Assembly: GCF_004803695.1 (NCBI RefSeq)
Contig: NZ_CP039393.1
Coordinates: 1,488,001 to 1,552,000, forward strand
DNA from: Muribaculum gordoncarteri
Lineage (GTDB): Bacteria; Bacteroidota; Bacteroidia; Bacteroidales; Muribaculaceae
DNA: 64,000 bases
Direction: 5' to 3'
Below the pieces are notes generated by a model. The model was not told the origin of the DNA. It searched no databases and worked only from the letters and a program-made list of their open reading frames with translations. This document shows, in pieces, positions 1 through 64,000 of the stretch. Made by a program: the position numbers and the translations under genes. How positions within the stretch are numbered: position 1 is the stretch's first letter; every line of letters starts with the position of its first letter.

Positions 1-162
1 CGAGTGCGCGACCGATACAAATTCAAATGGGTCAAACATGGTAAGGAAACACATTATTTCCTGTTGCCGATTTTGACCGCTATCGGGCAATTCAATCTCA
101 CATGGGATCCGGCGGTATTTGAAAAAATAAAGTTGTCATATCAAAACCGTCCGCGCTTATGA
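1..162 (+). CDS. C-terminal fragment of an unrecognised protein
   Basis: The first frame is open from the window edge to a TGA at 160-162 and encodes 53 residues. Its stop overlaps the ATG of the next gene in an ATGA, which implies translational coupling and supports it being a real gene end. The fragment is basic and aromatic, with no recognisable motif. The rest lies outside the window. Confidence 0.5.
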   Translation, partial: RVRDRYKFKWVKHGKETHYFLLPILTAIGQFNLTWDPAVFEKIKLSYQNRPRL

Positions 163-452
163 ATGCCTACGAACTGAAACAGGTGTCGGCGATGATAAAG
201 AGCCTTGAAAACACCTTTATGGAGCGTCTTCGCCAAATGGAACGGTCATATCTTGATGCTCTGAAAGGCTTCGGCATCATTGACGATGAGAAGATGTGGA
301 CTGAAAAGCAGGTTTGCGAAAAGTACGGCATCGACCGCAAGACGATGTATAATTACCGCAAAATGGAACTGATTCCATTCACCCGTAAGGGAGAGCGCGG
401 GAAAATCTATTATCTACCCGCAGATGTAAGGGCTTTCTTTGCTGACCTGTAA
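159..452 (+). CDS. small helix-turn-helix DNA-binding protein
   Basis: This 97-residue protein has a helical N-terminal half with coiled-coil character (residues 1-40). The C-terminal half resembles an excisionase/MerR-type winged helix: a 'W-T-E-K-Q-V-C-E-K-Y-G-I' helix, then 'D-R-K-T-M-Y-N-Y-R' as recognition helix, and a basic wing 'TRKGERGKIYY'. Such small proteins are common in Bacteroidales conjugative elements as regulators or recombination directionality factors. The start overlaps the upstream stop. The DNA target and exact family are not known; DUF3853-like is a guess. Confidence 0.7.
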   Translation: MNAYELKQVSAMIKSLENTFMERLRQMERSYLDALKGFGIIDDEKMWTEKQVCEKYGIDRKTMYNYRKMELIPFTRKGERGKIYYLPADVRAFFADL

Positions 453-539
453 CCCGCATAAAATACACACAACACACATACACCAAAATAACCGCACCGC
501 CTGTCGGTGCAAAGTCAAACAACAAAATTCTTTATTTCT

Positions 540-1964
540 ATGGAACAAGACCAGACCCAAGAAAAAGATCAGGTGCTGATTGCCCGTGACAACGAAAGCG
601 GGAAAATCGGTGCAGTGACCGGCATGAACGATGACGGCACCCCCAAGATGTCCGATGTAAAATCGGCCAAGCTCTCCGACCTTGTGAAATTCAACATTCG
701 GCAGAATCCGCTGGAAGCCTTCATGTCGAATTTCCTGCGTCAATGCAAGAATCCTTCGATGTTCAGCTTTTTCAAGGTTGACGCTGACAACTACGAAAAA
801 GAGGCGCCGGTAATGGGCGAAATGCTCAAAGACCCCGAAACGCACAAGTCGATGCTTGAAGACCGCGAGGTAAAGCCTTCCGATGAAATCAGCGAAACAC
901 AGAAGAACAAGCCCGTTGACGAAAGCAAGATTGACTGGGCGGAGCTGAAAGAACGCTGGGGTGTTGACAAAGAACAGCTTGAAAAGTCTGGCGACCTGCG
1001 CGAAATGCTGTTCAACCGCAAATCGGCGCTTGTCACCATCACCACCGATGTGGGCGGCAAGGTTCAGCAGGTGGACGCACGCCTGTCGTTCCAGACCGAT
1101 GAGCAGGGCAAAGTCAACCTCGTGCCCCATCTTATCCGCAAGTATCCCAATCTCAACGAGGAATACAACGGATACAAGTTCACCGACGAGGATAAGGAGA
1201 ACCTGCGCACGACAGGCAACCTCGGAAAAGTCGTTGACCTTGTGGACAAATCCACCGGAGAGGTTATCCCGTCCTATGTCAGCATCGACCGCTACACCCA
1301 TGAAATGTATCATTTTCCTGCCTCGACGCTTGAAATCAATGATACCATCGGAAAAACGAAACTCTCCAATCAGGAGATAGAATTTCTGAAAACCGGAATG
1401 GCTATCCCCAACAAGGAGATTATCGGCAAGAACGGCAAGACCTACCATGCCACTCTCCAAGTGAGCGCAGAACGCCGCGGCGTGGAGTTTGTGCCCAAGC
1501 AGCGCACACAGAAGACCACGCAGAAAAATGAGAACAAGCAGGAGCAGAAGGCCGGTGAAGCCGAAAAGACCGAAAAACGCTCCACATGGATAACCAAAGA
1601 CGGCGGCATAAAGCGGCTGAAACAGTGGAACAAGATTCCGCTTACCGAACAGCAGCAGAATGACTACGTTTCAGGCAATGTCGCCAAGCTCGACCAGATG
1701 GTTGACGACAAGGGAAAGCCCTGCACCGTGTATCTCTATTTCAACAAAGAGAAGCAGCGACCCGAAACATCGCTTGACGATCCCCGCATCGCAACCAAAA
1801 TCACACCGTCAAACGAAAGCAAGACACAGCTTGCGGTCAACAACGACGGTAAGACGCAGGAAGCGACAAAAGGCGTGAGAGAACCGCTCGACAAGGGTCA
1901 GACAGAACCCAAGAACGATGAGCAACAGAAACAGCAGCGTAAGCCTAAAGGCCCGAAACTGTAA
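540..1964 (+). CDS. DUF3945-like mobile-element protein
   Basis: The protein is about 474 residues and hydrophilic. It carries repeated modules of the kind found in DUF3945/DUF4099 proteins of Bacteroidales conjugative elements, for example 'PSYVSIDRYTHEMYHFPAS' followed by a segment ending 'GMAIPNKEI'. The C-terminal third is lysine/glutamine-rich and probably disordered. I place the start at ATG 540 rather than the in-frame ATG at 507, because the extra residues look like leader sequence. The biochemical function of this family is unknown; the gene lies just downstream of the HTH gene and probably shares its transcript. Confidence 0.7.
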   Translation: MEQDQTQEKDQVLIARDNESGKIGAVTGMNDDGTPKMSDVKSAKLSDLVKFNIRQNPLEAFMSNFLRQCKNPSMFSFFKVDADNYEKEAPVMGEMLKDPETHKSMLEDREVKPSDEISETQKNKPVDESKIDWAELKERWGVDKEQLEKSGDLREMLFNRKSALVTITTDVGGKVQQVDARLSFQTDEQGKVNLVPHLIRKYPNLNEEYNGYKFTDEDKENLRTTGNLGKVVDLVDKSTGEVIPSYVSIDRYTHEMYHFPASTLEINDTIGKTKLSNQEIEFLKTGMAIPNKEIIGKNGKTYHATLQVSAERRGVEFVPKQRTQKTTQKNENKQEQKAGEAEKTEKRSTWITKDGGIKRLKQWNKIPLTEQQQNDYVSGNVAKLDQMVDDKGKPCTVYLYFNKEKQRPETSLDDPRIATKITPSNESKTQLAVNNDGKTQEATKGVREPLDKGQTEPKNDEQQKQQRKPKGPKL

Positions 1965-1974
1965 CGCCACAACA

Positions 1975-2084
1975 CACCACTGAATCCACGTTGAAACAGA
2001 CTGCGGTTTTCTGAACCGTATCCCTCCCGGTAAAGACGCAAGGAGGTCCGGAACTCCCTGCGCCTTACCTCACCACTGAATCCA
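1975..2084 (+). repeat. 14-bp direct repeat flanking a short inter-gene leader
   Basis: CACCACTGAATCCA occurs at 1975-1988 and again at 2071-2084, between the DUF3945-like gene and the topoisomerase-like gene. Between the copies lies an imperfect hairpin (arms CGCAAGGAG / CTCCCTGCG). A regulatory leader is possible, but nothing further can be shown. Confidence 0.35.
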
Positions 2085-2123
2085 TCCAAGAATTACAAAC
2101 CACCAAATTCATGTCAAACAAAT

Positions 2124-3191
2124 ATGAAAACTGAAAAGATAATCACCATAGTCGCCGACAGCCATCTTATGGCAGACAACATCGCAAGAGCAATCGGCGC
2201 AACACCCGCAGGAGAATACCACTATGCAAAGGAAGGCTATGCCGTCACATGGACAAACGGCAGCATCGTCGAGGCAAGCTACAATCCCAAGCAGCCCTTC
2301 ATACTCTCCGACAGCATGACACCCCAGCAGGTGTACGCCCACAATTTCGATTTCGCCGTGCGCGACTACGACAAGGTTGTGGGTTATGACAAGAAAGCGG
2401 AAGACCTCGCCCGGCTCGATGCGATAAAGGCGCTGTTCAAAAACAGCAGCCTTGTAATCAACGCCACTATGCCGACGCCTTACTGCGACCTCGTTTTCTG
2501 GAACCTCTACTGGTATCTCGCCGTGCCGGTCAAGACCTGCCGTGCGTGGCTCCCGGTGCTGACAAACCGCGCCATCCGCGGGGCAATCTACAATCCCCGC
2601 ATCGACGATGAACGCTACAAGCAATATATCAGCAAAGTCATCTACGACAAATTCCTTGAAGAAGATGAGATCTGGCGTGAAGCCGAGGCCGAAGAACAGG
2701 CACAACAGGCCCTCAAAGCGGCCGAAGGCAAGGAGGACGACGAAGAAAAGCCGATAATCTATAACGGTCAGGAAGTCAAGCTGGTCGATTACCCTGTGTT
2801 ACCCAGCTTTCTCTCGCTACTCGTCACCGCATCCGCCGAGTTCGGTTATAACCACGACGAAACAGCCGATGCCGTGCTGCGCCTCTACCTGAAGAAACTG
2901 ATTTCGTTCCCGTCCGATATTCAGAGCGGCGTACCTTACAGCGTATGGCGCAACATGAAACGCAATATGCGTATGCTACGTTACAACTCACGTTGGGGCG
3001 AACAGGCGAAAGCCATCAAAAAGCTCAGCCGACGCTGCGTAATCAAGGGTGTGTCCGATGGTGCGTATGAAACATACGGCATTGTGACCACCGGGCTGCA
3101 CCCCACCGACCTCACAGGAAAAGAGCGTATAATCTACGACCATATTGTGAAACAAGTTATCGACGCCTTTACCCCATTTGAGGGTGAATGA
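2124..3191 (+). CDS. topoisomerase-III-like protein lacking catalytic residues
   Basis: The 355-residue protein follows the layout of a type IA topoisomerase (TopB) in shortened form. Residues 5-50 look like the start of a Toprim domain ('ITIVADSHLMADNIARAIGA', then 'VTWTNGSIVEA'). Residues 107-152 match the 'ATDxDREGE...R' block, but the acidic motif reads 'ATMPTPYCD' (114-122). Residues 235-268 match the block that normally reads 'ITYPRTDS', here 'ISFPSDIQS' (260-268), so the catalytic tyrosine is phenylalanine. Typical TopB proteins exceed 600 residues. It is therefore probably not a topoisomerase but a DNA-binding or accessory protein. Similarity was judged by eye. Confidence 0.55.
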   Translation: MKTEKIITIVADSHLMADNIARAIGATPAGEYHYAKEGYAVTWTNGSIVEASYNPKQPFILSDSMTPQQVYAHNFDFAVRDYDKVVGYDKKAEDLARLDAIKALFKNSSLVINATMPTPYCDLVFWNLYWYLAVPVKTCRAWLPVLTNRAIRGAIYNPRIDDERYKQYISKVIYDKFLEEDEIWREAEAEEQAQQALKAAEGKEDDEEKPIIYNGQEVKLVDYPVLPSFLSLLVTASAEFGYNHDETADAVLRLYLKKLISFPSDIQSGVPYSVWRNMKRNMRMLRYNSRWGEQAKAIKKLSRRCVIKGVSDGAYETYGIVTTGLHPTDLTGKERIIYDHIVKQVIDAFTPFEGE

Positions 3192-3303
3192 CAGGAAAAA
3201 GCCGGATACCGATACCTCCCGTTTGCGAAAAAATTCGTAACTTCGCCACTGATTCATCGTCATAAATTGTTTTCAAATCATTTTTGACATGGATTTAGTG
3301 GTC

Positions 3304-3335
3304 GGACATCGGGAGGGATCCCGGTGTCCTTTTCT
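3304..3335 (+). terminator. rho-independent terminator
   Basis: An 11-bp stem (3304-3314 with 3319-3329, one G-T pair, GGGA loop) is followed by CTTTTCTT. It ends the topoisomerase-like transcript ahead of the DUF1896-like gene. Confidence 0.7.
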
Positions 3336-3384
3336 TGCCTATTCCGAAAAACACCATTACAGACCCACTAAATCCATACAAATT

Positions 3385-3831
3385 ATGAAACCCAACGATG
3401 AATATTCGGAGTTGAACTATTATATAGTTTATCTCCAAGCACATCTTTCCGCCCATTATTTTCCACAAAGCGTTGACCGCAGGTTTATCGCAGAACGGGC
3501 CGACAATGCACTCGACACCTATGTTACACTGTTCCTTCAGGGCAAGCCACAGCATATAGCTCAAGAGCTTGCCATGCGCGAACTGCTTAAAGGCTTGTAT
3601 GTATCGCGCTACGATGTGGTGCATACAATCATCGAGGAAGATTGCTGGCTCCGTATCCCGTCCGATGAAATGGAGGTAAAGGCGTTATATATGCTCACCA
3701 AGCCGGTAATCCACTCCATTCTCGACCGCCACGAGGTGAACGGGGATTTTCTCACAAGAGAGGATTACCCGCCGTTGCGCTATGAACTGCTTGCCGCCAT
3801 AAACGAAATACTGGACGGCGATGAGTTATAA
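3385..3831 (+). CDS. DUF1896-like element protein
   Basis: The predicted protein has 148 residues from ATG 3385. An in-frame ATG at 3289 lies before the terminator hairpin and is unlikely. The pattern of an N-terminal '[13 protein letters not shown]' helix, '[10 protein letters not shown]', '[15 protein letters not shown]' and a C-terminal acidic/aromatic block '[12 protein letters not shown]' matches DUF1896 proteins, which sit next to the large methylase-helicase in many Bacteroidales elements. Its last codons overlap the methylase-helicase start by 11 bp, suggesting coupled translation. The function is unknown. Confidence 0.7.
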
Positions 3832-6800
3832 CCGCAAGGAGAAACTGCGCGGCAACATCGAGGCGATACGCACGGCGTTTCAGCTTGATGTTGAGCGTAG
3901 GCCGCCTACCGACGCCGAGTGGGAACTGCTGTCAAAATATGCCGGATTCGGTGGCTTGAAATGTATATTGCAGGACGCCAACGAAATTTCCGACGCCGCG
4001 AAATGGAATAAGAGCGACCTTGAACTGTTCGCTCCCACCGTGGAGTTGCGGCAGCTAATCCACGATTTTTCAAAGGACGACAGGGAGTTTGCCCGCTATA
4101 TGGATTCATTGAAATCATCGGTGCTGTCTGCATTTTACACGCCGAAGCCCGTGGTTGAAGCCATATCGCAGAGCCTCCAGTTTGCCGGAGTGTCGCCCAA
4201 GCGATTTCTTGACCCCAGTGCAGGGTCGGGAGCGTTTGTCGATGCCTTCACATGGGTTGACCCGCACGCGGAGATAACAGCGTTTGAGAAAGACCTGCTG
4301 ACAGGCAAAATATTGTCGAAACTCTATCCGGACTGTCATGTGAACATTGAGGGATTTGAAAAACTCGATAAATCACAGAACGGATATTTCGATGTCGTTT
4401 CGTCAAACATTCCGTTTGGCGATTTTGCGGTATCAGATCCGGTATATGCGACAAGTAGAATAGGTGTTTACTGTCAGTCGGTGAAGATGATACACAATTA
4501 TTTCTTCCTGAAAGGGCTGGAAGCAGCCCGTGACGGCGGCATTGTGGCGTTCATAACCTCGCAGGGGCTTATGAACGGCAACAACGCTTTGCTCCGTGGC
4601 GCACTTGTTAACCAAGCCGACTTACTCTGCGCACTGCGTCTGCCCAACAACACATTCACCGATTCGGCCAACACCGAGGTGGGCAGCGATGTCATTGTGT
4701 TGCAGAAAAATACCGGAAAGAAAGGATTGAGCAAGTTGGAAGAAGCCTTTGTAGTAGCTGAAAAAGATGCAAGTACAAGTATCAGCACCAACCGCTATTT
4801 CATCGACAATCCCCAGCATATTATCTGCACGGATTCCAAACTCGACACCGACCCATACGGAAAGCCGGCTTATGTCTATAAACATGGCGGCGGCGTAGAT
4901 GGCATAGGTGACGATATGCGCGGCGCATTGGAAATGGCCCTTTCGCTCAACCTGAACATAGAGTTGTATCAGGGCAAACAGCAGACCACACATATTATAA
5001 ATGATGTGACGGTTGAAAAGAAACCGGAACAGGAGCCATTGCCGTCTGAACAGCCGCAGATTGAAGATGTGGAGGCGGAGGAAATCCGGCCCGACACACC
5101 GCAACCCTCGGCCATAAGTGACCCCGCCGAAATAGACACCTATCAGGCTCCGACGCCGGATTATACACATAATCCCGACCCGAAAGTGATGATGTATAAT
5201 CTTTTCGGTGAATTGGTGGAGATACCCGGTGCGAAGAAACGCCACAATCAACGGCAAAAAGCACAAGGGCAGACGCCAAAAGCGGCGTCACATCCAAATC
5301 AGCCCCAATCCCCGGCCAAAAAGGAAACGATGTCGGAAACACCTGTTTCCGGCAACAGCAACCGTAAACTTACCGACGAGGAACTGAAATTCTACGGTTC
5401 GTTGAACTGGGAGGATAACCAGCCCATCAACGGTTTTTATGAAACCATGATGTCTATCGCCCAGCGACAACTTGAAGAAAAGAGGTTGCAGGAAGAAGCG
5501 GATAAAGCCGCGCAGCAGGCAAATTCCGACGCTCCCTATATAGAAATGACCGAAGGTAATTTTATTCCGGGTGTGCATACCGGTGTGCGGAAAACAACCG
5601 TTATCCCGCTTGAAAAAATTGAGCCGGAACCGGATCTTTCGCCGCGCCCCTTCTCCGAGGACTTGCAGACCTACCATAAGGAAGGTGCTATGGTGTGCGA
5701 CAAGGGGCAGGTAGGTTTTCTTTCCGATGTCAATAAGAATGGAGCGACATTCACGCCGCTCCAGCTAAAATCGGAGCAGATGAAACGTGCGTTGCTCTAT
5801 ATCACCCTGTCCGACACATACCAGCAGCTATATGACTACGAGGCGAAGACGCATGAGCCGAGTGAACATCTGCGCGAACACCTCAATCAGTATTATGACG
5901 AGTATGTAAAGCGTTACGGCTACCTCAATGAAAAGGCGAATGTGAAATTTATCCGCATGGACGCAAACGGCTGTGACGCTCTGGCATTGGAGCGCAGTGA
6001 AAACGGAATGTTTGTCAAGGCGGATATTTTCGACCACCCGGTATCTTTCTCCGTTGACGAGCTTACCTCGGTGGATTCGCCCATTGAGGCGTTATCTGCA
6101 TCGCTCAACAAGTTCGGGGCCGTTGACCTCGGCTACATGAGCCGTCTTGTGGATATGACGGAAGATGAACTGGTTGATAACCTGAAAGGACGAATATTCT
6201 ACAATCCGCTTGTCAACAATTATGAGATTTCCGATAAATTCATAGCCGGAAACGTGATAGCCAAAGCTGAACAGATCGAGCGGTGGATAACCGACCATGA
6301 GGCCGACGACATCCGCATAGATGAATCGCTTGCCGCACTCAAGGAGTCATATCCCGAACCGATACGCTTTGAACAGCTTGATTTCAACTTCGGCGAGCGC
6401 TGGATACCGACGGGGATATATGCAAAGTACATGAGCTATCTTTATGAAACCGACATCAAGATAGCCTACTCACCGTCGCTTGATGAGTATTCCGTAACCA
6501 ATGCGTCATACACCACCAAGATTACCGATGAGTTCAAGGTAAGGGGCCAATACCGCACATACGACGGTATGCACCTGTTGAAACACGCCTTGCAGAACAC
6601 CGTGCCGGATATTACAAAGTCAATCGGCAAAGACGACAAGGGCAACGACATCAAGGTGCCCGATGCCGAGGCTATCCAGCTTGCCCATACCAAGGTTGAT
6701 GAGATACGCAACGGCTTTACCGAGTGGCTTGAACAGCAGACGGACGATTTCAAGGATAAACTTGTGGCATTGTATAACCGCAAGTTCAACTGTTTTGTGC

Positions 6801-9562
6801 GTCCGCACTACGACGGCTCACATCAGACATTTCCTGATCTCAACATGAAAATGTTGGGAGAACGTTTCGGTATCAGCTCAATATATCAGTCGCAGAAAGA
6901 CTGTGTATGGATGCTGAAACAGAACGGCGGAGGGATATGCGACCACGAGGTGGGTACGGGTAAAACGCTGATAATGTGCATAACAGCACATGAAATGAAG
7001 CGTCTTGGCATGGCAAACAAACCTATGATTATCGGCATGAAAGCCAATGTCGCTGAAATTGCCCAGACTTATCAGGCAGCCTATCCCAATGCCCGCATAC
7101 TTTATGCCGATGAAAAGTCATTCTCTATGGAGAACCGTCAGCGTTTCTTCCGCAGTATCCAGAACAATGACTATGACTGCGTGATAATGTCGCACGATCA
7201 GTTTGGCAAAATACCGCAGTCGGAGGAATTGCAGGAGCGCATATTGCAGGAGGAACTTGACACCGTGGAAGAGAACCTTGAAGTCGTGCGCCGGCAAGGA
7301 AAGGATATATCGGTGGGTATGCTGAAAGGTCTGGAAGCGAGAAAGAAAAATCTTGAATCAAGGCTGGAAACAGTGCGTTACCGTCTTGAAAGGCAGCGTG
7401 ATGACGTGGTGGATTTCAAAAGCATGGGCATCGACCATATACTGGTTGATGAAAGCCACCGTTTTAAAAATCTCACGTTCAATACCCGTCACAACCGCGT
7501 TGCGGGATTGGGCAACTCCGAAGGCAGCAACCGTGCGCTTAACCTGCTGTTCGCAATCCGCACCATTCAGGAGCGTACCGGCAAAGACCTCGGCGCCACA
7601 TTCCTTTCGGGTACAACAATCTCAAATTCGTTGACAGAGTTGTATCTGCTGTTCAAATACCTGCGCCCCAATGCGCTTGAAATGCAGGATATTCGGTGTT
7701 TCGACGCATGGGCGGCGATTTTCGCCAAGAAAACCACCGATTTTGAATTTTCCGTGACAAACAACATCATTCAGAAGGAGCGTTTCCGCTATTTCATCAA
7801 AGTGCCGGAACTTGCGGCGTTCTACAATGAGATAACGGATTACCGAACCGCCGCCGATGTCGGTGTTGACCGCCCGGAAAAACAGGAGATACTGCGCAAG
7901 ATACCGCCCACGCCCGATCAGGAAGATTTTATTCCCAAACTGATGGCTTTTGCCAAAGACGGCGATGCCACGATACTCGGTCGTGAACCGCTGTCGGAAA
8001 CGGAAGAAAAGGCGAAGATGCTGATTGCCACTGACTATGCCCGCAAAATGGCGATGGATATGCGACTTATCGACCCTGCTTATGGCGACGACCCCGGCAA
8101 CAAGGCTTCGGAATGTGCAAAATGGATAGCCGACTACTATCGCCGCTTTGAGCAGTACCAAGCCACGCAGTTTGTGTTCAGCGATTTAAGTACATTCCAG
8201 CCGGGCCAATGGAATGTCTATGCCGAAATCAAACGCAAGTTGATTGAGGATTACGGTATTCCGGCACATGAAATCCGTTTCATTCAGGAAACAAAGACGC
8301 AGAAGGCGAAGAAAGCGGTGATTGACGCGATGCGCGAGGGTAAAATTCGAGTGCTGTTCGGCTCCACTGAAATGCTCGGCACAGGTGTTAACGCCCAGAA
8401 ACGAGCCATTGCGGTGCATCATCTTGATTGTCCGTGGCGACCGTCTGACCTCGACCAGCGCGAGGGCCGCGCCGTCCGTACAGGCAATATCGTTGCCAAA
8501 TTCCATAACGCCAACCGTGTAGATGTCAATATCTACGCTGTTGAGCGCACGTTGGACGCCTACAAGTTCAATCTTCTCCAATGGAAGCAGACTTTTATTT
8601 CCCAGTTGAAAAAGGGAGCGTTGGGAGCGCGAACCATTGACGAGGGCGCGATGGACGAAAAGACGGGCATGAGTTATTCCGAATACTCCGCTATTCTTTC
8701 GGGCAACACGGATCTTCTTGAAAAAGCCAAACTTGAAAAGAAGATTGCGGCACTTGAAAGTGAACGGCGCTCGTTCAACAAAGGCAAAGGCGACACCAAT
8801 TTCAAACTGCGCTCCATCACCGATGAGATTGAGAAAACCGAAATCATCATAGGCAAGATGGAGGCAGACCTCGCGCGGTATATGGCTGCTGTCAGGAAGG
8901 ACAGCGACGGAAATCCGGTCAATGCCCTGACTCTTGACAAATGCGATGCAACCGACGAGGACGGAATGGGCAAGCATCTCCAAAACCTTGCAAGAACTGT
9001 CAATACCCACGGCGAATATGTGCGTGTCGGTGAAATCTACGGCTTTCCAATTTGCATAACATCGGAAAAAGCGGTGGTTGACGGCGTGGAATCCGTGCAG
9101 AACCGCTTTGTAGTGGAGGGCAATTATAAGTATAAGTACAACAACGGCTTTATAGCTATGGCCGATACCCATGCCGCCTGTACCAACTTTATAAAAGCCC
9201 TTGAACATCTGCCAGAAATAATCAAGCAACACCAAGAGCGCAACGAGAAGGCGAAGAAAGATGTTCCGGCGCTGCAAGCCATTGTAGCGAAGACATGGAG
9301 CAAGGAAGATGAGTTGAAAGCCTTGAAAGCACAGCTCCTTGAACTTGAACACAAGATCGCCGCCGACCTCGCCCCAAAGCACGAGCAACCAAAGCAATCA
9401 GAAGATGTAGAGCAAGACACGCAGCAACATCAGCCCGTCACAGTCGTAGAACCACCCGGCCAAGCGACCGACGATAAAAAGTCAATGGTGGCAGAGCCGG
9501 CAACTCCTTATCGGAGTATTGATTACCCAACCCGTAGCACACCCCGCTCAATCGGATTATGA
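3821..9562 (+). CDS. N6-adenine methylase / SNF2-type helicase fusion (DarB-like)
   Basis: This 1,913-residue protein has an N-terminal methyltransferase with an AdoMet-binding 'DPSAGSGAF' (131-139) and a motif IV variant 'SNIPF' (195-199). A long variable linker follows. The C-terminal helicase has Walker A 'HEVGTGKT' (about 1044-1051), 'VDESHRF' as DEAH-type motif II (about 1207), 'LSGTT' as motif III, and '[10 protein letters not shown]' as motif VI (about 1545). Methylase-helicase fusions of this kind occur on conjugative elements and phage P1 (DarB), where an anti-restriction role is known for P1. That role is inferred here. The motif IV change from NPPF/Y to NIPF is common in this branch but leaves activity uncertain. 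Confidence 0.85.
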
Positions 9563-9566
9563 TTAT

Positions 9567-9612
9567 AAATGGCAACGAATGATTTTTTCTTTCATTGGTT
9601 GCCATTTTTTAT
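9567..9612 (+). terminator. rho-independent terminator after the methylase-helicase gene
   Basis: A long imperfect stem (AAATGGCAAC...AATGA pairing with TCATT...GTTGCCATTT) ends in a run of six T. It separates the element backbone from the BlaI operon. Confidence 0.75.
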
Positions 9613-9692
9613 TTATAGATATTATCCAGTTGAACAGTAGCTGTTTATAATATTATATCGATATTTCATAGTTAATTTTTTCACACATAATT

Positions 9693-9734
9693 TAATTTTT
9701 TACTTGTGTAGTTAAAAAATTAGCTGTATATTTG
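9693..9734 (+). promoter_or_regulatory. blaI-operon promoter with overlapping dyad operator
   Basis: TTG at 9704-9706 and TATATTTG at 9727-9734, 20 bp apart, match the Bacteroidetes -33/-7 consensus, 27 bp upstream of the repressor ATG. A near-perfect inverted repeat, TAATTTTTTAC (9693-9703) against GTTAAAAAATTA (9711-9722), covers the -33 element and spacer. BlaI/MecI repressors bind such dyads in their own promoters, so autoregulation is likely. Binding itself is inferred. Confidence 0.65.
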
Positions 9735-9760
9735 CAGCGTAACTCCAAACTAATATTGTT

Positions 9761-10147
9761 ATGAAGAAACTTTCCGAACGTGAAGAAGAAATCATGAGCA
9801 TTCTCTGGAATGATGGTAATCCACTATTTATCCGCGAGATAATAGACAGGATGACATCGGATGGGCAAAGCCGTCCAAACTTCAGCACAATCGCCACTTT
9901 TGTGAGGGGGTTGGAAACTAAAGGATGGTTGGCACATGAGATGATAGGAAACTGCAATCGCTATTATCCAGTAAAGAGCCTTGCAGAATACCGAGCAAAT
10001 TCTCTTAAGAGTATGGTAAGCCGCTTTTTTGGCGGTTCATACCTAAACCTTGTTTCTACTCTTATCGGCAACGAAAAAATTTCCTCTGATGATATGGAAA
10101 AAATCTTGGGGGAAATAGAAAGACAACGAAAGGAGGATGAATCATGA
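9761..10147 (+). CDS. blaI: BlaI/MecI-family transcriptional repressor
   Basis: The 128-residue protein has the family's N-terminal winged helix ('LSEREEEIMSILW', 'PLFIREIIDRM', then 'PNFSTIATFVRGLETKGWL' as recognition helix and wing) and a C-terminal helical dimerisation part. Homologues bind operator dyads as dimers and are cleaved when the partner BlaR1-type metalloprotease is activated. The gene overlaps the next one by 4 bp (ATGA), the classic repressor-sensor pair. No beta-lactamase gene is nearby; the regulated genes appear to be the operon's own outer-membrane protein and GLPGLI protein. Confidence 0.9.
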   Translation: MKKLSEREEEIMSILWNDGNPLFIREIIDRMTSDGQSRPNFSTIATFVRGLETKGWLAHEMIGNCNRYYPVKSLAEYRANSLKSMVSRFFGGSYLNLVSTLIGNEKISSDDMEKILGEIERQRKEDES

Positions 10148-11352
10148 TGCAGTATTTAGTTAACTATTCTCTGAATGCCGGAGTGATTATCATGATATTA
10201 TGGGTTGGCTATCAATTCGCTCTCTCTCGCAATACTAATTTCAAGACAAGCCGCGCAGCTCTACTTTCTATTTATCTACTTGCTGCGCTTCTCCCATTTA
10301 TGCCCATAATTTCGTTTATTCCTTCCGATATAGCCTTGGTTGGAGGAAATGTTGAAGTGGGTAACATCGAAGCATCCAATAACCCTACAGTAAGCGGTAT
10401 TCAATTCAATCGTATTATTGGATTGATTTATATTGCTGGATGTCTTGCTGTTTCATTTTTTCTACTTATCGGTTGGTATAAAATAATCCGCATTATCAAA
10501 AATGCCAATAAAGAAGAAAGAATCGGCTATACTTTGGCAATCAGCCCACTCTCCTCGACTGCTCCATTTAATTGTTGGAGATATATTGTTGTCAATGAGA
10601 AAGACGCAGACAATGAAACAATCCTTGCACATGAATCAAAACATGTATTTTACGGTCATACTTTTGATTTGATATTAGGTCAATTTGTACTTGTATTACA
10701 GTGGTGGAATCCCGCAGCTTGGTTGATGTTCCGCAGTTTACGCACACTACATGAATACCAAGCAGATGAAGGCGTCCTGACAGAAGGATATTCCCGGTGT
10801 GATTATGAATTACTGATGCTGAATAGAGCCATTGAAAAACAGAACTTCTTCTTGGCTAATACATTTAGCTCCGGAAGTCTCAATGCTCGTATCACGATGA
10901 TGGGCAAGCGTAGAAAACAGTCATCGAAATTAAGTTATCTGGTACTTATTCCTGTGATTTTATTGGCCGCCTTATTTCCAAAAATCCCGTTTGCTCGAAC
11001 CCCGATAGAACCTGCTCAAAATTTAGTTTTTGTGGAGGGTTCTGAAACGATGCCTGAATACCCCGGTGGGGAACAAGCAATGATGAGTGCTATTCTTTGG
11101 GAGGTGAAATATCCGCATGATCTACTCGAAAAGGGAGCCAGTGGTGTGGCACGAATTGGTTTTACTGTAAATACTGACGGCTCAATGTCTGATTTCAAAG
11201 TAGTAAAATCATCGGGGTTTGATGAACTTGACAGTGAAGCTATCCGAGCTATCCAAAGTTCTTTGAAAGAATCTTGGATTTCCGGCACTGTTGATGGAAA
11301 AGCCGTAGCGAGTGCCGTTTCAATTCCTGTAACATTCTACATCGCACAATAA
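10144..11352 (+). CDS. BlaR1-like M56 metallopeptidase sensor with C-terminal TonB domain
   Basis: The protein has 402 residues. Hydrophobic segments near residues 10-27, 37-60, 90-112 and about 265-280 anchor it in the inner membrane. A zinc-protease HExxH reads 'HESKH' (163-167), followed by 'EYQADE' about 50 residues later, as in peptidase family M56. After the last membrane segment comes 'MPEYPGG' and a TonB C-terminal-like domain ('GVARIGFTVNTDGS' ... 'LDSEAIRAIQSS') instead of a penicillin-binding domain. This M56-TonB arrangement is common in Bacteroidetes. It probably senses an envelope signal and cleaves the BlaI partner. The signal is unknown. Confidence 0.85.
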   Translation: MMQYLVNYSLNAGVIIMILWVGYQFALSRNTNFKTSRAALLSIYLLAALLPFMPIISFIPSDIALVGGNVEVGNIEASNNPTVSGIQFNRIIGLIYIAGCLAVSFFLLIGWYKIIRIIKNANKEERIGYTLAISPLSSTAPFNCWRYIVVNEKDADNETILAHESKHVFYGHTFDLILGQFVLVLQWWNPAAWLMFRSLRTLHEYQADEGVLTEGYSRCDYELLMLNRAIEKQNFFLANTFSSGSLNARITMMGKRRKQSSKLSYLVLIPVILLAALFPKIPFARTPIEPAQNLVFVEGSETMPEYPGGEQAMMSAILWEVKYPHDLLEKGASGVARIGFTVNTDGSMSDFKVVKSSGFDELDSEAIRAIQSSLKESWISGTVDGKAVASAVSIPVTFYIAQ

Positions 11353-11366
11353 AACTCTATATTAAT

Positions 11367-13718
11367 ATGTCCGCTCGTCTATATATACTTGTATTTTTTA
11401 TTATTTCGTTTGCTGTGCCAATGTCGGCACAGCAAGATGACGAGCGGCTTGACTCTTTAATCAGAACGCTCGAATTAAAAGAGGTTGTTGTCACGGCTAA
11501 AAAAATAAGACAATCGGGTGATACAATATCTTATGCTGCATCTTCATATATAAGCAAAAATGATAAGACATTAGAGGACTTACTCCGGAAAATGCCCGGT
11601 ATTGAAGTGAAATCGGACGGACAAATTATATATAATGGACAATGGATTAATGAGTTCTATATCGAAGGGTTAGATATGCTTGGCTCTAACTATGGAGTAG
11701 CCACCAAAAATATAGATGCGCATGACATTGGGACTGTACAAATTCTTGAAGATCACCAAGATGTAAAAATGCTCCAAGGCGTAAGGCGCGGAGCCGCACC
11801 AGCAATGAATATACGCCTAAAGCAGAGCGCAAAGGGTATCTGGTCGTCCACTTTTGATGGCGCTATAGGAAGCCAGCCCAATATATCCTGGGATGCATCG
11901 GCTTCACTAATGAACTTCAGACGTAATGCTCAAAATATATCGGTTTATAAAACCAATAACATAGGTATTGATTTACGGACTGAAATTAATGCTCCATCTA
12001 CATACACATCATCTTACGGAACCGGGATATTATATCCTGAGACTCCATCCTTATCTAATAAGTACATTTATAGAAACACCTCTCATAGCCTTTCAGTGAA
12101 CCAGTTGCTGAAACTTAGTGAAGATAAAACATTTACGTTTAATCTTAATTATCTTTTCGACAAAGAAAAGCGTAATTCAAATGATGAAACAACGTATTTG
12201 TCTGACAGTGTGGCAAGGTATATCATCAAGGAATCTAATTCTTCTGATATACATCAGCATTTTGTTGGGACCCATGCTGTTTATAAACTTAATGGGAAGA
12301 AAATATACCTCAAAAATACTCTTTCCGCAAATGCTTCTTTTCCAAAAGGAGAAGGACTAATTAATGATTTAATTCTCCAAAAATTTTCAGCTCACTCAAT
12401 AAAAATTGATGATGAATTGAAACTTAACTATAAGAAACATAATGGGGGAATTGCAGATGCTTCATTCCATATATCCTATAACGATAAGAAGGGATTATTG
12501 AATCTGCCTAATAATGAATTTTGTCAGATAGTAGATCAACGAAGCTTCAATATTGACGGAAGTGGCTCCTTGATTGCTCTTTCAATACCACACTTCATGT
12601 TTAATCTGAATGGAGAAATTGATGCAAGTTGGCAACATGCTAATACCAATCTTGATATTGACAATCAGTCTATGCCTGATGATCAACAAACATGGCAGGT
12701 TGGTGCAAGGGTTACTCCAAAAATATTTTGGCATTATGGGCAAAAATTTCAATGGCTTATATATGTGCCTGCAGGTTTTATGTATTATAAGTCTGACAAT
12801 CAAACTTGGAATTATAATAAAACATTCTTCTCGATAAGACCATATTCGAACATAACATATAAACCATCAGACCGGCTTTCGTTCTCACTTACCACAATAG
12901 GTGAAGAATCCTTACCTTCTGCCATATCCCTTATGGTTCAAAAACGATTTATAGACTACCGCACAACCATCTCTAACCCGGGACATATTGAAGCGACAAT
13001 GAACCGAACACTAAAAACGGCATTCAATGCGAGCTATACAAATGTGTTGGATATGCTATTTGGTAGCCTTGCATTAACGTATGTTCAATCGCGTTATGGC
13101 AATAGTTCCGGATATGACATAACTGACGATATTATTAATTATATAAGATTGCCATATTCTACAAATAGCCGGATATGGCAACTTGATCAAACATTTTCAA
13201 AAGGTTTTTTCCGATGGAACTCAAAGGTAAGTGAGTCATTTAGTATAGGCATGAATAATAGTGAATATTATATCAATGATGAAATTCATGAAGGCAAAAG
13301 CAAGTATCTTCGGGCTAAACTTTCATATAATGCGACGTTTACTAAATGGCTGTCTTTTGAGACCTCAAATGAATATACCCTATCCAAGAGCTTTACAGAT
13401 GGCAAAGCTAATGATGGCACGAAACATACCTTCACCAATGCCACGTCCATTGTATTATGGCCGTTTAAGCAACTGAATGTCTCGCCATCTGTGATGTTCT
13501 ATAATAATAATTACTCTACATCATATAGGAATAATGTGTTCCTGAATTGCAACATTGAATATACTCTCGGAAACACCATACTGTCACTGCAATGCAGTAA
13601 CTTGTTAAACAACGATGTTTTTAGAAGGTATAACGACAATGGAATCATTAGATACTCAAGTGAATATCATTTGCGAGGACGCACTATTATGGTAGGCATT
13701 AGAATACGAATAACATAA
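11367..13718 (+). CDS. TonB-dependent-receptor-like outer membrane protein
   Basis: The 783-residue protein starts with a signal peptide ('LYILVFFIISFAVPMSAQ'), then 'LKEVVVTAKKI', the usual entry to a plug domain ('DLLRKMPGIEVKSDGQIIYNG'). The remainder is rich in alternating aromatic/polar beta-strand sequence and ends in 'TIMVGIRIRIT', consistent with a beta-barrel. It lacks a SusC-type N-terminal domain. The gene sits 14 bp after the BlaR1/TonB-like sensor and before a GLPGLI protein, an arrangement repeatedly found in Bacteroidetes. Transport or secretion of an unknown ligand is the likely role. Confidence 0.75.
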   Translation: MSARLYILVFFIISFAVPMSAQQDDERLDSLIRTLELKEVVVTAKKIRQSGDTISYAASSYISKNDKTLEDLLRKMPGIEVKSDGQIIYNGQWINEFYIEGLDMLGSNYGVATKNIDAHDIGTVQILEDHQDVKMLQGVRRGAAPAMNIRLKQSAKGIWSSTFDGAIGSQPNISWDASASLMNFRRNAQNISVYKTNNIGIDLRTEINAPSTYTSSYGTGILYPETPSLSNKYIYRNTSHSLSVNQLLKLSEDKTFTFNLNYLFDKEKRNSNDETTYLSDSVARYIIKESNSSDIHQHFVGTHAVYKLNGKKIYLKNTLSANASFPKGEGLINDLILQKFSAHSIKIDDELKLNYKKHNGGIADASFHISYNDKKGLLNLPNNEFCQIVDQRSFNIDGSGSLIALSIPHFMFNLNGEIDASWQHANTNLDIDNQSMPDDQQTWQVGARVTPKIFWHYGQKFQWLIYVPAGFMYYKSDNQTWNYNKTFFSIRPYSNITYKPSDRLSFSLTTIGEESLPSAISLMVQKRFIDYRTTISNPGHIEATMNRTLKTAFNASYTNVLDMLFGSLALTYVQSRYGNSSGYDITDDIINYIRLPYSTNSRIWQLDQTFSKGFFRWNSKVSESFSIGMNNSEYYINDEIHEGKSKYLRAKLSYNATFTKWLSFETSNEYTLSKSFTDGKANDGTKHTFTNATSIVLWPFKQLNVSPSVMFYNNNYSTSYRNNVFLNCNIEYTLGNTILSLQCSNLLNNDVFRRYNDNGIIRYSSEYHLRGRTIMVGIRIRIT

Positions 13719-13728
13719 ATATACACCC

Positions 13729-14604
13729 ATGAGAATTTTGATTACACTTTTAGCATCCTTAATGATGCTTGCCGGGCCTGCCGCTATAGCACAGGTTACC
13801 GTATCGTATGCTATGGATACGCCTACGTTTACCCTCGCTCATGAGGACACTGATAAGTATGAGACATTAGATACTTGCTATCTTAACGTTTCATACCAGT
13901 TCAAGTATCGCAATTCAGAGAAAGACGATTCTTTGAGTTTCGATGACATCATGGACTTGCAAATGGGAAAAGACTACAATGCTTTCTTTAGCCGTGATTT
14001 GCGAGCTCTTGATACACAAAACACGAAAGAACTTAAATCTACAATGCAATTCTCTACTATTCCGGAGAATTATGTTGGGTTCGACCTTCTGTTCAATCAT
14101 AAGGACTCACTGACTACAGTCACCAATCGTCTTCCATACACTTCTCAAGTCATTGAATACAGTGAACAATCAGAATCTCCTGAATGGACGTATATACCCG
14201 ATGAGATTGCTACTGTAATGGACTATCATTGCCATGTCGCAACATGCAATTATGGAGGAAGAAATTGGAAAGTGTATTATACAAATGACATTCCTGTTCC
14301 TTATGGACCGTGGAAGCTGAACGGAGTAAAGGGATTGGTCCTTAAGGCTGAAGACTCTGAAAACAACTTTATTTTTGAAGCTGTAGGTTTGACACAAAAG
14401 CCACAACCTATTATTCGCTATGACTGGAGTAGAAAGAAAATGAAGAAAGAAGATTGGAAAAAATATGAACAGGAGATGTATAAAAACGCCGGGGCATTCG
14501 TCCGAAATACTGGGGCACGCATCCTTATTATGGATAACAGTGAACAAGGTTTTCATCGTCTCAATGAAGATTGGTCTCAATACTACAATCCATTAGAAAG
14601 ATAA
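13729..14604 (+). CDS. GLPGLI family protein
   Basis: The protein has 291 residues with a signal peptide ending near 'GPAAIAQ'. The diagnostic block 'VYYTNDIPVPYGPWKLNGVKGLVL' spans about residues 183-206; the family name motif GLPGLI appears here as 'GVKGLV'. GLPGLI proteins are Bacteroidetes envelope proteins of unknown biochemical role, usually encoded next to a TonB-dependent-receptor-like barrel, as here (10-bp gap). It is the last gene of the BlaI operon, so the pair is probably the regulated output. Confidence 0.8.
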   Translation: MRILITLLASLMMLAGPAAIAQVTVSYAMDTPTFTLAHEDTDKYETLDTCYLNVSYQFKYRNSEKDDSLSFDDIMDLQMGKDYNAFFSRDLRALDTQNTKELKSTMQFSTIPENYVGFDLLFNHKDSLTTVTNRLPYTSQVIEYSEQSESPEWTYIPDEIATVMDYHCHVATCNYGGRNWKVYYTNDIPVPYGPWKLNGVKGLVLKAEDSENNFIFEAVGLTQKPQPIIRYDWSRKKMKKEDWKKYEQEMYKNAGAFVRNTGARILIMDNSEQGFHRLNEDWSQYYNPLER

Positions 14605-14656
14605 TAACCAAACAGTCTTTTCAAAACGTAGATTATCAAGTTATACTGTGAACTCC

Positions 14657-14681
14657 GCCCTCGGCATAAAATGTCGGGGGC
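14657..14681 (+). other. hairpin between the GLPGLI gene and the RteB-like gene
   Basis: A 10-bp stem (GCCCTCGGCA / TGTCGGGGGC, two G-T pairs, TAAAA loop) lies just upstream of the regulator gene. No U-run follows, so it may be a weak terminator for the BlaI operon or a leader structure. Confidence 0.4.
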
Positions 14682-14733
14682 TACTCTTAACGACAATAAC
14701 TCAATGTATTCATCATATTTTATAACCAGAGCA

Positions 14734-16005
14734 ATGAACAAGATTCTCATTGTAGATGCGTCCGCACCCGACGGGAGAATTATGGCGGGCTTGTTGACAC
14801 GGGCCGGTTATGATCCTGTCGTTACGGATTGCATCGAGGCCGGAAAAGTTGAGGCGGCAAAGCTGCCTCCCGGCGCGGTTATCGTAGCGGCAATGCGATT
14901 GTCGGACGGTACCGCAAAAGAGTTTATTAACTGGCTGAAGACCGAGGGATACAAATTCCCTGTCATAGCCATAGTGGATAACCTGAACACTGACGCTGTT
15001 GATGTGATGCGTGGCGGTGGAGCTGTCGATGTGGTTCAGCGTCTTGCGATTGACAAGCAACTGATTGAAACGGTTGAGAAATATGCAAAACCGGAACACG
15101 TCGTGCTGACACTCGGCAATCAACTGTTACCGCGCAAAAGCGAGGTATGGCAGAAGATTGAGGAAAAGATAACGGCTATTGCCGCTACCAACGCCAACGC
15201 AATCATCTTCGGAGAGTGCGGTTCGGGCAAGGAACAGGTGGCACACCAAATCTACCTCAACAGTTCGCGTGAGCAGAAACCAATAACCATCGTCGATGCC
15301 GGGGGTGCTGCTCTCGTAGGTCGGCACAATCCCGAAAATGAGCGCAGTGAAATCTACAACCGCATAGAGGGATACTTTCAAAAGTCAGCAGGTGGAACAA
15401 TCATCATAAAGAATGTGCATCTGTTGACCTTTGAGAAACAATCGGTGTTACTGCACATCCTCGAAACCGAACATCCCGACGTGCGTGTAATCTGCACCGC
15501 AGAGCCGGAGTTGTTGAAGATGGTAACGGAAAAGACATTCCGCCCCAATCTGTTCTTCATTCTCCGACAATCAGACATCGCTGTGCCGGCGCTGAAAGAT
15601 ACAACCGAGGACATTCCAGAAATTGCCGATTTCTTCCTCAAACGCTATTCAGCCAAGACAGGCAAACAGCGAAAGCACCTCGACGCATCGGCGATAAAGG
15701 CGCTTAAACTCTACCCGTGGCCCGGCAACGTGCGCGAGTTGAAAGACATCGTTCTTTTCGCCGCTTTCCACGCCAAAGGCGATATCATATCCGAGGCTGA
15801 CATCAATTTCAACCTATCGGAGCCGAGGGCTGACGATGATTTAAGCCTGCGCAATCCGCAACGTGAACGTGAGAAAATACTCGAAGCGTATCGTCGCGGA
15901 GGCAGTTGGAGCGAGGCTGCCAAGCTGTTAGGCATAACCGAAAAAACACTTTTCAATCTTCGCAATAAGTACGGAATTGAGCGAAACGGTGAAAATCAGC
16001 CTTGA
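14734..16005 (+). CDS. RteB-like sigma-54-type response regulator, apparently degenerate
   Basis: From ATG 14734 the protein has 423 residues: receiver-like domain (1-110), AAA+ central domain, and a C-terminal Fis-type helix-turn-helix ('SEAAKLLGITEKTLFNLRNKYG'). Walker A reads 'GECGSGKE'. In CTnDOT-type elements RteB activates excision and transfer genes. Two key features are missing. The position expected to hold the phospho-acceptor aspartate reads alanine ('AVIVAAMRLSDG', Ala53), and no GAFTGA loop for sigma-54 contact is visible. No RteA-type sensor kinase is adjacent. It may act without phosphorylation or sigma-54. The in-frame ATG at 14671 would add 21 unlike residues. Confidence 0.7.
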   Translation: MNKILIVDASAPDGRIMAGLLTRAGYDPVVTDCIEAGKVEAAKLPPGAVIVAAMRLSDGTAKEFINWLKTEGYKFPVIAIVDNLNTDAVDVMRGGGAVDVVQRLAIDKQLIETVEKYAKPEHVVLTLGNQLLPRKSEVWQKIEEKITAIAATNANAIIFGECGSGKEQVAHQIYLNSSREQKPITIVDAGGAALVGRHNPENERSEIYNRIEGYFQKSAGGTIIIKNVHLLTFEKQSVLLHILETEHPDVRVICTAEPELLKMVTEKTFRPNLFFILRQSDIAVPALKDTTEDIPEIADFFLKRYSAKTGKQRKHLDASAIKALKLYPWPGNVRELKDIVLFAAFHAKGDIISEADINFNLSEPRADDDLSLRNPQREREKILEAYRRGGSWSEAAKLLGITEKTLFNLRNKYGIERNGENQP

Positions 16006-16085
16006 CATACTCGCTAAAAATGACTAACTTTGCAGTATAAAACTGCAAAACATGCGGCTGGAGAGCCAGCCCTACATACTTTTTA
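16002..16085 (+). promoter_or_regulatory. consensus promoter followed by a short hairpin leader or small RNA
   Basis: TTG (16002-16004) and TAACTTTG (16025-16032), 20 bp apart, form a strong Bacteroidetes promoter that overlaps the end of the RteB-like gene. Transcription from about 16039 would immediately produce a perfect 6-bp hairpin GGCTGG-AGAG-CCAGCC (16056-16071) and then TTTTT at 16080-16084. The next gene starts 440 bp downstream. It could be an attenuator or a roughly 45-nt RNA. The rest of 16086-16524 shows only a second TAACTTTG (16396-16403) before the methyltransferase gene. Confidence 0.45.
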
Positions 16086-16539
16086 CATATCATAACACCG
16101 CATTGTGTTCAGTGAAAAATCTGGTAATTTTATATTAACGCTTGTAACCATACTGATAATCAATCTTATTCACATATTGCGGCGTACGAATAGTGTACTT
16201 TTGGAGAAGTTATAGGAAACCCTAGACTAAGAGATTTGAGATATTTATATTACATTAAGGATTTTTAATTGCGCTGGTTTGCCTCTTTTCTCGTTACTAC
16301 AACCTCTACCTTCAAACCGCAGTCTCCATTACGACTTCCATTTCTTGTAGATAAATTTTCCTCTGCGTGGGCACTCTCAATTCAAAGATTTTTCGTAACT
16401 TTGCACTACATCGCAATTTGCGCTGACAAAGACCACCCAAATGTAATTAATACATTACCATATATAAGAGACTCTTTCATAGTTGCAAAAGGTTTGGTCG
16501 CCTGTCAGCCTATGAAGGAGTTTCTTGCTTATTGGCTGT

Positions 16540-17838
16540 ATGCTTGACAGAACAGTTAGATTTATTGACCTATTCGCCGGCATTGGCGGAATACGCACTG
16601 GCTTGTCTCAGGCTTTAGAGGAAGCCGGATATACGCCTCATTGCGTGTTGACGTCAGAAATCAAACCGTATGCAGTCAAGGTCTTGCAAGATAATTATCC
16701 GCAAGAAAATATGGTTGGTGATGTCACGCAGTTATCCACTGATGATATTCCGGATTTTGATATTCTTTGTGCGGGATTCCCATGTCAGGCATTTTCTTCG
16801 GCTGGGAAAAGACAAGGTTTTGCCGATACACGAGGAACTTTGTTTTTTGAGGTGGAAAGGATATTACGGGCTAAGCGACCTCAAGGATTTATTCTTGAAA
16901 ATGTTGAAGGTCTTGTCAACCATGATGGAGGCAGAACACTTGATGTCATCATTTCCAAATTGCTTGATTTGGGGTATAAAGTGGAATATAAGGTATTGAA
17001 TTCAACTCAGTTTGGCGTACCCCAAGAACGTAAACGCATATATATTGTAGGTACATTTGTGGAGAAACCCAATCTTGAGCAATTTCCTGTGGCGACAAAA
17101 ACCGTAGGGGACGTGCTTGAATTCGGAAGACCCACAGTTGATAGTCCGTTTGTTAAATTGCTTCTACAACATTTTAAGATTGAGGAACTTTACGGCAAAT
17201 CAATCAAAGACAAACGAGGCGGAGATACAAATATTCATTCTTGGGATATCGAAACAAAGGGGCCGGTTTCCCAAGAACAGAAAAAATTGTTGAACAGCAT
17301 TCTTCGTGAGAGAAGAAAGAAGAAATGGGCAGAAGACATTGGTATTGAGTGGATGGATGGAATGCCTCTGACAACAGCACAAATATCATCATTCTTCCCT
17401 CATCCTAACTTACAGGAGTTGCTTGATGATTTGGCTGATAAAGGCTACCTAAAATTTGAGCATCCCAAACAGAAGAAGAAAAAAACAGACTTGTTTGGCA
17501 ATACAACAACAATTCGAGAACAGGATTTATCTCTCCCGAAAGGATATAATATTGTTGCAGGTAAATTGAGCTTTGAAATCAGCAAAGTTATGGGACCAAA
17601 TGAAATAGCCCCCACTTTGGTAGCTATGGATATGCAAAAACTGTTCGTGGCTGATGGCGGAGGACTGCGCCGTCTTACACTTCGTGAAGGATTGCGATTG
17701 TTCGGATATCCCGAAACGATGCAGCTCAATGTGTCAGAAAAGGATGGTTTTGACTTGTTGGGCAATACAGTTGTTGTCCCTGTTATCAAAGCTGTTGCAA
17801 CACGCTTAATTAACGCCATAAATAGCTTAAATGAATAA
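16540..17838 (+). CDS. DNA cytosine-5 methyltransferase of a type II R-M system
   Basis: The order of C5-methyltransferase motifs is complete. Motif I is 'FIDLFAGIGGIRTGL' near the N-terminus, motif IV 'GFPCQAFSSAG' with the catalytic cysteine, motif VI 'ENVEGL', motif VIII 'QERKRIYIVG', and motifs IX-X 'LLGNTVVVPV' at the end. About 432 residues. The reading frame also allows a TTG at 16525 placed 4 nt after AAGGAG; ATG 16540 was preferred but the choice is open. It overlaps the restriction gene by 8 bp. It should protect the target of the partner nuclease; GGNNCC is possible if the NgoBV assignment of the partner holds. Confidence 0.92.
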   Translation: MLDRTVRFIDLFAGIGGIRTGLSQALEEAGYTPHCVLTSEIKPYAVKVLQDNYPQENMVGDVTQLSTDDIPDFDILCAGFPCQAFSSAGKRQGFADTRGTLFFEVERILRAKRPQGFILENVEGLVNHDGGRTLDVIISKLLDLGYKVEYKVLNSTQFGVPQERKRIYIVGTFVEKPNLEQFPVATKTVGDVLEFGRPTVDSPFVKLLLQHFKIEELYGKSIKDKRGGDTNIHSWDIETKGPVSQEQKKLLNSILRERRKKKWAEDIGIEWMDGMPLTTAQISSFFPHPNLQELLDDLADKGYLKFEHPKQKKKKTDLFGNTTTIREQDLSLPKGYNIVAGKLSFEISKVMGPNEIAPTLVAMDMQKLFVADGGGLRRLTLREGLRLFGYPETMQLNVSEKDGFDLLGNTVVVPVIKAVATRLINAINSLNE

Positions 17839-18571
17839 TCCAATTATATTGACAGCAGAGGAAGTTTTTGACAGACTCCTAAACGTAGATAGGATTAAAA
17901 CCGCAGAAGGGCAAATACGCTTTTATCTCGGTGATGTGGACATTATTGTCAAACAAAAGGATGTGGTAGGCAATATCATTCAAGAATGGCTCGAAGGATG
18001 GTTAAGAAAAAACAACATTGCATTTGACACTAATGTCAACACACAAATGCCACCCGATATTTTTCTTAATCCGGAGAATCATACCGTAGACCTTCTTGAA
18101 GTCAAAGCCTTCAATCGTCAAGCTTCACCGGGTTTTGATATTGCTGATTTTAAGGCATACGCTCGTGAAATATTACAATCGCCACATATGCTCCATACAA
18201 AATACCTCATATTTGGCTACAAAATGTCGAATGAAGGTGTAGTCACTATTCAAGACTTATGGTTAAAGAATGTTTGGGAAATTTGTAGGTCTATGGATAG
18301 ATGGGCTCTTAATGTTCAATATAAGAACCATGTAATCCATAAAATACGTCCGGCTACTTGGTACAGCAATAATCGCAAGTATCCTTTGTTTCAATCATTG
18401 GAACATTTCCTTTCGGCTATTGAGGAAACCTTATTTGGGTATCCTGATACTCATGAACTATCAATTGGATGGAGAAAAAGAGTGGCAGACTCATATCAAC
18501 AAGCGTTTGGCGTGAAAATCAATATTCCTCGATGGGAGGACATAGTAGATATTTATAAGCCTAAAAATTAG
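17831..18571 (+). CDS. type II restriction endonuclease, NgoBV-like
   Basis: The 246-residue protein directly overlaps the C5-methyltransferase gene. A PD-(D/E)xK-type signature is visible: 'MPPDIFLN' (PD) then 'VDLLEVKAF' with the E-x-K pair, around residues 72-94. The general run of the protein recalls NgoBV-family nucleases (GGNNCC), but this was judged from memory and the specificity should not be relied on. AT-rich composition, like the other cargo genes here, suggests acquisition as a unit with its methylase. Confidence 0.75.
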   Translation: MNNPIILTAEEVFDRLLNVDRIKTAEGQIRFYLGDVDIIVKQKDVVGNIIQEWLEGWLRKNNIAFDTNVNTQMPPDIFLNPENHTVDLLEVKAFNRQASPGFDIADFKAYAREILQSPHMLHTKYLIFGYKMSNEGVVTIQDLWLKNVWEICRSMDRWALNVQYKNHVIHKIRPATWYSNNRKYPLFQSLEHFLSAIEETLFGYPDTHELSIGWRKRVADSYQQAFGVKINIPRWEDIVDIYKPKN

Positions 18572-18577
18572 TGTCGG

Positions 18578-19510
18578 ATGTTTGTGGATATAGACAATGA
18601 TGCCATTTCAATACATTTTGAAACGGATAACGATCAGCACTTTATTGATGCTTTTGTAGAGGCATCTTGTTCAACCGCATTTCTTGAATTCGCGAGACAT
18701 CTTGCAAAAATTTATAATTGTGAGATTAAGGTAGAAACTGCTGTACTAAGAGAAGGCAGTGTAATCAAAGACTTTAAGATTCTTTGGAAAGAAAAAAGCG
18801 TAAGAAAAACTTTTTATGCGACCTTACTTACTCTGCTTTTTTACAACCCATGCAATCATTTATTAGAAAAGGGTATTGATAGATTATTTGAGGATACGGA
18901 GTTAACTGAATTACAAAAAGAAGCTCTGAGATTAGAAATTGAACAACGCAAGTCAGAATTGGAATCATGCTATTCATTAGTTAAGAAACAATCTGATTTT
19001 TATAAGTCTGCTTCTAAAGATGAGTCCATAGAAGGAATTTCACTAAGTGTTTCATCAAACAACAGTCATAGTGGCTTTCGTACGCCAACTATTAAGCGAT
19101 CTTCTTTTGATGAATATATCCTTGATTCAAATAAACTCGATCCCGAAATAAACGATGCTGCAATTGTTATTATTGATAGTCCAGTTATTTCGGACAAGAA
19201 TTATAAATGGCGTGGCACATATAACGGAGTGCCAATTAGTTTCAATATTCAAGATTCCGAGTTTTTGGTTAAAGTTCGAGCGGGAATATATGTGTTCAAA
19301 GCAGGGATGGCTATCAAATGTCAATTAAAATGCAATAGGAGTATTAATGAGAATGGCGATATTATTGCATCAGACTACCTCGTTCAGGAGGTTTATGAAC
19401 TAATTAGTGGTGTTGCGATAGAAATAACGTCCGCTGGTAAACGTAAGGAACAAAAGAAAGTTCAAGACATTTCTCCAAACCTTTTTACCTATTTAGATGA
19501 TAAGCAGTAA
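18578..19510 (+). CDS. unrecognised 310-residue protein linked to the R-M genes
   Basis: I do not recognise this protein. It has an acidic N-terminal segment, a short hydrophobic stretch 'FYATLLTLLFYNP' (about residues 88-100) that could associate with membrane, a charged helical region (about 115-145), and a C-terminal beta-rich part. It starts 7 bp after the restriction gene in the same direction, so it is probably co-transcribed. Its position next to a restriction system makes a defence or element-maintenance role possible, but no motif shows it. Confidence 0.6.
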   Translation: MFVDIDNDAISIHFETDNDQHFIDAFVEASCSTAFLEFARHLAKIYNCEIKVETAVLREGSVIKDFKILWKEKSVRKTFYATLLTLLFYNPCNHLLEKGIDRLFEDTELTELQKEALRLEIEQRKSELESCYSLVKKQSDFYKSASKDESIEGISLSVSSNNSHSGFRTPTIKRSSFDEYILDSNKLDPEINDAAIVIIDSPVISDKNYKWRGTYNGVPISFNIQDSEFLVKVRAGIYVFKAGMAIKCQLKCNRSINENGDIIASDYLVQEVYELISGVAIEITSAGKRKEQKKVQDISPNLFTYLDDKQ

Positions 19511-19543
19511 ATATGTTTCAAATTTACTTTACGAATTGACGAA

Positions 19544-20227
19544 ATGGACACATCCACAAAACATCCTATGACATATGAACAAGCGAGACATCTTTTTCTT
19601 AATATGGGCGAAGCCATTAAAGAATTAGAGCCGAATGTTGATAAACTTGCCCAAACCCTGTCCCATATTGAGAATATTAATATGATGGATAATTACACAC
19701 TAAATGTGACCAAAAACGCATTAACCTGTCAACTTACGATATCACTTATACATTTAGACCTTTGTGCCGCTACACGCCAATATTTAAGTGGATTAACAAA
19801 TTATGACCAACGCTTTGCAATTAAGAATCTTCAAGCGATTTTGAATGAAGCCTATAAGCGTGTATTTGGTTTTTCATCTACTAAATTGAAAGATACACTA
19901 ATATACCCATTAATATCTTCGCTTTCAGATGAAGATAAAGACAAATACAGGTCTTATTTGGATAAAATGGCTTCTATAAAATCTAATTTTCATGAACCTA
20001 CAATATTTAATAAAGAAAGTCGGTGTATGATATATCATTATTCCAATGATATACTCAAAGCTCATAAATTTTTATCGGATATTGATGCCGATGTAGTAAT
20101 ACACGCCTCAAATCAATTTCTTAGTGTCATAGTACAACTTTCTGAATTTGTCCACAATCTTTTATTAGATTTTGATAAGCGTATGATGCTCTTATTGGAA
20201 AGCTTGAGAAATACAATTGAGGATTAA
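19544..20227 (+). CDS. unrecognised all-helical 227-residue protein
   Basis: I do not recognise this protein. Predicted from sequence character it is almost entirely alpha-helical, with several Leu/Ile heptad stretches (for example 'QFLSVIVQLSEFVHNLLLDF' near the C-terminus). There is no signal peptide or membrane segment. It is the last gene of the R-M cluster, 33 bp after the preceding unknown gene, and precedes the TCAN repeat tract. A partner role to the preceding protein is conceivable from gene order only. Confidence 0.6.
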   Translation: MDTSTKHPMTYEQARHLFLNMGEAIKELEPNVDKLAQTLSHIENINMMDNYTLNVTKNALTCQLTISLIHLDLCAATRQYLSGLTNYDQRFAIKNLQAILNEAYKRVFGFSSTKLKDTLIYPLISSLSDEDKDKYRSYLDKMASIKSNFHEPTIFNKESRCMIYHYSNDILKAHKFLSDIDADVVIHASNQFLSVIVQLSEFVHNLLLDFDKRMMLLLESLRNTIED

Positions 20228-20276
20228 CAATATTATCTTCATTAGTAATACTATGCTAAATTGTGTTTATCCCAGG

Positions 20277-20460
20277 ACGAGCCAATCATCTGAAAGATCA
20301 ATCATTCAATCAGTCAGCCATTCAATCAGTCAGCCATTCAATCAGCCAATCATCTGAATGATTAATCATTCAATCACCCAGTCATTCAGTCAGTCAATCA
20401 TCTGAATGAACAGTCATTCAGTCATCTGTCCAGACATTCAGACTATAATATTTCAATACA
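20277..20460 (+). repeat. degenerate tetranucleotide (TCAN) repeat tract
   Basis: About 180 bp are built from 4-bp units of the form TCAN (TCAA, TCAG, TCAT), with a 16-bp tandem unit (ATTCAATCAGTCAGCC) near 20326-20343 and a recurring CAATCATCTGAATGA. Related TCATTACG units continue to about 20560. No open reading frame uses it. The remainder of 20560-20990 is AT-rich and gene-free apart from the stem-loop and terminator listed separately. Confidence 0.7.
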
Positions 20461-20840
20461 ATCATACATAAGTACATCAACACGTCAATACATCATTACG
20501 TCATTACGTCATGACATCATGACATTCATAAATAAATACGTCATTACATCATTTCAGCCGTCTTGCAATCAAGACTGTTATCGTTAATAGCCTGTATCAT
20601 TGTAGTTTATTCACCACAAAACCATAACTTCATTACATATTTAGTCCGAAACAACCTTAACTATCCTTTGCAAAATCTTATTCTTCCCTCATTGCCATCC
20701 CAGATATTTATGTCCCTTTGAGATTCCAACAGACTGAAATGCCACTTTCCACGATTTCAGACATGAATCCGGCATAAAATCCGTGTCCACGTATTCCACA
20801 ACCTTATATAATTACTTAATGTGCAACGGAATCCGTCGGG

Positions 20841-20903
20841 ATTCGGCGAGGTATGTTTTAAGCAGCGCGAAATAGATTTAGCTGCTCAAAACCCTCGCCG
20901 AAT
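20841..20903. repeat. long imperfect stem-loop downstream of the integrase gene
   Basis: Arm 20841-20851 (ATTCGGCGAGG) pairs perfectly with 20893-20903, and GTTTTAAGCAGC (20855-20866) pairs with GCTGCTCAAAAC (20881-20892) with one mismatch; a TAT bulge and a 14-nt loop complete it. The 23-bp stem is GC-richer than its surroundings and lacks a U-run on either side, so it is not an ordinary terminator. A replication, transfer or recombination site is possible. Confidence 0.55.
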
Positions 20904-20989
20904 GTAGGTTGGTCTTACTCCAAAGTCGTAATCCCCATTGCCGATTTTCATGCTCCATTTTTTCTTTTTTGTTCTCATTGGGATTGGCA

Positions 20990-21032
20990 GCGAAAAGAAA
21001 AAGCCGATAAATCACATCGGACTTATCGGCTT
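20990..21032 (-). terminator. rho-independent terminator of the integrase gene
   Basis: A perfect 10-bp stem, AAGCCGATAA (21001-21010) and TTATCGGCTT (21023-21032), is followed on the minus strand by TTTCTTTT. It lies 21 bp beyond the integrase stop. Confidence 0.85.
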
Positions 21033-21052
21033 CGGATTGGATAGCGATTACT

Positions 21053-22300
21053 TTACATCGGTGCATAATTGATTTCGCCGAGGGAGTCAATAGCATCCTG
21101 TTTGAGGCTGTCAACGACATGGAGATATCGCTCCGTCATCTTTATTGAGGTGTGTCCGAGCAGACTTGACACCGTCTTGATGTTCGCTCCTTTGGTGAGG
21201 ACATTCACCGCGAAGCTGTGCCTCGCGCAATGCCATGTAATTTTCTTCCTGATGCCTGCTTCCTTGACCCATTTCCGAAGGTACAGGTTGCAGACGTTGT
21301 AATGCGGCAATTTGAACACACGCTCATCAAAGTTGTCATCGCTCGGCTCACCAATCAGACGGATAAGGGTGTCGTTCAACGGAACGATTACCCAGCTGCG
21401 GCTGCTGTGGTCTTTCGTCTTTTGCTGTTGGAAACGCAGCGTCTTTGTGGAGTAATCCACATTGCGATATGTGAGCAGGCTTGTGTCACACCAACGCACC
21501 CCGGTATATAGACCGAAGATGAAGGCACGGTGAATCTCTCCCTTCTCGCCATCGAAGTGTGTAGCCACAAGCTGCTGTATCTCCTCCGGCAGAAGAATTT
21601 CCTTTTGCAGGGTCATGTTGTCGTTCTTCAGCACAAATCCCCGGCACGGATTTTTCTTGATGAGGTCTTTGTCAACGGCAGTTGTAACCATACGCTTGAA
21701 CATCCGGAAATAGATTTTCGGGCCGTCGCCTGTTCCGTTCTCTTTCAGATACTCCACATAGGCCGCCACCATATCAACCGTGAGCTGCGTCATCTTCAGA
21801 TTTTTCTTGTAAAGGGAATATCTCGGTGTTCCGGCAAGAAAGTCCATGAACTTTTGCAGACCATGCTTGAGCGTTATGCGGGTGTATTTCGTGAATGACG
21901 GGGATTTGATGAACTCCTTGCAGAATTCAAGGAAATCCTCGTCCATATCCTTGCGGAGCCGGTAACCCTCCCTGTCCTCCAAGAACGACTGCTCACGCTC
22001 AAAGCGTATCTTCTCGGCAAGGGCGAAAGTGTTCTTGTTCTGCATACGCTCCTGCTGGTTGCGGGGATGAAGCCAGATGTAGAGGTTGAGGTTTTCTTTC
22101 TTGCGGGAATGCTTGATTTTGTATTTCGGTTTTCCCGCCATCGCTCCATCGGTGTAGAATACCTGATTGCCGTCATCGTCAAGCACGGGCGATTCAGTCC
22201 TTCCGAGATAATATTCAAGGTAGAGGCTGGCGCGGCCGTCGCTTAATTCCGACTGCTGGAGCTTGGGATTCTGCTTCTTGCGATTTTCTAAATTTGCCAT
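21053..22300 (-). CDS. int: tyrosine recombinase / integrase of the conjugative element
   Basis: The 415-residue protein is about the length of IntDOT-type integrases. An N-terminal arm-binding part (about 1-110) and a SAM-like core-binding domain (about 120-220) precede the catalytic domain. Visible catalytic residues are Arg in 'GLYTGVRWCD', His and Arg in 'WHCARHSF', His in 'LLGHTS', and the nucleophile Tyr in 'TERYLHV'. It performs site-specific integration and excision of the element. A TATATTTG promoter element lies just upstream and a strong terminator just downstream, so it is a single-gene unit. The gene appears intact. Confidence 0.93.
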   Translation of the reverse strand: MANLENRKKQNPKLQQSELSDGRASLYLEYYLGRTESPVLDDDGNQVFYTDGAMAGKPKYKIKHSRKKENLNLYIWLHPRNQQERMQNKNTFALAEKIRFEREQSFLEDREGYRLRKDMDEDFLEFCKEFIKSPSFTKYTRITLKHGLQKFMDFLAGTPRYSLYKKNLKMTQLTVDMVAAYVEYLKENGTGDGPKIYFRMFKRMVTTAVDKDLIKKNPCRGFVLKNDNMTLQKEILLPEEIQQLVATHFDGEKGEIHRAFIFGLYTGVRWCDTSLLTYRNVDYSTKTLRFQQQKTKDHSSRSWVIVPLNDTLIRLIGEPSDDNFDERVFKLPHYNVCNLYLRKWVKEAGIRKKITWHCARHSFAVNVLTKGANIKTVSSLLGHTSIKMTERYLHVVDSLKQDAIDSLGEINYAPM

Positions 22301-22317
22301 ACGATTCTAATTTTGCG

Positions 22318-22325
22318 CAAATATA
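22318..22325 (-). promoter_or_regulatory. -7 promoter element of the integrase gene
   Basis: On the minus strand TATATTTG lies 17 bp upstream of the integrase ATG, matching the Bacteroidetes TAnnTTTG consensus. No good -33 TTG is seen, so expression may be weak or activator-dependent. Confidence 0.5.
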
Positions 22326-22550
22326 ATCCGGGGTGTAATAATTTGAAAATCGCCATACACATCCCTTAACATTTACCCCATGCCTACGGTTCACAATCAA
22401 GGGTACAAAAGGTGTACTTTTTGAGAAAATCGGGGCAAAAGACGAAAAACTACCGCAACTCCAACGATAGCTATTATATTGAAAATAAGCGTGGTTAGCT
22501 TATTTGGCTTATCATCATTTTCTATCATTGGAATCTGGTAAATTTTAACT

Positions 22551-22665
22551 GTTAGAGCAAAATGCGTGATGCTTATGCTATGCACTTGCATAGCGTGTCG
22601 TCACGTTCTCTAACAAAGGTCCTACCAGATACCTACACTGAAAGCGTGTGCGACACGCTTTTTTT
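22551..22665 (+). ncRNA. candidate tracrRNA, folded like a natural single-guide RNA
   Basis: GTTAGAG (22551-22557) pairs with CTCTAAC (22608-22614) as a lower stem. An asymmetric bulge (six nt against one) is followed by CGTGA/TCACG, and the upper stem closes through GCTATGC (around 22577-22583) and GCATAGC (22588-22594). Next comes AAAGG-TCCT-ACC, comparable to a Cas9 nexus. A terminator hairpin AAGCGTGT-GCG-ACACGCTT with seven T ends the RNA at 22665. This is the order repeat, anti-repeat, nexus, terminator of Cas9 guides, on the strand of the cas9 remnant. The CRISPR repeat itself is not in the window, so identity is unproven. A possible -7 element is TATCATTG (22523-22530). The next 200 bp up to the prophage hold no convincing gene. 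Confidence 0.5.
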
Positions 22666-22875
22666 GTTTGACTATAAAACAGCCTTAATTCTGATAATCT
22701 TTACCGATAGCCCGGTAATAATTACCGATGACCTTTATCAACACACCGAACTACCTTCATTATTATATCTTTTATTTTCAGCGGAATACACACTTTTAGC
22801 CTTGCGCTGTAATCCGATTGTAACATTCGCTGGTTCTATATCCGTGATTTGAAAACAATATAAAATATAATCCGC

Positions 22876-22935
22876 AAAACGAAATGTTCCGGCTTCCCGA
22901 AACGAAATGTTCCGCTACCTAAAACGAAACGTACC
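22876..22935 (+). repeat. left-end transposase binding sites L1-L3
   Basis: Three direct copies with 22-23 bp periodicity: AAAACGAAATGTTCCGG (22876), GAAACGAAATGTTCCGC (22899) and AAAACGAAACGTACC (22921). They match the inverted copies at the right end. Mu transposase binds comparable arrays at both phage ends. Confidence 0.75.
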
Positions 22936-22957
22936 TTTTTCTCCCCCCTCATAAGTG

Positions 22958-23000
22958 ACCGCCACAACCCATTTCAAGGCTGTGGCGGTTCTGTTTTTAT
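22958..23000 (+). terminator. terminator-like hairpin at the left phage tip
   Basis: ACCGCCACA (22958-22966) pairs perfectly with TGTGGCGGT (22981-22989), followed by TCTGTTTTT on the plus strand. It lies 35 bp beyond the last leftward gene and could also stop that transcript. Confidence 0.55.
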
Positions 23001-23033
23001 GCGATTGTAATGGCATTATAACGCCGTTCTCCC

Positions 23034-23429
23034 CTACTCCAGCCAGCGGTCAACGGTGGCGATGGCTTCGGTGCGGAAGGCGTTGAAGGCTTCCCACTCG
23101 GCTTCGTAATCCCCGGCTTTAGCTATGTCTGGGTTCTTAAACAGCTCTATCTGGTGGGTCTTGATGGCATCCTCCTCCGTCTGGCTGTAACGGCTGCGGA
23201 TTATGCCGTTTATCAGGCTGTCACGGCTCATATCGCCAGAGGCTATCAGTGTGCCACCGTCAGGCTCGGTGCCGGTATAGGCATAGCCTGTAACAGGCTC
23301 AGGGGCTTCCTCTCCGTCCCTGACCTCAGGCACATAATCCTCTATGACTTCCTCGTTGAGGTAAGCCATATAACGGTTGTCATCATATTTGACGAGCGTC
23401 TTGCGCTCGGTGTAGATTGCTTTATTCAT
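23034..23429 (-). CDS. unrecognised small protein downstream of the reverse transcriptase
   Basis: From the ATG 2 nt after the reverse transcriptase stop the protein has 131 residues. It is acidic with a 'YTGTEPDGGTLI' segment that loosely echoes 'YSYTGSAIMIDQAEKD' near the C-terminus of the reverse transcriptase. The C-terminal third looks helical. It is not the basic helical-bundle Avd protein known from other DGRs. It is the last gene of the leftward transcript. A role in retrohoming or as a phage tail accessory is possible, and neither is shown. Confidence 0.6.
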   Translation of the reverse strand: MNKAIYTERKTLVKYDDNRYMAYLNEEVIEDYVPEVRDGEEAPEPVTGYAYTGTEPDGGTLIASGDMSRDSLINGIIRSRYSQTEEDAIKTHQIELFKNPDIAKAGDYEAEWEAFNAFRTEAIATVDRWLE

Positions 23430-23431
23430 TG

Positions 23432-25072
23432 TCACGTGAATTTGTAAAACTTCTTGTTTAACTTGTTGACCTGCTCCATGACCACGGTCGGACATGGGAG
23501 GTCAGCCTTGGTAAAGTCTTTTTCGGCTTGGTCGATCATGATAGCTGAACCTGTGTAGGAATAGTATTCGGCATCCTTTACCGTAGGGGTGCCGTTGCTG
23601 TCCTTTTCCCTCTCATAGACATAGCTCTCATGTTCCTCGCCGTCCACCGCCGTTTGAACGACGGTTTGCAGTATGCGCTTGTACCGGATCACGAGGCACT
23701 TCTTGGGGCGGGTTTTTCGCTCCTGCCTCACGACACCATCCGGGCCGGTGACCTCGGCGAAGTAGTCTTCGGTTTCAACCTTGCTGTCCTCTATGGCATA
23801 GTCGAGCAGCATTATCTTGAAGTTATCCTCCTGCGCCGGATCTTTACAGACAATATCAGTAAACGGGCGCTTCTGGTCGTAGCGCATACCCTTGAACGGG
23901 ATGTTGGCACGACGGTTCTTTATGACCTTTCCAAGTCGCTTTTCCATGTTTATATCGAGTTTTCTTAATAATGTATGCGAATTTGCGTGGGTGGCGAAAC
24001 CTATACGGCTGGCACATTCCAACCGGGTTTCCTCCGGTGTCATGCCCTTCTTTTTACATTTTGCCACCTGCCGACATAGGGCTTTCTTATTGCGCTTGCG
24101 AAGGGCGCGGTGGGTATGAAATGAAACATAGCTGCACACGTCTATGCCTCTGCTCCAGACCGGGCGCACGTTCCAGTTCCGGTTGACCTCTATCAGATAA
24201 TCCCGGGCAAGTACCATTATGCACATCTCCGTGACAAGGTGTAAGAATGTCTTGTCACGATGGAGCATGACTATATTGTCGGCAAATCTGAAATACTGTA
24301 TCGGTTCACTTATATAGCGGTCAAACTTGCCGACCATATAAGCCACTCCCCTGCCTAATTCATCCGCCTGTTCCTTCGTGCGGCAGGTCACGAGGCTGTC
24401 GCTGACATAACGGTTACGCCAATATGCGAGCCTTTCGGGGTCTCCGGCTATACCGAAAATCCCTACCGCGTCATGGTCAAACTTGGCTAAAAAGAAATTT
24501 GCTAATATCTGCGAGATCTTGACCCCTAAAGGCAGCCCCTGACGGAAGCTGTCGATAAATTCATCGAGGAACCGCAACAGTTTTGGGTCTTTGATTTTAG
24601 TCCTGACCCGTTCTTTCATCAGGAAATGTGCGATATTCTGGAAATAGTGGTGGGCGTCAAGCTGAACGAAATACCACGTGCTTTCCGGATCAGTATAAAG
24701 CTCCTTGCGCAGCAGGTTGATGAAATCATGGGTGCCGCGTCCCTTGACGCAGGAGCACGACCGCCGGATGAACGTGTCGGTAAACAGACGCTCGGTCTGA
24801 AGCAGCGGCGCCCACTGGCGCACATGGTCACGCACGGGAAGTTTGCTCACGATCCTGCGCTTGGGCTCGAAAATCTCCTCGTCCTGATACTCGGAGGTAT
24901 GCCCGGTGCCGTCCCGGTATTCAGCCAGAAGTTCCATGAGGTTGGCTTTGAGGTTTGCCGCGAAGCGCTGCACATTGTCGCGCCGCTCTTTATATTCGGC
25001 AAAGCCCCGGAAAGCCGCCTCATAGTTCTCGATGGTCTCAATACGAGGAGATATGTATCCTCGTCGTTTCAT
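23432..25072 (-). CDS. DGR reverse transcriptase
   Basis: The 546-residue protein carries reverse-transcriptase blocks: motif A 'VQLDAHHYF' (Asp139), the DGR-type 'LPLGVKISQ' (180-188, SQ where most RTs have SP), and motif C 'YFRFADNIVML' with 'FADN' at 263-266 in place of YxDD. The second catalytic-site aspartate is therefore asparagine. DGR reverse transcriptases copy the template repeat RNA with errors at adenines and pass the cDNA to the variable repeat. After about residue 390 there is a C-terminal extension of some 150 residues that I do not recognise. DGR enzymes are usually 280-450 residues. It lies directly downstream of the template repeat. Confidence 0.85.
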   Translation of the reverse strand: MKRRGYISPRIETIENYEAAFRGFAEYKERRDNVQRFAANLKANLMELLAEYRDGTGHTSEYQDEEIFEPKRRIVSKLPVRDHVRQWAPLLQTERLFTDTFIRRSCSCVKGRGTHDFINLLRKELYTDPESTWYFVQLDAHHYFQNIAHFLMKERVRTKIKDPKLLRFLDEFIDSFRQGLPLGVKISQILANFFLAKFDHDAVGIFGIAGDPERLAYWRNRYVSDSLVTCRTKEQADELGRGVAYMVGKFDRYISEPIQYFRFADNIVMLHRDKTFLHLVTEMCIMVLARDYLIEVNRNWNVRPVWSRGIDVCSYVSFHTHRALRKRNKKALCRQVAKCKKKGMTPEETRLECASRIGFATHANSHTLLRKLDINMEKRLGKVIKNRRANIPFKGMRYDQKRPFTDIVCKDPAQEDNFKIMLLDYAIEDSKVETEDYFAEVTGPDGVVRQERKTRPKKCLVIRYKRILQTVVQTAVDGEEHESYVYEREKDSNGTPTVKDAEYYSYTGSAIMIDQAEKDFTKADLPCPTVVMEQVNKLNKKFYKFT

Positions 25073-25253
25073 TGTGTCTCGGTGTCATGGGTGTCTTAAT
25101 GTGTCATTTTGGGTCAAACCGCAGTGTGATCTGCAATTTTCTCTTGCTTCGTTACCGTCGGCTGGAATCGTTGATTCCATCTACCGGCACTGCCCGCATT
25201 TCGTTTGTTTTTCGCCTTGGGGCGAGGCCCTGTCACCCCGCTTCTGGATTGTT

Positions 25254-25375
25254 GAGGGGCGAGCCGATGTTCGCATTGGCATTCGTGGGAGCGTTGTTCA
25301 CATTGACCGCTCCTACGCCCGCATTGCCACCGTTGTTGGCGTTGGCGCCGCGAAACACAGCACGGAAGCCCGAAG
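25254..25375 (-). repeat. DGR template repeat (TR)
   Basis: A 122-bp copy of the end of the variable tail gene, in the gap between that gene and the reverse transcriptase. Read on the minus strand, all nine differences from the variable repeat fall on template adenines (six AAY codons affected). Outside 25254-25375 the similarity stops abruptly. The flanking gap (25073-25617) otherwise holds the TR promoter and no gene. Confidence 0.93.
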
Positions 25376-25403
25376 ACCGACTCTTGGACGACAGCAGCCC
25401 GAT

Positions 25404-25427
25404 TGTTAAATCAACGCAAATTTAACA
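25404..25427 (-). promoter_or_regulatory. candidate promoter of the template-repeat RNA, with dyad
   Basis: On the minus strand TAAATTTG (25417-25424) matches TAnnTTTG, about 40 bp upstream of the template repeat. It is embedded in an 8-bp perfect inverted repeat, TGTTAAAT (25404-25411) and ATTTAACA (25420-25427). The upstream -33 element is poor. Confidence 0.5.
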
Positions 25428-25617
25428 CTTTTTCGTCTATCGAGACCGATATAAACATGGAAATATGTCAATGTTCTCTTTGCCCCCATTGCTGACGGGT
25501 GTCGGAACAAGTCCGACACGGGGGCTCCCTACGGTCGCCGGGTGCTTTGCCTTCGGCGCGTGCCAGGAACACCATGCACACACCGGACACCGGGCACCCT
25601 TTGACCTCCTGACCACT

Positions 25618-27093
25618 TTAGGCCACCGCGTAATACTCCGGCTCCAACGAGAACTCCTCTGCGAAATCGCAGAGGGGCGAGCCGATGCCCGCAGCGGCAG
25701 ACGTGGGAGCGTTGTTCACACTGACCGCTCCTACGCCCGCATGGCCACCGTTGTAGGCGTTGGCGCCGCGAAACACAGCACGGAAGCCCGAAGTGACGTT
25801 ACCGTTGTTCCAGAAATAGTCACATTGGTAGGTAGATTCACTGCCGCCCGACTGGGTAGGCCACATCTCAAGATTATCGTAGCTCATCTTTATGATATAG
25901 CCGGAAGCGATCGGAGACGTTGATTTCAATACCATCCCGGCGGTGGAACCGTAGGTGTAGGTTCCATAGATGCTCGGGGTAACCCAATGTCTCATTGACT
26001 TGTCGGCATTCGCCTCGCCAAGTTCATCCTCGCTTACACGCCAGATATAGCCGAAGAAGTTTTTAAGACCGAAGAATACGGGTACTTTGGCGGTGAATAC
26101 TGTCGTGCCGTCGGCATTAACTATCGGGATCTCTTTCACTCCGAGACCGTCTGCCATATCGACGCCGGCGCTCATGTGCAGTATCGGATTATTACCGTTA
26201 TAATTACTCCAGCTCGTCCAGTCCCAGTTGGTCACACCGGTGCCGAAGCCGCCTTGATAGAGCCCGTTGGCGTCCTTGTTGGCGTTGAAGGCTGCCTGAA
26301 CGTTGCGGGTGCCCATGACTATCTCGACAAGGATCTTTACCACGGCTGCGGCTCTCATTGTGCCCGCAAGCCATCCTGCCCCGTTCTTATGGGCCGCCGC
26401 CGCGAACTGGGCGGTGCTTCGGTTCGTGGCGCAATGGCCGAGCAAGGAGCGGTAGGTGTCATCCCACCCCGAGGTGTTGTTGCCGCCACGGTACTTGACA
26501 TCATCGTTGATATAGCTGACAAGGGTGTCGGTGTCGCGGTCAAGGGCCGCAAGGCCGGTGGCGCTGAGAGAGCCCACCGGGATACGGTAGTTGTACTGTC
26601 CTTTGATAGGATACAGGCTCACGGCTTCAAACTCAAGATTGCCCTGCGTCCACTTGGCGAAGTAGAAGGGTTTGCCCCACCCCCACTGATAATGCCCCAT
26701 GCTTCCGTCGAGCTTGGCGGTCTCGCCATTTGCAAAGCGGTAGTGGTTGGTGGGGTCGAGCTTGCGCCGGCTGTGGTCGTTCTTGACAAGGTAGCCGCCA
26801 AGACCGAGTATATCCTTGAGGTTTTTTAGCATCTCAAGGCTGCCACAATAGGTGGCTGCCGCAGGGGTGGCGAGGTCTGTGCGCCATACCCTGCCGCACC
26901 ACGGGGCGTTTGCCATATTGACGGCCGCTGTAAGGTCCATGCACTGGCTGGCGCCGCTTTTGGTGTCGAAAACCTCTATCTTCTTGTCGGTGGCATCCGT
27001 CGAGGCTGCCGGGAGATCGTCTATCTGCTCGCCGGTTTTGTATGCGTCGAGCATCGATAACAGGTCCGCTTCCTGTTGTGCTGTTAATGCCAT
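25618..27093 (-). CDS. DGR variable protein: phage tail/receptor-binding protein
   Basis: The 491-residue protein ends in a region typical of DGR-diversified C-type-lectin folds: 'SGFRAVFRGANA' followed by Tyr, His, Ser, Ser, Ala and Gly at the diversified codons, then 'GIGSPLCDF'. Aromatic, Trp/Asn-rich stretches precede it. The variable repeat covers its last part (25672-25793). It lies at the promoter-distal end of the tail operon, immediately after tail fibre genes, so it is most likely the host-receptor-binding tip. Diversification would change host range. It starts with 'MALTAQQEADLLSML', a helical N-terminal piece that probably joins the fibre. Confidence 0.9.
   Translation of the reverse strand: MALTAQQEADLLSMLDAYKTGEQIDDLPAASTDATDKKIEVFDTKSGASQCMDLTAAVNMANAPWCGRVWRTDLATPAAATYCGSLEMLKNLKDILGLGGYLVKNDHSRRKLDPTNHYRFANGETAKLDGSMGHYQWGWGKPFYFAKWTQGNLEFEAVSLYPIKGQYNYRIPVGSLSATGLAALDRDTDTLVSYINDDVKYRGGNNTSGWDDTYRSLLGHCATNRSTAQFAAAAHKNGAGWLAGTMRAAAVVKILVEIVMGTRNVQAAFNANKDANGLYQGGFGTGVTNWDWTSWSNYNGNNPILHMSAGVDMADGLGVKEIPIVNADGTTVFTAKVPVFFGLKNFFGYIWRVSEDELGEANADKSMRHWVTPSIYGTYTYGSTAGMVLKSTSPIASGYIIKMSYDNLEMWPTQSGGSESTYQCDYFWNNGNVTSGFRAVFRGANAYNGGHAGVGAVSVNNAPTSAAAGIGSPLCDFAEEFSLEPEYYAVA
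25656..25675 (-). other. hairpin at the 3' boundary of the variable repeat
   Basis: A perfect 8-bp inverted repeat with a 4-nt loop (CCTCTGCG-AAAT-CGCAGAGG) overlaps the last 4 bp of the variable repeat. The template repeat has no such hairpin. In BPP-1 and relatives a hairpin just after the variable repeat marks the acceptor and enhances retrohoming. Confidence 0.75.
25672..25793 (-). repeat. DGR variable repeat (VR)
   Basis: The 122 bp match the template repeat except at nine positions, all of them A in the template when read on the minus strand. The changes are A to G, C or T, giving Asn to Tyr, His, Ser, Ser, Ala and Gly. The non-adenine positions are identical, the signature of adenine-directed mutagenic retrohoming. 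VR lies inside the coding sequence of the tail protein. Confidence 0.93.
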
Positions 27094-27124
27094 TTGAATT
27101 TCGTTTTAATGGTGTTTGAATTTG

Positions 27125-28210
27125 TTATACTACTCTCATTCTCGTGCTGCGCCGGATTTTGCCGGAGCTTGTCAGGCGCATCCTCGGAGGTCGTACCGTG
27201 ATGCTGACCTCTTTCCACAGTTCCGTGTTGCCGGGCGGTATCACATAGAAGGTGGTCGTACCGGTGCCGGTGACTGTCAGTTCCCCGGAAGGGTTTACTT
27301 TCAGGCTGCTCCCCTCCTCCCTCTGATATAGGAGGTTCTGCATTACATAGCTCGGAAGCAGTTTTGCATCGATACGCTGTGCCTTCTTGTTTTTGGTCGA
27401 GATGGTCGCCGGGGCTGACACTTCGAGGATTGCCGGCGCGGCGGCCGACTCCCCGGAGACGGCTTTCATCAACGCCTCAAGCTCGACTATTTTCTCCCCT
27501 GCCGTCTGTGCCGCCGCGCTTGCGGAGGCTCCCGCATTTTGCGTTTCTGACTTCAGGGTCGAGAGGTTCTGGGCTTCGGTGTTGGCTGCCGTGGCGGCTC
27601 GGTTCGCCGCGAGGGTGGCCGCCTCGGCATTGCCCTTGGCGGTGTTCAGCTCGGCAATCTTAGCCGCCACGTTGGTCTGACGCTGCGTCTCGTTGGACTG
27701 GCGTGCCGTTTCCTGACTCTTGCGGGTCGCCTCGGCGGTCTGACGAGCCGACTCCTGATTCTGTCGGGTGGTCTCGTTCGCCTGACGGGTCGCCTCGTTA
27801 GCCTCGATCTGCTTACGGGAGTTGTCGGCGTTGGTGGCTGCCGCGTTGGCTTTGGCCGTCGCCGCCTGTGCCGCCGCTTTCTCGGCGCTTATATCCGTTA
27901 TGGCGGTCGTAACGCGATTGGCGGCGGCATTGGCGTTGTCGGCTGCGGTGTTCGCCTTGGTGGTGGCCTGCTGACAGACAGCTATCTGCACATCCACATC
28001 TTTTGTCAGCAGCTTCAAGGGGGCGAGGACATTCTTTTCGACTCCGCCCAATGAGTAGCGTGCCGGAAGGGAGGTTATACCGTCAAGCGACGTAGCTACC
28101 TCGATGCGGTCAACCGCCGTACCGTGCGTGCGCAGGTATTCAAGGAACACCGGGGCGAGCTGGGCGCAGAATGCCTCAAGCTCCATCTGCGGGGTCTGTA
28201 TCTGTCCCAT
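27125..28210 (-). CDS. coiled-coil tail fibre protein
   Basis: The protein has 361 residues. After an N-terminal 'MELEAFCAQLAPVFLEYLR' attachment-like helix, residues about 85-245 are an Ala/Thr/Gln/Asn-rich repeat ('RQANETTRQNQES' and similar) typical of trimeric coiled-coil fibre shafts. A C-terminal beta-rich region with 'GELTVTGTGTTTFYVIPPG' follows, ending in a basic tail. It sits between the tail-tip genes and the variable protein, so it probably forms the shaft that carries the diversified tip. Confidence 0.75.
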   Translation of the reverse strand: MGQIQTPQMELEAFCAQLAPVFLEYLRTHGTAVDRIEVATSLDGITSLPARYSLGGVEKNVLAPLKLLTKDVDVQIAVCQQATTKANTAADNANAAANRVTTAITDISAEKAAAQAATAKANAAATNADNSRKQIEANEATRQANETTRQNQESARQTAEATRKSQETARQSNETQRQTNVAAKIAELNTAKGNAEAATLAANRAATAANTEAQNLSTLKSETQNAGASASAAAQTAGEKIVELEALMKAVSGESAAAPAILEVSAPATISTKNKKAQRIDAKLLPSYVMQNLLYQREEGSSLKVNPSGELTVTGTGTTTFYVIPPGNTELWKEVSITVRPPRMRLTSSGKIRRSTRMRVV

Positions 28211-28221
28211 GGCCCCGCAGC

Positions 28222-28497
28222 TTAGTCGTTGAGCATTTCGGTTATGCAGCCGGGGACGGCAGCATAGACAGCCGTCACTTCATCTGCCGTGAGGGCATTA
28301 TAGGGCTTGAGCTGCGTGATCAGGTAATTGCCGGTGGTCTCGAAGCTCACGGTACCGGCATCGGCGCTACCCTTCTTTATGGTACCGCTGATTGTGGTGT
28401 TGCCGCCGCTCACGATTTTCGTGAAGTGGATCTCGACGGCCTCGGTGACTTTTTCCGGGGCGTAGTTGGTGGTGGAGTTTTCTGCTTTCTTTTCCAT
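28222..28497 (-). CDS. small tail-region protein, unrecognised
   Basis: A 91-residue protein with a beta-rich centre ('NTTISGTIKKGSADAGTVSFET') and a helical C-terminus. It lies within the tail-fibre cluster, 11 bp before the coiled-coil fibre gene. A virion or fibre-assembly role is suggested only by location. Confidence 0.6.
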   Translation of the reverse strand: MEKKAENSTTNYAPEKVTEAVEIHFTKIVSGGNTTISGTIKKGSADAGTVSFETTGNYLITQLKPYNALTADEVTAVYAAVPGCITEMLND

Positions 28498-28516
28498 GTT
28501 TGATTATTTTTGATGG

Positions 28517-28828
28517 TTAGACATTGTTTTCTATTATATCGACTATCTGCCCGTAGGCTCCGCACGAATAGGCTTCGGCTGCCACCTCCTTGAGAAGGCT
28601 GGCCTCCTCGGTGGTCATCTCAACCGATTCCGGATCGGCCGCTATCTTGCGGCTGATCTTATGGAGCTCGTATTTCTTCTCCGGAGGCATAGGGGCGCCC
28701 CCCACGTTGTTAAGGTTGAAGATTACCATACACAGTGACTCGGCGATGTTGGTTCCTTTGCCGGTCTTTTCGTTGACCACCTCTTTGCCGAAGCAGTCCA
28801 CAAACGGTTTGTTGAAGTTCACTTTCAT
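28517..28828 (-). CDS. small tail-region protein, unrecognised
   Basis: A 103-residue protein, 'MKVNFNKPFVDCFGKEV' at the start, then a helical region with acidic patches. It follows the large tail-tip gene by 33 bp in the same operon. No family recognised; conserved small proteins with this opening occur at this position in Bacteroides phages as far as I recall, which is weak evidence. Confidence 0.6.
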   Translation of the reverse strand: MKVNFNKPFVDCFGKEVVNEKTGKGTNIAESLCMVIFNLNNVGGAPMPPEKKYELHKISRKIAADPESVEMTTEEASLLKEVAAEAYSCGAYGQIVDIIENNV

Positions 28829-28861
28829 TGTTTTTGTATTTTGGAATTTTTACTCATATCA

Positions 28862-31800
28862 TTACCATTCCCTCGGGAACTTGTGCTGAACCCATGCGCC
28901 GTAATAGGTCACATTGCTTATAGTCACCTGCAATTCCCGATGGTAAATAAAGCACATGGCATCGCCGCAACTCTCGATAGTCAACGGGCTGGAATAGGTC
29001 GCGTAACTTTCGTTATCATAGATTATATAGCTGCGTCCGCTTTTGGTCTCCCATTTCATCGTGGAGGAATTATACTCACGGCGGTAACTCCAGCCCGGTA
29101 TCACCCGCACATAGTTGCCGTTGTTGGAACCACGTTTGATAAACAGGACGTGCCCGTTATCGTAGGGCTGCATGTCCGGAAGGGTCAGTCTTATTTCGCG
29201 GGTCTTGGACTCGTAGGATTTGCTGCTGTTGGCGCGCCAGTTGAAATGGGTTGAGACATACACGCTGTTGACATCTCGGGCTATGGTGACGCTCTTTGTC
29301 GTCGGAACGGTCGTCTGTGTGATACTGTCGTGGCCTATGACCTGAGTTTTCAGTGCGAGGCCGGAAACGTAGCCACCGCTTATGGCTATGGCGCTGTTGT
29401 CCGCAGCTCCACGGGCACCGACAAGAAGGGCGTAGTTGTGACCCAATCCCCACCAGTCAGAATCATCGTAGTTCTCAAACCGTGCAACACCTCTCGCTCC
29501 GGAGGTCGAAGGAAGCACGTTGCCGCCTATCCCGGCGAAACATCCGTGGGCGTCGTTACGGAAGATTATGTAGGCGTCGTTGCTGAAATCGGGGCCGTTG
29601 GTCAGACCGCTGCCGGACACGACAAATCCTCCGATGTGGGTGGTGCCGTTTGTCTCAACACGGAAAGAGTTGTTCATCGTCACCATGCCGTTGAAGTTGA
29701 TTTTAGACGCTTGGATGGTAACGGACTCCGCACTCTGGTTTATTGCCGAGATTATGCCGTCCTTCTCTACCCGCATGGCTATCTGGGTGGAATGCACGTT
29801 GATGCTCGCCTCGGCGGTGCTGACGCGTCCGCTCAGGGCATCCACAGTCGTTTTGGTGGCGTAGATCTGACTGGCGTAGGCGGTGGTCACAAGACCGCTC
29901 GTGTTGGTCAGATTGCCGGCGCTGTCGAAGCTGCCGACCACCGTGCTGATTTTGTCCTTGTTTTGCAGGATATAGCTCACGCTGTCCTGCTGGTTGGTTA
30001 TATCCTCCCACGTGTTGGAGTTGTCGTAACCGATATAACGGTAGGTGTGTCCGTCAGAGGTGTTGTGCCACGTGGCACCCACATATTTATGTTCCTGACC
30101 GCTGGGCCATGAATTCCATGGATTGCTTGCCTGATTATATACTTTTGCGTCACCGGCGCTGTTGGCAATGGCCGCGACCGCCTCGATCCTCGCCTTGGCT
30201 GTGTCGAGGTCACCCTGAACACCCGCCACTGTCGAGCTTATGGAGTCGGTCTTGACACGGAGCGCCGAGATGGCGGTCTCGTTGGCGCTTATCCGCGTAG
30301 CATAGTTTGTTATGCTTCCTTCGGCCGCATTTAGCCTGACACCGAGCCGTGTGATGTTGTCGTTAATGTTGTCAATGTAATTTGCATGGAGCGACAGGGT
30401 CGCCTCGGCCGCGTCAAGGTCTATGCCGATCTGTGTGACGGTGCCGTTGAGCTTGTCGTATTTGTCGGCGTATATTCTTATCTGCTCCTCGGCCGCGTCA
30501 AGCTCAATGCCGAGATTGGTGACCGTGCCCTTCAGATTGTTGATATTGGTGCCAAGCAGCCTGATATTACCGGCTGTCTGAATAATCTGCGTCGAGACCT
30601 CTTTTTTGAAGTCATCGAGGGGCTTGTCTGTGACGGATAATATCGACACATACATGTCGCCGGTGTACTGAAGCACGAAATCCCCTTTGCCGTCCCATGT
30701 GCCCTGCCATTGAAGATCCTGCCACTCCATCGAGGAGGTGACAGCCACAGTTGCCGGAACCGGGAGGGAACCGGGCTCCGATGTAGCTCCGCTCATTCCG
30801 ATAGTCAGGGTACCGTCGCTTTTGGCAAAGAAGCAGATGCTCATATAAAGCGTATCTTTGACATCGACCCATTGGTCGGTCATGTCATTGTGCGCGGGAG
30901 GCACATATTCCTTATGGGTGCCGGGCTTCCGGATCAATGCGTTTGCCTGACGGATCATGCTCTTTTTTATATGCAGCACGTTGCGACCGTCAAGTTGCTC
31001 GATACCGGCTATCCTGCCGTCGGCGACATAGGTGTTGCCGTTCATCAGCAACGCTTTGCCGTTGGAGGTTATCACCTTGCCGTCGTCCTGAACGGTCCAT
31101 CCGTCCATGGTCTCGTCGAAGGTGGCGTTGCGCAGGTAGTTGTCATCCTCGGTAAGCTCATAACGGAGGTTGCTGTACCGGGTGGCGAACATCGCCTTGA
31201 GCATCTCTATCTTGGCATCAATGCTCTCGCCCGTGCGCCGCAGCCTAAAATCCCCGACGGCATATAGGTTGGTCAGCAGCTCGCCGAAGCCGTCGAGCCA
31301 CCCGAAAAGGTGATGGTGTATGCCTTGAAGATTGCCGAGCCTTCCCTTCAGGTAATTGTCCGGATCGGTTTTCATTCCATAGACAATATCCATGTAAGGC
31401 GTGGCGGTGCCGACCGTGATTATTTGGATCAGACCCTTGCGGTCGGCATCGGTGGCGTTGTCAACCCTCGTGAACGTGTCGCCCTTGGATATGACATCGG
31501 CGGCAGCCCTGCCGTCTGCCGACACGAAGTTTTTTAACTCCACCCAGTCGAGACGGTCCTCGCCGTCGCTCTGGTCGCCGCAGCCTGCATCGGTGATGAT
31601 AAGCTCATAGTGCTTGGTGATATAATGGTCGTTCTCGCCAGAGGGCATACCGTTATACTGCTGCACCATTATGTAGTCATCCTTGCGGAATGGATTGTAG
31701 AATTTGCCGTCATGAGTCTGGAGATAGACCCTGCCTGTCGCCGGGTCGTAATGGTCAACCTCCATCATACCTGTGAAGATGCGGTTGTCATTCTCGCCCA

Positions 31801-33736
31801 GCAACTGGGATATCACCATGGTGAAAACACGGAGGGTGCCGCGTATCACTATGTCGTCGAACTCGGCGGTATATTTCGTTTCCGGTATGCCGAGGGCGTT
31901 CAGAACCTCACGTTTGAATATGGACCACCCTTTGCCGCCGATGAAGCCGGAGATGAAATCCTCGCTCGATAGTTGACCCCGGAACTCGGATGCGCCGTTG
32001 ACCTGCAGCTGCGCAAGCGTAGCCTTGAGCCGGGTGAGCAGTTCACCGAATATGGCGTTGCCGTCAGCATCGATCTTAGCTCCGCTCAGCCCCTCTTTGT
32101 AAGTGCCGACCTCCAGCCCGGCAAGGAACTTGATCAGCCCCGCCGCCTCGTCGTCATGAAGCCGGGAGAGCGCACGCTTGGCAATCTCCTTGATCGTGCG
32201 CAGCGCGCTCAATATGTTTGTATCAGTGAACGGTGTATTGTCACCGGTGCCTATGATATCCGGCAACCCCGCTTTTCCGCTCTCGACATAGTTCTTGATG
32301 CCGGTTATATTATCCCGCACCTTATCGAGGGTGCGACGGCTCAATGCGTCACTGATCTCAAGATCCATCTGCGAAGGCAGATTGACCTTACGGGTTATTT
32401 TTGTAATGCGGCTGTCTCGATAACCGGGACCGGGAAAATATTTCTCGCTCTCAAGGCGCACACGCCGACCTACCGTCAGAACGATATTGTTCTGCTCAAT
32501 CCATACGTGATCTGTCGGGGCCTTATACACCGCTACGTCAAGGGCGTGGTCGGCATTATATTTGTTTACGGCGTCCAGCAGTTCGGCTTCAGCACGCCTG
32601 TAATATTCATCGGGCATCCTGATGTTCCAAGGAATGTACCTGTCACCGGGCTTAGGCACCAGCGTCGTGCCCGGCAACTGTGTACCGTCATCGTATGGCC
32701 AGATGGTGATGATTTCAAACTCACGGGTAGCGCTGTCAAAATTGACCTCGAAATAATATGTGCCGTTATCCTCGTTGCCAAGACCGGCAAGCTCGCTGCC
32801 CTCTTGAAACGACACACGCTTTACAAGACCGCCTATCTCATATTGGTTCGGATCAAACGGCAGGTTATTGTCCTTGAAATAATAAACCGTGAATTTATTG
32901 CCGTCCTCGCCGGTAAGTTCCTCACTCCTGACGCTGCTGACAGTACCCGTATAATGAGGATATATTCCGGAGAATGCCGCTTCCTCATAATGGTCCACCC
33001 TGCTGTATTTATCGGCATTGACTTCCACATAGCGTTGACCGCCGGGAAGGCGAAGCCGGGACGAACCGTATTTTGTCTGGTCTATGTTTTTGCTGCTTCC
33101 GACCGGAAACAGCCTTGTGTAGAATTTTACATTATCAGCATCGCCGCAATCAAGGGAAGTCAGACCTTTGTCATATCCGAGTGTCAAAGGTTCCCCATGT
33201 TCGCAACGACACAAATTAACGGTGGTTCCCTCTCCCCAGTATTCCACACCGACCTTCTCGGCGAGCTCACGCAGCGCCTCGTCACAATATTTGCCCCGGT
33301 AGTCTATAACGATGTTGTCAACGCCTTCGACTATGCCCACTTTCCAGTCGTTCGTGCCGAAACCGTCATTGATGCATTTTACAATCAACGCAAGATGCTC
33401 CCTCGGGGATGCGGTAAGCGTAAACACCGGCTCGTTATCACCGTCCACGCTCTTTATCACAAGGAAATTCTTTATAAGGCTCTCGACACCGTACATTTTC
33501 AGGTTGTAGATCCATTCGCCGGTGCTTTTCTGCTTGGGACGGTACTGCTTTGTCAGCCAATATCGCTCCCACATGAAGTCCGCGTAATCATCGACATCAA
33601 GAGCTATATGCCGGGGCAATGTGAAGGACAGGGACAGCACATTATCCCCCTGTATCTCCTTGACCTGTGTCGATGAGTTTTCAGGGGACAGCTCCGCCTT
33701 CAGGATACCTGTTTTGTCGTATATCTTTATAAGCAT
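28862..33736 (-). CDS. large tail-tip / host-specificity protein
   Basis: The 1,624-residue protein opens with beta-rich tail-hub sequence ('MLIKIYDKTGILKAELSPENS') of the kind seen in siphovirus tail endopeptidase/tip proteins. A long middle follows, then repeated heptad segments ('LDAAEEQIRIYADKYDKLNGT', 'LDAAEATLSLHANYID', 'LNAAEGSITNYATRIS') that look like three related coiled-coil modules around residues 1080-1180. The C-terminus is a beta-structured domain. It lies after the distal tail protein gene and before the fibre genes. A central baseplate hub or fibre role is likely. Confidence 0.75.
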   Translation of the reverse strand: MLIKIYDKTGILKAELSPENSSTQVKEIQGDNVLSLSFTLPRHIALDVDDYADFMWERYWLTKQYRPKQKSTGEWIYNLKMYGVESLIKNFLVIKSVDGDNEPVFTLTASPREHLALIVKCINDGFGTNDWKVGIVEGVDNIVIDYRGKYCDEALRELAEKVGVEYWGEGTTVNLCRCEHGEPLTLGYDKGLTSLDCGDADNVKFYTRLFPVGSSKNIDQTKYGSSRLRLPGGQRYVEVNADKYSRVDHYEEAAFSGIYPHYTGTVSSVRSEELTGEDGNKFTVYYFKDNNLPFDPNQYEIGGLVKRVSFQEGSELAGLGNEDNGTYYFEVNFDSATREFEIITIWPYDDGTQLPGTTLVPKPGDRYIPWNIRMPDEYYRRAEAELLDAVNKYNADHALDVAVYKAPTDHVWIEQNNIVLTVGRRVRLESEKYFPGPGYRDSRITKITRKVNLPSQMDLEISDALSRRTLDKVRDNITGIKNYVESGKAGLPDIIGTGDNTPFTDTNILSALRTIKEIAKRALSRLHDDEAAGLIKFLAGLEVGTYKEGLSGAKIDADGNAIFGELLTRLKATLAQLQVNGASEFRGQLSSEDFISGFIGGKGWSIFKREVLNALGIPETKYTAEFDDIVIRGTLRVFTMVISQLLGENDNRIFTGMMEVDHYDPATGRVYLQTHDGKFYNPFRKDDYIMVQQYNGMPSGENDHYITKHYELIITDAGCGDQSDGEDRLDWVELKNFVSADGRAAADVISKGDTFTRVDNATDADRKGLIQIITVGTATPYMDIVYGMKTDPDNYLKGRLGNLQGIHHHLFGWLDGFGELLTNLYAVGDFRLRRTGESIDAKIEMLKAMFATRYSNLRYELTEDDNYLRNATFDETMDGWTVQDDGKVITSNGKALLMNGNTYVADGRIAGIEQLDGRNVLHIKKSMIRQANALIRKPGTHKEYVPPAHNDMTDQWVDVKDTLYMSICFFAKSDGTLTIGMSGATSEPGSLPVPATVAVTSSMEWQDLQWQGTWDGKGDFVLQYTGDMYVSILSVTDKPLDDFKKEVSTQIIQTAGNIRLLGTNINNLKGTVTNLGIELDAAEEQIRIYADKYDKLNGTVTQIGIDLDAAEATLSLHANYIDNINDNITRLGVRLNAAEGSITNYATRISANETAISALRVKTDSISSTVAGVQGDLDTAKARIEAVAAIANSAGDAKVYNQASNPWNSWPSGQEHKYVGATWHNTSDGHTYRYIGYDNSNTWEDITNQQDSVSYILQNKDKISTVVGSFDSAGNLTNTSGLVTTAYASQIYATKTTVDALSGRVSTAEASINVHSTQIAMRVEKDGIISAINQSAESVTIQASKINFNGMVTMNNSFRVETNGTTHIGGFVVSGSGLTNGPDFSNDAYIIFRNDAHGCFAGIGGNVLPSTSGARGVARFENYDDSDWWGLGHNYALLVGARGAADNSAIAISGGYVSGLALKTQVIGHDSITQTTVPTTKSVTIARDVNSVYVSTHFNWRANSSKSYESKTREIRLTLPDMQPYDNGHVLFIKRGSNNGNYVRVIPGWSYRREYNSSTMKWETKSGRSYIIYDNESYATYSSPLTIESCGDAMCFIYHRELQVTISNVTYYGAWVQHKFPREW

Positions 33737-33759
33737 ATTGTAACATCGTTATAATACGG

Positions 33760-34221
33760 TTAAAAAGATGGTTCCGGCTCCTTGAATGTCACTTTGAAAC
33801 GGCTTGCCTGAACCCCCTCCTTCCATAGATATGTAAGGGGCTTGTAAGATGTGCTCGACATATAATACATGCGCATGGTAAGACCGATGGAGGGGAAGTT
33901 AAATGAAAGCCACCCGTCGGCACCCTGCTTCAAGAACGTTATGAATGCACGATACCGGGTAAGCCATCCGGTAACCGTCGGTGCGAATATGGCGAAATGC
34001 AGGGTAACTTCACGCTCCTCGTTTTTAACATCGAGTTTGTCTGAATATTTGGTGCCGTCATGCTCCCGTATATTCACTCCGACATGACTCTTGACCTTGG
34101 AAGGTGCCATGATGGCGGTGAGGTTCTCCCTGCCGCCGGCTTTCTCCTCGGTCAGGAAGGCTCCGAACTCACTCCAGATGTCGATGCCGTTGATTGTAAC
34201 AAGTCCGTCAAGTCCACACAT
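33760..34221 (-). CDS. distal tail-like protein
   Basis: The 153-residue protein has a beta-rich sequence ('GLVTINGIDIWSEFGAFL', 'LHFAIFAPTVTGWLTRYRAF') and the size and place of a baseplate distal-tail (Dit-like) component: between the tape measure gene and the large tip gene, as in siphoviruses. The assignment rests mainly on gene order. Confidence 0.6.
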   Translation of the reverse strand: MCGLDGLVTINGIDIWSEFGAFLTEEKAGGRENLTAIMAPSKVKSHVGVNIREHDGTKYSDKLDVKNEEREVTLHFAIFAPTVTGWLTRYRAFITFLKQGADGWLSFNFPSIGLTMRMYYMSSTSYKPLTYLWKEGVQASRFKVTFKEPEPSF

Positions 34222-34225
34222 AGTC

Positions 34226-37200
34226 TTATATCTTTATTCCGTCACGTATTATCTGATCAAGTTTCTCGTTGATTTCACGGGTATTCCGGGCCGTGTCCCC
34301 GGTATTTTCCTCTATTTTCGCCAAGCGGTCGAGCGCCACACCCATTTTTTGGGAGACATCCTCCACATTCTCGTCGATGGAGACAGTGTGCATCTGTACG
34401 CTCGTGCCTATCCCTTCGAGTTTGGTGCCCTGATCCTGCGACATGGCGGTATAGACACCGGCCCTCCCGCTTTGGGACTGCGACTGGGACTCTGAGTCCG
34501 GATCGTCAGGGTGGCGTATGTCGATGCCGGCTTTGTCAAACATACCCGCGACGGTCTCAAGCAATCCTTCAAGCGTGGGGAGATTGCTTCCGTAGCGGTC
34601 GATGAGTCCCGCGGTGAGCTTGGCAACCTCGCCCATAAGCTCCTGTTCGGTCATCTTTCCTTCAGCGTATTTCTCATAAAGAGCGGATATGTCGTCACTG
34701 AAGCTCCCCACCACCTTGTCAAGGACTATCGTCCTGAGCATGTCGGTTACTATGTTCCGGAATGTGTCGGATGCATACTCCTTGAAGGAATCAAGCGCAT
34801 CCTTGCCGTTGTCGAGCCAGTCCCATAAACCGTCCACGAAGTTGCCGACAAGCGGTTCATACAGGGAACTTACATATTCGTGCAGGTTCTGAAGATACTC
34901 GTCATATTTCTCCCGAAGCTCGATGAGGGCCTCAAGAGTCTCCTTGGTCTGGCCGACAAGTTTATTGCCGTAGTTGTCAAGTATCGAACGGGCAAGCTCC
35001 TTGTCTATAAGCCCTCTATCATCAAACAGTTCGCCGAGACCGTTTTTGCGCGCCCAAGACACAAGGTCTTCGGTTTTCTGGGAATGGCCTCCAATACCCG
35101 AACCGAGGAATCCGCTGCTCTTTTTGCGTGTCTCGATACGGAGATTATTGATTGCTGCCGTAGTGCCTTCTTTATAGCCCCCCTGTCCCCAGATGTCCCG
35201 CCACTCGTCCCACCATGACAATGCGGACAGGTTGCCCATCACCCAATTGAATGCTCCGGTGAGCCAGCCCCCGCCGCTTTGATTGCGGTATATTGCCTGC
35301 GCCTCGGCTGCCTTCTTCACATAGGCGGCATAAACCTCGTCATGATATTCACGCCAGTTTCGCAGGTTCCGCAGGCCGTCCTCGGCAAACCATGTGTCCT
35401 CCTCATGGCGGGCATCCATAACGGCTATTCGATACTGGCTCACTGCGTCAGTTAGGGCGTTGATCTCCTTTACCTTCTCAGCATAGGCTTCGTATTCCTT
35501 GAATGCCTTGTTGTTGCCAAGCTCGCTTATCTTCTGCAGTAACTGAACCGCAGTGGAAACAAGGGCCAGAATTATCGAGGCTTTCTCGACTGCGGAGACA
35601 GCCTCCACGCCGACTTTCTGCACGGTGGCTATTCCGTCGATGGTGTCAGTGACAAAGCTCCCGATATCCATTATCAGACCCACAATCTCGCCGGCAGTAC
35701 CTCCGATGGCATTGCCGACACCTTTAATGGCTTCCGTCAGCTGCGAGACGCTATCCCGGGCTTCCTTCTCTGCCTTGACAAAGTTGTTGCTCGCCCTGAC
35801 ATGCCGGTCCTTTGCCTCGGTGTATTTTTTCAGCGCCTCGCCCATGCTGAGATAGGTGGCTACAATAACCGGCTTGCCGTTGGCGTCAACGCCTTCGGAC
35901 TTGAGACCTGTAAAGATTTTGCCTCCGTTGGTCACGGTATCGAGCTGCCGTTTGGCTGCAGCAAGCTCACGCTGGGCCACCGACAATTCCTGCGCCCTTT
36001 TAGACAAAGCACCAAACGGATCACGGCTGTCCAACTCATCCATTATCTCGCGGATTGTCGTAGTATATTCGCGCAGGTCCTGAGGGTCAAGAACCGAGGA
36101 CGCTGCGGTCTTGGCTTTCTCAAGCTGTGAAAGAAGTTCGTTCAGGGTCTCGGTCGAGGTGCCGCGAAGATCCTCAAAGGCGCGGATATAATCGGGCGAC
36201 TGGCGCAGCACATCGAAGTCATGCGCCATCAGTTCCTTCCCTTTGGATTTTATAGCCTCGGCCATGGAACGGTCAATCCGCGCCACAGCTTCAGCATCTC
36301 CGGCAGATTCAGCCTGTAACCGGGCTTTACGAAGCTCCGCTATCTCGGAGTTATACCGCTCCTCTATTTCTTTGCGTTGGTCGGCATAGGATTGATATTT
36401 ATCCAGAAGCTCCTTATAAAGATTGTCCGTGCCGGCTTTCATGGCGGCGTCCGCGCTTTCCTGCGCCCTCGTGATCTGCTCCTGCTGCTCGGTAGTCAAC
36501 CCGTATTCATTCAGCCCGACAGTTCCGGCTTCCTTATTCCGTGCGGCAAAATCATCCCGCATCTTGTCTATCTCGGCACATTGCTTCTCATAGTCAAGAG
36601 CTATCTGACGGCGGCGGCGCTCGGCACTGTCGGCCATTTGGTCGATTTCATCCTGCTCGTTCTGCCAACGGAGCTTACGCAACTCCTCCGCAGCCTTGCG
36701 GACTGCCTCCAACCGCTCATCTTTGCCGGGAACGGTCTTAGATTGGCTCTCTACAGTTGTGGCTGCCATCTGTGGAATTCTGAGTGCTGCAAGGGCGTCC
36801 TCAGTCGCCCCGATTTCTTTCTGCAGATCACCCACGCGTTTTTCAGCTTCATCAGCGGCCGCCTTTATCTGACGGTCACGCTCCTGAAGGGCAAGCCTGT
36901 TGCTTTCTGAGTTATATGTCTGCGCATCACTGACTTCATAGGTGTAAGTTTTCCACGTCCTTCCGACACCGGCAGAGGTCACGGCATAGTGATCGTGAGC
37001 GACCTCCCGTACCCCCTTCATGCCACGTGCCTTTGCATCAGCGTAACTAACCTCATCACCTTTGGATTTGACACCGTACCGGGCATTGCGCCGGGCAAGT
37101 TCCTGCTTCTCGATCATCGTCGAGTAAGCGCCGGTGACAGCCTTGTCAAGAGCAGCCGCCTTGGCGCGCAGAACGAATGATTGCACCACGTTAGAGGTGT

Positions 37201-38404
37201 TGTTGACAAGCACAGCTTCCGCATCCTTGACATTGTTTACAGACAATCCAAGTTCCTGAAAAGCCTTCTTGTTCTCATCGACAAATTTACGCCGCTTTGA
37301 CATGTCATCCCCGAGGGCTTTCCACGCGCGCTGCAGTTTATTATATGCGGCAATCTGGGAACCCGCACTTTCCCCTATCGACCGGGCGATTTCCCCGTTG
37401 ATTTCCTTTGTGCGCTCCAGTTGTGCCTGACGCTCCTCCTCGGCTTTCTTTGCGGCATCGTTGCCTTTCGCAAACGCGTATAGGGCACCTACAACGGTGA
37501 CTATGGCCATCGCGAGCAGCACATAGGGATTCGCCTTGGCTACAGCGTTGAATGCCGCCTGTGCGACCGTGGCCGCTTTGGTGGCGATGACACCGCGCCC
37601 TACCGCCCATGTGCGTATGGTCTCGGCAGTGGCGGCGGCGTTGGTCTGTATTGTGTTGACTCCCTGCATGAGGGCGGACTGCCCCTGAAGATTGACTTGC
37701 ATGGAGGTAAGGGCATTACTCGCCACAAGTGCCGTCTGCAGACGTGTCTGTACTTCAATGAGGTCGGCTTCGCTGAGTCCGAGAGCCTGTGCTCCGGCGG
37801 TCGCCAGCCCGAACCCGTCAACGACAAGCTGCATACCTCCCGCCAATTGATCGAAGCCGCGAGTGTCGGATGCTGCGTTGGTGACGGCTTGGGAAGTGTC
37901 CACTATTGCATCGTTGAGCTCTCCGGCTTTCTCGGTAAGTTCATCGATATGGCGGGCAAGTTCCCGACCTTGCGCAGTCTGTTTCTCTGCATCTGTCAGG
38001 GAACGGTAAGCCAACAGCAATGTGGCTATCTCTTCGCGGACATTACGTAGCTGCATACGCAGTGACTGCCCGGCATTCTCGGATTCTGCCTTGAGTCGGC
38101 GTTGCTCTTCCTCCAATTGCCTGATGGCCGCACGTTCCCCTTCCAGTTCGCTCTTGTAGGCTTTGAGTTTAGCCTGAGCCTCCATCCAGCTTTTACCGGG
38201 TGCCGCATTTTTTAGGCTCTTTTCAAGACGGGCATATTCCTTCTCCATGCCGCTGACATAGCTTTTCTGCAGCTTCAGGGATTCGGTGATTTCCTTGAGC
38301 TCCTTTTTGGATTCATCGGAAAAACGCGCCACTGTCTGACCGGCCTTCTTAAGACCGGGGGACAGTCCGTCCTGTAAAAATATCTCAAGCTCTACTGGCT
38401 TCAT
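34226..38404 (-). CDS. tail tape measure protein
   Basis: The 1,392-residue protein is dominated by long charged helices (about 20-130, 600-900) with hydrophobic stretches such as 'NPYVLLAMAIVTVVGALYAFAKG' (about 291-313) and 'AIGGTAGEIVGLIMDIGSF'. This is the usual composition of a tape measure, which sets tail length and helps DNA entry. Its place directly after the frameshifted chaperone pair G/GT supports the call. A long tail is implied, consistent with a siphovirus-like rather than contractile virion; no sheath gene was recognised. Confidence 0.85.
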   Translation of the reverse strand: MKPVELEIFLQDGLSPGLKKAGQTVARFSDESKKELKEITESLKLQKSYVSGMEKEYARLEKSLKNAAPGKSWMEAQAKLKAYKSELEGERAAIRQLEEEQRRLKAESENAGQSLRMQLRNVREEIATLLLAYRSLTDAEKQTAQGRELARHIDELTEKAGELNDAIVDTSQAVTNAASDTRGFDQLAGGMQLVVDGFGLATAGAQALGLSEADLIEVQTRLQTALVASNALTSMQVNLQGQSALMQGVNTIQTNAAATAETIRTWAVGRGVIATKAATVAQAAFNAVAKANPYVLLAMAIVTVVGALYAFAKGNDAAKKAEEERQAQLERTKEINGEIARSIGESAGSQIAAYNKLQRAWKALGDDMSKRRKFVDENKKAFQELGLSVNNVKDAEAVLVNNTSNVVQSFVLRAKAAALDKAVTGAYSTMIEKQELARRNARYGVKSKGDEVSYADAKARGMKGVREVAHDHYAVTSAGVGRTWKTYTYEVSDAQTYNSESNRLALQERDRQIKAAADEAEKRVGDLQKEIGATEDALAALRIPQMAATTVESQSKTVPGKDERLEAVRKAAEELRKLRWQNEQDEIDQMADSAERRRRQIALDYEKQCAEIDKMRDDFAARNKEAGTVGLNEYGLTTEQQEQITRAQESADAAMKAGTDNLYKELLDKYQSYADQRKEIEERYNSEIAELRKARLQAESAGDAEAVARIDRSMAEAIKSKGKELMAHDFDVLRQSPDYIRAFEDLRGTSTETLNELLSQLEKAKTAASSVLDPQDLREYTTTIREIMDELDSRDPFGALSKRAQELSVAQRELAAAKRQLDTVTNGGKIFTGLKSEGVDANGKPVIVATYLSMGEALKKYTEAKDRHVRASNNFVKAEKEARDSVSQLTEAIKGVGNAIGGTAGEIVGLIMDIGSFVTDTIDGIATVQKVGVEAVSAVEKASIILALVSTAVQLLQKISELGNNKAFKEYEAYAEKVKEINALTDAVSQYRIAVMDARHEEDTWFAEDGLRNLRNWREYHDEVYAAYVKKAAEAQAIYRNQSGGGWLTGAFNWVMGNLSALSWWDEWRDIWGQGGYKEGTTAAINNLRIETRKKSSGFLGSGIGGHSQKTEDLVSWARKNGLGELFDDRGLIDKELARSILDNYGNKLVGQTKETLEALIELREKYDEYLQNLHEYVSSLYEPLVGNFVDGLWDWLDNGKDALDSFKEYASDTFRNIVTDMLRTIVLDKVVGSFSDDISALYEKYAEGKMTEQELMGEVAKLTAGLIDRYGSNLPTLEGLLETVAGMFDKAGIDIRHPDDPDSESQSQSQSGRAGVYTAMSQDQGTKLEGIGTSVQMHTVSIDENVEDVSQKMGVALDRLAKIEENTGDTARNTREINEKLDQIIRDGIKI

Positions 38405-38410
38405 GCTTTT

Positions 38411-39153
38411 TCAATGTTTCAGGTTGCTTTTGAAAAATCCGGCTACTTCTGCAGCCTGCTCTTCCGGAGTGGCGTTTACAATGTTATTGCCGGAAGATGA
38501 TTTGGGGCTTTTGTTTGTCTTTTTGTAATGAGGAGCATCACTCAACATCATTATCAAGGTCTGATAGTTCACCTTGTTAAGGATGTAGTCAACACTCCAT
38601 CCTGTGACGTCGGCGATCTGCCATATAAATCCGAAGATGCTATGGGAGCTTTCATAACCGCTCGTTAACTCATCTTCGCCTTTCGGCTCAGTCTCGGCTT
38701 CATCGGATTCGTCCGCTCGGCCAATCTGATAATATTCGTAAAAGGGTCGGTACCCATGAGACTCACAAAACGATGTATGGCACCAATCTGGTAACGATGC
38801 TCCACACAGTTGCGGATAAACCATGAGACCGGGCGCAGGAACCGGCGCCGAATGGGACCGACACAGATGGCACATGCTATCATGTGACATATTTTGGCTC
38901 CGTGGTCGGCGATGAACCGCATCTGCTCCTCGCTGTTGAAAGCCGCCATCTGCGCCGCCGTCACACCCATTGACAGATATGTCCGGGCAAAATCTATCTG
39001 CCCGGACATGTAAGGTCGTTTGAGGGTGACACGAAGCACGACTGGGCGTTTACGGAACGGCACCTTGAATCCCTTTAGCGGAATTGATATTCCACGGTTC
39101 AACAGCGCGTCGGCAGCTTCGCACTGTATCGCCCTTGCCGTAGCTTCATCCAT
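38411..39153 (-). CDS. tail assembly chaperone GT, made by -1 frameshift
   Basis: Two overlapping frames follow the tail tube gene. Ribosomes starting at 39153 and slipping -1 on CCCTTTT (38740-38746) would join 138 residues of the G frame to 109 residues of the second frame, giving 247. The second frame has a C-terminal helical part ('WQIADVTGWSVDYILNKV') and no sensible start of its own. A G/GT pair just before the tape measure gene is the rule in long-tailed phages. Efficiency and exact slip site are inferred. Confidence 0.65.
38665..39153 (-). CDS. tail assembly chaperone G
   Basis: The unshifted product has 162 residues, helical, and starts 13 bp after the tail tube stop. It corresponds to the G protein of the G/GT pair that coats the tape measure during tail assembly. 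Its last 24 codons overlap the GT-specific frame. Confidence 0.65.
   Translation of the reverse strand: MDEATARAIQCEAADALLNRGISIPLKGFKVPFRKRPVVLRVTLKRPYMSGQIDFARTYLSMGVTAAQMAAFNSEEQMRFIADHGAKICHMIACAICVGPIRRRFLRPVSWFIRNCVEHRYQIGAIHRFVSLMGTDPFTNIIRLAERTNPMKPRLSRKAKMS
38740..38746 (-). promoter_or_regulatory. programmed -1 ribosomal frameshift site
   Basis: On the minus strand the zero frame reads GAC-CCT-TTT-ACG. The heptamer C-CCT-TTT fits the X-XXY-YYZ slippery form. A -1 slip leads directly into the open GT frame ('PFYEYYQIG'). Confidence 0.6.
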
Positions 39154-39165
39154 GCTCTGTCAGGA

Positions 39166-39720
39166 TTAGGAGCCGGCTGCGGCTTCGGTCTCTTCGGGAA
39201 GGAGCCATCCGTTGTCGGCGCTCCATTCTGTCGGTAATTCCGTGCTTTCGAACACTCCGTAAGGGGGGACCTTGTCGGCCACAGGCGCCGCCACCTTCAG
39301 TTCTACTTCAATCTTTGCGGTCTCGGTGAGGGTGAGCTTGCCGCCGAGATCCGACAGCAGCGTGGCGTTGGGGATAAGTACGGACTGGCCGGAAACAAGT
39401 TCAAGCTCCCACGGCCCTTCCATCACTATGATTTTTCTCGGGGCGGTCCAGCCTGTCACTTTCTCTCCCTTTTTATGGAGAGAACCGCCAAGGAGCTGTT
39501 GAAGACTCTCGAAATTCAACTGGATCATGTCGAACTTGGGTCCGATCTTACCGTTTGACTGAGGTATCACAAGAACCGGCGCACCCGGGACCTGCTCCGC
39601 ATCTATCTCGGCAGACTCGGGCTTCGTACCGCCCATGTCGAAACTGTTTTTGGCTATATAGCCGACTTTCTTGTTTTTATATTTTACGGCACCTATGCCG
39701 TACATGAAGTCTTTGTTCAT
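39166..39720 (-). CDS. major tail tube protein
   Basis: The 184-residue protein is beta-rich, beginning 'MNKDFMYGIGAVKYKNKKVGYI', with an 'EIDAEQVPGAPVLVIPQSNG' segment. Its size and position just before the chaperone pair and tape measure match a tail tube subunit. It overlaps the upstream spanin-like gene by 4 bp. Confidence 0.65.
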   Translation of the reverse strand: MNKDFMYGIGAVKYKNKKVGYIAKNSFDMGGTKPESAEIDAEQVPGAPVLVIPQSNGKIGPKFDMIQLNFESLQQLLGGSLHKKGEKVTGWTAPRKIIVMEGPWELELVSGQSVLIPNATLLSDLGGKLTLTETAKIEVELKVAAPVADKVPPYGVFESTELPTEWSADNGWLLPEETEAAAGS

Positions 39721-40199
39721 TTCTCTTTCTTTTTCAGATTGAATGTAATTGTTACAAGTACCCCGGAAACTATACCCAAAACATAAATCAGTATAGGGTC
39801 TGCCAATGGGTCTGAGCGTTTCTGCCGCTCCTGTATAAGTTCGTTCTGTTTCTGTTCGAGAGCATCACGCGCAGTATGATAGAGTGCCTCGTAGTATTCT
39901 ACTTGACGTTGCAGCGAATCACATGTGCCGGTAATGTATATCACACCACCTTTTTGCTTCGCCTCTATATGCGCCCGGTCTTTACTTTCGCGAAAGACGG
40001 CTCCCTCTGGTAGCTTAAGGAGGCTGTCCACGGATACCGTAAGATTCACCTTGCTCCCCGGGATCATCTCGGTCTGAATGTGTTTTACTACAATACCCGT
40101 CGTGTCGCTCCTCTCGAATGTCGAAGATGTCTGCTCCTGCTGCATCTGAGTCTTTTTGGTTGTCGCGCAACTTGAAAAGCACAGGACAATAATCAGCAT
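39717..40199 (-). CDS. unimolecular-spanin-like lipoprotein
   Basis: From ATG 40199 the protein has 160 residues. It begins with a lipoprotein signal ('MLIIVLCFSSC', lipobox cysteine at residue 11) and ends with a transmembrane helix 'ILIYVLGIVSGVLVTITF' followed by a short basic tail. A periplasmic coiled-coil stretch ('LQRQVEYYEALYHTARDAL') lies before it. An outer-membrane lipid anchor and an inner-membrane anchor on one chain is the definition of a u-spanin, which fuses the membranes at lysis. The first 185 bp are nested out of frame in the upstream lysis gene, as Rz1 is in Rz. Confidence 0.65.
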   Translation of the reverse strand: MLIIVLCFSSCATTKKTQMQQEQTSSTFERSDTTGIVVKHIQTEMIPGSKVNLTVSVDSLLKLPEGAVFRESKDRAHIEAKQKGGVIYITGTCDSLQRQVEYYEALYHTARDALEQKQNELIQERQKRSDPLADPILIYVLGIVSGVLVTITFNLKKKEK

Positions 40200-40515
40200 G
40201 ACGGCAGCCGGAAGCAGCCTCGACAGCCTTGCGCAACCGGGCCATCTCGCGTTTGGTTGAAGCCATCTCCTTCTTTGTTGACTGAAGGTCTGTTCTCGTA
40301 GCGTTGAGTTCATCTTTCAAGGGTTTTACGATATTCTCCACCAAAATCCGTGTGGCATTCTCGGTGTTGGTGATACGCACGGTCTCGGCATCTGCCCGGG
40401 CTTTCTCTGCATCGGCGTTAGCCTTGCGCACGGTCGCTTTCATAGTAGCTACCGCCACCACGAGGGCGACAAGACCGCCACCAAGCAATATGTTGAGGAT
40501 TTCGCTGAAGGACAT
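40015..40515 (-). CDS. holin- or Rz-like membrane protein with coiled coil
   Basis: A single N-terminal transmembrane helix ('ILNILLGGGLVALVVAVATM', residues 6-25) is followed by a long charged coiled coil (26-105, 'KANADAEKARADAETVRI') and a hydrophilic, probably disordered end. 166 residues. It lies between the amidase and the spanin-like gene. The topology suits an i-spanin or a type III holin; the sequence does not decide. Confidence 0.65.
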   Translation of the reverse strand: MSFSEILNILLGGGLVALVVAVATMKATVRKANADAEKARADAETVRITNTENATRILVENIVKPLKDELNATRTDLQSTKKEMASTKREMARLRKAVEAASGCRHADYCPVLFKLRDNQKDSDAAGADIFDIREERHDGYCSKTHSDRDDPGEQGESYGIRGQPP

Positions 40516-40540
40516 CGCTGTGTTTGGTTTTAATTGTTGT

Positions 40541-41001
40541 TTACTGGTTTATGTCTATCGACTTAAGCCATTTCTGGACATCGAAACTCGGACAGGCTTT
40601 GGCCGCCACTTCGTTGTGGCCGATTATTCTGACTCCGGGGAAGCGGCAATGAAAGTCCTTTACATACGCTTCCATTGCCTTGAGCTGCGCAGGGGTGCGG
40701 GTATCCTTGGGCTTCATCGCCCTGTCACAGCCCCCGGCATATACCACATGACGACTGACAGAATTGTAACCTTTGGCGCCATTAGTGATTTCCCACGGAT
40801 CGACGTTGGCATCCTCGTTGTTATCGACCAGACGCTCAACGCTGCCGTCAAGATGAATAATGTCGGTGTAACCTACTTGTTTCCATCCACGGCCTCCGGC
40901 AGCACCGGGGAGAGGTGCATGCGCCGTATATCGGCAGCCGTCACCTCACGCCCTTCGGGTGTCGCCGTGCAGTGGAGGACTAAATACTGCAGCTTTGCCA
41001 T
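40541..41001 (-). pseudogene. frameshifted N-acetylmuramoyl-L-alanine amidase (endolysin)
   Basis: From ATG 41001 the first frame reads 'LQYLVLHCTATPEGREVTAA', the start of an amidase_2 domain with its zinc histidine, but hits a TAG at 40875-40873. A second frame from about 40915 continues the same protein: 'AGGRGWKQVGYTDIIHLDGS', 'YNSVSRHVVYAGGCD' and 'GHNEVAAKACPSFDV' with the C-terminal zinc ligand motif. Loss of one base near GTGCTGCCGG accounts for the break. Either the endolysin is inactivated or the base is an assembly error. Confidence 0.8.
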
Positions 41002-41003
41002 CT

Positions 41004-42077
41004 TTAACCCTTATTTGCTGCCGGGGCTTCGTATCCGCTCATTATGGCAGCTCCCGCATCCTGCTTCTTGAACAGGCAGATGAAGTAATGACGGAAGTTG
41101 ATGAGGCTACGCTGGTTCAACGGGTCGGTGGATGCCTCGCTGTAATACATCTTGGTAGAGCCGGTGGCCTTGAATACACGGGGTGTGTAGAAGGCGAAGG
41201 AGGCTTGGAACTCGCCGGCTTCGGCAGTGGCACCTACAGCCTTCTTTTTACCGGCGGTGGTATAGAGCGGACATGCAGCATAGGTGTAAATGGTGAAGCC
41301 GTACAGATTGCCCACCTTTCCGGTGTTGCGGTCGATATTGAACTGTTCACGGAAAGTCTGGCTGACGAGGAGCAGGTCATTTACATGATCTGTACAAAGC
41401 ACTAATCGACGGTTATCCGTGGGAACCTTAAGCTTGTCAAGGGCAGCTTTTAGCGCAACAAGGTCATTGGGAGTCAGACGGCGACGACCTGTTTCGGGAT
41501 CGACCTCACCGGTGGTTTTCAACAGCGGGGTAGTGGCGCTGTTCTCGTTGGGGCAAAGCGCATGTGCAGCCTTGCGGAACTTGGCATCGCTGATGGCGTT
41601 GCCATGACTCTCTTTGACACGCGACATCTTGTCATAGGTAATGGCATGAAGCTCGTCATCTGTAATCGGGGTCGCCTTGGTCTGGAATTTGTCAAGGTTT
41701 ATCGCGATATCTCCGTCATCAAGCTTCTGCGTCTCGATGGGATAGGTGGTGTTGTTGATCAGCACATCCGGGTCAACCCCCACATCCACGAGGTGTATGA
41801 CATCGTTGTTGACTATCGAGGACTGGTCCGGCACCCCGTCGAGCCATGAGCCGCTGAGGAACTCGCGCAAAGCTTTGACAAGTTCGCCGGTCCATATCTC
41901 GGCATAGACACCGGCCCGGAGCGCGGATCCGACCGAAGGGACGAAACTCATCACGGAACCCACGGCGACCATTGCGGCAGAACCCGCAAGGGGATGCACA
42001 TCAACGGCAGTCGCCATGACCGCGCCCATCACAATGTTGAAAAGCAGGGCGCAAAGGATTTTTAATGTTGTTTTCAT
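41004..42077 (-). CDS. major capsid protein
   Basis: The 357-residue protein follows the protease-scaffold gene by 19 bp. It has an E-loop-like N-terminal region and a beta/alpha body ('DNRRLVLCTDHVNDLLL', 'LYGFTIYTYAACPLY', 'AFYTPRVFKATGS', 'RSLINFRHYFICLF') consistent with an HK97/Mu gpT-type capsid subunit. The first about 40 residues are unusually hydrophobic and may be a removable or membrane-like delta region. Confidence 0.7.
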   Translation of the reverse strand: MKTTLKILCALLFNIVMGAVMATAVDVHPLAGSAAMVAVGSVMSFVPSVGSALRAGVYAEIWTGELVKALREFLSGSWLDGVPDQSSIVNNDVIHLVDVGVDPDVLINNTTYPIETQKLDDGDIAINLDKFQTKATPITDDELHAITYDKMSRVKESHGNAISDAKFRKAAHALCPNENSATTPLLKTTGEVDPETGRRRLTPNDLVALKAALDKLKVPTDNRRLVLCTDHVNDLLLVSQTFREQFNIDRNTGKVGNLYGFTIYTYAACPLYTTAGKKKAVGATAEAGEFQASFAFYTPRVFKATGSTKMYYSEASTDPLNQRSLINFRHYFICLFKKQDAGAAIMSGYEAPAANKG

Positions 42078-42096
42078 TTGCGGTTATTTTTGTTGG

Positions 42097-43044
42097 TTAG
42101 ATGTTGCAGTCCATGCCGTACTCGGATTTGTAGAGACGGCGGTATTCGCCGGGGTTGTCCTTTCGAAGCTTCAGAAGCTCCTCCTCCGGAACCTCGCTGA
42201 GTTTGGTGTAGGTCTTGGCTTCTCCTGAAACCGGGGTCGTATCACTTGAGGAGTTTACCGTCTTGCTAAGGCGGGCACGCGGGGACATGGCATCAAGAGT
42301 TGCTTTAAGCGAGTCGATGCCGATTGTTTTGCCGAGGTTGATGAAGTGTTCCTTCTTGTCCTCGGTAAGGCGATTTTCTCTGATGGCAAGCTCCACTGCG
42401 GATGTCACCTGAGTAAGCTCGAGCCCGGCCTTGTCTTTCTTTAACTGCTCGTTCTCGGTCGCGGCGGCTTGTAATTCCGTCACTTTGGCGAGAACTGCCG
42501 TTTCATCTGCCGTTTCCGGCAAGCCCAGTTTAAGGGCAATGGTCTTGAGTTCCATTTGCTGTTTTGTTGTTTGAGGTTTATTACTGAGTGCGGGCAGGGG
42601 GTTCTCGCTGTCTCTGCCCAGCGTTATCTGCTTTCCATTATGGCGCATGACTATGGCGTTGTCATTGGCACCGATATCTACTATGGAGGTCTCGAAGATT
42701 TTGCTCTTCGTGATTGTGGGAGCGGTCTGCCCGGCGACGAGATGTTCCGGCTCCTCGCTAAGTTCAAGCACGTCGATGCCTATGCTCACCATGCGGAGGG
42801 AACCGACCTCCCACTGTTTCTTACACTGTTTCGACAACTCGGTCGCACAGTCGAAGACCGGCTCCCCGGTAATCTCACCGTCCTTGACCTCTATGTCCTT
42901 CATGAAGCCGATGACCTTGCCTCGCTCGTGCATATATAGCAGCACAGGGTTCCGCTCATACTGCGCGGTATCGCACCCGGCTGTCAGCACCCGGCTGCCA
43001 TGGCTGTTCAGGCTGTCGTCCGTTAGTCTTACTCGTTTTCCCAT
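42097..43044 (-). CDS. prohead protease with fused scaffold
   Basis: The 315-residue protein has an N-terminal protease-like half ('NPVLLYMHERGKVIGFMKDI', His39 in 'YMHERG', 'SLRMVSIGID' with a candidate Ser) and a C-terminal half (after about 160) of charged helices typical of scaffold. Mu encodes the same pair as gpI and its in-frame C-terminal product gpZ. An internal ATG (Met164, plus-strand 42555) followed by 'ELKTIALKLGLPE' could give the scaffold alone. It is the first gene of the leftward late operon. Confidence 0.75.
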   Translation of the reverse strand: MGKRVRLTDDSLNSHGSRVLTAGCDTAQYERNPVLLYMHERGKVIGFMKDIEVKDGEITGEPVFDCATELSKQCKKQWEVGSLRMVSIGIDVLELSEEPEHLVAGQTAPTITKSKIFETSIVDIGANDNAIVMRHNGKQITLGRDSENPLPALSNKPQTTKQQMELKTIALKLGLPETADETAVLAKVTELQAAATENEQLKKDKAGLELTQVTSAVELAIRENRLTEDKKEHFINLGKTIGIDSLKATLDAMSPRARLSKTVNSSSDTTPVSGEAKTYTKLSEVPEEELLKLRKDNPGEYRRLYKSEYGMDCNI

Positions 43045-43105
43045 TGCGATGTGATGCGTTTGAATTTCGATGCAATATTACAGGGTAATTCCCTGCCTGA
43101 CAAAA

Positions 43106-43149
43106 AAGTGTGAAACGGTTGCACACTTCTATGAAACCATTGCTCACTT
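43106..43149. promoter_or_regulatory. dyad and direct repeat in the divergent late control region
   Basis: AAGTGTG (43106-43112) and CACACTT (43122-43128) form a perfect dyad. TGAAACGGTTGCACACTT (43111) recurs at 43132 with three mismatches, 21 bp on. The segment lies between the leftward late operon and the rightward terminase operon and is a good candidate for an activator binding site. Confidence 0.5.
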
Positions 43150-43212
43150 TTTTTGCCGGCACGGTCGAACTCGCCACTTTTGCATTGCAAAAGCGCAAAA
43201 ATCATTATCATC

Positions 43213-43686
43213 ATGACTAAAGCAGAACTGGAAAAAAAGAAATCCACAGCCCGGGCACTGTTCATGTCCGGCATGGAGCAGACAGAGATAGCCGACAAGA
43301 CCGGCGTGTCACGCACGACCATATCGAAGTGGTGCACAGCCGAGGGATGGAAGGAGGCCCGAGCCGCCAAAAACATAACCCGTCCGGAACTCGTCAACAA
43401 GCTGCTCCTGACAATCGACAACCTCATTGAGCAGGTCAACAGCTCTAAAGACCCGGCTATGATGTCCTCTCTCGGTGACAGACTCGCAAAGCTATCATCG
43501 GTAATAGAGAAGCTCGACAAGAAGGCCAATGTGGTGGATGCGATTGAGGTGTTCACCGCTTTCTCGAAATGGCTCGAATTCAGGGCTAAGACAGACCCGG
43601 AAGTCACCGTGGAGCTCATCAAGCAGATCAATCGTTTTCAGGACAAGTTCATAATCGAATCGGTGGGCAAAGGCTCACTGGCATGA
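43213..43686 (+). CDS. terminase small subunit-like protein
   Basis: From ATG 43213 the protein has 157 residues with an N-terminal helix-turn-helix ('GMEQTEIADKTGVSRTTISKWCTAEGW') typical of DNA-recognising terminase small subunits, then helices. It lies 4 bp before the terminase large subunit gene. The upstream in-frame ATG at 43153 falls in the control region and is unlikely. Confidence 0.8.
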   Translation: MTKAELEKKKSTARALFMSGMEQTEIADKTGVSRTTISKWCTAEGWKEARAAKNITRPELVNKLLLTIDNLIEQVNSSKDPAMMSSLGDRLAKLSSVIEKLDKKANVVDAIEVFTAFSKWLEFRAKTDPEVTVELIKQINRFQDKFIIESVGKGSLA

Positions 43687-43690
43687 TACT

Positions 43691-45259
43691 ATGGCAAAAA
43701 AGCTGACGGCTGACCAGAAAGTCGCTCTGGAGAAATGGCGGGAGCATTGCCGGGATGTGCAGTCGATGACGGGCGTGTCCCTCGCGGTGGCACGCGAATC
43801 TCCGGCGGAGCGTGACCGGCGCATCAAAAGGCTGCTTTCCAATTACAATGAATTCTGCGAGTATTATTTCGCACACTTCATGACGCTCCGGGACAAATCC
43901 ACCGGGGAGGTGGTAAAGGTTATACACAACGCGCCTTTCCACACCAAAGCAGCCATGAAGATCAGGAACACACCGAACCTGAAGGCGGTGTTCAAATGGC
44001 CGCGTGGTCATGCCAAATCCACCCATATCGGAGTATTCATTCCCCTTTGGCTGATTTTCCAACCGAAGCGCCTGATTGATTTCATGGTGACGGTAGGCAA
44101 GTCGGAGGACAGCGCCGTGCGTCTGCTCGGAGACCTTCAGGCGGAGCTTGAGTATAACCAGAAGCTGATTGCTGATTTCGGCGAACAGAAGAACCTCGGC
44201 TCATGGCTCGAAGGGGAATTCAAAACCAAGGGCGGGGCCAAGTTCCTCGCCGTGGGGCGCGGCCAGTCACCCCGAGGTCTGCGTGACCGGGAGGCCCGTC
44301 CTGACTTCATAGTCATAGACGACTTGGACGATGACGAAACGTGCCGCAACGAAAAGCGCGTGAAGGATTTGACCGATTGGGTCAAGGAAGCTTTGTTCGG
44401 CGCGCTCGACGTGGGACGTGGCCGCTTCATCATGGTCGGCAACCTTATATCCAAAACCTCTGTCCTCGCAAATATATGCGCCTCGAAGGGAGTCCATGTG
44501 TCGGAAATAAAGGCTGTCGATGCCGAAGGAAATCCGGTGTGGGCGGATAAATGGACACGCGAGGAGGCGGAGGCTTACCGTGAATTCGTGGGCTATCGTG
44601 CATGGGAAAAGGAAATGATGCATAATCCGATAAAGGACGGTACTATCTTCCGGCACGAGTGGATACGCTTCAAGAAGATACTTCCGCTGCATAAATACGA
44701 CATGCTCGTGTGCTATACCGACCCCTCGTTCAAATCAACGACCTCTAACGACTATAAAGCCTCGCGTCTGTGGGGCAAGGTCGGCACTGAACTGCATCTG
44801 ATCGACTGTTATGTGCGGCAGGACACGGTATCGGGCATGGTCCGCTGGCTATATAATCTTTACGAGTCTTTGCCGGACGATGTGGTGGTGTCATTCTTCA
44901 TGGAAGCGAATTTCATGCAGGACATAATCCTTGACGAATTCGATGCGGAAGGGCGACTCAGGGGATATCAGCTCCCCTTGATGCCGGACACCCGAAAAAA
45001 GCCGGAAAAGATACAGCGCATCGAGGCTGTGTCGCCGCTGTGGGAGCGTGGCAAGGTTTTCTACAACGAGGAGCTGAAGGAGTCGCCGGACATGCAGGTC
45101 GGAATCGACCAGACCCTTTCGCTTGAGCGTGGCTCCCGCGCCCATGACGACGCTCCGGATGCTGACGAGGGTGCTATATGGATTCTCCAGCGATGCTCAA
45201 GACAAGAAGTTTTCAAACCGGTGGTCATCGAAAGACGGTCACCCAAAAATATGTGGTAA
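43691..45259 (+). CDS. terminase large subunit (Mu gp28-like)
   Basis: The 522-residue protein has a Walker A-type 'FKWPRGHAKST' (101-111), Walker B 'FIVIDDLDDDE' (about residue 205), and a nuclease domain with Asp in 'CYTDPSFKST' (about 349) and a C-terminal 'HDDAPDADEGA'. It powers DNA packaging at the portal and cuts the DNA. The gene is complete and rightward. Confidence 0.9.
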   Translation: MAKKLTADQKVALEKWREHCRDVQSMTGVSLAVARESPAERDRRIKRLLSNYNEFCEYYFAHFMTLRDKSTGEVVKVIHNAPFHTKAAMKIRNTPNLKAVFKWPRGHAKSTHIGVFIPLWLIFQPKRLIDFMVTVGKSEDSAVRLLGDLQAELEYNQKLIADFGEQKNLGSWLEGEFKTKGGAKFLAVGRGQSPRGLRDREARPDFIVIDDLDDDETCRNEKRVKDLTDWVKEALFGALDVGRGRFIMVGNLISKTSVLANICASKGVHVSEIKAVDAEGNPVWADKWTREEAEAYREFVGYRAWEKEMMHNPIKDGTIFRHEWIRFKKILPLHKYDMLVCYTDPSFKSTTSNDYKASRLWGKVGTELHLIDCYVRQDTVSGMVRWLYNLYESLPDDVVVSFFMEANFMQDIILDEFDAEGRLRGYQLPLMPDTRKKPEKIQRIEAVSPLWERGKVFYNEELKESPDMQVGIDQTLSLERGSRAHDDAPDADEGAIWILQRCSRQEVFKPVVIERRSPKNMW

Positions 45260-45261
45260 CT

Positions 45262-45492
45262 ATGATAGAGAGAATCAGACAGTATGTATTCGCATGGCGC
45301 TATCGTCGCGCTGTGCGCAAAGCAAAGGAGCTCGCCGGACTGTTCGGCATGAGATATTATGTCATATCCCTGAACGGTAAGCTCAAGGTTGTGCCCAAGC
45401 AGACCATAAAGGAGCTTGTGCGCCGCAAGAGGTTCCGCAAGGGAGTGACTGTCGATGACATAGAGAAAAAAGCGCTGTTTGTAACCCGATAA
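45262..45492 (+). CDS. small basic phage protein
   Basis: From ATG 45262, 2 nt after the terminase stop, the product has 76 residues. It is strongly basic ('RYRRAVRKAKEL', 'KELVRRKRFRKG') and ends 'KKALFVTR'. The close spacing indicates co-translation with terminase. I recognise no function; DNA binding is suggested only by charge. Confidence 0.65.
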   Translation: MIERIRQYVFAWRYRRAVRKAKELAGLFGMRYYVISLNGKLKVVPKQTIKELVRRKRFRKGVTVDDIEKKALFVTR

Positions 45493-45503
45493 CCTTTTAT
45501 AAT

Positions 45504-45920
45504 ATGTTTGTGACAGATGATGATTACAGCGTGGTTGTCGGTGATGACGCACTGAAGGTGATATCCCGTGCTTCAGTCGAGAACCGTGCCAATGCCGAAC
45601 TTGAGGCGATGGAGGAGATTTCCGGATATCTGCGACCGGTATATGACTGCGCCGCAATATTCGGCTCCGAGGGGGACGGCCGCAACCGGCTAATTGTGAT
45701 GTACACGGTTGATATAGCCCTATACCACATGGTGGCTTCTTTACCGCAAAAGATGGGTATTGAGATACGCAAGGAGCGCTACGAGCGCGCCATCAAATGG
45801 CTCGAAGGGGTCCAGTCCGGGAAAATAGTGCCTGATCTGCCTGTTGTAGATGACTCCGACAATTCCCCTACAAATACAATAATTTATCACTCGGAACGAA
45901 AGCTCCGGCATAACTGGTAA
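45504..45920 (+). CDS. Mu gp36-like head-tail connector (DUF1320)
   Basis: The 138-residue helical protein begins 'MFVTDDDYSVVVGDDAL', then 'ISGYLRPVYD' and 'VDIALYHMVASLPQ', the pattern of DUF1320/Mu gp36 proteins, which belong to the head completion set. It precedes the portal gene by 4 bp. The role is known by family position only. Confidence 0.75.
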   Translation: MFVTDDDYSVVVGDDALKVISRASVENRANAELEAMEEISGYLRPVYDCAAIFGSEGDGRNRLIVMYTVDIALYHMVASLPQKMGIEIRKERYERAIKWLEGVQSGKIVPDLPVVDDSDNSPTNTIIYHSERKLRHNW

Positions 45921-45924
45921 CGGT

Positions 45925-47247
45925 ATGAATATTCTCGACAATTTTCTTCAGAATTTCCGCTCAAGGAAAACTGAAGCTCCAATACTGCATACACCGCATG
46001 GTGATCTTAATCTCGCCAAGCCCGGAGACCGCAAGAAGTTCCAACGCACGGTGTTTGAGATTCAACGGGTGACCGATGCCTTAACCCAACAGGACATAGC
46101 CGACTGGCGCATGGCTTGGCAGATGGCATTGAACGTTGACTCACCAAACCGCCGCAAGTTATACGATATATATCGGGATGTGGATGCCGACCCGCACCTC
46201 TCCGGCTGTACCACCCAGCGCCGGGGATTCGTGATGTCCCGATCATTCAAACTCGTAAACGCCTCCGGCGACGAGGATGAGAAAGCTCGGCATTATTTCG
46301 ACCAGTCATGGTTCAAACAGCTCCTGAGACTCGCACATGATTCCATCTGGTGGGGGCATTCACTGATCGAGCTCGGGGAACTTACCCGTGACGGCGACGG
46401 TTGCCTCTGCTATGACGGCGTGAAGCTCATCCCCCGAAAACATGTGATCCCGGAATACCATCGTTGTGTTGTGAATATCGGCGACGACTGGAAATCCGGG
46501 GTTAACTATCACGAGGCACCCTACGCCGACTGGCTTATAGAGGCCGGTTTGCCGGATGACCTCGGGATTTATCTCAAGGCTGCCCAGCAGACCATACCGA
46601 AAAAACATGCCAATGCGTTCTGGGACGCTTTCGCTGAGATTTTCGGGATGCCGATGCGCATTGCCCGAACCACGACACGCGACCCTAAGGAGTGGAACCG
46701 CCTCGAAAAGATGATGCGGGATGCCGGAACCGCTCTCTCCATGGTCGCCGGCATGGAGACCGAGATACAGTTTGTCGAGTCCGGAAAGGGCGACGCTTTC
46801 AACGTCTATGACAAGCGCATCGACAGGGCAAACTCGGAGTTGTCAAAACTTACCATCGGGCAGACCATGACCATCGAGGACGGCTCCTCCCTTTCACAAT
46901 CGGAAACTCACCTTCAGGTGTTCGAGAACCTTGTTGAGTCAGACCGGGATATGCTGCGCGACATAGTGAACAATCAGCTCATACCACGAATGATAAAACA
47001 CGGTTTCCCTCTGAAGGGACTGCGTTTTGAATGGAATGATGCGGTTGATTACACTCCGGAACAGCAGATTCAATACGAGACTATGATTGCCGACCGTTAC
47101 GAAGTTGATCCGTCATATTTTGCCGACAAATACGGCATGCCGGTCGGAGAGCGTCGCGACAGGATGCCAGAACCTCCGACAGATAGTTCTGACGATAATC
47201 CTGACGATGACGGAAAGCAAAAGAATTCCCGCCGTTTTTTCGACTGA
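45925..47247 (+). CDS. portal protein (Mu gp29-like, DUF935)
   Basis: The 440-residue protein has DUF935 hallmarks: 'DPHLSGCTTQRRGFVMSRSF' near residues 92-111, 'WWGHSLIELG', 'WNRLEKMMRDAGTALS', and a C-terminal 'DRYEVDPSYFADKYGMPVG'. Portals form the dodecameric DNA gate of the head. A slippery TTTTTTC lies six bases before its stop and may send some ribosomes into the next gene's frame. Confidence 0.88.
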   Translation: MNILDNFLQNFRSRKTEAPILHTPHGDLNLAKPGDRKKFQRTVFEIQRVTDALTQQDIADWRMAWQMALNVDSPNRRKLYDIYRDVDADPHLSGCTTQRRGFVMSRSFKLVNASGDEDEKARHYFDQSWFKQLLRLAHDSIWWGHSLIELGELTRDGDGCLCYDGVKLIPRKHVIPEYHRCVVNIGDDWKSGVNYHEAPYADWLIEAGLPDDLGIYLKAAQQTIPKKHANAFWDAFAEIFGMPMRIARTTTRDPKEWNRLEKMMRDAGTALSMVAGMETEIQFVESGKGDAFNVYDKRIDRANSELSKLTIGQTMTIEDGSSLSQSETHLQVFENLVESDRDMLRDIVNNQLIPRMIKHGFPLKGLRFEWNDAVDYTPEQQIQYETMIADRYEVDPSYFADKYGMPVGERRDRMPEPPTDSSDDNPDDDGKQKNSRRFFD

Positions 47248-47268
47248 GCCCCGCTGACTATGCGGGGC
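47235..47268 (+). promoter_or_regulatory. candidate -1 frameshift signal at the portal stop codon
   Basis: The portal frame reads T-TTT-TTC (47235-47241), then GAC-TGA. A GC-only 7-bp stem, GCCCCGC (47248-47254) with GCGGGGC (47262-47268), follows six nucleotides later. Heptamer, spacer and stem are the standard layout of a -1 frameshift signal. Slipping enters the open frame of the gp30-like gene. Confidence 0.5.
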
Positions 47269-48566
47269 TGCATGAGCGTTATGCCCGGTGGCTCGGCGAC
47301 AATCCCCCGACACTGACTCTCGGGAAAGAGGAGGATGCTTTACGCAAGCGACTCTCCGGATTATTCAATGGTATGATGAAAGCTGTGTACAAAACAGACG
47401 GCGCAGAACTTGCCATCGACATATTGTCAACCCCTCAAGTCCGGGAATTCATGGATGCCCATGCGGTGGCTCTCGACTCGTCGTTTGAAAAGGTCGATAT
47501 GTCGGACGCCATGCGCCGGAGGCTTCAACGCTCAAACTTCGTTTTCTCCGGCATGAAGTCGTACCATGAGGTCAATGAGGCTCTCTCGTTGCTTTATGAT
47601 GATAACGGTGTTATAAAGCCGTTCGAACAGTTTTTGAACGATGCCCGGAATATCGATGAGATCTACAACCGCAACTGGCTCCGGTCTGAGTATAATTTCG
47701 TGGCTTCATCGGCACAGATGGCTTCCAAATGGGAAAGGTTCATGGCTGACGGTGACCGTTACAATCTCCAGTACCGAACCCAGAAGGATGACAAGGTGCG
47801 TCCGGAACATGCCGCTCTCGACGGTGTGACGCTGCCGCCTTCGGATTCTTTCTGGGAAGAATTCTATCCGCCCAACGGTTGGAACTGCCGTTGCACCGTG
47901 GTTCAGGTGCGCAAATCTAAATACACCGAGACTCCGCATGACGAGGCTATGCGTCTCGGCGATGACGCTCTCCAGCGCGACACCAAGGGGATATTCCGTT
48001 TCAATCCCGGACTGGAGCAAAAGTCTGTCCCGGATTACAACCCATACACCATCCGTCGCTGCCGGGACTGCGACATAGCCAAAGGGAAGCTCAAGCTCGC
48101 CCGGGCATTCGTGCCGGACAATGAGGTCTGCGCGGCTTGCAAGTACATACGCTCCTGTCTGGAATTCCGCCGAGATCCCGGGTTCGTGAATTATCGTAAA
48201 AGTATCGTTGAAGATGCGACCAGACTTGAAGCCGGGCATCCGAATCTGGCGACAGGGAATTTTTACCAGACTAAAAAATCATTCAAACGTGGAATAGCCC
48301 ATGCCATGAATATCGAGGAGGCTGAAATGTTCTCCAAAATCAATCTGCACATATCAGATCTTGTTTATGTGCGCGAGAGCCCATTGGGTGAAGTCAAAGA
48401 TATGACGAACCCGAAGGCTATCGCGAACATCAAAAAGAAAAAGGAGCGTGGCGTAACCGGATATAACGTTTATGAGCTTCAACTCGGTTCCGACACTTGG
48501 ATTGTAAAGACCGAAGTCTATAAAGAGCGCACTGAAGCCATATACCATATAATGAAAAAAGAGTAA
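47244..48566 (+). CDS. Mu gp30-like minor head protein
   Basis: The conserved part contains 'NLQYRTQKDDKVRPEHAALDG', 'FYPPNGWNCRCTVVQV' and a Cys-rich 'RRCRDCDIAKG', the core of Mu gp30/SPP1 gp7 head morphogenesis proteins. The first ATG is at 47373, giving 397 residues. The frame is open and protein-like 43 codons further up ('LSPADYAGLHERYARWLG'), to a CTG at 47244 that overlaps the portal stop as CTGA. The start is therefore either that CTG, a -1 frameshift from the portal, or the internal ATG. The last about 90 residues after the Cys-rich part form a separate domain, possibly of the small-nuclease type sometimes fused to gp30. Confidence 0.8.
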   Translation: MSPADYAGLHERYARWLGDNPPTLTLGKEEDALRKRLSGLFNGMMKAVYKTDGAELAIDILSTPQVREFMDAHAVALDSSFEKVDMSDAMRRRLQRSNFVFSGMKSYHEVNEALSLLYDDNGVIKPFEQFLNDARNIDEIYNRNWLRSEYNFVASSAQMASKWERFMADGDRYNLQYRTQKDDKVRPEHAALDGVTLPPSDSFWEEFYPPNGWNCRCTVVQVRKSKYTETPHDEAMRLGDDALQRDTKGIFRFNPGLEQKSVPDYNPYTIRRCRDCDIAKGKLKLARAFVPDNEVCAACKYIRSCLEFRRDPGFVNYRKSIVEDATRLEAGHPNLATGNFYQTKKSFKRGIAHAMNIEEAEMFSKINLHISDLVYVRESPLGEVKDMTNPKAIANIKKKKERGVTGYNVYELQLGSDTWIVKTEVYKERTEAIYHIMKKE

Positions 48567-48723
48567 GCAATAACCCACACGTCGATCACATACGACTTTA
48601 AAGGCTAAAACCTACTCTTTGAGTGCAAAGATAACACATTAATTTCAAATATAGTTGATGTTATGAGCTAAAAATATCATTGTCCCTCCGGGGAGGACAT
48701 AAAAATGCCCCCGGCTTGTTAAA

Positions 48724-48829
48724 CAGTCGTCTCACTTACTCTTTAACACAAACACGGATTCACCGGCCGCCGGGAGCATTATGCCTTACCGGCCGGTGAA
48801 TCCGTGCTATTTGAATAAGTGAGACACTG
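48724..48829. repeat. about 105-bp nested palindrome
   Basis: Outer arms CAGT-C-GTCTCACTTA (48724-48738) and TAAGTGAGAC-ACTG (48816-48829) pair with one bulged C. A perfect 17-bp inner stem, 48753-48769 with 48790-48806, is nested inside. It fills the gap between the gp30-like gene and the next gene. A terminator, a structured RNA or a miniature element with terminal repeats are all possible. Two minus-strand TAnnTTTG boxes lie at about 48618-48655 with no gene after them. Confidence 0.65.
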
Positions 48830-48852
48830 CAAAATTAACAATTAATTTCGAT

Positions 48853-49095
48853 ATGACGATATTTGAGATACTGAAATTCAACCGGGAACTGCTTGAAAGG
48901 CTACGCAATATCGGTGTGCGTCTCGAGGACACACGTTATATTGACCTTTTCGGTGAATTCAACGATATGGTTCTTGCCGGGGAAAAGGTGTCCTATGCGG
49001 TAGCCGTCCTTGCCGAGAAATACGGTATCAGCGAAAGGAAGGTATATAGCCTTGTCAGGCATTTCCGCAATGACTGCAATCCGGGTGCAGTGTGA
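48853..49095 (+). CDS. small helix-turn-helix protein
   Basis: The 80-residue protein is helical and ends in a helix-turn-helix: 'AVAVLAEKYGISERKVYSLVRHF'. The layout resembles small phage activators of the Mor/C type, though shorter, so it may control late genes. It begins just after the large palindrome. Confidence 0.6.
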   Translation: MTIFEILKFNRELLERLRNIGVRLEDTRYIDLFGEFNDMVLAGEKVSYAVAVLAEKYGISERKVYSLVRHFRNDCNPGAV

Positions 49096-49113
49096 TTGGT
49101 CTTTGCCGTGGTG

Positions 49114-49141
49114 AAGGGGTGTCTCCCCTGCTCTACCTTTG
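49114..49141 (+). promoter_or_regulatory. promoter element with hairpin before the thymidylate-synthase-like gene
   Basis: TACCTTTG (49134-49141) matches TAnnTTTG 25 bp upstream of the ATG. Directly upstream is AGGGG-TGTCT-CCCCT (49115-49129), which may be an operator or the end of the previous transcript. No -33 TTG at the right distance. Confidence 0.4.
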
Positions 49142-49165
49142 CATCATCACCAACGACAAATCATC

Positions 49166-49810
49166 ATGGCAAAAAACAAATACCATCAAATTCTTGCCCG
49201 TATCCTTTCGGAGGGCAAGACACAGACCAACCGCAAGGGAGATATACTCTATCTGATCAACCAGTCACTGTCTCTTACACCGGGCGACCTCCTCGATATT
49301 TTTGAGGAACACGGCATTGCCCGGAAGAAACTGCGCACCGAGCTTCAGCTTTTCATGCAGGGTGAAAGTTCAGTGGAGCGATACCGCGAGGTCGGCATCA
49401 ACTGGTGGGATTACTGCGGCTCCATACTCATCAATTCCTATCCCACTTACTTCGAGAAGCTGCCCCCGCTCATCGACCGTATCAACCGGGAAAAGCGCAA
49501 TTCAAAGAATTATGTGCTGTTCCTCAGTGAGACCAACGCCCAATCAAATCAAACGCCGTGCCTGTCGCTTGTGCAGTTCCAGATCGACGAGGGCGAGCTT
49601 GTACTAACCGCATACCAGCGCAGCTCTGACGCAAGTCTCGGTCTTCCCGCCGACATATACCATCTCTACCTTATGGCAAAGCACATTGATGTGCCGCTCA
49701 AGTCCATCACGCTGTTCCTCGGCAATGTGCATATCTACGAAAATAATATTGACAACACCCGCAAGCTGCTCTCCGGCAACGATACGGTAAGATTCAAACT
49801 CAACGTATGA
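49166..49810 (+). CDS. thymidylate-synthase-fold nucleotide (hydroxy)methylase, dCMP-type
   Basis: The 214-residue protein follows the ThyA scheme: 'ELQLFMQGESSV' and 'INWWDYCG' (E and W of the substrate pocket), catalytic Cys132 in 'TPCLSL', then exactly 20 residues later Arg152 in 'QRSSDASLGLPADI', and 'GNVHIYENN' near the end. E. coli ThyA has the same Cys-Arg spacing and an Asn (177) that selects uracil; the aligned residue here is Asp163. T4 dCMP hydroxymethylase also has Asp there. A cytosine nucleotide substrate is therefore inferred. The next gene, an adenine methylase, overlaps by 4 bp. The start is ATG 49166; the upstream ATG at 49139 is inside the promoter. Confidence 0.7.
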   Translation: MAKNKYHQILARILSEGKTQTNRKGDILYLINQSLSLTPGDLLDIFEEHGIARKKLRTELQLFMQGESSVERYREVGINWWDYCGSILINSYPTYFEKLPPLIDRINREKRNSKNYVLFLSETNAQSNQTPCLSLVQFQIDEGELVLTAYQRSSDASLGLPADIYHLYLMAKHIDVPLKSITLFLGNVHIYENNIDNTRKLLSGNDTVRFKLNV

Positions 49811-50661
49811 GCAAACTGTATATGTCCGCGCCATTGCCTTTCGTAGGGCAAAAGCGCATGTTCGCCAAGCACTTCATAGAGGTTATAAAGCAATATCCCG
49901 CCGGCACCGTATTCGTTGACCTGTTCGGAGGCTCCGGATTATTGTCGCATATCACAAAACACTTCCATCCCGATTCAACAGTGATATATAATGACTTTGA
50001 CGGATACCGCCGGCGCATCGACAACATATCGCGCACCAACCATCTGCTGTCATTGATCCGTCCCATCGCATCCCGGTTCCCGCGCCATAAGCCGGTGACC
50101 GGCGATGCCCGGGAGGAGATATTCCGCATACTGGAATCGGAGGAGCGAGAATCAGGATTCCTTGATTTCATCACCATTTCGTCATCGTTGATGTTCTCAA
50201 TGAAATACAAGATGTCAATCCCTGAGATGCGCAAGGAAGTTCTTTACAATAATGTCCGCAAATCCGGGTATGCCGAATGCCCGGATTATCTCGAAGGGCT
50301 TGAGATAACCTCGTGTGACTACAAAGAGCTTTTCGAAAGATATCGAAACATCCCGGGAGTTGTATTCCTTGTGGACCCACCGTACCTCTCAACTGATGTC
50401 GGCACCTACCGTATGTATTGGCGACTCGCCGATTACCTCGATGTGCTGTCGGTACTCCCGAGGCATAATTTCATCTATTTCACGTCCGAAAAATCATGCA
50501 TTGTGGAGCTGTGCGAGTGGATGGGTCGGAACCCGGCTCTCGGCAACCCGTTTGCCCGATGCCGGCGCAAGGAATTCAACGCCACCATGAATTATAATGC
50601 AGGATACACCGATATTATGCTTTTCACAGACCCGGGCGCGCAACCATCACGCCAAATTTAG
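49807..50661 (+). CDS. DNA adenine methylase (Dam/D12 class)
   Basis: The 284-residue protein shows the D12-class order: 'PLPFVGQKR' (substrate/AdoMet motif X-like), 'FVDLFGGSGLL' (motif I), a target recognition region, and 'VFLVDPPYLS' (motif IV DPPY, about residue 196). It methylates adenine N6, probably in phage DNA to resist restriction or time transposition. It overlaps the thymidylate-synthase-like gene in ATGA and ends the rightward operon at a bidirectional terminator. Confidence 0.88.
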   Translation: MSKLYMSAPLPFVGQKRMFAKHFIEVIKQYPAGTVFVDLFGGSGLLSHITKHFHPDSTVIYNDFDGYRRRIDNISRTNHLLSLIRPIASRFPRHKPVTGDAREEIFRILESEERESGFLDFITISSSLMFSMKYKMSIPEMRKEVLYNNVRKSGYAECPDYLEGLEITSCDYKELFERYRNIPGVVFLVDPPYLSTDVGTYRMYWRLADYLDVLSVLPRHNFIYFTSEKSCIVELCEWMGRNPALGNPFARCRRKEFNATMNYNAGYTDIMLFTDPGAQPSRQI

Positions 50662-50688
50662 CCGTTTATTCGCCCATATAACGCAATA

Positions 50689-50717
50689 GAGCCGTCACCC
50701 GATAAAGGTAACGGCTC
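50689..50717. terminator. terminator between convergent operons
   Basis: GAGCCGT (50689-50695) and ACGGCTC (50711-50717) form a 7-bp stem, extended by ACC/GGT, followed by CCGTTGTTTT. The site separates the rightward methylase gene from the leftward genes ending at 50745. Confidence 0.65.
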
Positions 50718-50744
50718 CCGTTGTTTTAATGCGACACGTGGCGT

Positions 50745-51248
50745 TTATGGGGCTTTGGGCGCAGCACTCTTGATGGCTACGTAGCTGTAAACCTCGATGC
50801 TCTCCACAATATCCTCATGGTCGTGGTTGGTGTGGGACTCGGCGAGTTGGAAGTCTTTGAAGGTCTCGCCATCGATGCCGGCGATCACATCATGGATTTT
50901 ATCGGGCAGATCAAGGTCTATCCCGACACCGGCAAAATCCTTATATGCCGGAGCCCAGTCAGTAACTATATGCAGTCTGACATTAGCCTCGGCACGGTAT
51001 TCCACCGCCGGAACAATGTCATTCCAACGGATAGGCTCGAATTCGATGAACACCGCCGGACGCTCCCATGGAGTGTCCTGATCGATGAATTCGACATTGC
51101 GGTTCCACAGGTCGATATGCTTTATAGCCCGAGGATAAAGTTCGTCATCGACATCCGCTTCATCCGGTCTTGTGTAATATTCCCCGGCAGCGTTTACGCA
51201 AAGAGCCTCAAGCCGGGTCTTGATCGCGTTGTATAATTCCTTTCTCAT
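50745..51248 (-). CDS. tail terminator/completion-like protein
   Basis: The 167-residue protein ('MRKELYNAIKTRLEAL' at the start, 'RPAVFIEFEPIRWNDI', 'VRLHIVTDW') has the alternating alpha/beta look of tail terminator proteins. It lies directly after the gpG-like gene with a 4-bp overlap, as head-tail joining genes do. The assignment is by position and general look. Confidence 0.55.
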   Translation of the reverse strand: MRKELYNAIKTRLEALCVNAAGEYYTRPDEADVDDELYPRAIKHIDLWNRNVEFIDQDTPWERPAVFIEFEPIRWNDIVPAVEYRAEANVRLHIVTDWAPAYKDFAGVGIDLDLPDKIHDVIAGIDGETFKDFQLAESHTNHDHEDIVESIEVYSYVAIKSAAPKAP

Positions 51249-51811
51249 TTCTCGTTTATGTCAAAATCAATTTTGAAGTATTCTGTTATATTTTCCTCGA
51301 TTATCTCCCTGACGGTTGCCTCGACCTCGGGAGATGTGCCGATGAATTTGCGCTGTGGTATCTTGATTGTCCTGCCGACCTTCATCAATGCCATGAATTT
51401 CCAGAACTCGGCTTCGGTGGACAGCTGTATGGTTCTTTTGTCATTGCGCCGGGTCCCGTCCTTCTTCCTGCCGAAGGAACCGGTGGCTTCGTAATACTTG
51501 TGCCAGAAAAACCGCTTCATGCGTTCTGTTACCTTTATCTCCCCGCCTTCGTTGTGGATGGCGGCCGCCGGGTGATCCGAGCGGAAAACTATGCTGCTGT
51601 CCTTCCTGACACTGTAAATGCTCCGGCGAAGACCGCCGGTGTCCACGAGTATCAGACCGCCGGGACGGGTCGGACTTTTTCGCCGTTGCCATGCCTGAGT
51701 GAAAAAAGCCTGACGCTCGAAGTTCCGGTCGAACTCGTCGGTCAGCTCAACCTCGATATCCCGGAGTATGTTCCGGATCACACGCTCGAAATCATTGCTC
51801 ATCATCGTCAT
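51245..51811 (-). CDS. phage virion morphogenesis protein (Mu gpG-like)
   Basis: The protein has 188 residues from ATG 51811, though ATGs at 51805 and 51802 are also possible. The segment 'GLILVDTGGLRRSIYSV' followed by 'AAAIHNEGGEIKV' is the core of the gpG/virion morphogenesis family involved in tail-head completion. The C-terminal part carries 'IPQRKFIGTSPEVEATV'. It is transcribed leftward with the early genes, apart from the other head genes. Confidence 0.75.
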   Translation of the reverse strand: MTMMSNDFERVIRNILRDIEVELTDEFDRNFERQAFFTQAWQRRKSPTRPGGLILVDTGGLRRSIYSVRKDSSIVFRSDHPAAAIHNEGGEIKVTERMKRFFWHKYYEATGSFGRKKDGTRRNDKRTIQLSTEAEFWKFMALMKVGRTIKIPQRKFIGTSPEVEATVREIIEENITEYFKIDFDINEK

Positions 51812-51991
51812 CGAATAGTGATGGCTGTATATTGCTGTCAACGAATCCCGGCTTGGTCGGTGCTTTCAGCAGGTTATAAAACGTCCGTTCGCTGAAACCA
51901 TACAAAGGATATATGTACCTCAGCCATATCTCCTTTGTATGGTTTCAGCGACTCGCTTTTTGTAACTTATTCCGGGTTTCTTTTTTGACAT
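51792..51991 (-). pseudogene. small phage gene broken by an inverted duplication
   Basis: From ATG 51991 one frame reads 'MSKKKPGISYKKRVAE' and soon stops. Another frame continues the protein as 'KEIWLRYIYPLYGFSERTFYNLLKAP' to a stop at 51792. Related small phage proteins (recalled, not searched) read these parts in one frame with a dozen or so residues between. In place of the missing segment there is an inverted copy of the bases coding 'PLYGFSE'. Confidence 0.65.
51891..51949. repeat. 25-bp inverted repeat inside the broken gene
   Basis: 51891-51915 pairs with 51925-51949, 24 of 25 bp, around a 9-nt loop. The outer 19 bp are perfect. It looks like a template-switch product because one arm is natural coding sequence and the other replaces expected coding sequence. 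Confidence 0.8.
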
Positions 51992-51996
51992 TCAGC

Positions 51997-52191
51997 TCAT
52001 CGATGTTTCTTTGGTTCCGGTTTATACGGTCTGATGTCGAGGATCATTTCGCAGCTCACTGTCACTCTGCCGCTCCCCTCGCACTGGAGGCACGTGTGGG
52101 TCTCCCCTTCCTCGTCACCGGGGACTCTGCCCGAGCCTTTGCAGACCCGGCAGAGTGCCACTTTCGGAGGACGTGATATTTCTCGTTTCAT
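51997..52191 (-). CDS. small zinc-ribbon protein
   Basis: A 64-residue protein with two CxxCxGxG motifs ('CRVCKGSGRV', 'CLQCEGSGRV'), as in the DnaJ zinc finger. Its ATG at 52191 overlaps the Gam stop in ATGA. It resembles the other zinc-ribbon protein of the early operon at 53593. Function is unknown. Confidence 0.65.
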   Translation of the reverse strand: MKREISRPPKVALCRVCKGSGRVPGDEEGETHTCLQCEGSGRVTVSCEMILDIRPYKPEPKKHR

Positions 52192-52709
52192 ACTACGCTC
52201 TCCTCCTTTTTGGGTTCGACGAAGAAGGTCTCCTCCTGCACCACCGAGATGCCGCAACGTGCGAGGTTGGCTGCCACTGTCTCATCTTCTCGGTCGGCGA
52301 GAAGTTTGTCCTTGGCTATCTCCTCGGTGGCACGGATATGACCGGGCAGGAACTCTTTGATGAGCTGCAGTGCGCTTGCCCATGTGAACCCCTTGAGAGT
52401 TTTGAGCTTTGGGGTACCGGTGCGGAACCCGATGGTGCCATGCACCATGTCGAGGCTCTTTTTCTTTGAGAACAGCTCCGACTGGTTTTCGGTGGCGAAA
52501 GACTGAAGTGTCTCAAACGCTTCGTCCTGTGTGGTCTGCAGCTGTGAGAGTCTTTCCTGATGCTTCTCTCGAATACGTGCGCACTGGAGCTCGATGTCTG
52601 CAGTGATTTTCGCACGTTCTGCGTCTGCCTTGGCGTAAACTGCGAAGGCTTCCTCGGCCGCGTCTTTTGACACGCCGGTGATGATTGTCTTTTTTGCTCT
52701 TTTTGCCAT
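52188..52709 (-). CDS. gam: Gam-like host-nuclease inhibitor
   Basis: From ATG 52709 the protein has 173 residues: a long coiled coil ('AEEAFAVYAKADAERAKITADIELQCARI') followed by 'MVHGTIGFRTGTPKLKTLKGFTW'. This order is that of Mu Gam, a Ku-like protein that binds double-strand ends and protects DNA from exonucleases. Placement in the early operon agrees. An upstream in-frame ATG at 52739 precedes it by ten poor residues. Confidence 0.88.
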   Translation of the reverse strand: MAKRAKKTIITGVSKDAAEEAFAVYAKADAERAKITADIELQCARIREKHQERLSQLQTTQDEAFETLQSFATENQSELFSKKKSLDMVHGTIGFRTGTPKLKTLKGFTWASALQLIKEFLPGHIRATEEIAKDKLLADREDETVAANLARCGISVVQEETFFVEPKKEESVV

Positions 52710-52731
52710 ATAGTTTTGTTGTTGATGGTGA

Positions 52732-52902
52732 TTATTCATCTATCGGGAACACCGTGTCGGTGTCATCGCTGTATTCGGCTATGTCAGCCTGACTCGTGGT
52801 CCATTCAGCAAGTTCACGCATGAGGTTTATATAATCCTCGTTCTCCATGTCGGAGGTATGGAGCTGAATGAAGTTCTTGATTTGTTGTATTACCCTTTTC
52901 AT
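52732..52902 (-). CDS. 56-residue early protein
   Basis: A short reading frame from ATG 52902 to TAA 52732, between the gp16-like gene and gam. It starts 'MKRVIQQIKNFIQLHT' and is acidic at the end ('YSDDTDTVFPIDE'). It fills the gap tightly (1 bp after the preceding gene's stop) and is on the operon strand, so it is probably real. No function recognised. Confidence 0.55.
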   Translation of the reverse strand: MKRVIQQIKNFIQLHTSDMENEDYINLMRELAEWTTSQADIAEYSDDTDTVFPIDE

Positions 52903-52903
52903 T

Positions 52904-53389
52904 TCAGTTATAGCTTGTCATGCCGGGACCGGCAAGGTTGATAAGATAAGTTATTCGCTCGGTTGGGGCCGGAGCCTGTTCAGGCTGTTCCTTCTTGCGC
53001 TGCCATCCCTTGCGCTTGATTGAGCGGAGTTTGGTCGCAAGTTCCATCAGTTCTTCGATTGACAGCTGACCGAAGGCTTTGCCGGCTATTCTCGGGTGAC
53101 GGCAGAAATCGTTGATCTGCGCCCAGTCGGTAGTATCAACCTCAAGCTCCTGCATCAGCTTAAGGACTATGCTGCGGCGACGCTTCAGCTCGTCCTTGGT
53201 GCCGCTCATTCCCTCGATGGCGGTGCAGAGGTCGGAGTATTCTTTCCGGGTCATCTCCTTGAGGGAGTCGGTGCGCCCGGCGGTGTACTGCAGCACGAAC
53301 TGACGCTTTGCCTCGTCCGGCTCTCCATGTATGGTGAGCTTATGGAAAGCGGAGTAGAACCGCCCGAAGTTAGTTACCTGCTGTTTCAT
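52904..53389 (-). CDS. gp16/GemA-like early protein (DUF1018)
   Basis: The 161-residue protein has the DUF1018/gp16 layout: 'FYSAFHKLTIHGEPDEAKRQ' near the N-terminus, 'MTRKEYSDLCTAIEGM', and 'QINDFCRHPRIAGKAFGQLS' in the middle. Mu gp16 is nearby in the early region of Mu and GemA modulates host DNA topology. It overlaps the upstream small gene by about 20 bp. Confidence 0.8.
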   Translation of the reverse strand: MKQQVTNFGRFYSAFHKLTIHGEPDEAKRQFVLQYTAGRTDSLKEMTRKEYSDLCTAIEGMSGTKDELKRRRSIVLKLMQELEVDTTDWAQINDFCRHPRIAGKAFGQLSIEELMELATKLRSIKRKGWQRKKEQPEQAPAPTERITYLINLAGPGMTSYN

Positions 53390-53588
53390 TGCTCTTGCTC
53401 TGTTCTTGTTTGTAGTGAAGCATTGCCATCAGGGTTTCTTCTGACAGATGTTTTGCCACCCCTAAGAAATATGTGTCCACATACTCGGCGATTGCCCATT
53501 CAGAAGCATATTCAAGGTTCTTCTCGATGAATTGAGCTTTTTCGGTTCGGCCTAACTGCCGAAAGGCTTGATTGATGTTTTGTGCCAT
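53370..53588 (-). CDS. small early protein, unrecognised
   Basis: A 72-residue helical protein ('MAQNINQAFRQLGRTEKAQF'). It lies between the zinc-ribbon and gp16-like genes on the early operon, spaced 4 bp after the former. No family recognised. Confidence 0.6.
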   Translation of the reverse strand: MAQNINQAFRQLGRTEKAQFIEKNLEYASEWAIAEYVDTYFLGVAKHLSEETLMAMLHYKQEQSKSNETAGN

Positions 53589-53592
53589 AATC

Positions 53593-53811
53593 TTATCTTT
53601 TATTAGGTTTCCACTCTACTGTTACCACGGCAATGACCTCGCCGGTTCCCTTGCAGTCGGGGCACTCCTCCATCGATGGGCCTTCGACCGTATCAATCGG
53701 GAATCCTCCCCTGCCGTTGCAATAGCGGCATGTCATCGGAGCGGAAACAAACGCCTCATTATGGATGCGCCCGGAAGGTTCAAGCTCCACTATCTGTTTC
53801 TTTATGCTCAT
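53593..53811 (-). CDS. small zinc-ribbon protein
   Basis: A 72-residue protein with 'CRYCNGRGG' and 'CPDCKGTGEV', a DnaJ-type zinc ribbon. It overlaps the ATPase gene end by 32 bp. A second, similar zinc-ribbon gene occurs at 51997-52191. Partner unknown. Confidence 0.65.
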   Translation of the reverse strand: MSIKKQIVELEPSGRIHNEAFVSAPMTCRYCNGRGGFPIDTVEGPSMEECPDCKGTGEVIAVVTVEWKPNKR

Positions 53812-54439
53812 CTTTTTCTATGTTGTTTGACGTTCTTAACTCTCCTTCTTCCCATATTGTGTAGCAGCTGCCCGGATCTCCGGTGAAGCGCCCTTGACAA
53901 TAAGCCTTGTAGCCTACCACTCGGATTTTAATTCCGGCTTTGTATTTGAGTCGCCCTGCCGGTTTGCCGGCTGGTTCCCCTTTATACTCCTGCGATATGA
54001 ATATGAAACTCTTGCGATGGAAACGGCTTATCAGCTCCATGAATTGATCGTAAGTGATTCCGCTCTCCTGAAAGCTGTCGATTATGACGAACTTTGCGCT
54101 CTTAGGGCGACCGAGTCTCTCAGCAAGTTCCTCGTAGGTGTCATCAGTGATCACGCGGAATCGCCCCTGCACCTCACTCATCCTTTCACGCTTTATTCGC
54201 ATCTGGAACGACTGACTTATTCCTTCCTCATAGCTCAAATACAGGGTGGTCCCGTAGTTGCATAATTCCTTGGCAAGCTGCATCACGAAGCTGCTCTTGC
54301 CGGATGCCGAGGCGCCACTGATAAACCATGTCTCGTTGACTGGCACCTCACCAAATGGACCGCTCCATTTCTCGCCCCATGGTAAGGTCTTGTATTTTTT
54401 GGCGAGAACCTCTTTCGGACTGTATGCTCGCTTTGCCAT
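53780..54439 (-). CDS. RecA/DnaB-like P-loop ATPase
   Basis: The 219-residue protein has Walker A 'SGASASGKSS' (41-50), 'LYLSYEEG' after strand 2, and Walker B 'KFVIIDSFQESG' (about 114-125), with 'SFIFISQEYKGEPAG' as the next strand. This is the RecA-like fold. Its place after the MuB-like gene and before gp16/Gam suggests help in phage DNA replication or transposition. Substrate unknown. Confidence 0.7.
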   Translation of the reverse strand: MAKRAYSPKEVLAKKYKTLPWGEKWSGPFGEVPVNETWFISGASASGKSSFVMQLAKELCNYGTTLYLSYEEGISQSFQMRIKRERMSEVQGRFRVITDDTYEELAERLGRPKSAKFVIIDSFQESGITYDQFMELISRFHRKSFIFISQEYKGEPAGKPAGRLKYKAGIKIRVVGYKAYCQGRFTGDPGSCYTIWEEGELRTSNNIEKDEHKETDSGA

Positions 54440-54441
54440 CG

Positions 54442-54672
54442 TTACTTCTTCTCTTGAGTCTTTTTCAATTCTGCTATAAGCAAATCTGCCTCTGCCACAG
54501 CGTCCTTAACATCATCCTCTCTTGATGTCAAGAGTTTTCTGCGTTCCATATAGACAGCAAACGCTATCTCATATCGACGCTGCTCCCAATCGGGCTCAGC
54601 ATCCTGTGCCTTACGCATCATTCGGTTGATATTGATCACCGAATCCATATATTGTTTTTCAATCACAGTCAT
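54442..54672 (-). CDS. small early protein, unrecognised
   Basis: A 76-residue, helical and charged protein. Its stop lies 2 bp before the P-loop ATPase start, so the genes are coupled. No motif. Confidence 0.6.
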   Translation of the reverse strand: MTVIEKQYMDSVININRMMRKAQDAEPDWEQRRYEIAFAVYMERRKLLTSREDDVKDAVAEADLLIAELKKTQEKK

Positions 54673-54674
54673 AA

Positions 54675-54950
54675 TTATTTACGTTTTGAGGTTTTATGGG
54701 GAAACTTGTAACACCATCCCATGATTTTTTCCAACTTGATGCCTTCGGGCAAAAGGCCAAATGTATTTACCTTTACAATACCCAACTTAGGACATACACG
54801 GCCTAAATGAAGGTCAATATACTTGCCGTCCTTAAAGACCACTCGAATTTCACGACGCTTGTTTGCTTTCGTTAACTCTGACGGATCCTTCAGCACTCTA
54901 CGGCTCCCGTCCGCAAACGTGACTTTAATCTTGTAATCCATCATAGTCAC
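54675..54950 (-). CDS. small early protein, unrecognised
   Basis: A 91-residue basic protein, beta-rich in the first half ('YKIKVTFADGSRRVL', 'REIRVVFKDGKYIDLHLG'). It overlaps the MuB-like stop in a 4-bp overlap. Two similar strands of 'F.DG' suggest a small repeat. Function unknown. Confidence 0.6.
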   Translation of the reverse strand: MTMMDYKIKVTFADGSRRVLKDPSELTKANKRREIRVVFKDGKYIDLHLGRVCPKLGIVKVNTFGLLPEGIKLEKIMGWCYKFPHKTSKRK

Positions 54951-55819
54951 GCCATTTTAAGTTTTTCAATTTCGGTATACACACGGCGCAGACCGCCGGC
55001 ACTCTTTCTCACGATCACACCGATATCGGTGCCTTCCGGAGCGTTGACCTTAGCCACAACGCGAGCTTGCTCTTTCAGGAATGCCTCACGTTCACGTCCG
55101 TCATCCGGGGTTATCCTGCTGTAACGGTCTCCGTAACGGCTGAACATCTCGGCATAACCAACCTTGTTGCACTCGATGGAGCGGTTGATTTTCGCCTTGA
55201 GTCCGTCGGCGCCCATCATATACCATGCGCAGCACCGCTCGGTGGCGTTCCAAAGTGCCTTCAATTCGAGGAAGGCTTCATACTGGAGGTCGCCGGCTTC
55301 GTCAAGTATGATCAGCGGGGTGTCTATTGAGCGAAGGTAGAACACAAGGTCGGCATACACATCCGAGTATGACCCTCTGGTGTTGGAACCGAACTCGGTC
55401 GCTATCTTGCGAACGAGCTTCAGCTTGGTCTTGACCTGCGAACAGTCGATGTAGACCGCATTCGGATGGGTCTTGACATAATGCCGGGCGGTAAAGGTCT
55501 TGCCGATATTGGGAAGGTCACACAACAGACCGCTCAACCCACGCTCCTGTATGAATTCGAGCTGCGTAGTGATATACTTGAAGGTCTCGGTCTTGGCTGC
55601 CTTCCATTCTATCCCGCCACGGAGATTGACCCCGAGCTTGCGGGCTATGCTCATCCAGTTGCCGTCGCTAAGGACACGCTCGGTCTGCCCGTTCTTGATG
55701 GAGCTGTATGCCGAGGTTGTCACCCCGAGTGAAGCGGCGTGTTTGGCATCGCTCGGGTAATTTGTCCGGGCTGCCCTTATCGCTTCTGCGATTTTGTTTC
55801 TGATTTCTGTTGTAATCAT
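54947..55819 (-). CDS. MuB-like transposition ATPase
   Basis: The 290-residue protein begins with a helix-turn-helix domain (about 1-65, as in MuB), then an AAA+ domain with Walker A 'CDLPNIGKTFTA' (100-111) and Walker B 'PLIILDEAGDLQ' (about 172-183). MuB selects target DNA, delivers it to MuA and provides target immunity. It is directly downstream of the transposase gene, as in Mu. Confidence 0.88.
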   Translation of the reverse strand: MITTEIRNKIAEAIRAARTNYPSDAKHAASLGVTTSAYSSIKNGQTERVLSDGNWMSIARKLGVNLRGGIEWKAAKTETFKYITTQLEFIQERGLSGLLCDLPNIGKTFTARHYVKTHPNAVYIDCSQVKTKLKLVRKIATEFGSNTRGSYSDVYADLVFYLRSIDTPLIILDEAGDLQYEAFLELKALWNATERCCAWYMMGADGLKAKINRSIECNKVGYAEMFSRYGDRYSRITPDDGREREAFLKEQARVVAKVNAPEGTDIGVIVRKSAGGLRRVYTEIEKLKMA

Positions 55820-55842
55820 ATTCTAACAGTGTTTTAATTTCA

Positions 55843-57849
55843 TTATAAATCTTCGATTGCCACCTTTGCGGTGTCATATTCAACCCATGCCGCTGTGAGC
55901 GTTTCGGGCGCGTCTGTCGCCGTTTCGACCTCCGGCACGGTAATGTCCTCGTCCTCCGGCTCCGGAGCCGCCGTGCGCGCCTGTATGCCCAGACGGGCGA
56001 TTGCGTTTTTACTCAAGTATTCCTTGAACTGGTTTATCTTCTGCATCTGCCTTGCAAACCGGGCTTTATCCTCCTCCGTCTGCTCTGCCATGACACGGCT
56101 GAATGTCTCGACTTTCTCAACCTTGTCGATGTAGCGGTCATCCTGATAAAGGTACACGTCCTGAGCGTCGCCTTCATCATCCGGCAGATAGTATGCCGTC
56201 ACTTTATAGCTGTTCGACTTCAGGCGACCGAGCACCTCCGGCTCGCTGAGCCACCAGTCACTATGGCTGACCCTTACTGTAGAATTGCGCCGGATACTCG
56301 TGGAAACCTTCATACCTACGTACCGGGCTACCATCCGGTCATCGTAAGGTCTGAGATTGGGGTTGATATTGGAGACCAGGACTTCCCATCGTGTCATTCC
56401 GGGATAATTCTTTTGATCCGGATGGAGGCTGTTGTTCCATTCAGCGTTGTCGGCTCGGTCGTCGGCCACAAGCTCCTCGAAGGTATAGTATTTTTTGTCC
56501 TCCCATGTCTCGTTGGTCTCGTCGCTGATCTTTTTCTGGTATGTGCGCCACTTACCTTTGCCATAGAAGCGTCCCACTTCCTCACGGTTCTTATGGATTA
56601 TGCTCCGCTTCTTGGCTCCGTTGAGCGGCTCAGCCTGTTTCTCCTGTGAATTCTGAGGGGCGCAGAACCTTACCCGGGAGAACACGACGCCTTCGGCAAG
56701 CAATCCCTCTTTATGACGGGTCATAAGGTGGTTCTCGACCTCGATACCGGCGGGCATTCCCCATCGGCGACGCTTGATCAGCCGGAACATCTGCCTGAAG
56801 CAGTCATCAACAAGAGCCTCGTCCTTTTTCATCGAATAGGTGGCGGCAAGCACACACTCGCTCACTGAGTCGTAGGCATAATAGGCGTGTACCCGTTTGT
56901 TGCCCGGCATCCGTCGAGGAAGATCAACGTCATCCATTGTAATCTGCGAGAGTGAGTATTGACCACGGTGACGGTGAACATGGGGCATATTCTCGTGGTA
57001 GAAATCCACATTGGGTTTTAGACGCTGGTCGATAAAAAGCTTAACGTCCGGGCGATTAAGGTAATTGGTGATGGTCGCCTCGCTCGGTATCCAAGGTTCC
57101 CCGTTCTTTATCCTTGCGCATTCGTCCGGGTCAAGCAGTTCGCCTGTTTCCGGATCCCATACATCAAGCTCACCGCACACGAACATCTCATACATCTTCC
57201 TGACGGTGGTGTTCCACGGACGGGTGGGCAATACCGCCAGACCCTTGATGGCTCTCTCCTCATTCTCGGTCAGCATCTGGGCATTCTTATTGCCGAATTT
57301 GCCGCTCACAAGGGCGATATAACCATATTTACGGTAATCGTTGACCTTGCGACGGAAGCGAAGCACCGAAGCCGGAAGAGTGTGGCCGAATTGCACCCGG
57401 AGGCTCTCTATCACGGCGGTCATGCGTGACCAGTCATAGTCCCTGCCGAAAAGTCGTTGTGATGCAGATGCGTTGTCATATAGCTTGATGCAGGTGTTCA
57501 GCACTGAAGCGTTTACCATATACTCACGCTTCTTGCCGATCTTCAGCTCGGTACCGGTCTTTTTCGGGTCGTTGAAAAATTCGACCGCTTTTTGATCCTC
57601 CACATAGTTGCTGCGTACCCATGCTGCTATATGGGCGTCTTTGCCACCAAGCTTTTCATCAACTTGAATTCGGTGTTCCGGCTTGAGGGAGTCGTATGCG
57701 ACAAGGGCATAGTTGCCGGCTCCACCTCCTGGGCGCACGACATCGAGGCGTTTACGCTGAACCGCCTTCTCATAACTGCCAACAGTCATGATGCCGGTGT
57801 CGATAAGCTCACGCGCCGATACACAATATATGCCGTTGTGGTACTGCAT
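55843..57849 (-). CDS. MuA-like DDE transposase
   Basis: The 668-residue protein matches MuA in length and layout: N-terminal DNA-binding domains (about 1-270), an rve-type catalytic core with 'SQITMDDVDLPRR' (Asp306/307), 'PAGIEVENHLM' (Glu370/372 where Mu has Asp) and 'SQEKQAEPLNGAKK' (Glu403/407), and a helical C-terminal part that would contact MuB. It inserts the phage and drives replicative transposition using the repeats at the phage ends. Which acidic residues are catalytic needs alignment. Confidence 0.88.
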   Translation of the reverse strand: MQYHNGIYCVSARELIDTGIMTVGSYEKAVQRKRLDVVRPGGGAGNYALVAYDSLKPEHRIQVDEKLGGKDAHIAAWVRSNYVEDQKAVEFFNDPKKTGTELKIGKKREYMVNASVLNTCIKLYDNASASQRLFGRDYDWSRMTAVIESLRVQFGHTLPASVLRFRRKVNDYRKYGYIALVSGKFGNKNAQMLTENEERAIKGLAVLPTRPWNTTVRKMYEMFVCGELDVWDPETGELLDPDECARIKNGEPWIPSEATITNYLNRPDVKLFIDQRLKPNVDFYHENMPHVHRHRGQYSLSQITMDDVDLPRRMPGNKRVHAYYAYDSVSECVLAATYSMKKDEALVDDCFRQMFRLIKRRRWGMPAGIEVENHLMTRHKEGLLAEGVVFSRVRFCAPQNSQEKQAEPLNGAKKRSIIHKNREEVGRFYGKGKWRTYQKKISDETNETWEDKKYYTFEELVADDRADNAEWNNSLHPDQKNYPGMTRWEVLVSNINPNLRPYDDRMVARYVGMKVSTSIRRNSTVRVSHSDWWLSEPEVLGRLKSNSYKVTAYYLPDDEGDAQDVYLYQDDRYIDKVEKVETFSRVMAEQTEEDKARFARQMQKINQFKEYLSKNAIARLGIQARTAAPEPEDEDITVPEVETATDAPETLTAAWVEYDTAKVAIEDL

Positions 57850-57861
57850 GACTCTCCGAAT

Positions 57862-58242
57862 TTAGAGTGCCTCCGCCATTCTCTTTATATCATCGATCTG
57901 GCTCATCATGACATGCTCATATCTCGCTGCCACTTCCCCTTTGGGACCATATACCGTCCCCTCGCCGGTCTGCTTGTCAAGGTAGATTTCGGCCCGGTTG
58001 GGATAGACTGCGTGCCAGCAGCCATCGGAGTCAAAGAAGAATTCTCCCTCCTTGAGGTTGTAGTACGTGCAGCCTCCATGTTGCTTGAGAGCCACAAAAC
58101 GTATCTTTTTGGCAAGGTCGTTGTTTTGGCGATAGGCAAGTGCGTTTCTCACACAACGTTCCCCGATGGGCTTGCCATCGATGCGAAACGCCTTCTGGAG
58201 CTTGAGTATGCCTTCTTTGCTTACTGAAATATACTTTTTCAT
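57862..58242 (-). CDS. early phage protein, unrecognised
   Basis: From ATG 58242 the protein has 126 residues: 'MKKYISVSKEGILKLQKAF', a helix-turn-helix-like start ('GERCVRNALAYR'), then a beta part 'YYNLKEGEFFFDSDGC'. The upstream ATG at 58323 runs through spacer. It sits directly upstream of the transposase gene. DNA binding is possible. Confidence 0.6.
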   Translation of the reverse strand: MKKYISVSKEGILKLQKAFRIDGKPIGERCVRNALAYRQNNDLAKKIRFVALKQHGGCTYYNLKEGEFFFDSDGCWHAVYPNRAEIYLDKQTGEGTVYGPKGEVAARYEHVMMSQIDDIKRMAEAL

Positions 58243-58303
58243 ATTCTCACTTATTTGATTTTTTGTTATTTTTGCGCTTATTTTCCAAATGGAATAGTTA
58301 TGG

Positions 58304-58684
58304 TTAGAAAATCTCCCTTTCATCCATGGTCATCCGCTTTCGTGGCCATGTATTTTGATACTTCCTTAGCACAGTGGGCGAGACCACTCCTCCAAGAATG
58401 TGTATCAGCCTTTGCGCATCTTCAAGGAATTGAACTCGTGTGTACCGACCGAATATCTCTGCCGGATGACATTTCAGAAGCCAACGCTCAGCTTGGTGCA
58501 TACAACGAAGCTGATCTTTTTCTGTGCCGCTCTTCAGAGCAGTCGCTAATGTCGCAAAAGGAGTTTGAGAAAGCCATTTCCGGACTCTTTTCAAATGTTC
58601 AATTTGGCAGTCCAGTATGGTTGAATCTTTTGCCGGATAGATACAAAGCGTTTTATCATCTACCGGAATAATCATTTGCTTCAT
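58304..58684 (-). CDS. early phage protein, unrecognised
   Basis: A 126-residue protein on the operon strand, starting 'MKQMIIPVDDKTLCIYPAKD', then helices. An antisense frame of similar length exists at 58255-58671, but the operon strand is preferred because all neighbours read leftward. Function unknown. Confidence 0.55.
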   Translation of the reverse strand: MKQMIIPVDDKTLCIYPAKDSTILDCQIEHLKRVRKWLSQTPFATLATALKSGTEKDQLRCMHQAERWLLKCHPAEIFGRYTRVQFLEDAQRLIHILGGVVSPTVLRKYQNTWPRKRMTMDEREIF

Positions 58685-58688
58685 AGTC

Positions 58689-58910
58689 TCACTTTTTATT
58701 TAGTTGGTTATTCATCTTGTCTATCGCTTCCTTGATGGCAAAGTGACCCTCCACTAATGCGCCGTACTGTTTGGATTGGTCGGCTTCATATTCGCTGTGG
58801 GTCGCCTCATATTCGTCAAGGACGGTCGAAGTGTCCTCAAACTGACGCTGCAAGGTCGTTAACATCACCTTGACTGCGTTATCGATCATTCGTTCTGCTC
58901 GTTGCTTCAT
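58689..58910 (-). CDS. small early protein, unrecognised
   Basis: A 73-residue, all-helical and charged protein ('MKQRAERMIDNAVKVMLTTL'). It lies 4 bp upstream of the next early gene and just after the tRNA-like segment. No motif. Confidence 0.6.
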   Translation of the reverse strand: MKQRAERMIDNAVKVMLTTLQRQFEDTSTVLDEYEATHSEYEADQSKQYGALVEGHFAIKEAIDKMNNQLNKK

Positions 58911-58928
58911 CTTTGAAAGCTTTTAGTA

Positions 58929-59069
58929 GGAGGTCGGGGAATCGAACCCCGATACTTGCGCCATGGTCGCTCACCTTCCGGGCCTCCCTGATTCCCCGGT
59001 GAAATTTGGCAACACCGGGGAGTGGAAAAATTTGTTTTGCCTTTCGGCTTTAACCGGCTCTCTTGCCGG
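58929..59069 (-). ncRNA. structured segment with a tRNA-like 3' half
   Basis: On the minus strand, 58987-58929 gives GGAGG at the start and CCTCC at the end. A perfect T-arm lies between (TCGGGG / CCCCGA around GTTCGATT, matching the GGTTCGANTCC B-box), and a 7-nt loop reads ACCATGG on a 3-bp stem, with CAT in anticodon position. There is no room for a D-arm (59 nt in all). Upstream are a perfect 8-bp hairpin (58994-59020) and a 5-bp one (59054-59069). The 180 bp between two early genes contain no reading frame. Confidence 0.4.
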
Positions 59070-59089
59070 AGGATCGCCCTCTCTTGGGT

Positions 59090-59467
59090 CTAACCCTGTT
59101 CGTTTATAGTCTCTTGACGGCGACGGTTGTTGTCAACTATGTCGTCGAACCACCTGTCGCTCATCAGAATCTTAAATATCGCAAGCCGACCCATATTAAG
59201 ACCTGTCAATGGGAACATCAGGAAGGTAAGGCCATCGGGGTAGGCGTTATCACCTGTAAGCCCGTATTCCATGTTCATATCCTTGCCTCGGAAAGTAATA
59301 AACCACTCCGGCTCACCTACACCTTCCTCTTTAAGCAACCGGCAGTATCCGTTGGTCCACTCATCGAGATTCCCGCCACATCCTGTAATCGTGTAGAAAC
59401 TTCCGTTATAGGCTGCCGTGAAAATCTCTTCGCGGTTGTTGGGGGTCATGTTAATTATTGCGCTCAT
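59090..59467 (-). CDS. early phage protein, unrecognised
   Basis: From ATG 59467 the protein has 125 residues: 'MSAIINMTPNNREEIFTAAYNGSFYTITG', then 'EPEWFITFRGKDMNMEYG'. An ATG at 59539 in the same frame lies inside the upstream gene. Not recognised. Confidence 0.6.
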   Translation of the reverse strand: MSAIINMTPNNREEIFTAAYNGSFYTITGCGGNLDEWTNGYCRLLKEEGVGEPEWFITFRGKDMNMEYGLTGDNAYPDGLTFLMFPLTGLNMGRLAIFKILMSDRWFDDIVDNNRRRQETINEQG

Positions 59468-59471
59468 AGTC

Positions 59472-59882
59472 TTACTCGTTACAGGTGATTGCCCAAAGAA
59501 GTCTCTGAAGGTCGCCTCTAAGCTCTTGCATGGCGACACGCTTGAGTACCTCCGCCGCGTTCATCATCATGTTTGTGCTTGAGGGGGTCTGACTCCCTTC
59601 GATAAGGGTGTGCTCTATATTCCCGATATGGTTACCGAGGCAAGTCTTGATCTTGTCAAGGTCATCCAATGAGGTCATCGGGCGCAACTCTCGCACTGCC
59701 ATGAGGTTTACCTGAGCCTTATACATCTCGTCGCTGTGCCAACGGAAGAAGTATTCATAATCCTCATTCATCTCGGTAGCATACTTCTCCACCTTGCGCT
59801 CGTACTTACGACGCACGCTTTTATACTCGCCCTTGAATATTTCAAGGATCTCCTGCTTGGTCATTTTCTTTGTCTCACTCAT
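59472..59882 (-). CDS. early phage protein, unrecognised
   Basis: A 136-residue, helical, highly charged protein ('RRKYERKVEKYATEMNEDYE'), second gene of the leftward early operon. It starts 6 bp after the preceding stop. No motif. Confidence 0.6.
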   Translation of the reverse strand: MSETKKMTKQEILEIFKGEYKSVRRKYERKVEKYATEMNEDYEYFFRWHSDEMYKAQVNLMAVRELRPMTSLDDLDKIKTCLGNHIGNIEHTLIEGSQTPSSTNMMMNAAEVLKRVAMQELRGDLQRLLWAITCNE

Positions 59883-59888
59883 AGGTAT

Positions 59889-60140
59889 TTAGTCTTTGTT
59901 TTTGATTGATTTGTAACGTGCCGAAATCATATCGGCCATCTTGTCGATCTCGTCAGCCTTGATACCGAGGGCGAGGTAAAGCTCTTCATCTTCAGGATCC
60001 ACGAGCGAGAAATCCTCGTCCTCATCCTCAGCTATCATCATACTCATCAGCTCCTCGATGGCATAGTGAAGACTTGTCGCCATCGAAATGACTCGTGCCA
60101 TCTGGCGGGTCTTTTGTTCTTTGATTTCGTTGTTGGTCAT
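59889..60140 (-). CDS. first early protein, unrecognised (position of Mu ner)
   Basis: An 83-residue acidic protein ('EDEDEDFSLVDPEDEELYL'), first gene downstream of the early promoter, where Mu has ner. It lacks a helix-turn-helix, so it is not a Ner homologue by sequence. Unknown. Confidence 0.6.
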   Translation of the reverse strand: MTNNEIKEQKTRQMARVISMATSLHYAIEELMSMMIAEDEDEDFSLVDPEDEELYLALGIKADEIDKMADMISARYKSIKNKD

Positions 60141-60150
60141 AATCTTAAAT

Positions 60151-60261
60151 TTGTTAAAATCGCGGCTTTTTTGTATCTTTGGCCGCTCGTTCCATCAGGA
60201 ACACGCTGCAAAGATAAGCGATAATTCTCGCACAACAAAATTTTTCAACGATAATTTTCGC
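60151..60261. promoter_or_regulatory. lysis-lysogeny switch: face-to-face promoters and two operators
   Basis: A rightward promoter has TTG 60151-60153 and TATCTTTG 60174-60181 (20-bp spacer). A leftward promoter has, on the minus strand, TTG at 60238-60236 and TATCTTTG at 60216-60209 (19-bp spacer). Their transcripts would start at about 60188 and 60202 and run past each other. Two 14-bp sites, GCGATAATTCTCGC (60218-60231) and ACGATAATTTTCGC (60248-60261), are 30 bp apart; the first lies between the -7 and -33 of the leftward promoter, the second just before the repressor ATG. They are probable repressor operators. Confidence 0.7.
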
Positions 60262-60264
60262 ATT

Positions 60265-60729
60265 ATGTGTAAAATTTTATCTCGTATAAAGACTTTAGCA
60301 GATGCCGAAGGGATCTCCATCGGCACTATCGAGCGTACCATTGGAGCAAGCCGAGGCGTTATATCTAAGGCAATTGCGAAAGGAACCGACATTCAATCTA
60401 AATGGCTGGAACTCATCTGTGAAAAATTTCCCAAGTATTCTCCTGTATGGCTACTAACAGGGCAAGGGGCAATGTTATTGGAATCCTCGGACACTCCAAT
60501 AATTCATTCCTCTGTGCCGGAGGACCACATTGACGAGAAAATTTTCGTTGACAACCCTCAAAAATTATCGCAAAACCCGGTCCCCTCCATGGTAAACACA
60601 TTCTTAGAAACCATTAAGCAGCAAGCGGAAGAAATCGGGCGGTTAAAGGCTCGCATCGAGGAATTAGAGAGAGAGAGGCCGGTCCCTGCCTATGCCCGTT
60701 CTACATCGAAGGAGACTGTAGATCTCTGA
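60265..60729 (+). CDS. phage repressor
   Basis: From ATG 60265 the protein has 154 residues. The N-terminal helix-turn-helix ('ISIGTIERTIGASRGVISKAIAKG') is of the type found in Bacteroidales phage repressors, followed by 'KYSPVWLLTGQGAML', a common sequence in the family. The C-terminal end is a coiled coil ('QQAEEIGRLKARIEELERER') likely for dimerisation. No autoprotease domain. It should bind the two sites upstream and silence the leftward early promoter. The ATG at 60088 is in the early gene region and unlikely. Confidence 0.82.
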   Translation: MCKILSRIKTLADAEGISIGTIERTIGASRGVISKAIAKGTDIQSKWLELICEKFPKYSPVWLLTGQGAMLLESSDTPIIHSSVPEDHIDEKIFVDNPQKLSQNPVPSMVNTFLETIKQQAEEIGRLKARIEELERERPVPAYARSTSKETVDL

Positions 60730-61208
60730 GACCTATGTCTAAGCATGACCTCCTTCGCTTGATCCACACCCAGTGCCACCTGAATTGACCTTTGGGATGT
60801 TCACTGTGGTACCCTCGGTGACCACCGGTATACCCTCCCTCCACTCGGCTTTAGCAGTTCCCCCCTCGCTTAACCGCTATAAATAAGCTAAAATGCTGAT
60901 TTTACGCTATATTAATAATGTGGATTTGAAAAAGTAGGGGTTTCTACGTTCGCAACAAAACCCCGATTTTAACATTTCATTTTGAAGTAACGGTATTTTG
61001 CCCCTATCAGCTTTTTGCACCTCAACGGACTGAAACCTGTCCGTCCAAGTTTTGCAAAATGTCCGTCCAAGTTGTCCGCCCTTGTGTCCGTCCTCGCATG
61101 AAAATCGCCCTAAATCGAACTGTTCGGGCACAAAAATAGGGAACCGGCTGGCTCCCTTCTCTTATGGCGTTAATATGCCGTTATAATACCTTTAGAATCC
61201 TATCCGGA
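60730..61208. other. gene-free right-arm segment with a 13-bp direct repeat
   Basis: No convincing gene was found. GTCCGTCCAAGTT occurs at 61039-61051 and 61061-61073, with a partial third copy about 61083-61094. A minus-strand frame at 60907-61131 crosses the repeats and looks non-coding. Otherwise AT-rich sequence. Confidence 0.5.
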
Positions 61209-61439
61209 TTATTCTCGACAACTATCCCCACGAGGACACGTTATAAGCGTTGACTGCTTGATACACGCCTTTTTAGTCATTACCATGCCTCCTCCGCTCA
61301 ATCCGGCACGACGTAGGTAATCATACCCACAACCCACCTCATCAGGCGTTAAAACGGTAAATATGGCGGCTATTGAGCCAAAATATAGATCCCGGCGCTT
61401 GCCGATAAGATGCACATGTATCACTTTCACTGGTCCCAT
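61209..61439 (-). CDS. small conserved-looking phage protein at the right arm
   Basis: From ATG 61439 the protein has 76 residues: 'MGPVKVIHVHLIGKRRDLYFGSI', then 'LTPDEVGCGYDYLRRAGLSGGG'. The pattern recalls small proteins found near the repressor end of Bacteroidales Mu-like phages, from memory. It faces the repressor. Possibly a lysogenic-conversion or regulatory gene. Confidence 0.55.
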   Translation of the reverse strand: MGPVKVIHVHLIGKRRDLYFGSIAAIFTVLTPDEVGCGYDYLRRAGLSGGGMVMTKKACIKQSTLITCPRGDSCRE

Positions 61440-61701
61440 AGTCCTAATATTTCCTGCAAAATTACACAAATAACCGTTATATCAACCTTTTTGACTTTAC
61501 AAAGTAACGAAACGGGCATAAAAATAACCGGCACACAACCGGCTCCACTACCCCATCATCCATCTTGATCAGCGGCTCAACCCGTCGAAACCCCGGTCAA
61601 AACTATTGCAAGCCCGGCGACAATCCCGATTAAACCATGCGCAGCCCTCGTGTAAACTTTTCGGCTCAAAAATTAAACCGAAATCCAATCCATGTTAACT
61701 T

Positions 61702-61810
61702 TCGGAACATTTCGTTTTCATGCACTCCACTCCCCTGCCCTCATCTAACCCTCTGAAATCAAAAGCATTTTACAAAATCACGCCGACCACATCAAGCAAC
61801 GCTTCGTTCT
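61702..61810 (-). repeat. right-end transposase binding sites
   Basis: On the minus strand AAAACGAAATGTTCCGA (61718-61702) is nearly identical to left sites L1/L2, and AGAACGAAGCGTTGC (61810-61796) is a diverged copy. Both are inverted relative to the left end. The outermost copy lies about 8 bp from the first bases of cas9, as expected of a Mu-type end. Confidence 0.65.
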
Positions 61811-61817
61811 GTGCCCC

Positions 61818-63953
61818 ATAGAAATCAGAATCGAGCTTGCCCGAGAGCTGAAAAAATCAGCTAAGGAGCGTGCCGACCTTATCTCGTCGATCAACAAGGC
61901 GACTGCCGATAACGAAAAGATAAGGCAATTGCTTATCAATGAGTTCGGTATTCAACGGCCAAGCCGAAATGATGTAATACGATATCGCCTATACGATGAG
62001 CTGAGTAAAGTAGGATACCACACTTTATACTCGGATACCTATATACCCCGCGAGGAGCTGTTTTCCAAGCGATTTGACATTGAGCACATAATACCTCAGT
62101 CACGATTGTTTGACGACTCTTTTGCTAACAAAACCATCGAGGCGCGTGACATAAACATTGAAAAGGGCAATGCCACGGCTTTGGACTTCGTTGAAGCCAA
62201 GTATGACTCGGAATATGTCAAGGAGTATCGCAATCGTGTGGATAAATTGCTTAAGGAAGGTAAAATAGGTCACGGTAAGTACAATAAGCTTCTCACCAAG
62301 GAGAATGACATTCCCGAGGATTTCATAAACCGCGATTTGCGCAACACCCAATACATATCGCGCAAGGCGTTGGAGATACTGTCGGAAGTCGCACCCGAGG
62401 TCACGGCGACATCAGGCTCGATTACCGAGCGCTTGCGTGAGGACTGGCAACTTATCGATGTGCTGCAGGAGCTTAACTGGGATAAGTATGACAGGCAGGG
62501 CCTTACAGAAACAATTGTCAACCGTGACGGTAACACCGTGAGGCGCATAAAGGATTGGACCAAGCGTAACGATCACCGTCACCATGCTGTCGACGCAGTG
62601 GCCATTGCCTTTACCAGGGCGGAATATGTGCATTATCTAAACAATCTTAATGCACAGAGCGACAAGGGTAAGGAGTTTTACGCCATACGCGAACGCTATC
62701 TTGAGCGTGACAAGCACAATAATCTGCGATTCCGATCGCCGATTCCCGTCAAGGAATTCCGCACGGTGGTGAAGGATCAGCTTGAAAAGTCATTTGTTTC
62801 GCATAAGTCCAAAAACAAGGTAGTGACAAAGAATGTCAATGCCACAAAGTGCAGCGGCGGTGTCAATCGAAAGGTGCAGCTCACACCCCGCGGACAATTG
62901 CACAACGAAACGGTGTACGGACGCATAATGCAGCCTGTCGTGCGGGAAGAGAAGATAGGAGTAGCATTTGACTACGACAAGATTGCTACTGTGGCATCGG
63001 CCGTTGAGCGAAAAGCGTTGGCACGCAGGCTTGATATGTTTAACGGCGACCCCAAGAAAGCATTTACTGGCAAGAACAGCCCGACAAAGAATCCCGTATA
63101 TATCGACAACGAGCGCAAGGTTGAATTAGGCACGAAGGTGAAAACCGTTACGATGGAGTGTGTCTACACTATAAGGAAGGAGATTTCCGAGAGCCTTAAG
63201 CTTGACAAGGTCATTGACAAAGGAGTTAAGCGCATACTGCAACAGCGACTCGATGAGAACGGCGGTGACCCCAAAGAGGCATTCACCAATCTTGATGCTA
63301 ATCCCATATACCTGAATAAGGAGAAGGGCATAACCATAAAGCGGGTGACCATAACCGGTCCTACCGAGGTGGAACCGCTTCACTCCAAGAGGGATCATCT
63401 TGGCAATGAAATGCGTGATGCCGACGGACGCACTATACCCACCGACTTTATAAACACCGGCAACAACCATCACATAGCCATATACCGTGATGCTTCGGGA
63501 AATCTTCAGGAACGTGTCATGAGCTTCTTTGAAGCCACAGCTCGTGCTTGTGCCCAGCCCCCGCTTCCGGTGATCGATAAGGATTATAGAAAGTGCGACG
63601 GATGGGAATTCCTGTTTACAATGAAACGTAATGAGTACTTTGTGTTTCCGCGATATGAATCGGTCGTAGACAGCTCAACAGGTCAGGAAAAGTTGATAAA
63701 GACATTTGATCCCAAGGCCGTTGACTTGCTCGACAGAGATAATTACGCAAAGATTAGCCCGAATCTGTTCAGGGTTCAAAAACTCGCATCTAAATATTAT
63801 GTTTTCCGTCATCATCTGGAAACCAATGTCGACGATGTAAAGGAGCTTCGTGACATTACCTGGAAACGAATACAGACCATTAAATTAATGGACGAAGCAG
63901 TCAAGGTAAGAATCGACAATCTTGGCCGGATTGTCGCTGTGGGCGAATCGTAA
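61818..63953 (+). pseudogene. cas9: 3' part of type II-C cas9, cut off by the prophage
   Basis: About 711 codons in frame to a TAA. They begin with RuvC-II 'IEIRIELARELKKS' (the catalytic Glu is in 'IELARE'). HNH follows ('FDIEHIIPQSRLFDDSFANK', catalytic His in 'EHIIP', 'INIEKGNAT'), then RuvC-III 'HRHHAVDAVAIAF', and a C-terminal WED/PAM-interacting-like region with 'GGDPKEAFT' repeats. Missing are RuvC-I, the bridge helix and the whole recognition lobe, about half of a type II-C protein. Upstream of 61818 the frame is phage sequence with no start; a TTG at 61929 is the first possible one. Any product would be inactive as a nuclease guide complex. cas1 follows. Confidence 0.9.
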
Positions 63954-63972
63954 TCGTTAATAAAATTATACC

Positions 63973-64000
63973 ATGATAAAACGTACTTTATATTTCGGTA
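63973..64000 (+). CDS. cas1: start of cas1 (cut by the window edge)
   Basis: Nine codons, 'MIKRTLYFG', begin 19 bp after the cas9 stop. This opening is typical of type II-C Cas1 proteins, and cas1 regularly follows cas9. The rest, presumably with cas2 and the CRISPR array, lies beyond the window. Confidence 0.7.

Follow-up and report, generated by a model that had tools for sequence, protein, structure and literature searches.

A Mu-like prophage end within the cas9 gene of a Muribaculum type II-C CRISPR locus, and its probable origin in a phage-bounded deletion

Introduction

How does the end of a prophage come to lie in the middle of a cas9 gene, and what became of the front of that gene? 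The question is raised by a stretch of 64,000 nucleotides of Muribaculum gordoncarteri, called the window here (bases 1488001-1552000 of the main contig), in a genome of 3.43 Mb that is assembled in three contigs and is 99.99% complete. The original prediction held that a Mu-like prophage had disabled the gene by inserting into it, shortly before the RuvC-II glutamate, and that this would be selected if the CRISPR array carried spacers against the phage. In the literature that we found, deletion of CRISPR loci by Mu-like phages is represented by a single laboratory system, DMS3 in Pseudomonas aeruginosa. The literature searched, which left most subscription papers outside its reach, yielded no report of a Mu-like prophage that ends within cas9 in nature.

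Results

The cas9 remnant starts at the first base past the phage

The cas9 remnant (Table 1) is an open frame of 710 codons with no internal stop, as predicted, and it matches the Cas9 profile TIGR01865 (E 2.8e-69, profile positions 512-967 of 1070). The HNH_4 and RuvC_III domains were also detected. By alignment, the RuvC-II glutamate lies at 61833-61835, the HNH histidine at 62085-62087, and the RuvC-III histidine and aspartate at 62580-62582 and 62592-62594, respectively; we take these to be the catalytic residues. The first base of the remnant is also the first base of a glutamate codon, and it stands four codons before the RuvC-II glutamate, which agrees with the few codons originally proposed. 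The earliest in-frame ATG, GTG or TTG is a TTG at 61929 (codon 37), and the RuvC-II glutamate is therefore upstream of any usual start.

Table 1. Positions of features in the window
Feature	Position	Strand	Remarks
Restriction-modification island	16118..22551		Within the left-flank element; left edge approximate
C5 methylase	16525-17838		Island; Pfam
NgoBV-type nuclease	17831-18571		Island; Pfam
Island integrase	21053-22300		Island; Pfam
Left flank	22532..22865		Mobile-element DNA, not cas9
Mu-like (transposable) prophage	22866..61820		38,955 bp; repressor/transposase (c) end at right
S-end terminus	22866..22929	+	Repeated transposase-site-like boxes AAACGAAATGTTCC; placed by relatives' alignment, site role presumed
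Spacer 20 protospacer	30994..31023	+	29/30 bases; mismatch at position 2 from the PAM-distal end
MuB-like transposition protein	54947..55819	-	phrog_296, E 3.4e-39
MuA-like transposase	55843..57849	-	phrog_310, E 7.9e-45
Repressor-like regulator at c-end	60265..60729	+	Reads towards cas9; phrog_8 match
c-end terminus	61704..61820	-	TATGGGGCACAGAACGAAGCGTT read inward; inverted box 61704-61718
cas9 remnant	61821..63953	+	RuvC-II, HNH, RuvC-III and C-terminal part kept; RuvC-I, bridge helix and recognition lobe absent
cas1 start	63973..64000	+	cas1, cas2 and array continue beyond the window (L002:2973-6240)

We compared the remnant with the best 80 of 458 confirmed Cas9 loci, which are from Bacteroidota and mostly from Bacteroidales. 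Eleven full-length relatives picked from these 80 were 57-63% identical to the remnant and had 675-730 residues ahead of the breakpoint, and the alignment of the remnant to them begins at the first codon past the phage. These missing residues and the domain matches bear out the expectation that the gene had kept HNH, RuvC-II, RuvC-III and the C-terminal domain and had lost its front. The remnant retains 231 of the 249 columns that are invariant across the 11 relatives; this and the open frame, the sole basis on which the event was called recent, suggest as much while giving it no date. In 73 of the best 80 loci the upstream frame is open for at least 640 codons, and four loci run off their contigs, two of these four (L047 and L090) reaching too little upstream to judge. 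Three have a frame broken 126-481 codons upstream (L075, L086 and L087), at points unlike that of the remnant. A phage-free relative whose cas9 began at the same point had been named as evidence against disruption by the phage; among the 78 judged of the best 80, none begins there.

Between 60700 and 62200, promoter-like sites number five (2.7, sd 1.8, in shuffled sequences) and terminator-like sites four (1.3, sd 1.4). A CRISPR system with this remnant very probably cannot cut, and the cell would appear to be without any active Cas9. In type II systems in general, addition of spacers by cas1-cas2 without Cas9 is unlikely.

Both ends of the prophage are present to the base

The right end of the phage was placed by comparison with other phage DNA. 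A viral contig, L011, matches the window through TATGGGGCAC and then enters a different gene, and four prophages of other genomes finish in near-identical c-end sequence (1-4 mismatches in 25). The c-end terminus here finishes ...TTCTGTGCCCCATA, and these comparisons place the last phage base at 61820. The predicted end of a Mu-like prophage inside cas9 is thereby confirmed, as is the junction near 61.8 kb, although the stretch given for the original observation, from 61702 onwards, is at first still phage. A further possibility, that foreign DNA fills the ~100 bp from the inverted box to cas9, is ruled out by the L011 alignment, in which this stretch belongs to the phage terminus.

At the other end, the S-end terminus reads TATAATCCGCAAAACGAAATGTT and includes a tandem repeat at 22875-22929. 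Nineteen outside prophages or contigs share this start, which is TATAATCC in 18 and TGTAATCC in one, and the DNA preceding it differs in each; the S-end of the phage is therefore at 22866. One further sequence (L138) matched elsewhere in the query and was left out of this alignment.

The termini are constant, and the host DNA next to them changes from one relative to another, as in Mu-like transposable phages of the Hankyphage group; the Mu-like hallmark of MuA and MuB beside a regulator at one end is present. The MuA-like transposase is 91-97% identical in five viral contigs. The regulator matches phrog_8 (transcriptional regulator) over 60241-60726 with an E value of 2.8e-06; its longest frame opens at 60088 and an ATG lies at 60265, so that its start codon is not pinned. 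From its position at the c-end it is presumably the repressor. The prophage also encodes a terminase, a portal, head and tail genes and a reverse transcriptase. A 6.8-kb c-end query found a single copy of the prophage in the genome, which speaks against an inversion between two prophage copies.

Searches for the cas9 front, the anti-repeat and a target repeat

Had the phage simply inserted, the front of cas9 would be expected beside the left phage end, and a short repeat would bound the phage on either side. We searched the genome for the front half with a 698-residue query from the relative L017 at E values up to 10 and found only its overlap with the remnant. The lost half is likewise absent from the opposite, left side of the prophage.

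Among nine relatives that have an array, seven carry an anti-repeat 65-160 bp ahead of cas9, and none was seen in L020 and L021. In the 121-kb stretch that holds our locus, no antisense match was found within five edits of 22, and the one 5-edit match in the sense direction is far from cas9. The repeat core, searched genome-wide with at most one mismatch, occurred in the 24 repeats and at one further site, at a distance of ~87 kb, against one match for the backward control; the anti-repeats of some relatives differ by two bases from the core used, and a diverged anti-repeat could escape this genome-wide search. An Rfam scan of the CRISPR stretch beyond the window (L002) gave nothing. The guide-processing RNA (tracrRNA region) was probably lost together with the front of cas9.

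According to one report (PMC10367356), transposable phages of P. gingivalis, which are grouped with Hankyphage, have 4-bp bounding repeats. We tried nine relatives of the prophage for such repeats. A clear c-end, with at most five mismatches of 25, was found in four, and all four have an exact 4-bp flanking repeat (GAGG, CACT, CACA and CATG). A looser search added L147, which has a divergent end followed by the repeat CTCT, and a c-end-like site without a repeat in L144; the c-ends of L141-L143, three of the nine, were not found even by this looser search. The L144 site (G221:C27:1-10000, with L129) may be a rearranged prophage or a contig-end effect. Our prophage is flanked by AAAA and GAAA, which agree at three of four positions and form no exact 4-bp repeat. 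We read the absent target duplication as the mark of a rearranged prophage, and not of one outside the Mu-like group.

The left flank belongs to another mobile element

The DNA left of the prophage was found to be part of a mobile element, in the order tRNA-Ser, integrase, sigma-54-type regulator and restriction-modification island, and a ~133-bp stretch that reaches the flank. In four of the five other loci examined, this first ~133 bp of the left flank follows a regulator that by eye resembles the one here. Homologues of the island in other genomes end at 22544-22551, while its left edge was placed by a 10-bp word common to 16118 and 22532, which share no 12-bp word. Between the cargo of the island and its integrase, at 20298-20553, are short tandem repeats with units of 8-48 bp (TCAATCAT-like). 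An Rfam scan of the left flank gave one sub-threshold match only.

The element appears to use the tRNA-Ser as its attachment site, and a second tRNA-Ser 3' end would then be expected on its far side. None was found, bar one site with two mismatches, and the right part of the element therefore seems to be missing.

One spacer of the array matches the resident phage

The locus has the gene set of type II-C, in the order cas9-cas1-cas2-array and with neither csn2 nor cas4. Cas1 and Cas2 were identified by Pfam, the array follows directly after cas2, and one copy of cas1 was found in the genome. The array has 24 full repeats, each of 47 nt, plus a degenerate 25th; of its 24 spacers, 23 are flanked by full repeats on both sides. 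Spacers 7 and 12 have the same sequence (L002:4857-4886 and 5241-5270), and spacers 11 and 18 are nearly identical (L002:5164-5193 and 5702-5731), as though acquired from variants of a single target.

A search of the array for spacers against the prophage, a check set beforehand, gave spacer 20 (Table 1), whose 28 PAM-side bases all match; the orientation of the protospacer follows our assignment of the anti-repeat side of the repeat. No other spacer among the 23 matched the prophage with up to eight mismatches, nor did any reversed spacer at the same threshold, and the 24th, before the degenerate repeat, had no match there with up to seven. The 23 spacers were also searched against the window and L002-L004 (up to six mismatches) and against 47 phage-bearing loci (up to seven mismatches), where only spacer 20 matched. 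In a scan of viral contigs with five spacer patterns, 20 and 22 matched, and 7/12, 9 and a merged 11/18 gave none; spacer 20 is matched perfectly in viral contigs L188 and L190.

The 3' flank of the protospacer (31024-31031) is CGACATAGG in the resident phage, and at ten other loci that match spacer 20 it is CGATATAGG (eight), CGATGTAGG (one) or CTATATAGG (one). Position +4 is C in the resident phage and T in all ten others. Should +4 matter, this C is a candidate for a PAM escape mutation. The one other protospacer found belongs to spacer 22; in three viral contigs its 3' flank is AGGAACGG, where +4 is A beside a perfect match, so that +4 seems not to be fixed. G2, A5 and G8 are common to the spacer 22 protospacer and the perfect spacer 20 protospacers. 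All three are present in the resident phage, which gives no indication of a destroyed PAM, on a comparison of two protospacers that is too small to settle it. L097 and L100, with 5-6 mismatches, deviate at +2 or +5.

Discussion

A probable phage-bounded deletion into cas9

The loss of cas9 at a phage end, as originally proposed, stands, but the proposed mechanism of plain insertion does not: the front half is not found, no anti-repeat was found, the left flank is mobile, and the flanking AAAA and GAAA form no exact 4-bp repeat. Simple insertion alone is ruled out by the missing front half and the missing exact repeat. We think it probable that a phage-bounded deletion joined the c-end to the middle of cas9. 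The Mu-like prophage would first have resided in an ICE-like mobile element beside tRNA-Ser, an earlier gene order that we reconstruct, and a later phage-driven event would have fused its c-end to the middle of cas9. What lay between the two would have been lost, namely the remaining part of the mobile element, the region of the tracrRNA and ~2 kb from the front of cas9. Such a deletion could have come about in either of two ways. In a single intramolecular replicative transposition ('adjacent deletion'), the phage ends would have attacked cas9 in the same chromosome; alternatively, a second copy inserted the same way round in cas9 would have recombined with the first. Both routes, if deletion is indeed what happened, yield the same product and are indistinguishable here. 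Since both termini are intact to the base, the joining probably took place at the phage ends and not by random decay, and the edges of the deletion coincide with those ends.

The outcome would be a lysogen whose sole cas1-bearing CRISPR system hardly cuts or processes guides, and which keeps a near-perfect spacer against its resident phage. Release from self-targeting plausibly favoured this lineage, and the establishment of the phage may have cost the bacterium its immunity to that phage. If so, the phage itself would have supplied the deletion that ended the conflict, and cas1, cas2 and the array would remain as a fossil record of the memory. Among three genomes of the genus compared for gene order, the M13 peptidase that adjoins the array has its best match far from trpA in G003, and on another contig than trpA in G004 and G009; the peptidase has paralogues, and its orthology in this comparison is uncertain.

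Several observations weigh against parts of this explanation. The flanking 4-mers agree at three of four bases, which makes a mutated repeat strictly possible; the L144 site is either an exception to the repeat rule or a second rearranged case; many isolates of the DMS3 experiment described below escaped with no deletion made by the phage; and the difference from ten relatives at +4 could be a PAM change that let the phage lysogenise without loss of Cas9.

The last of these leads to the alternative that survives best, which shares the deletion and differs on selection only. The deletion would be real but neutral: Cas9 would have lost its activity before it, or the phage would have escaped before it, with spacer 20 uninvolved. 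The C at +4, against T in ten of ten, and the mismatch at position 2 speak for neutrality, to which we give somewhat less than an even chance: the 28 PAM-side bases match, +4 seems variable, and G2, A5 and G8 are kept, as far as two protospacers can tell.

In an assembly artefact, alternative junctions of a transposing phage would have been merged, and the strain might possess an intact cas9. Induced Mu-like phages do make many junctions, and in PMC12135933 Hankyphage insertions occur throughout the genome even in the control strain. We consider an artefact unlikely here, given an assembly of three contigs at 99.99% completeness, no front half and one phage copy by the c-end query.

The joint of c-end and cas9 resembles, by itself, that of an ordinary insertion, and the left side could have been removed afterwards by a separate deletion independent of the phage. 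Such a deletion would need to stop exactly at the S-end, which is also intact to the base, and the front half of cas9 was not found in the genome; this sequence of events is very unlikely. That cas9 was already cut down, for instance by the mobile element, and that this earlier breakpoint afterwards received the phage, with a repeat mutated since (the 4-mers agree at three of four bases), is most improbable. It needs insertion within a few bases of an existing breakpoint, the alignment to the relatives starts at the first codon past the phage, and none of the 78 judged of the best 80 relatives begins there.

Comparison with known systems

With the phage-bounded deletion as the preferred explanation, the nearest likeness is that of DMS3 lysogens of P. 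aeruginosa PA14 under self-targeting. In that study, 8 of 18 isolates had deletions, seven of which took out ~34-335 kb about the CRISPR array and were bordered by phage reads; one begins in cas3, and in five of the seven a phage simply replaces the lost DNA (Suttenfield et al., 2024, PMC11406979). The same two routes are named by those authors, who cite Rollie et al. (2020) alongside CRISPR-Cas deletions in DMS3/PA14, and other escapes listed there were spacer changes (7/18 isolates) and cas lesions (4/18 isolates) (PMC11406979). Common to both cases are a Mu-like prophage, an imperfect spacer match, and CRISPR deletions edged by phage ends, of which one starts inside a cas gene. The DMS3 deletions differ in arising by laboratory evolution in a type I system, with 34-335 kb lost and the original prophage retained elsewhere (polylysogens), whereas the Muribaculum locus is in a natural genome, is of type II-C, has a single prophage and keeps cas1-cas2-array. 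The type I system of PA14 is of subtype I-F. The cas9 locus described here would be a natural type II-C counterpart of the process that the papers found show for a laboratory type I system.

Insertion sequences in cas genes also silence CRISPR-Cas by transposition in nature, with 28 cases, or 163 by a wider method, in one survey; these are small IS elements with duplicated target sites, unlike a prophage (PMC10359306). Among Bacteroidales, type II-C loci resemble ours in cas9-cas1-cas2, 47-nt repeats and 29-30-nt spacers, but have an anti-repeat upstream of cas9, which was not found at the remnant locus that lacks the cas9 front.

Possible cause and consequence thus occur together in a natural genome, as a spacer, its prophage target, and a phage end in the broken effector gene. 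From this follows a search rule, namely termini of transposable phages in cas genes, no target duplication, and an array spacer against the same phage, which allows the frequency of the phage-bounded route to be counted in public genomes. The termini to look for in such a survey are TATAATCCGCAAAACG and GTGCCCCATA. That type II CRISPR loci of Bacteroidales are repeatedly erased in nature by phage-bounded deletions, driven by self-targeting of resident transposable phages, is a speculation that we hold to be doubtful.

A megablast of 22500-47000 against 50,697 phage records gave no match, and the transposase of the prophage stays below 60% identity to each of the 35 phage records that it matched; 29 of these are Bacteroides or Porphyromonas phages. 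This sets the prophage apart from Hankyphage and the proposed Alisviridae, with which it shares the character of a transposable Bacteroidales phage with a MuA homologue and, in the case of Hankyphage, a reverse transcriptase (PMC12135933 and PMC10367356). A diversity-generating retroelement is a Hankyphage trait. The reverse transcriptase of our prophage (phrog_1423) lies at 23432-25229 of the window together with an RT-17 RNA (RF03020, 25127-25229, minus strand), and the tail-type protein encoded at 25618-27093 is a possible target of such an element.
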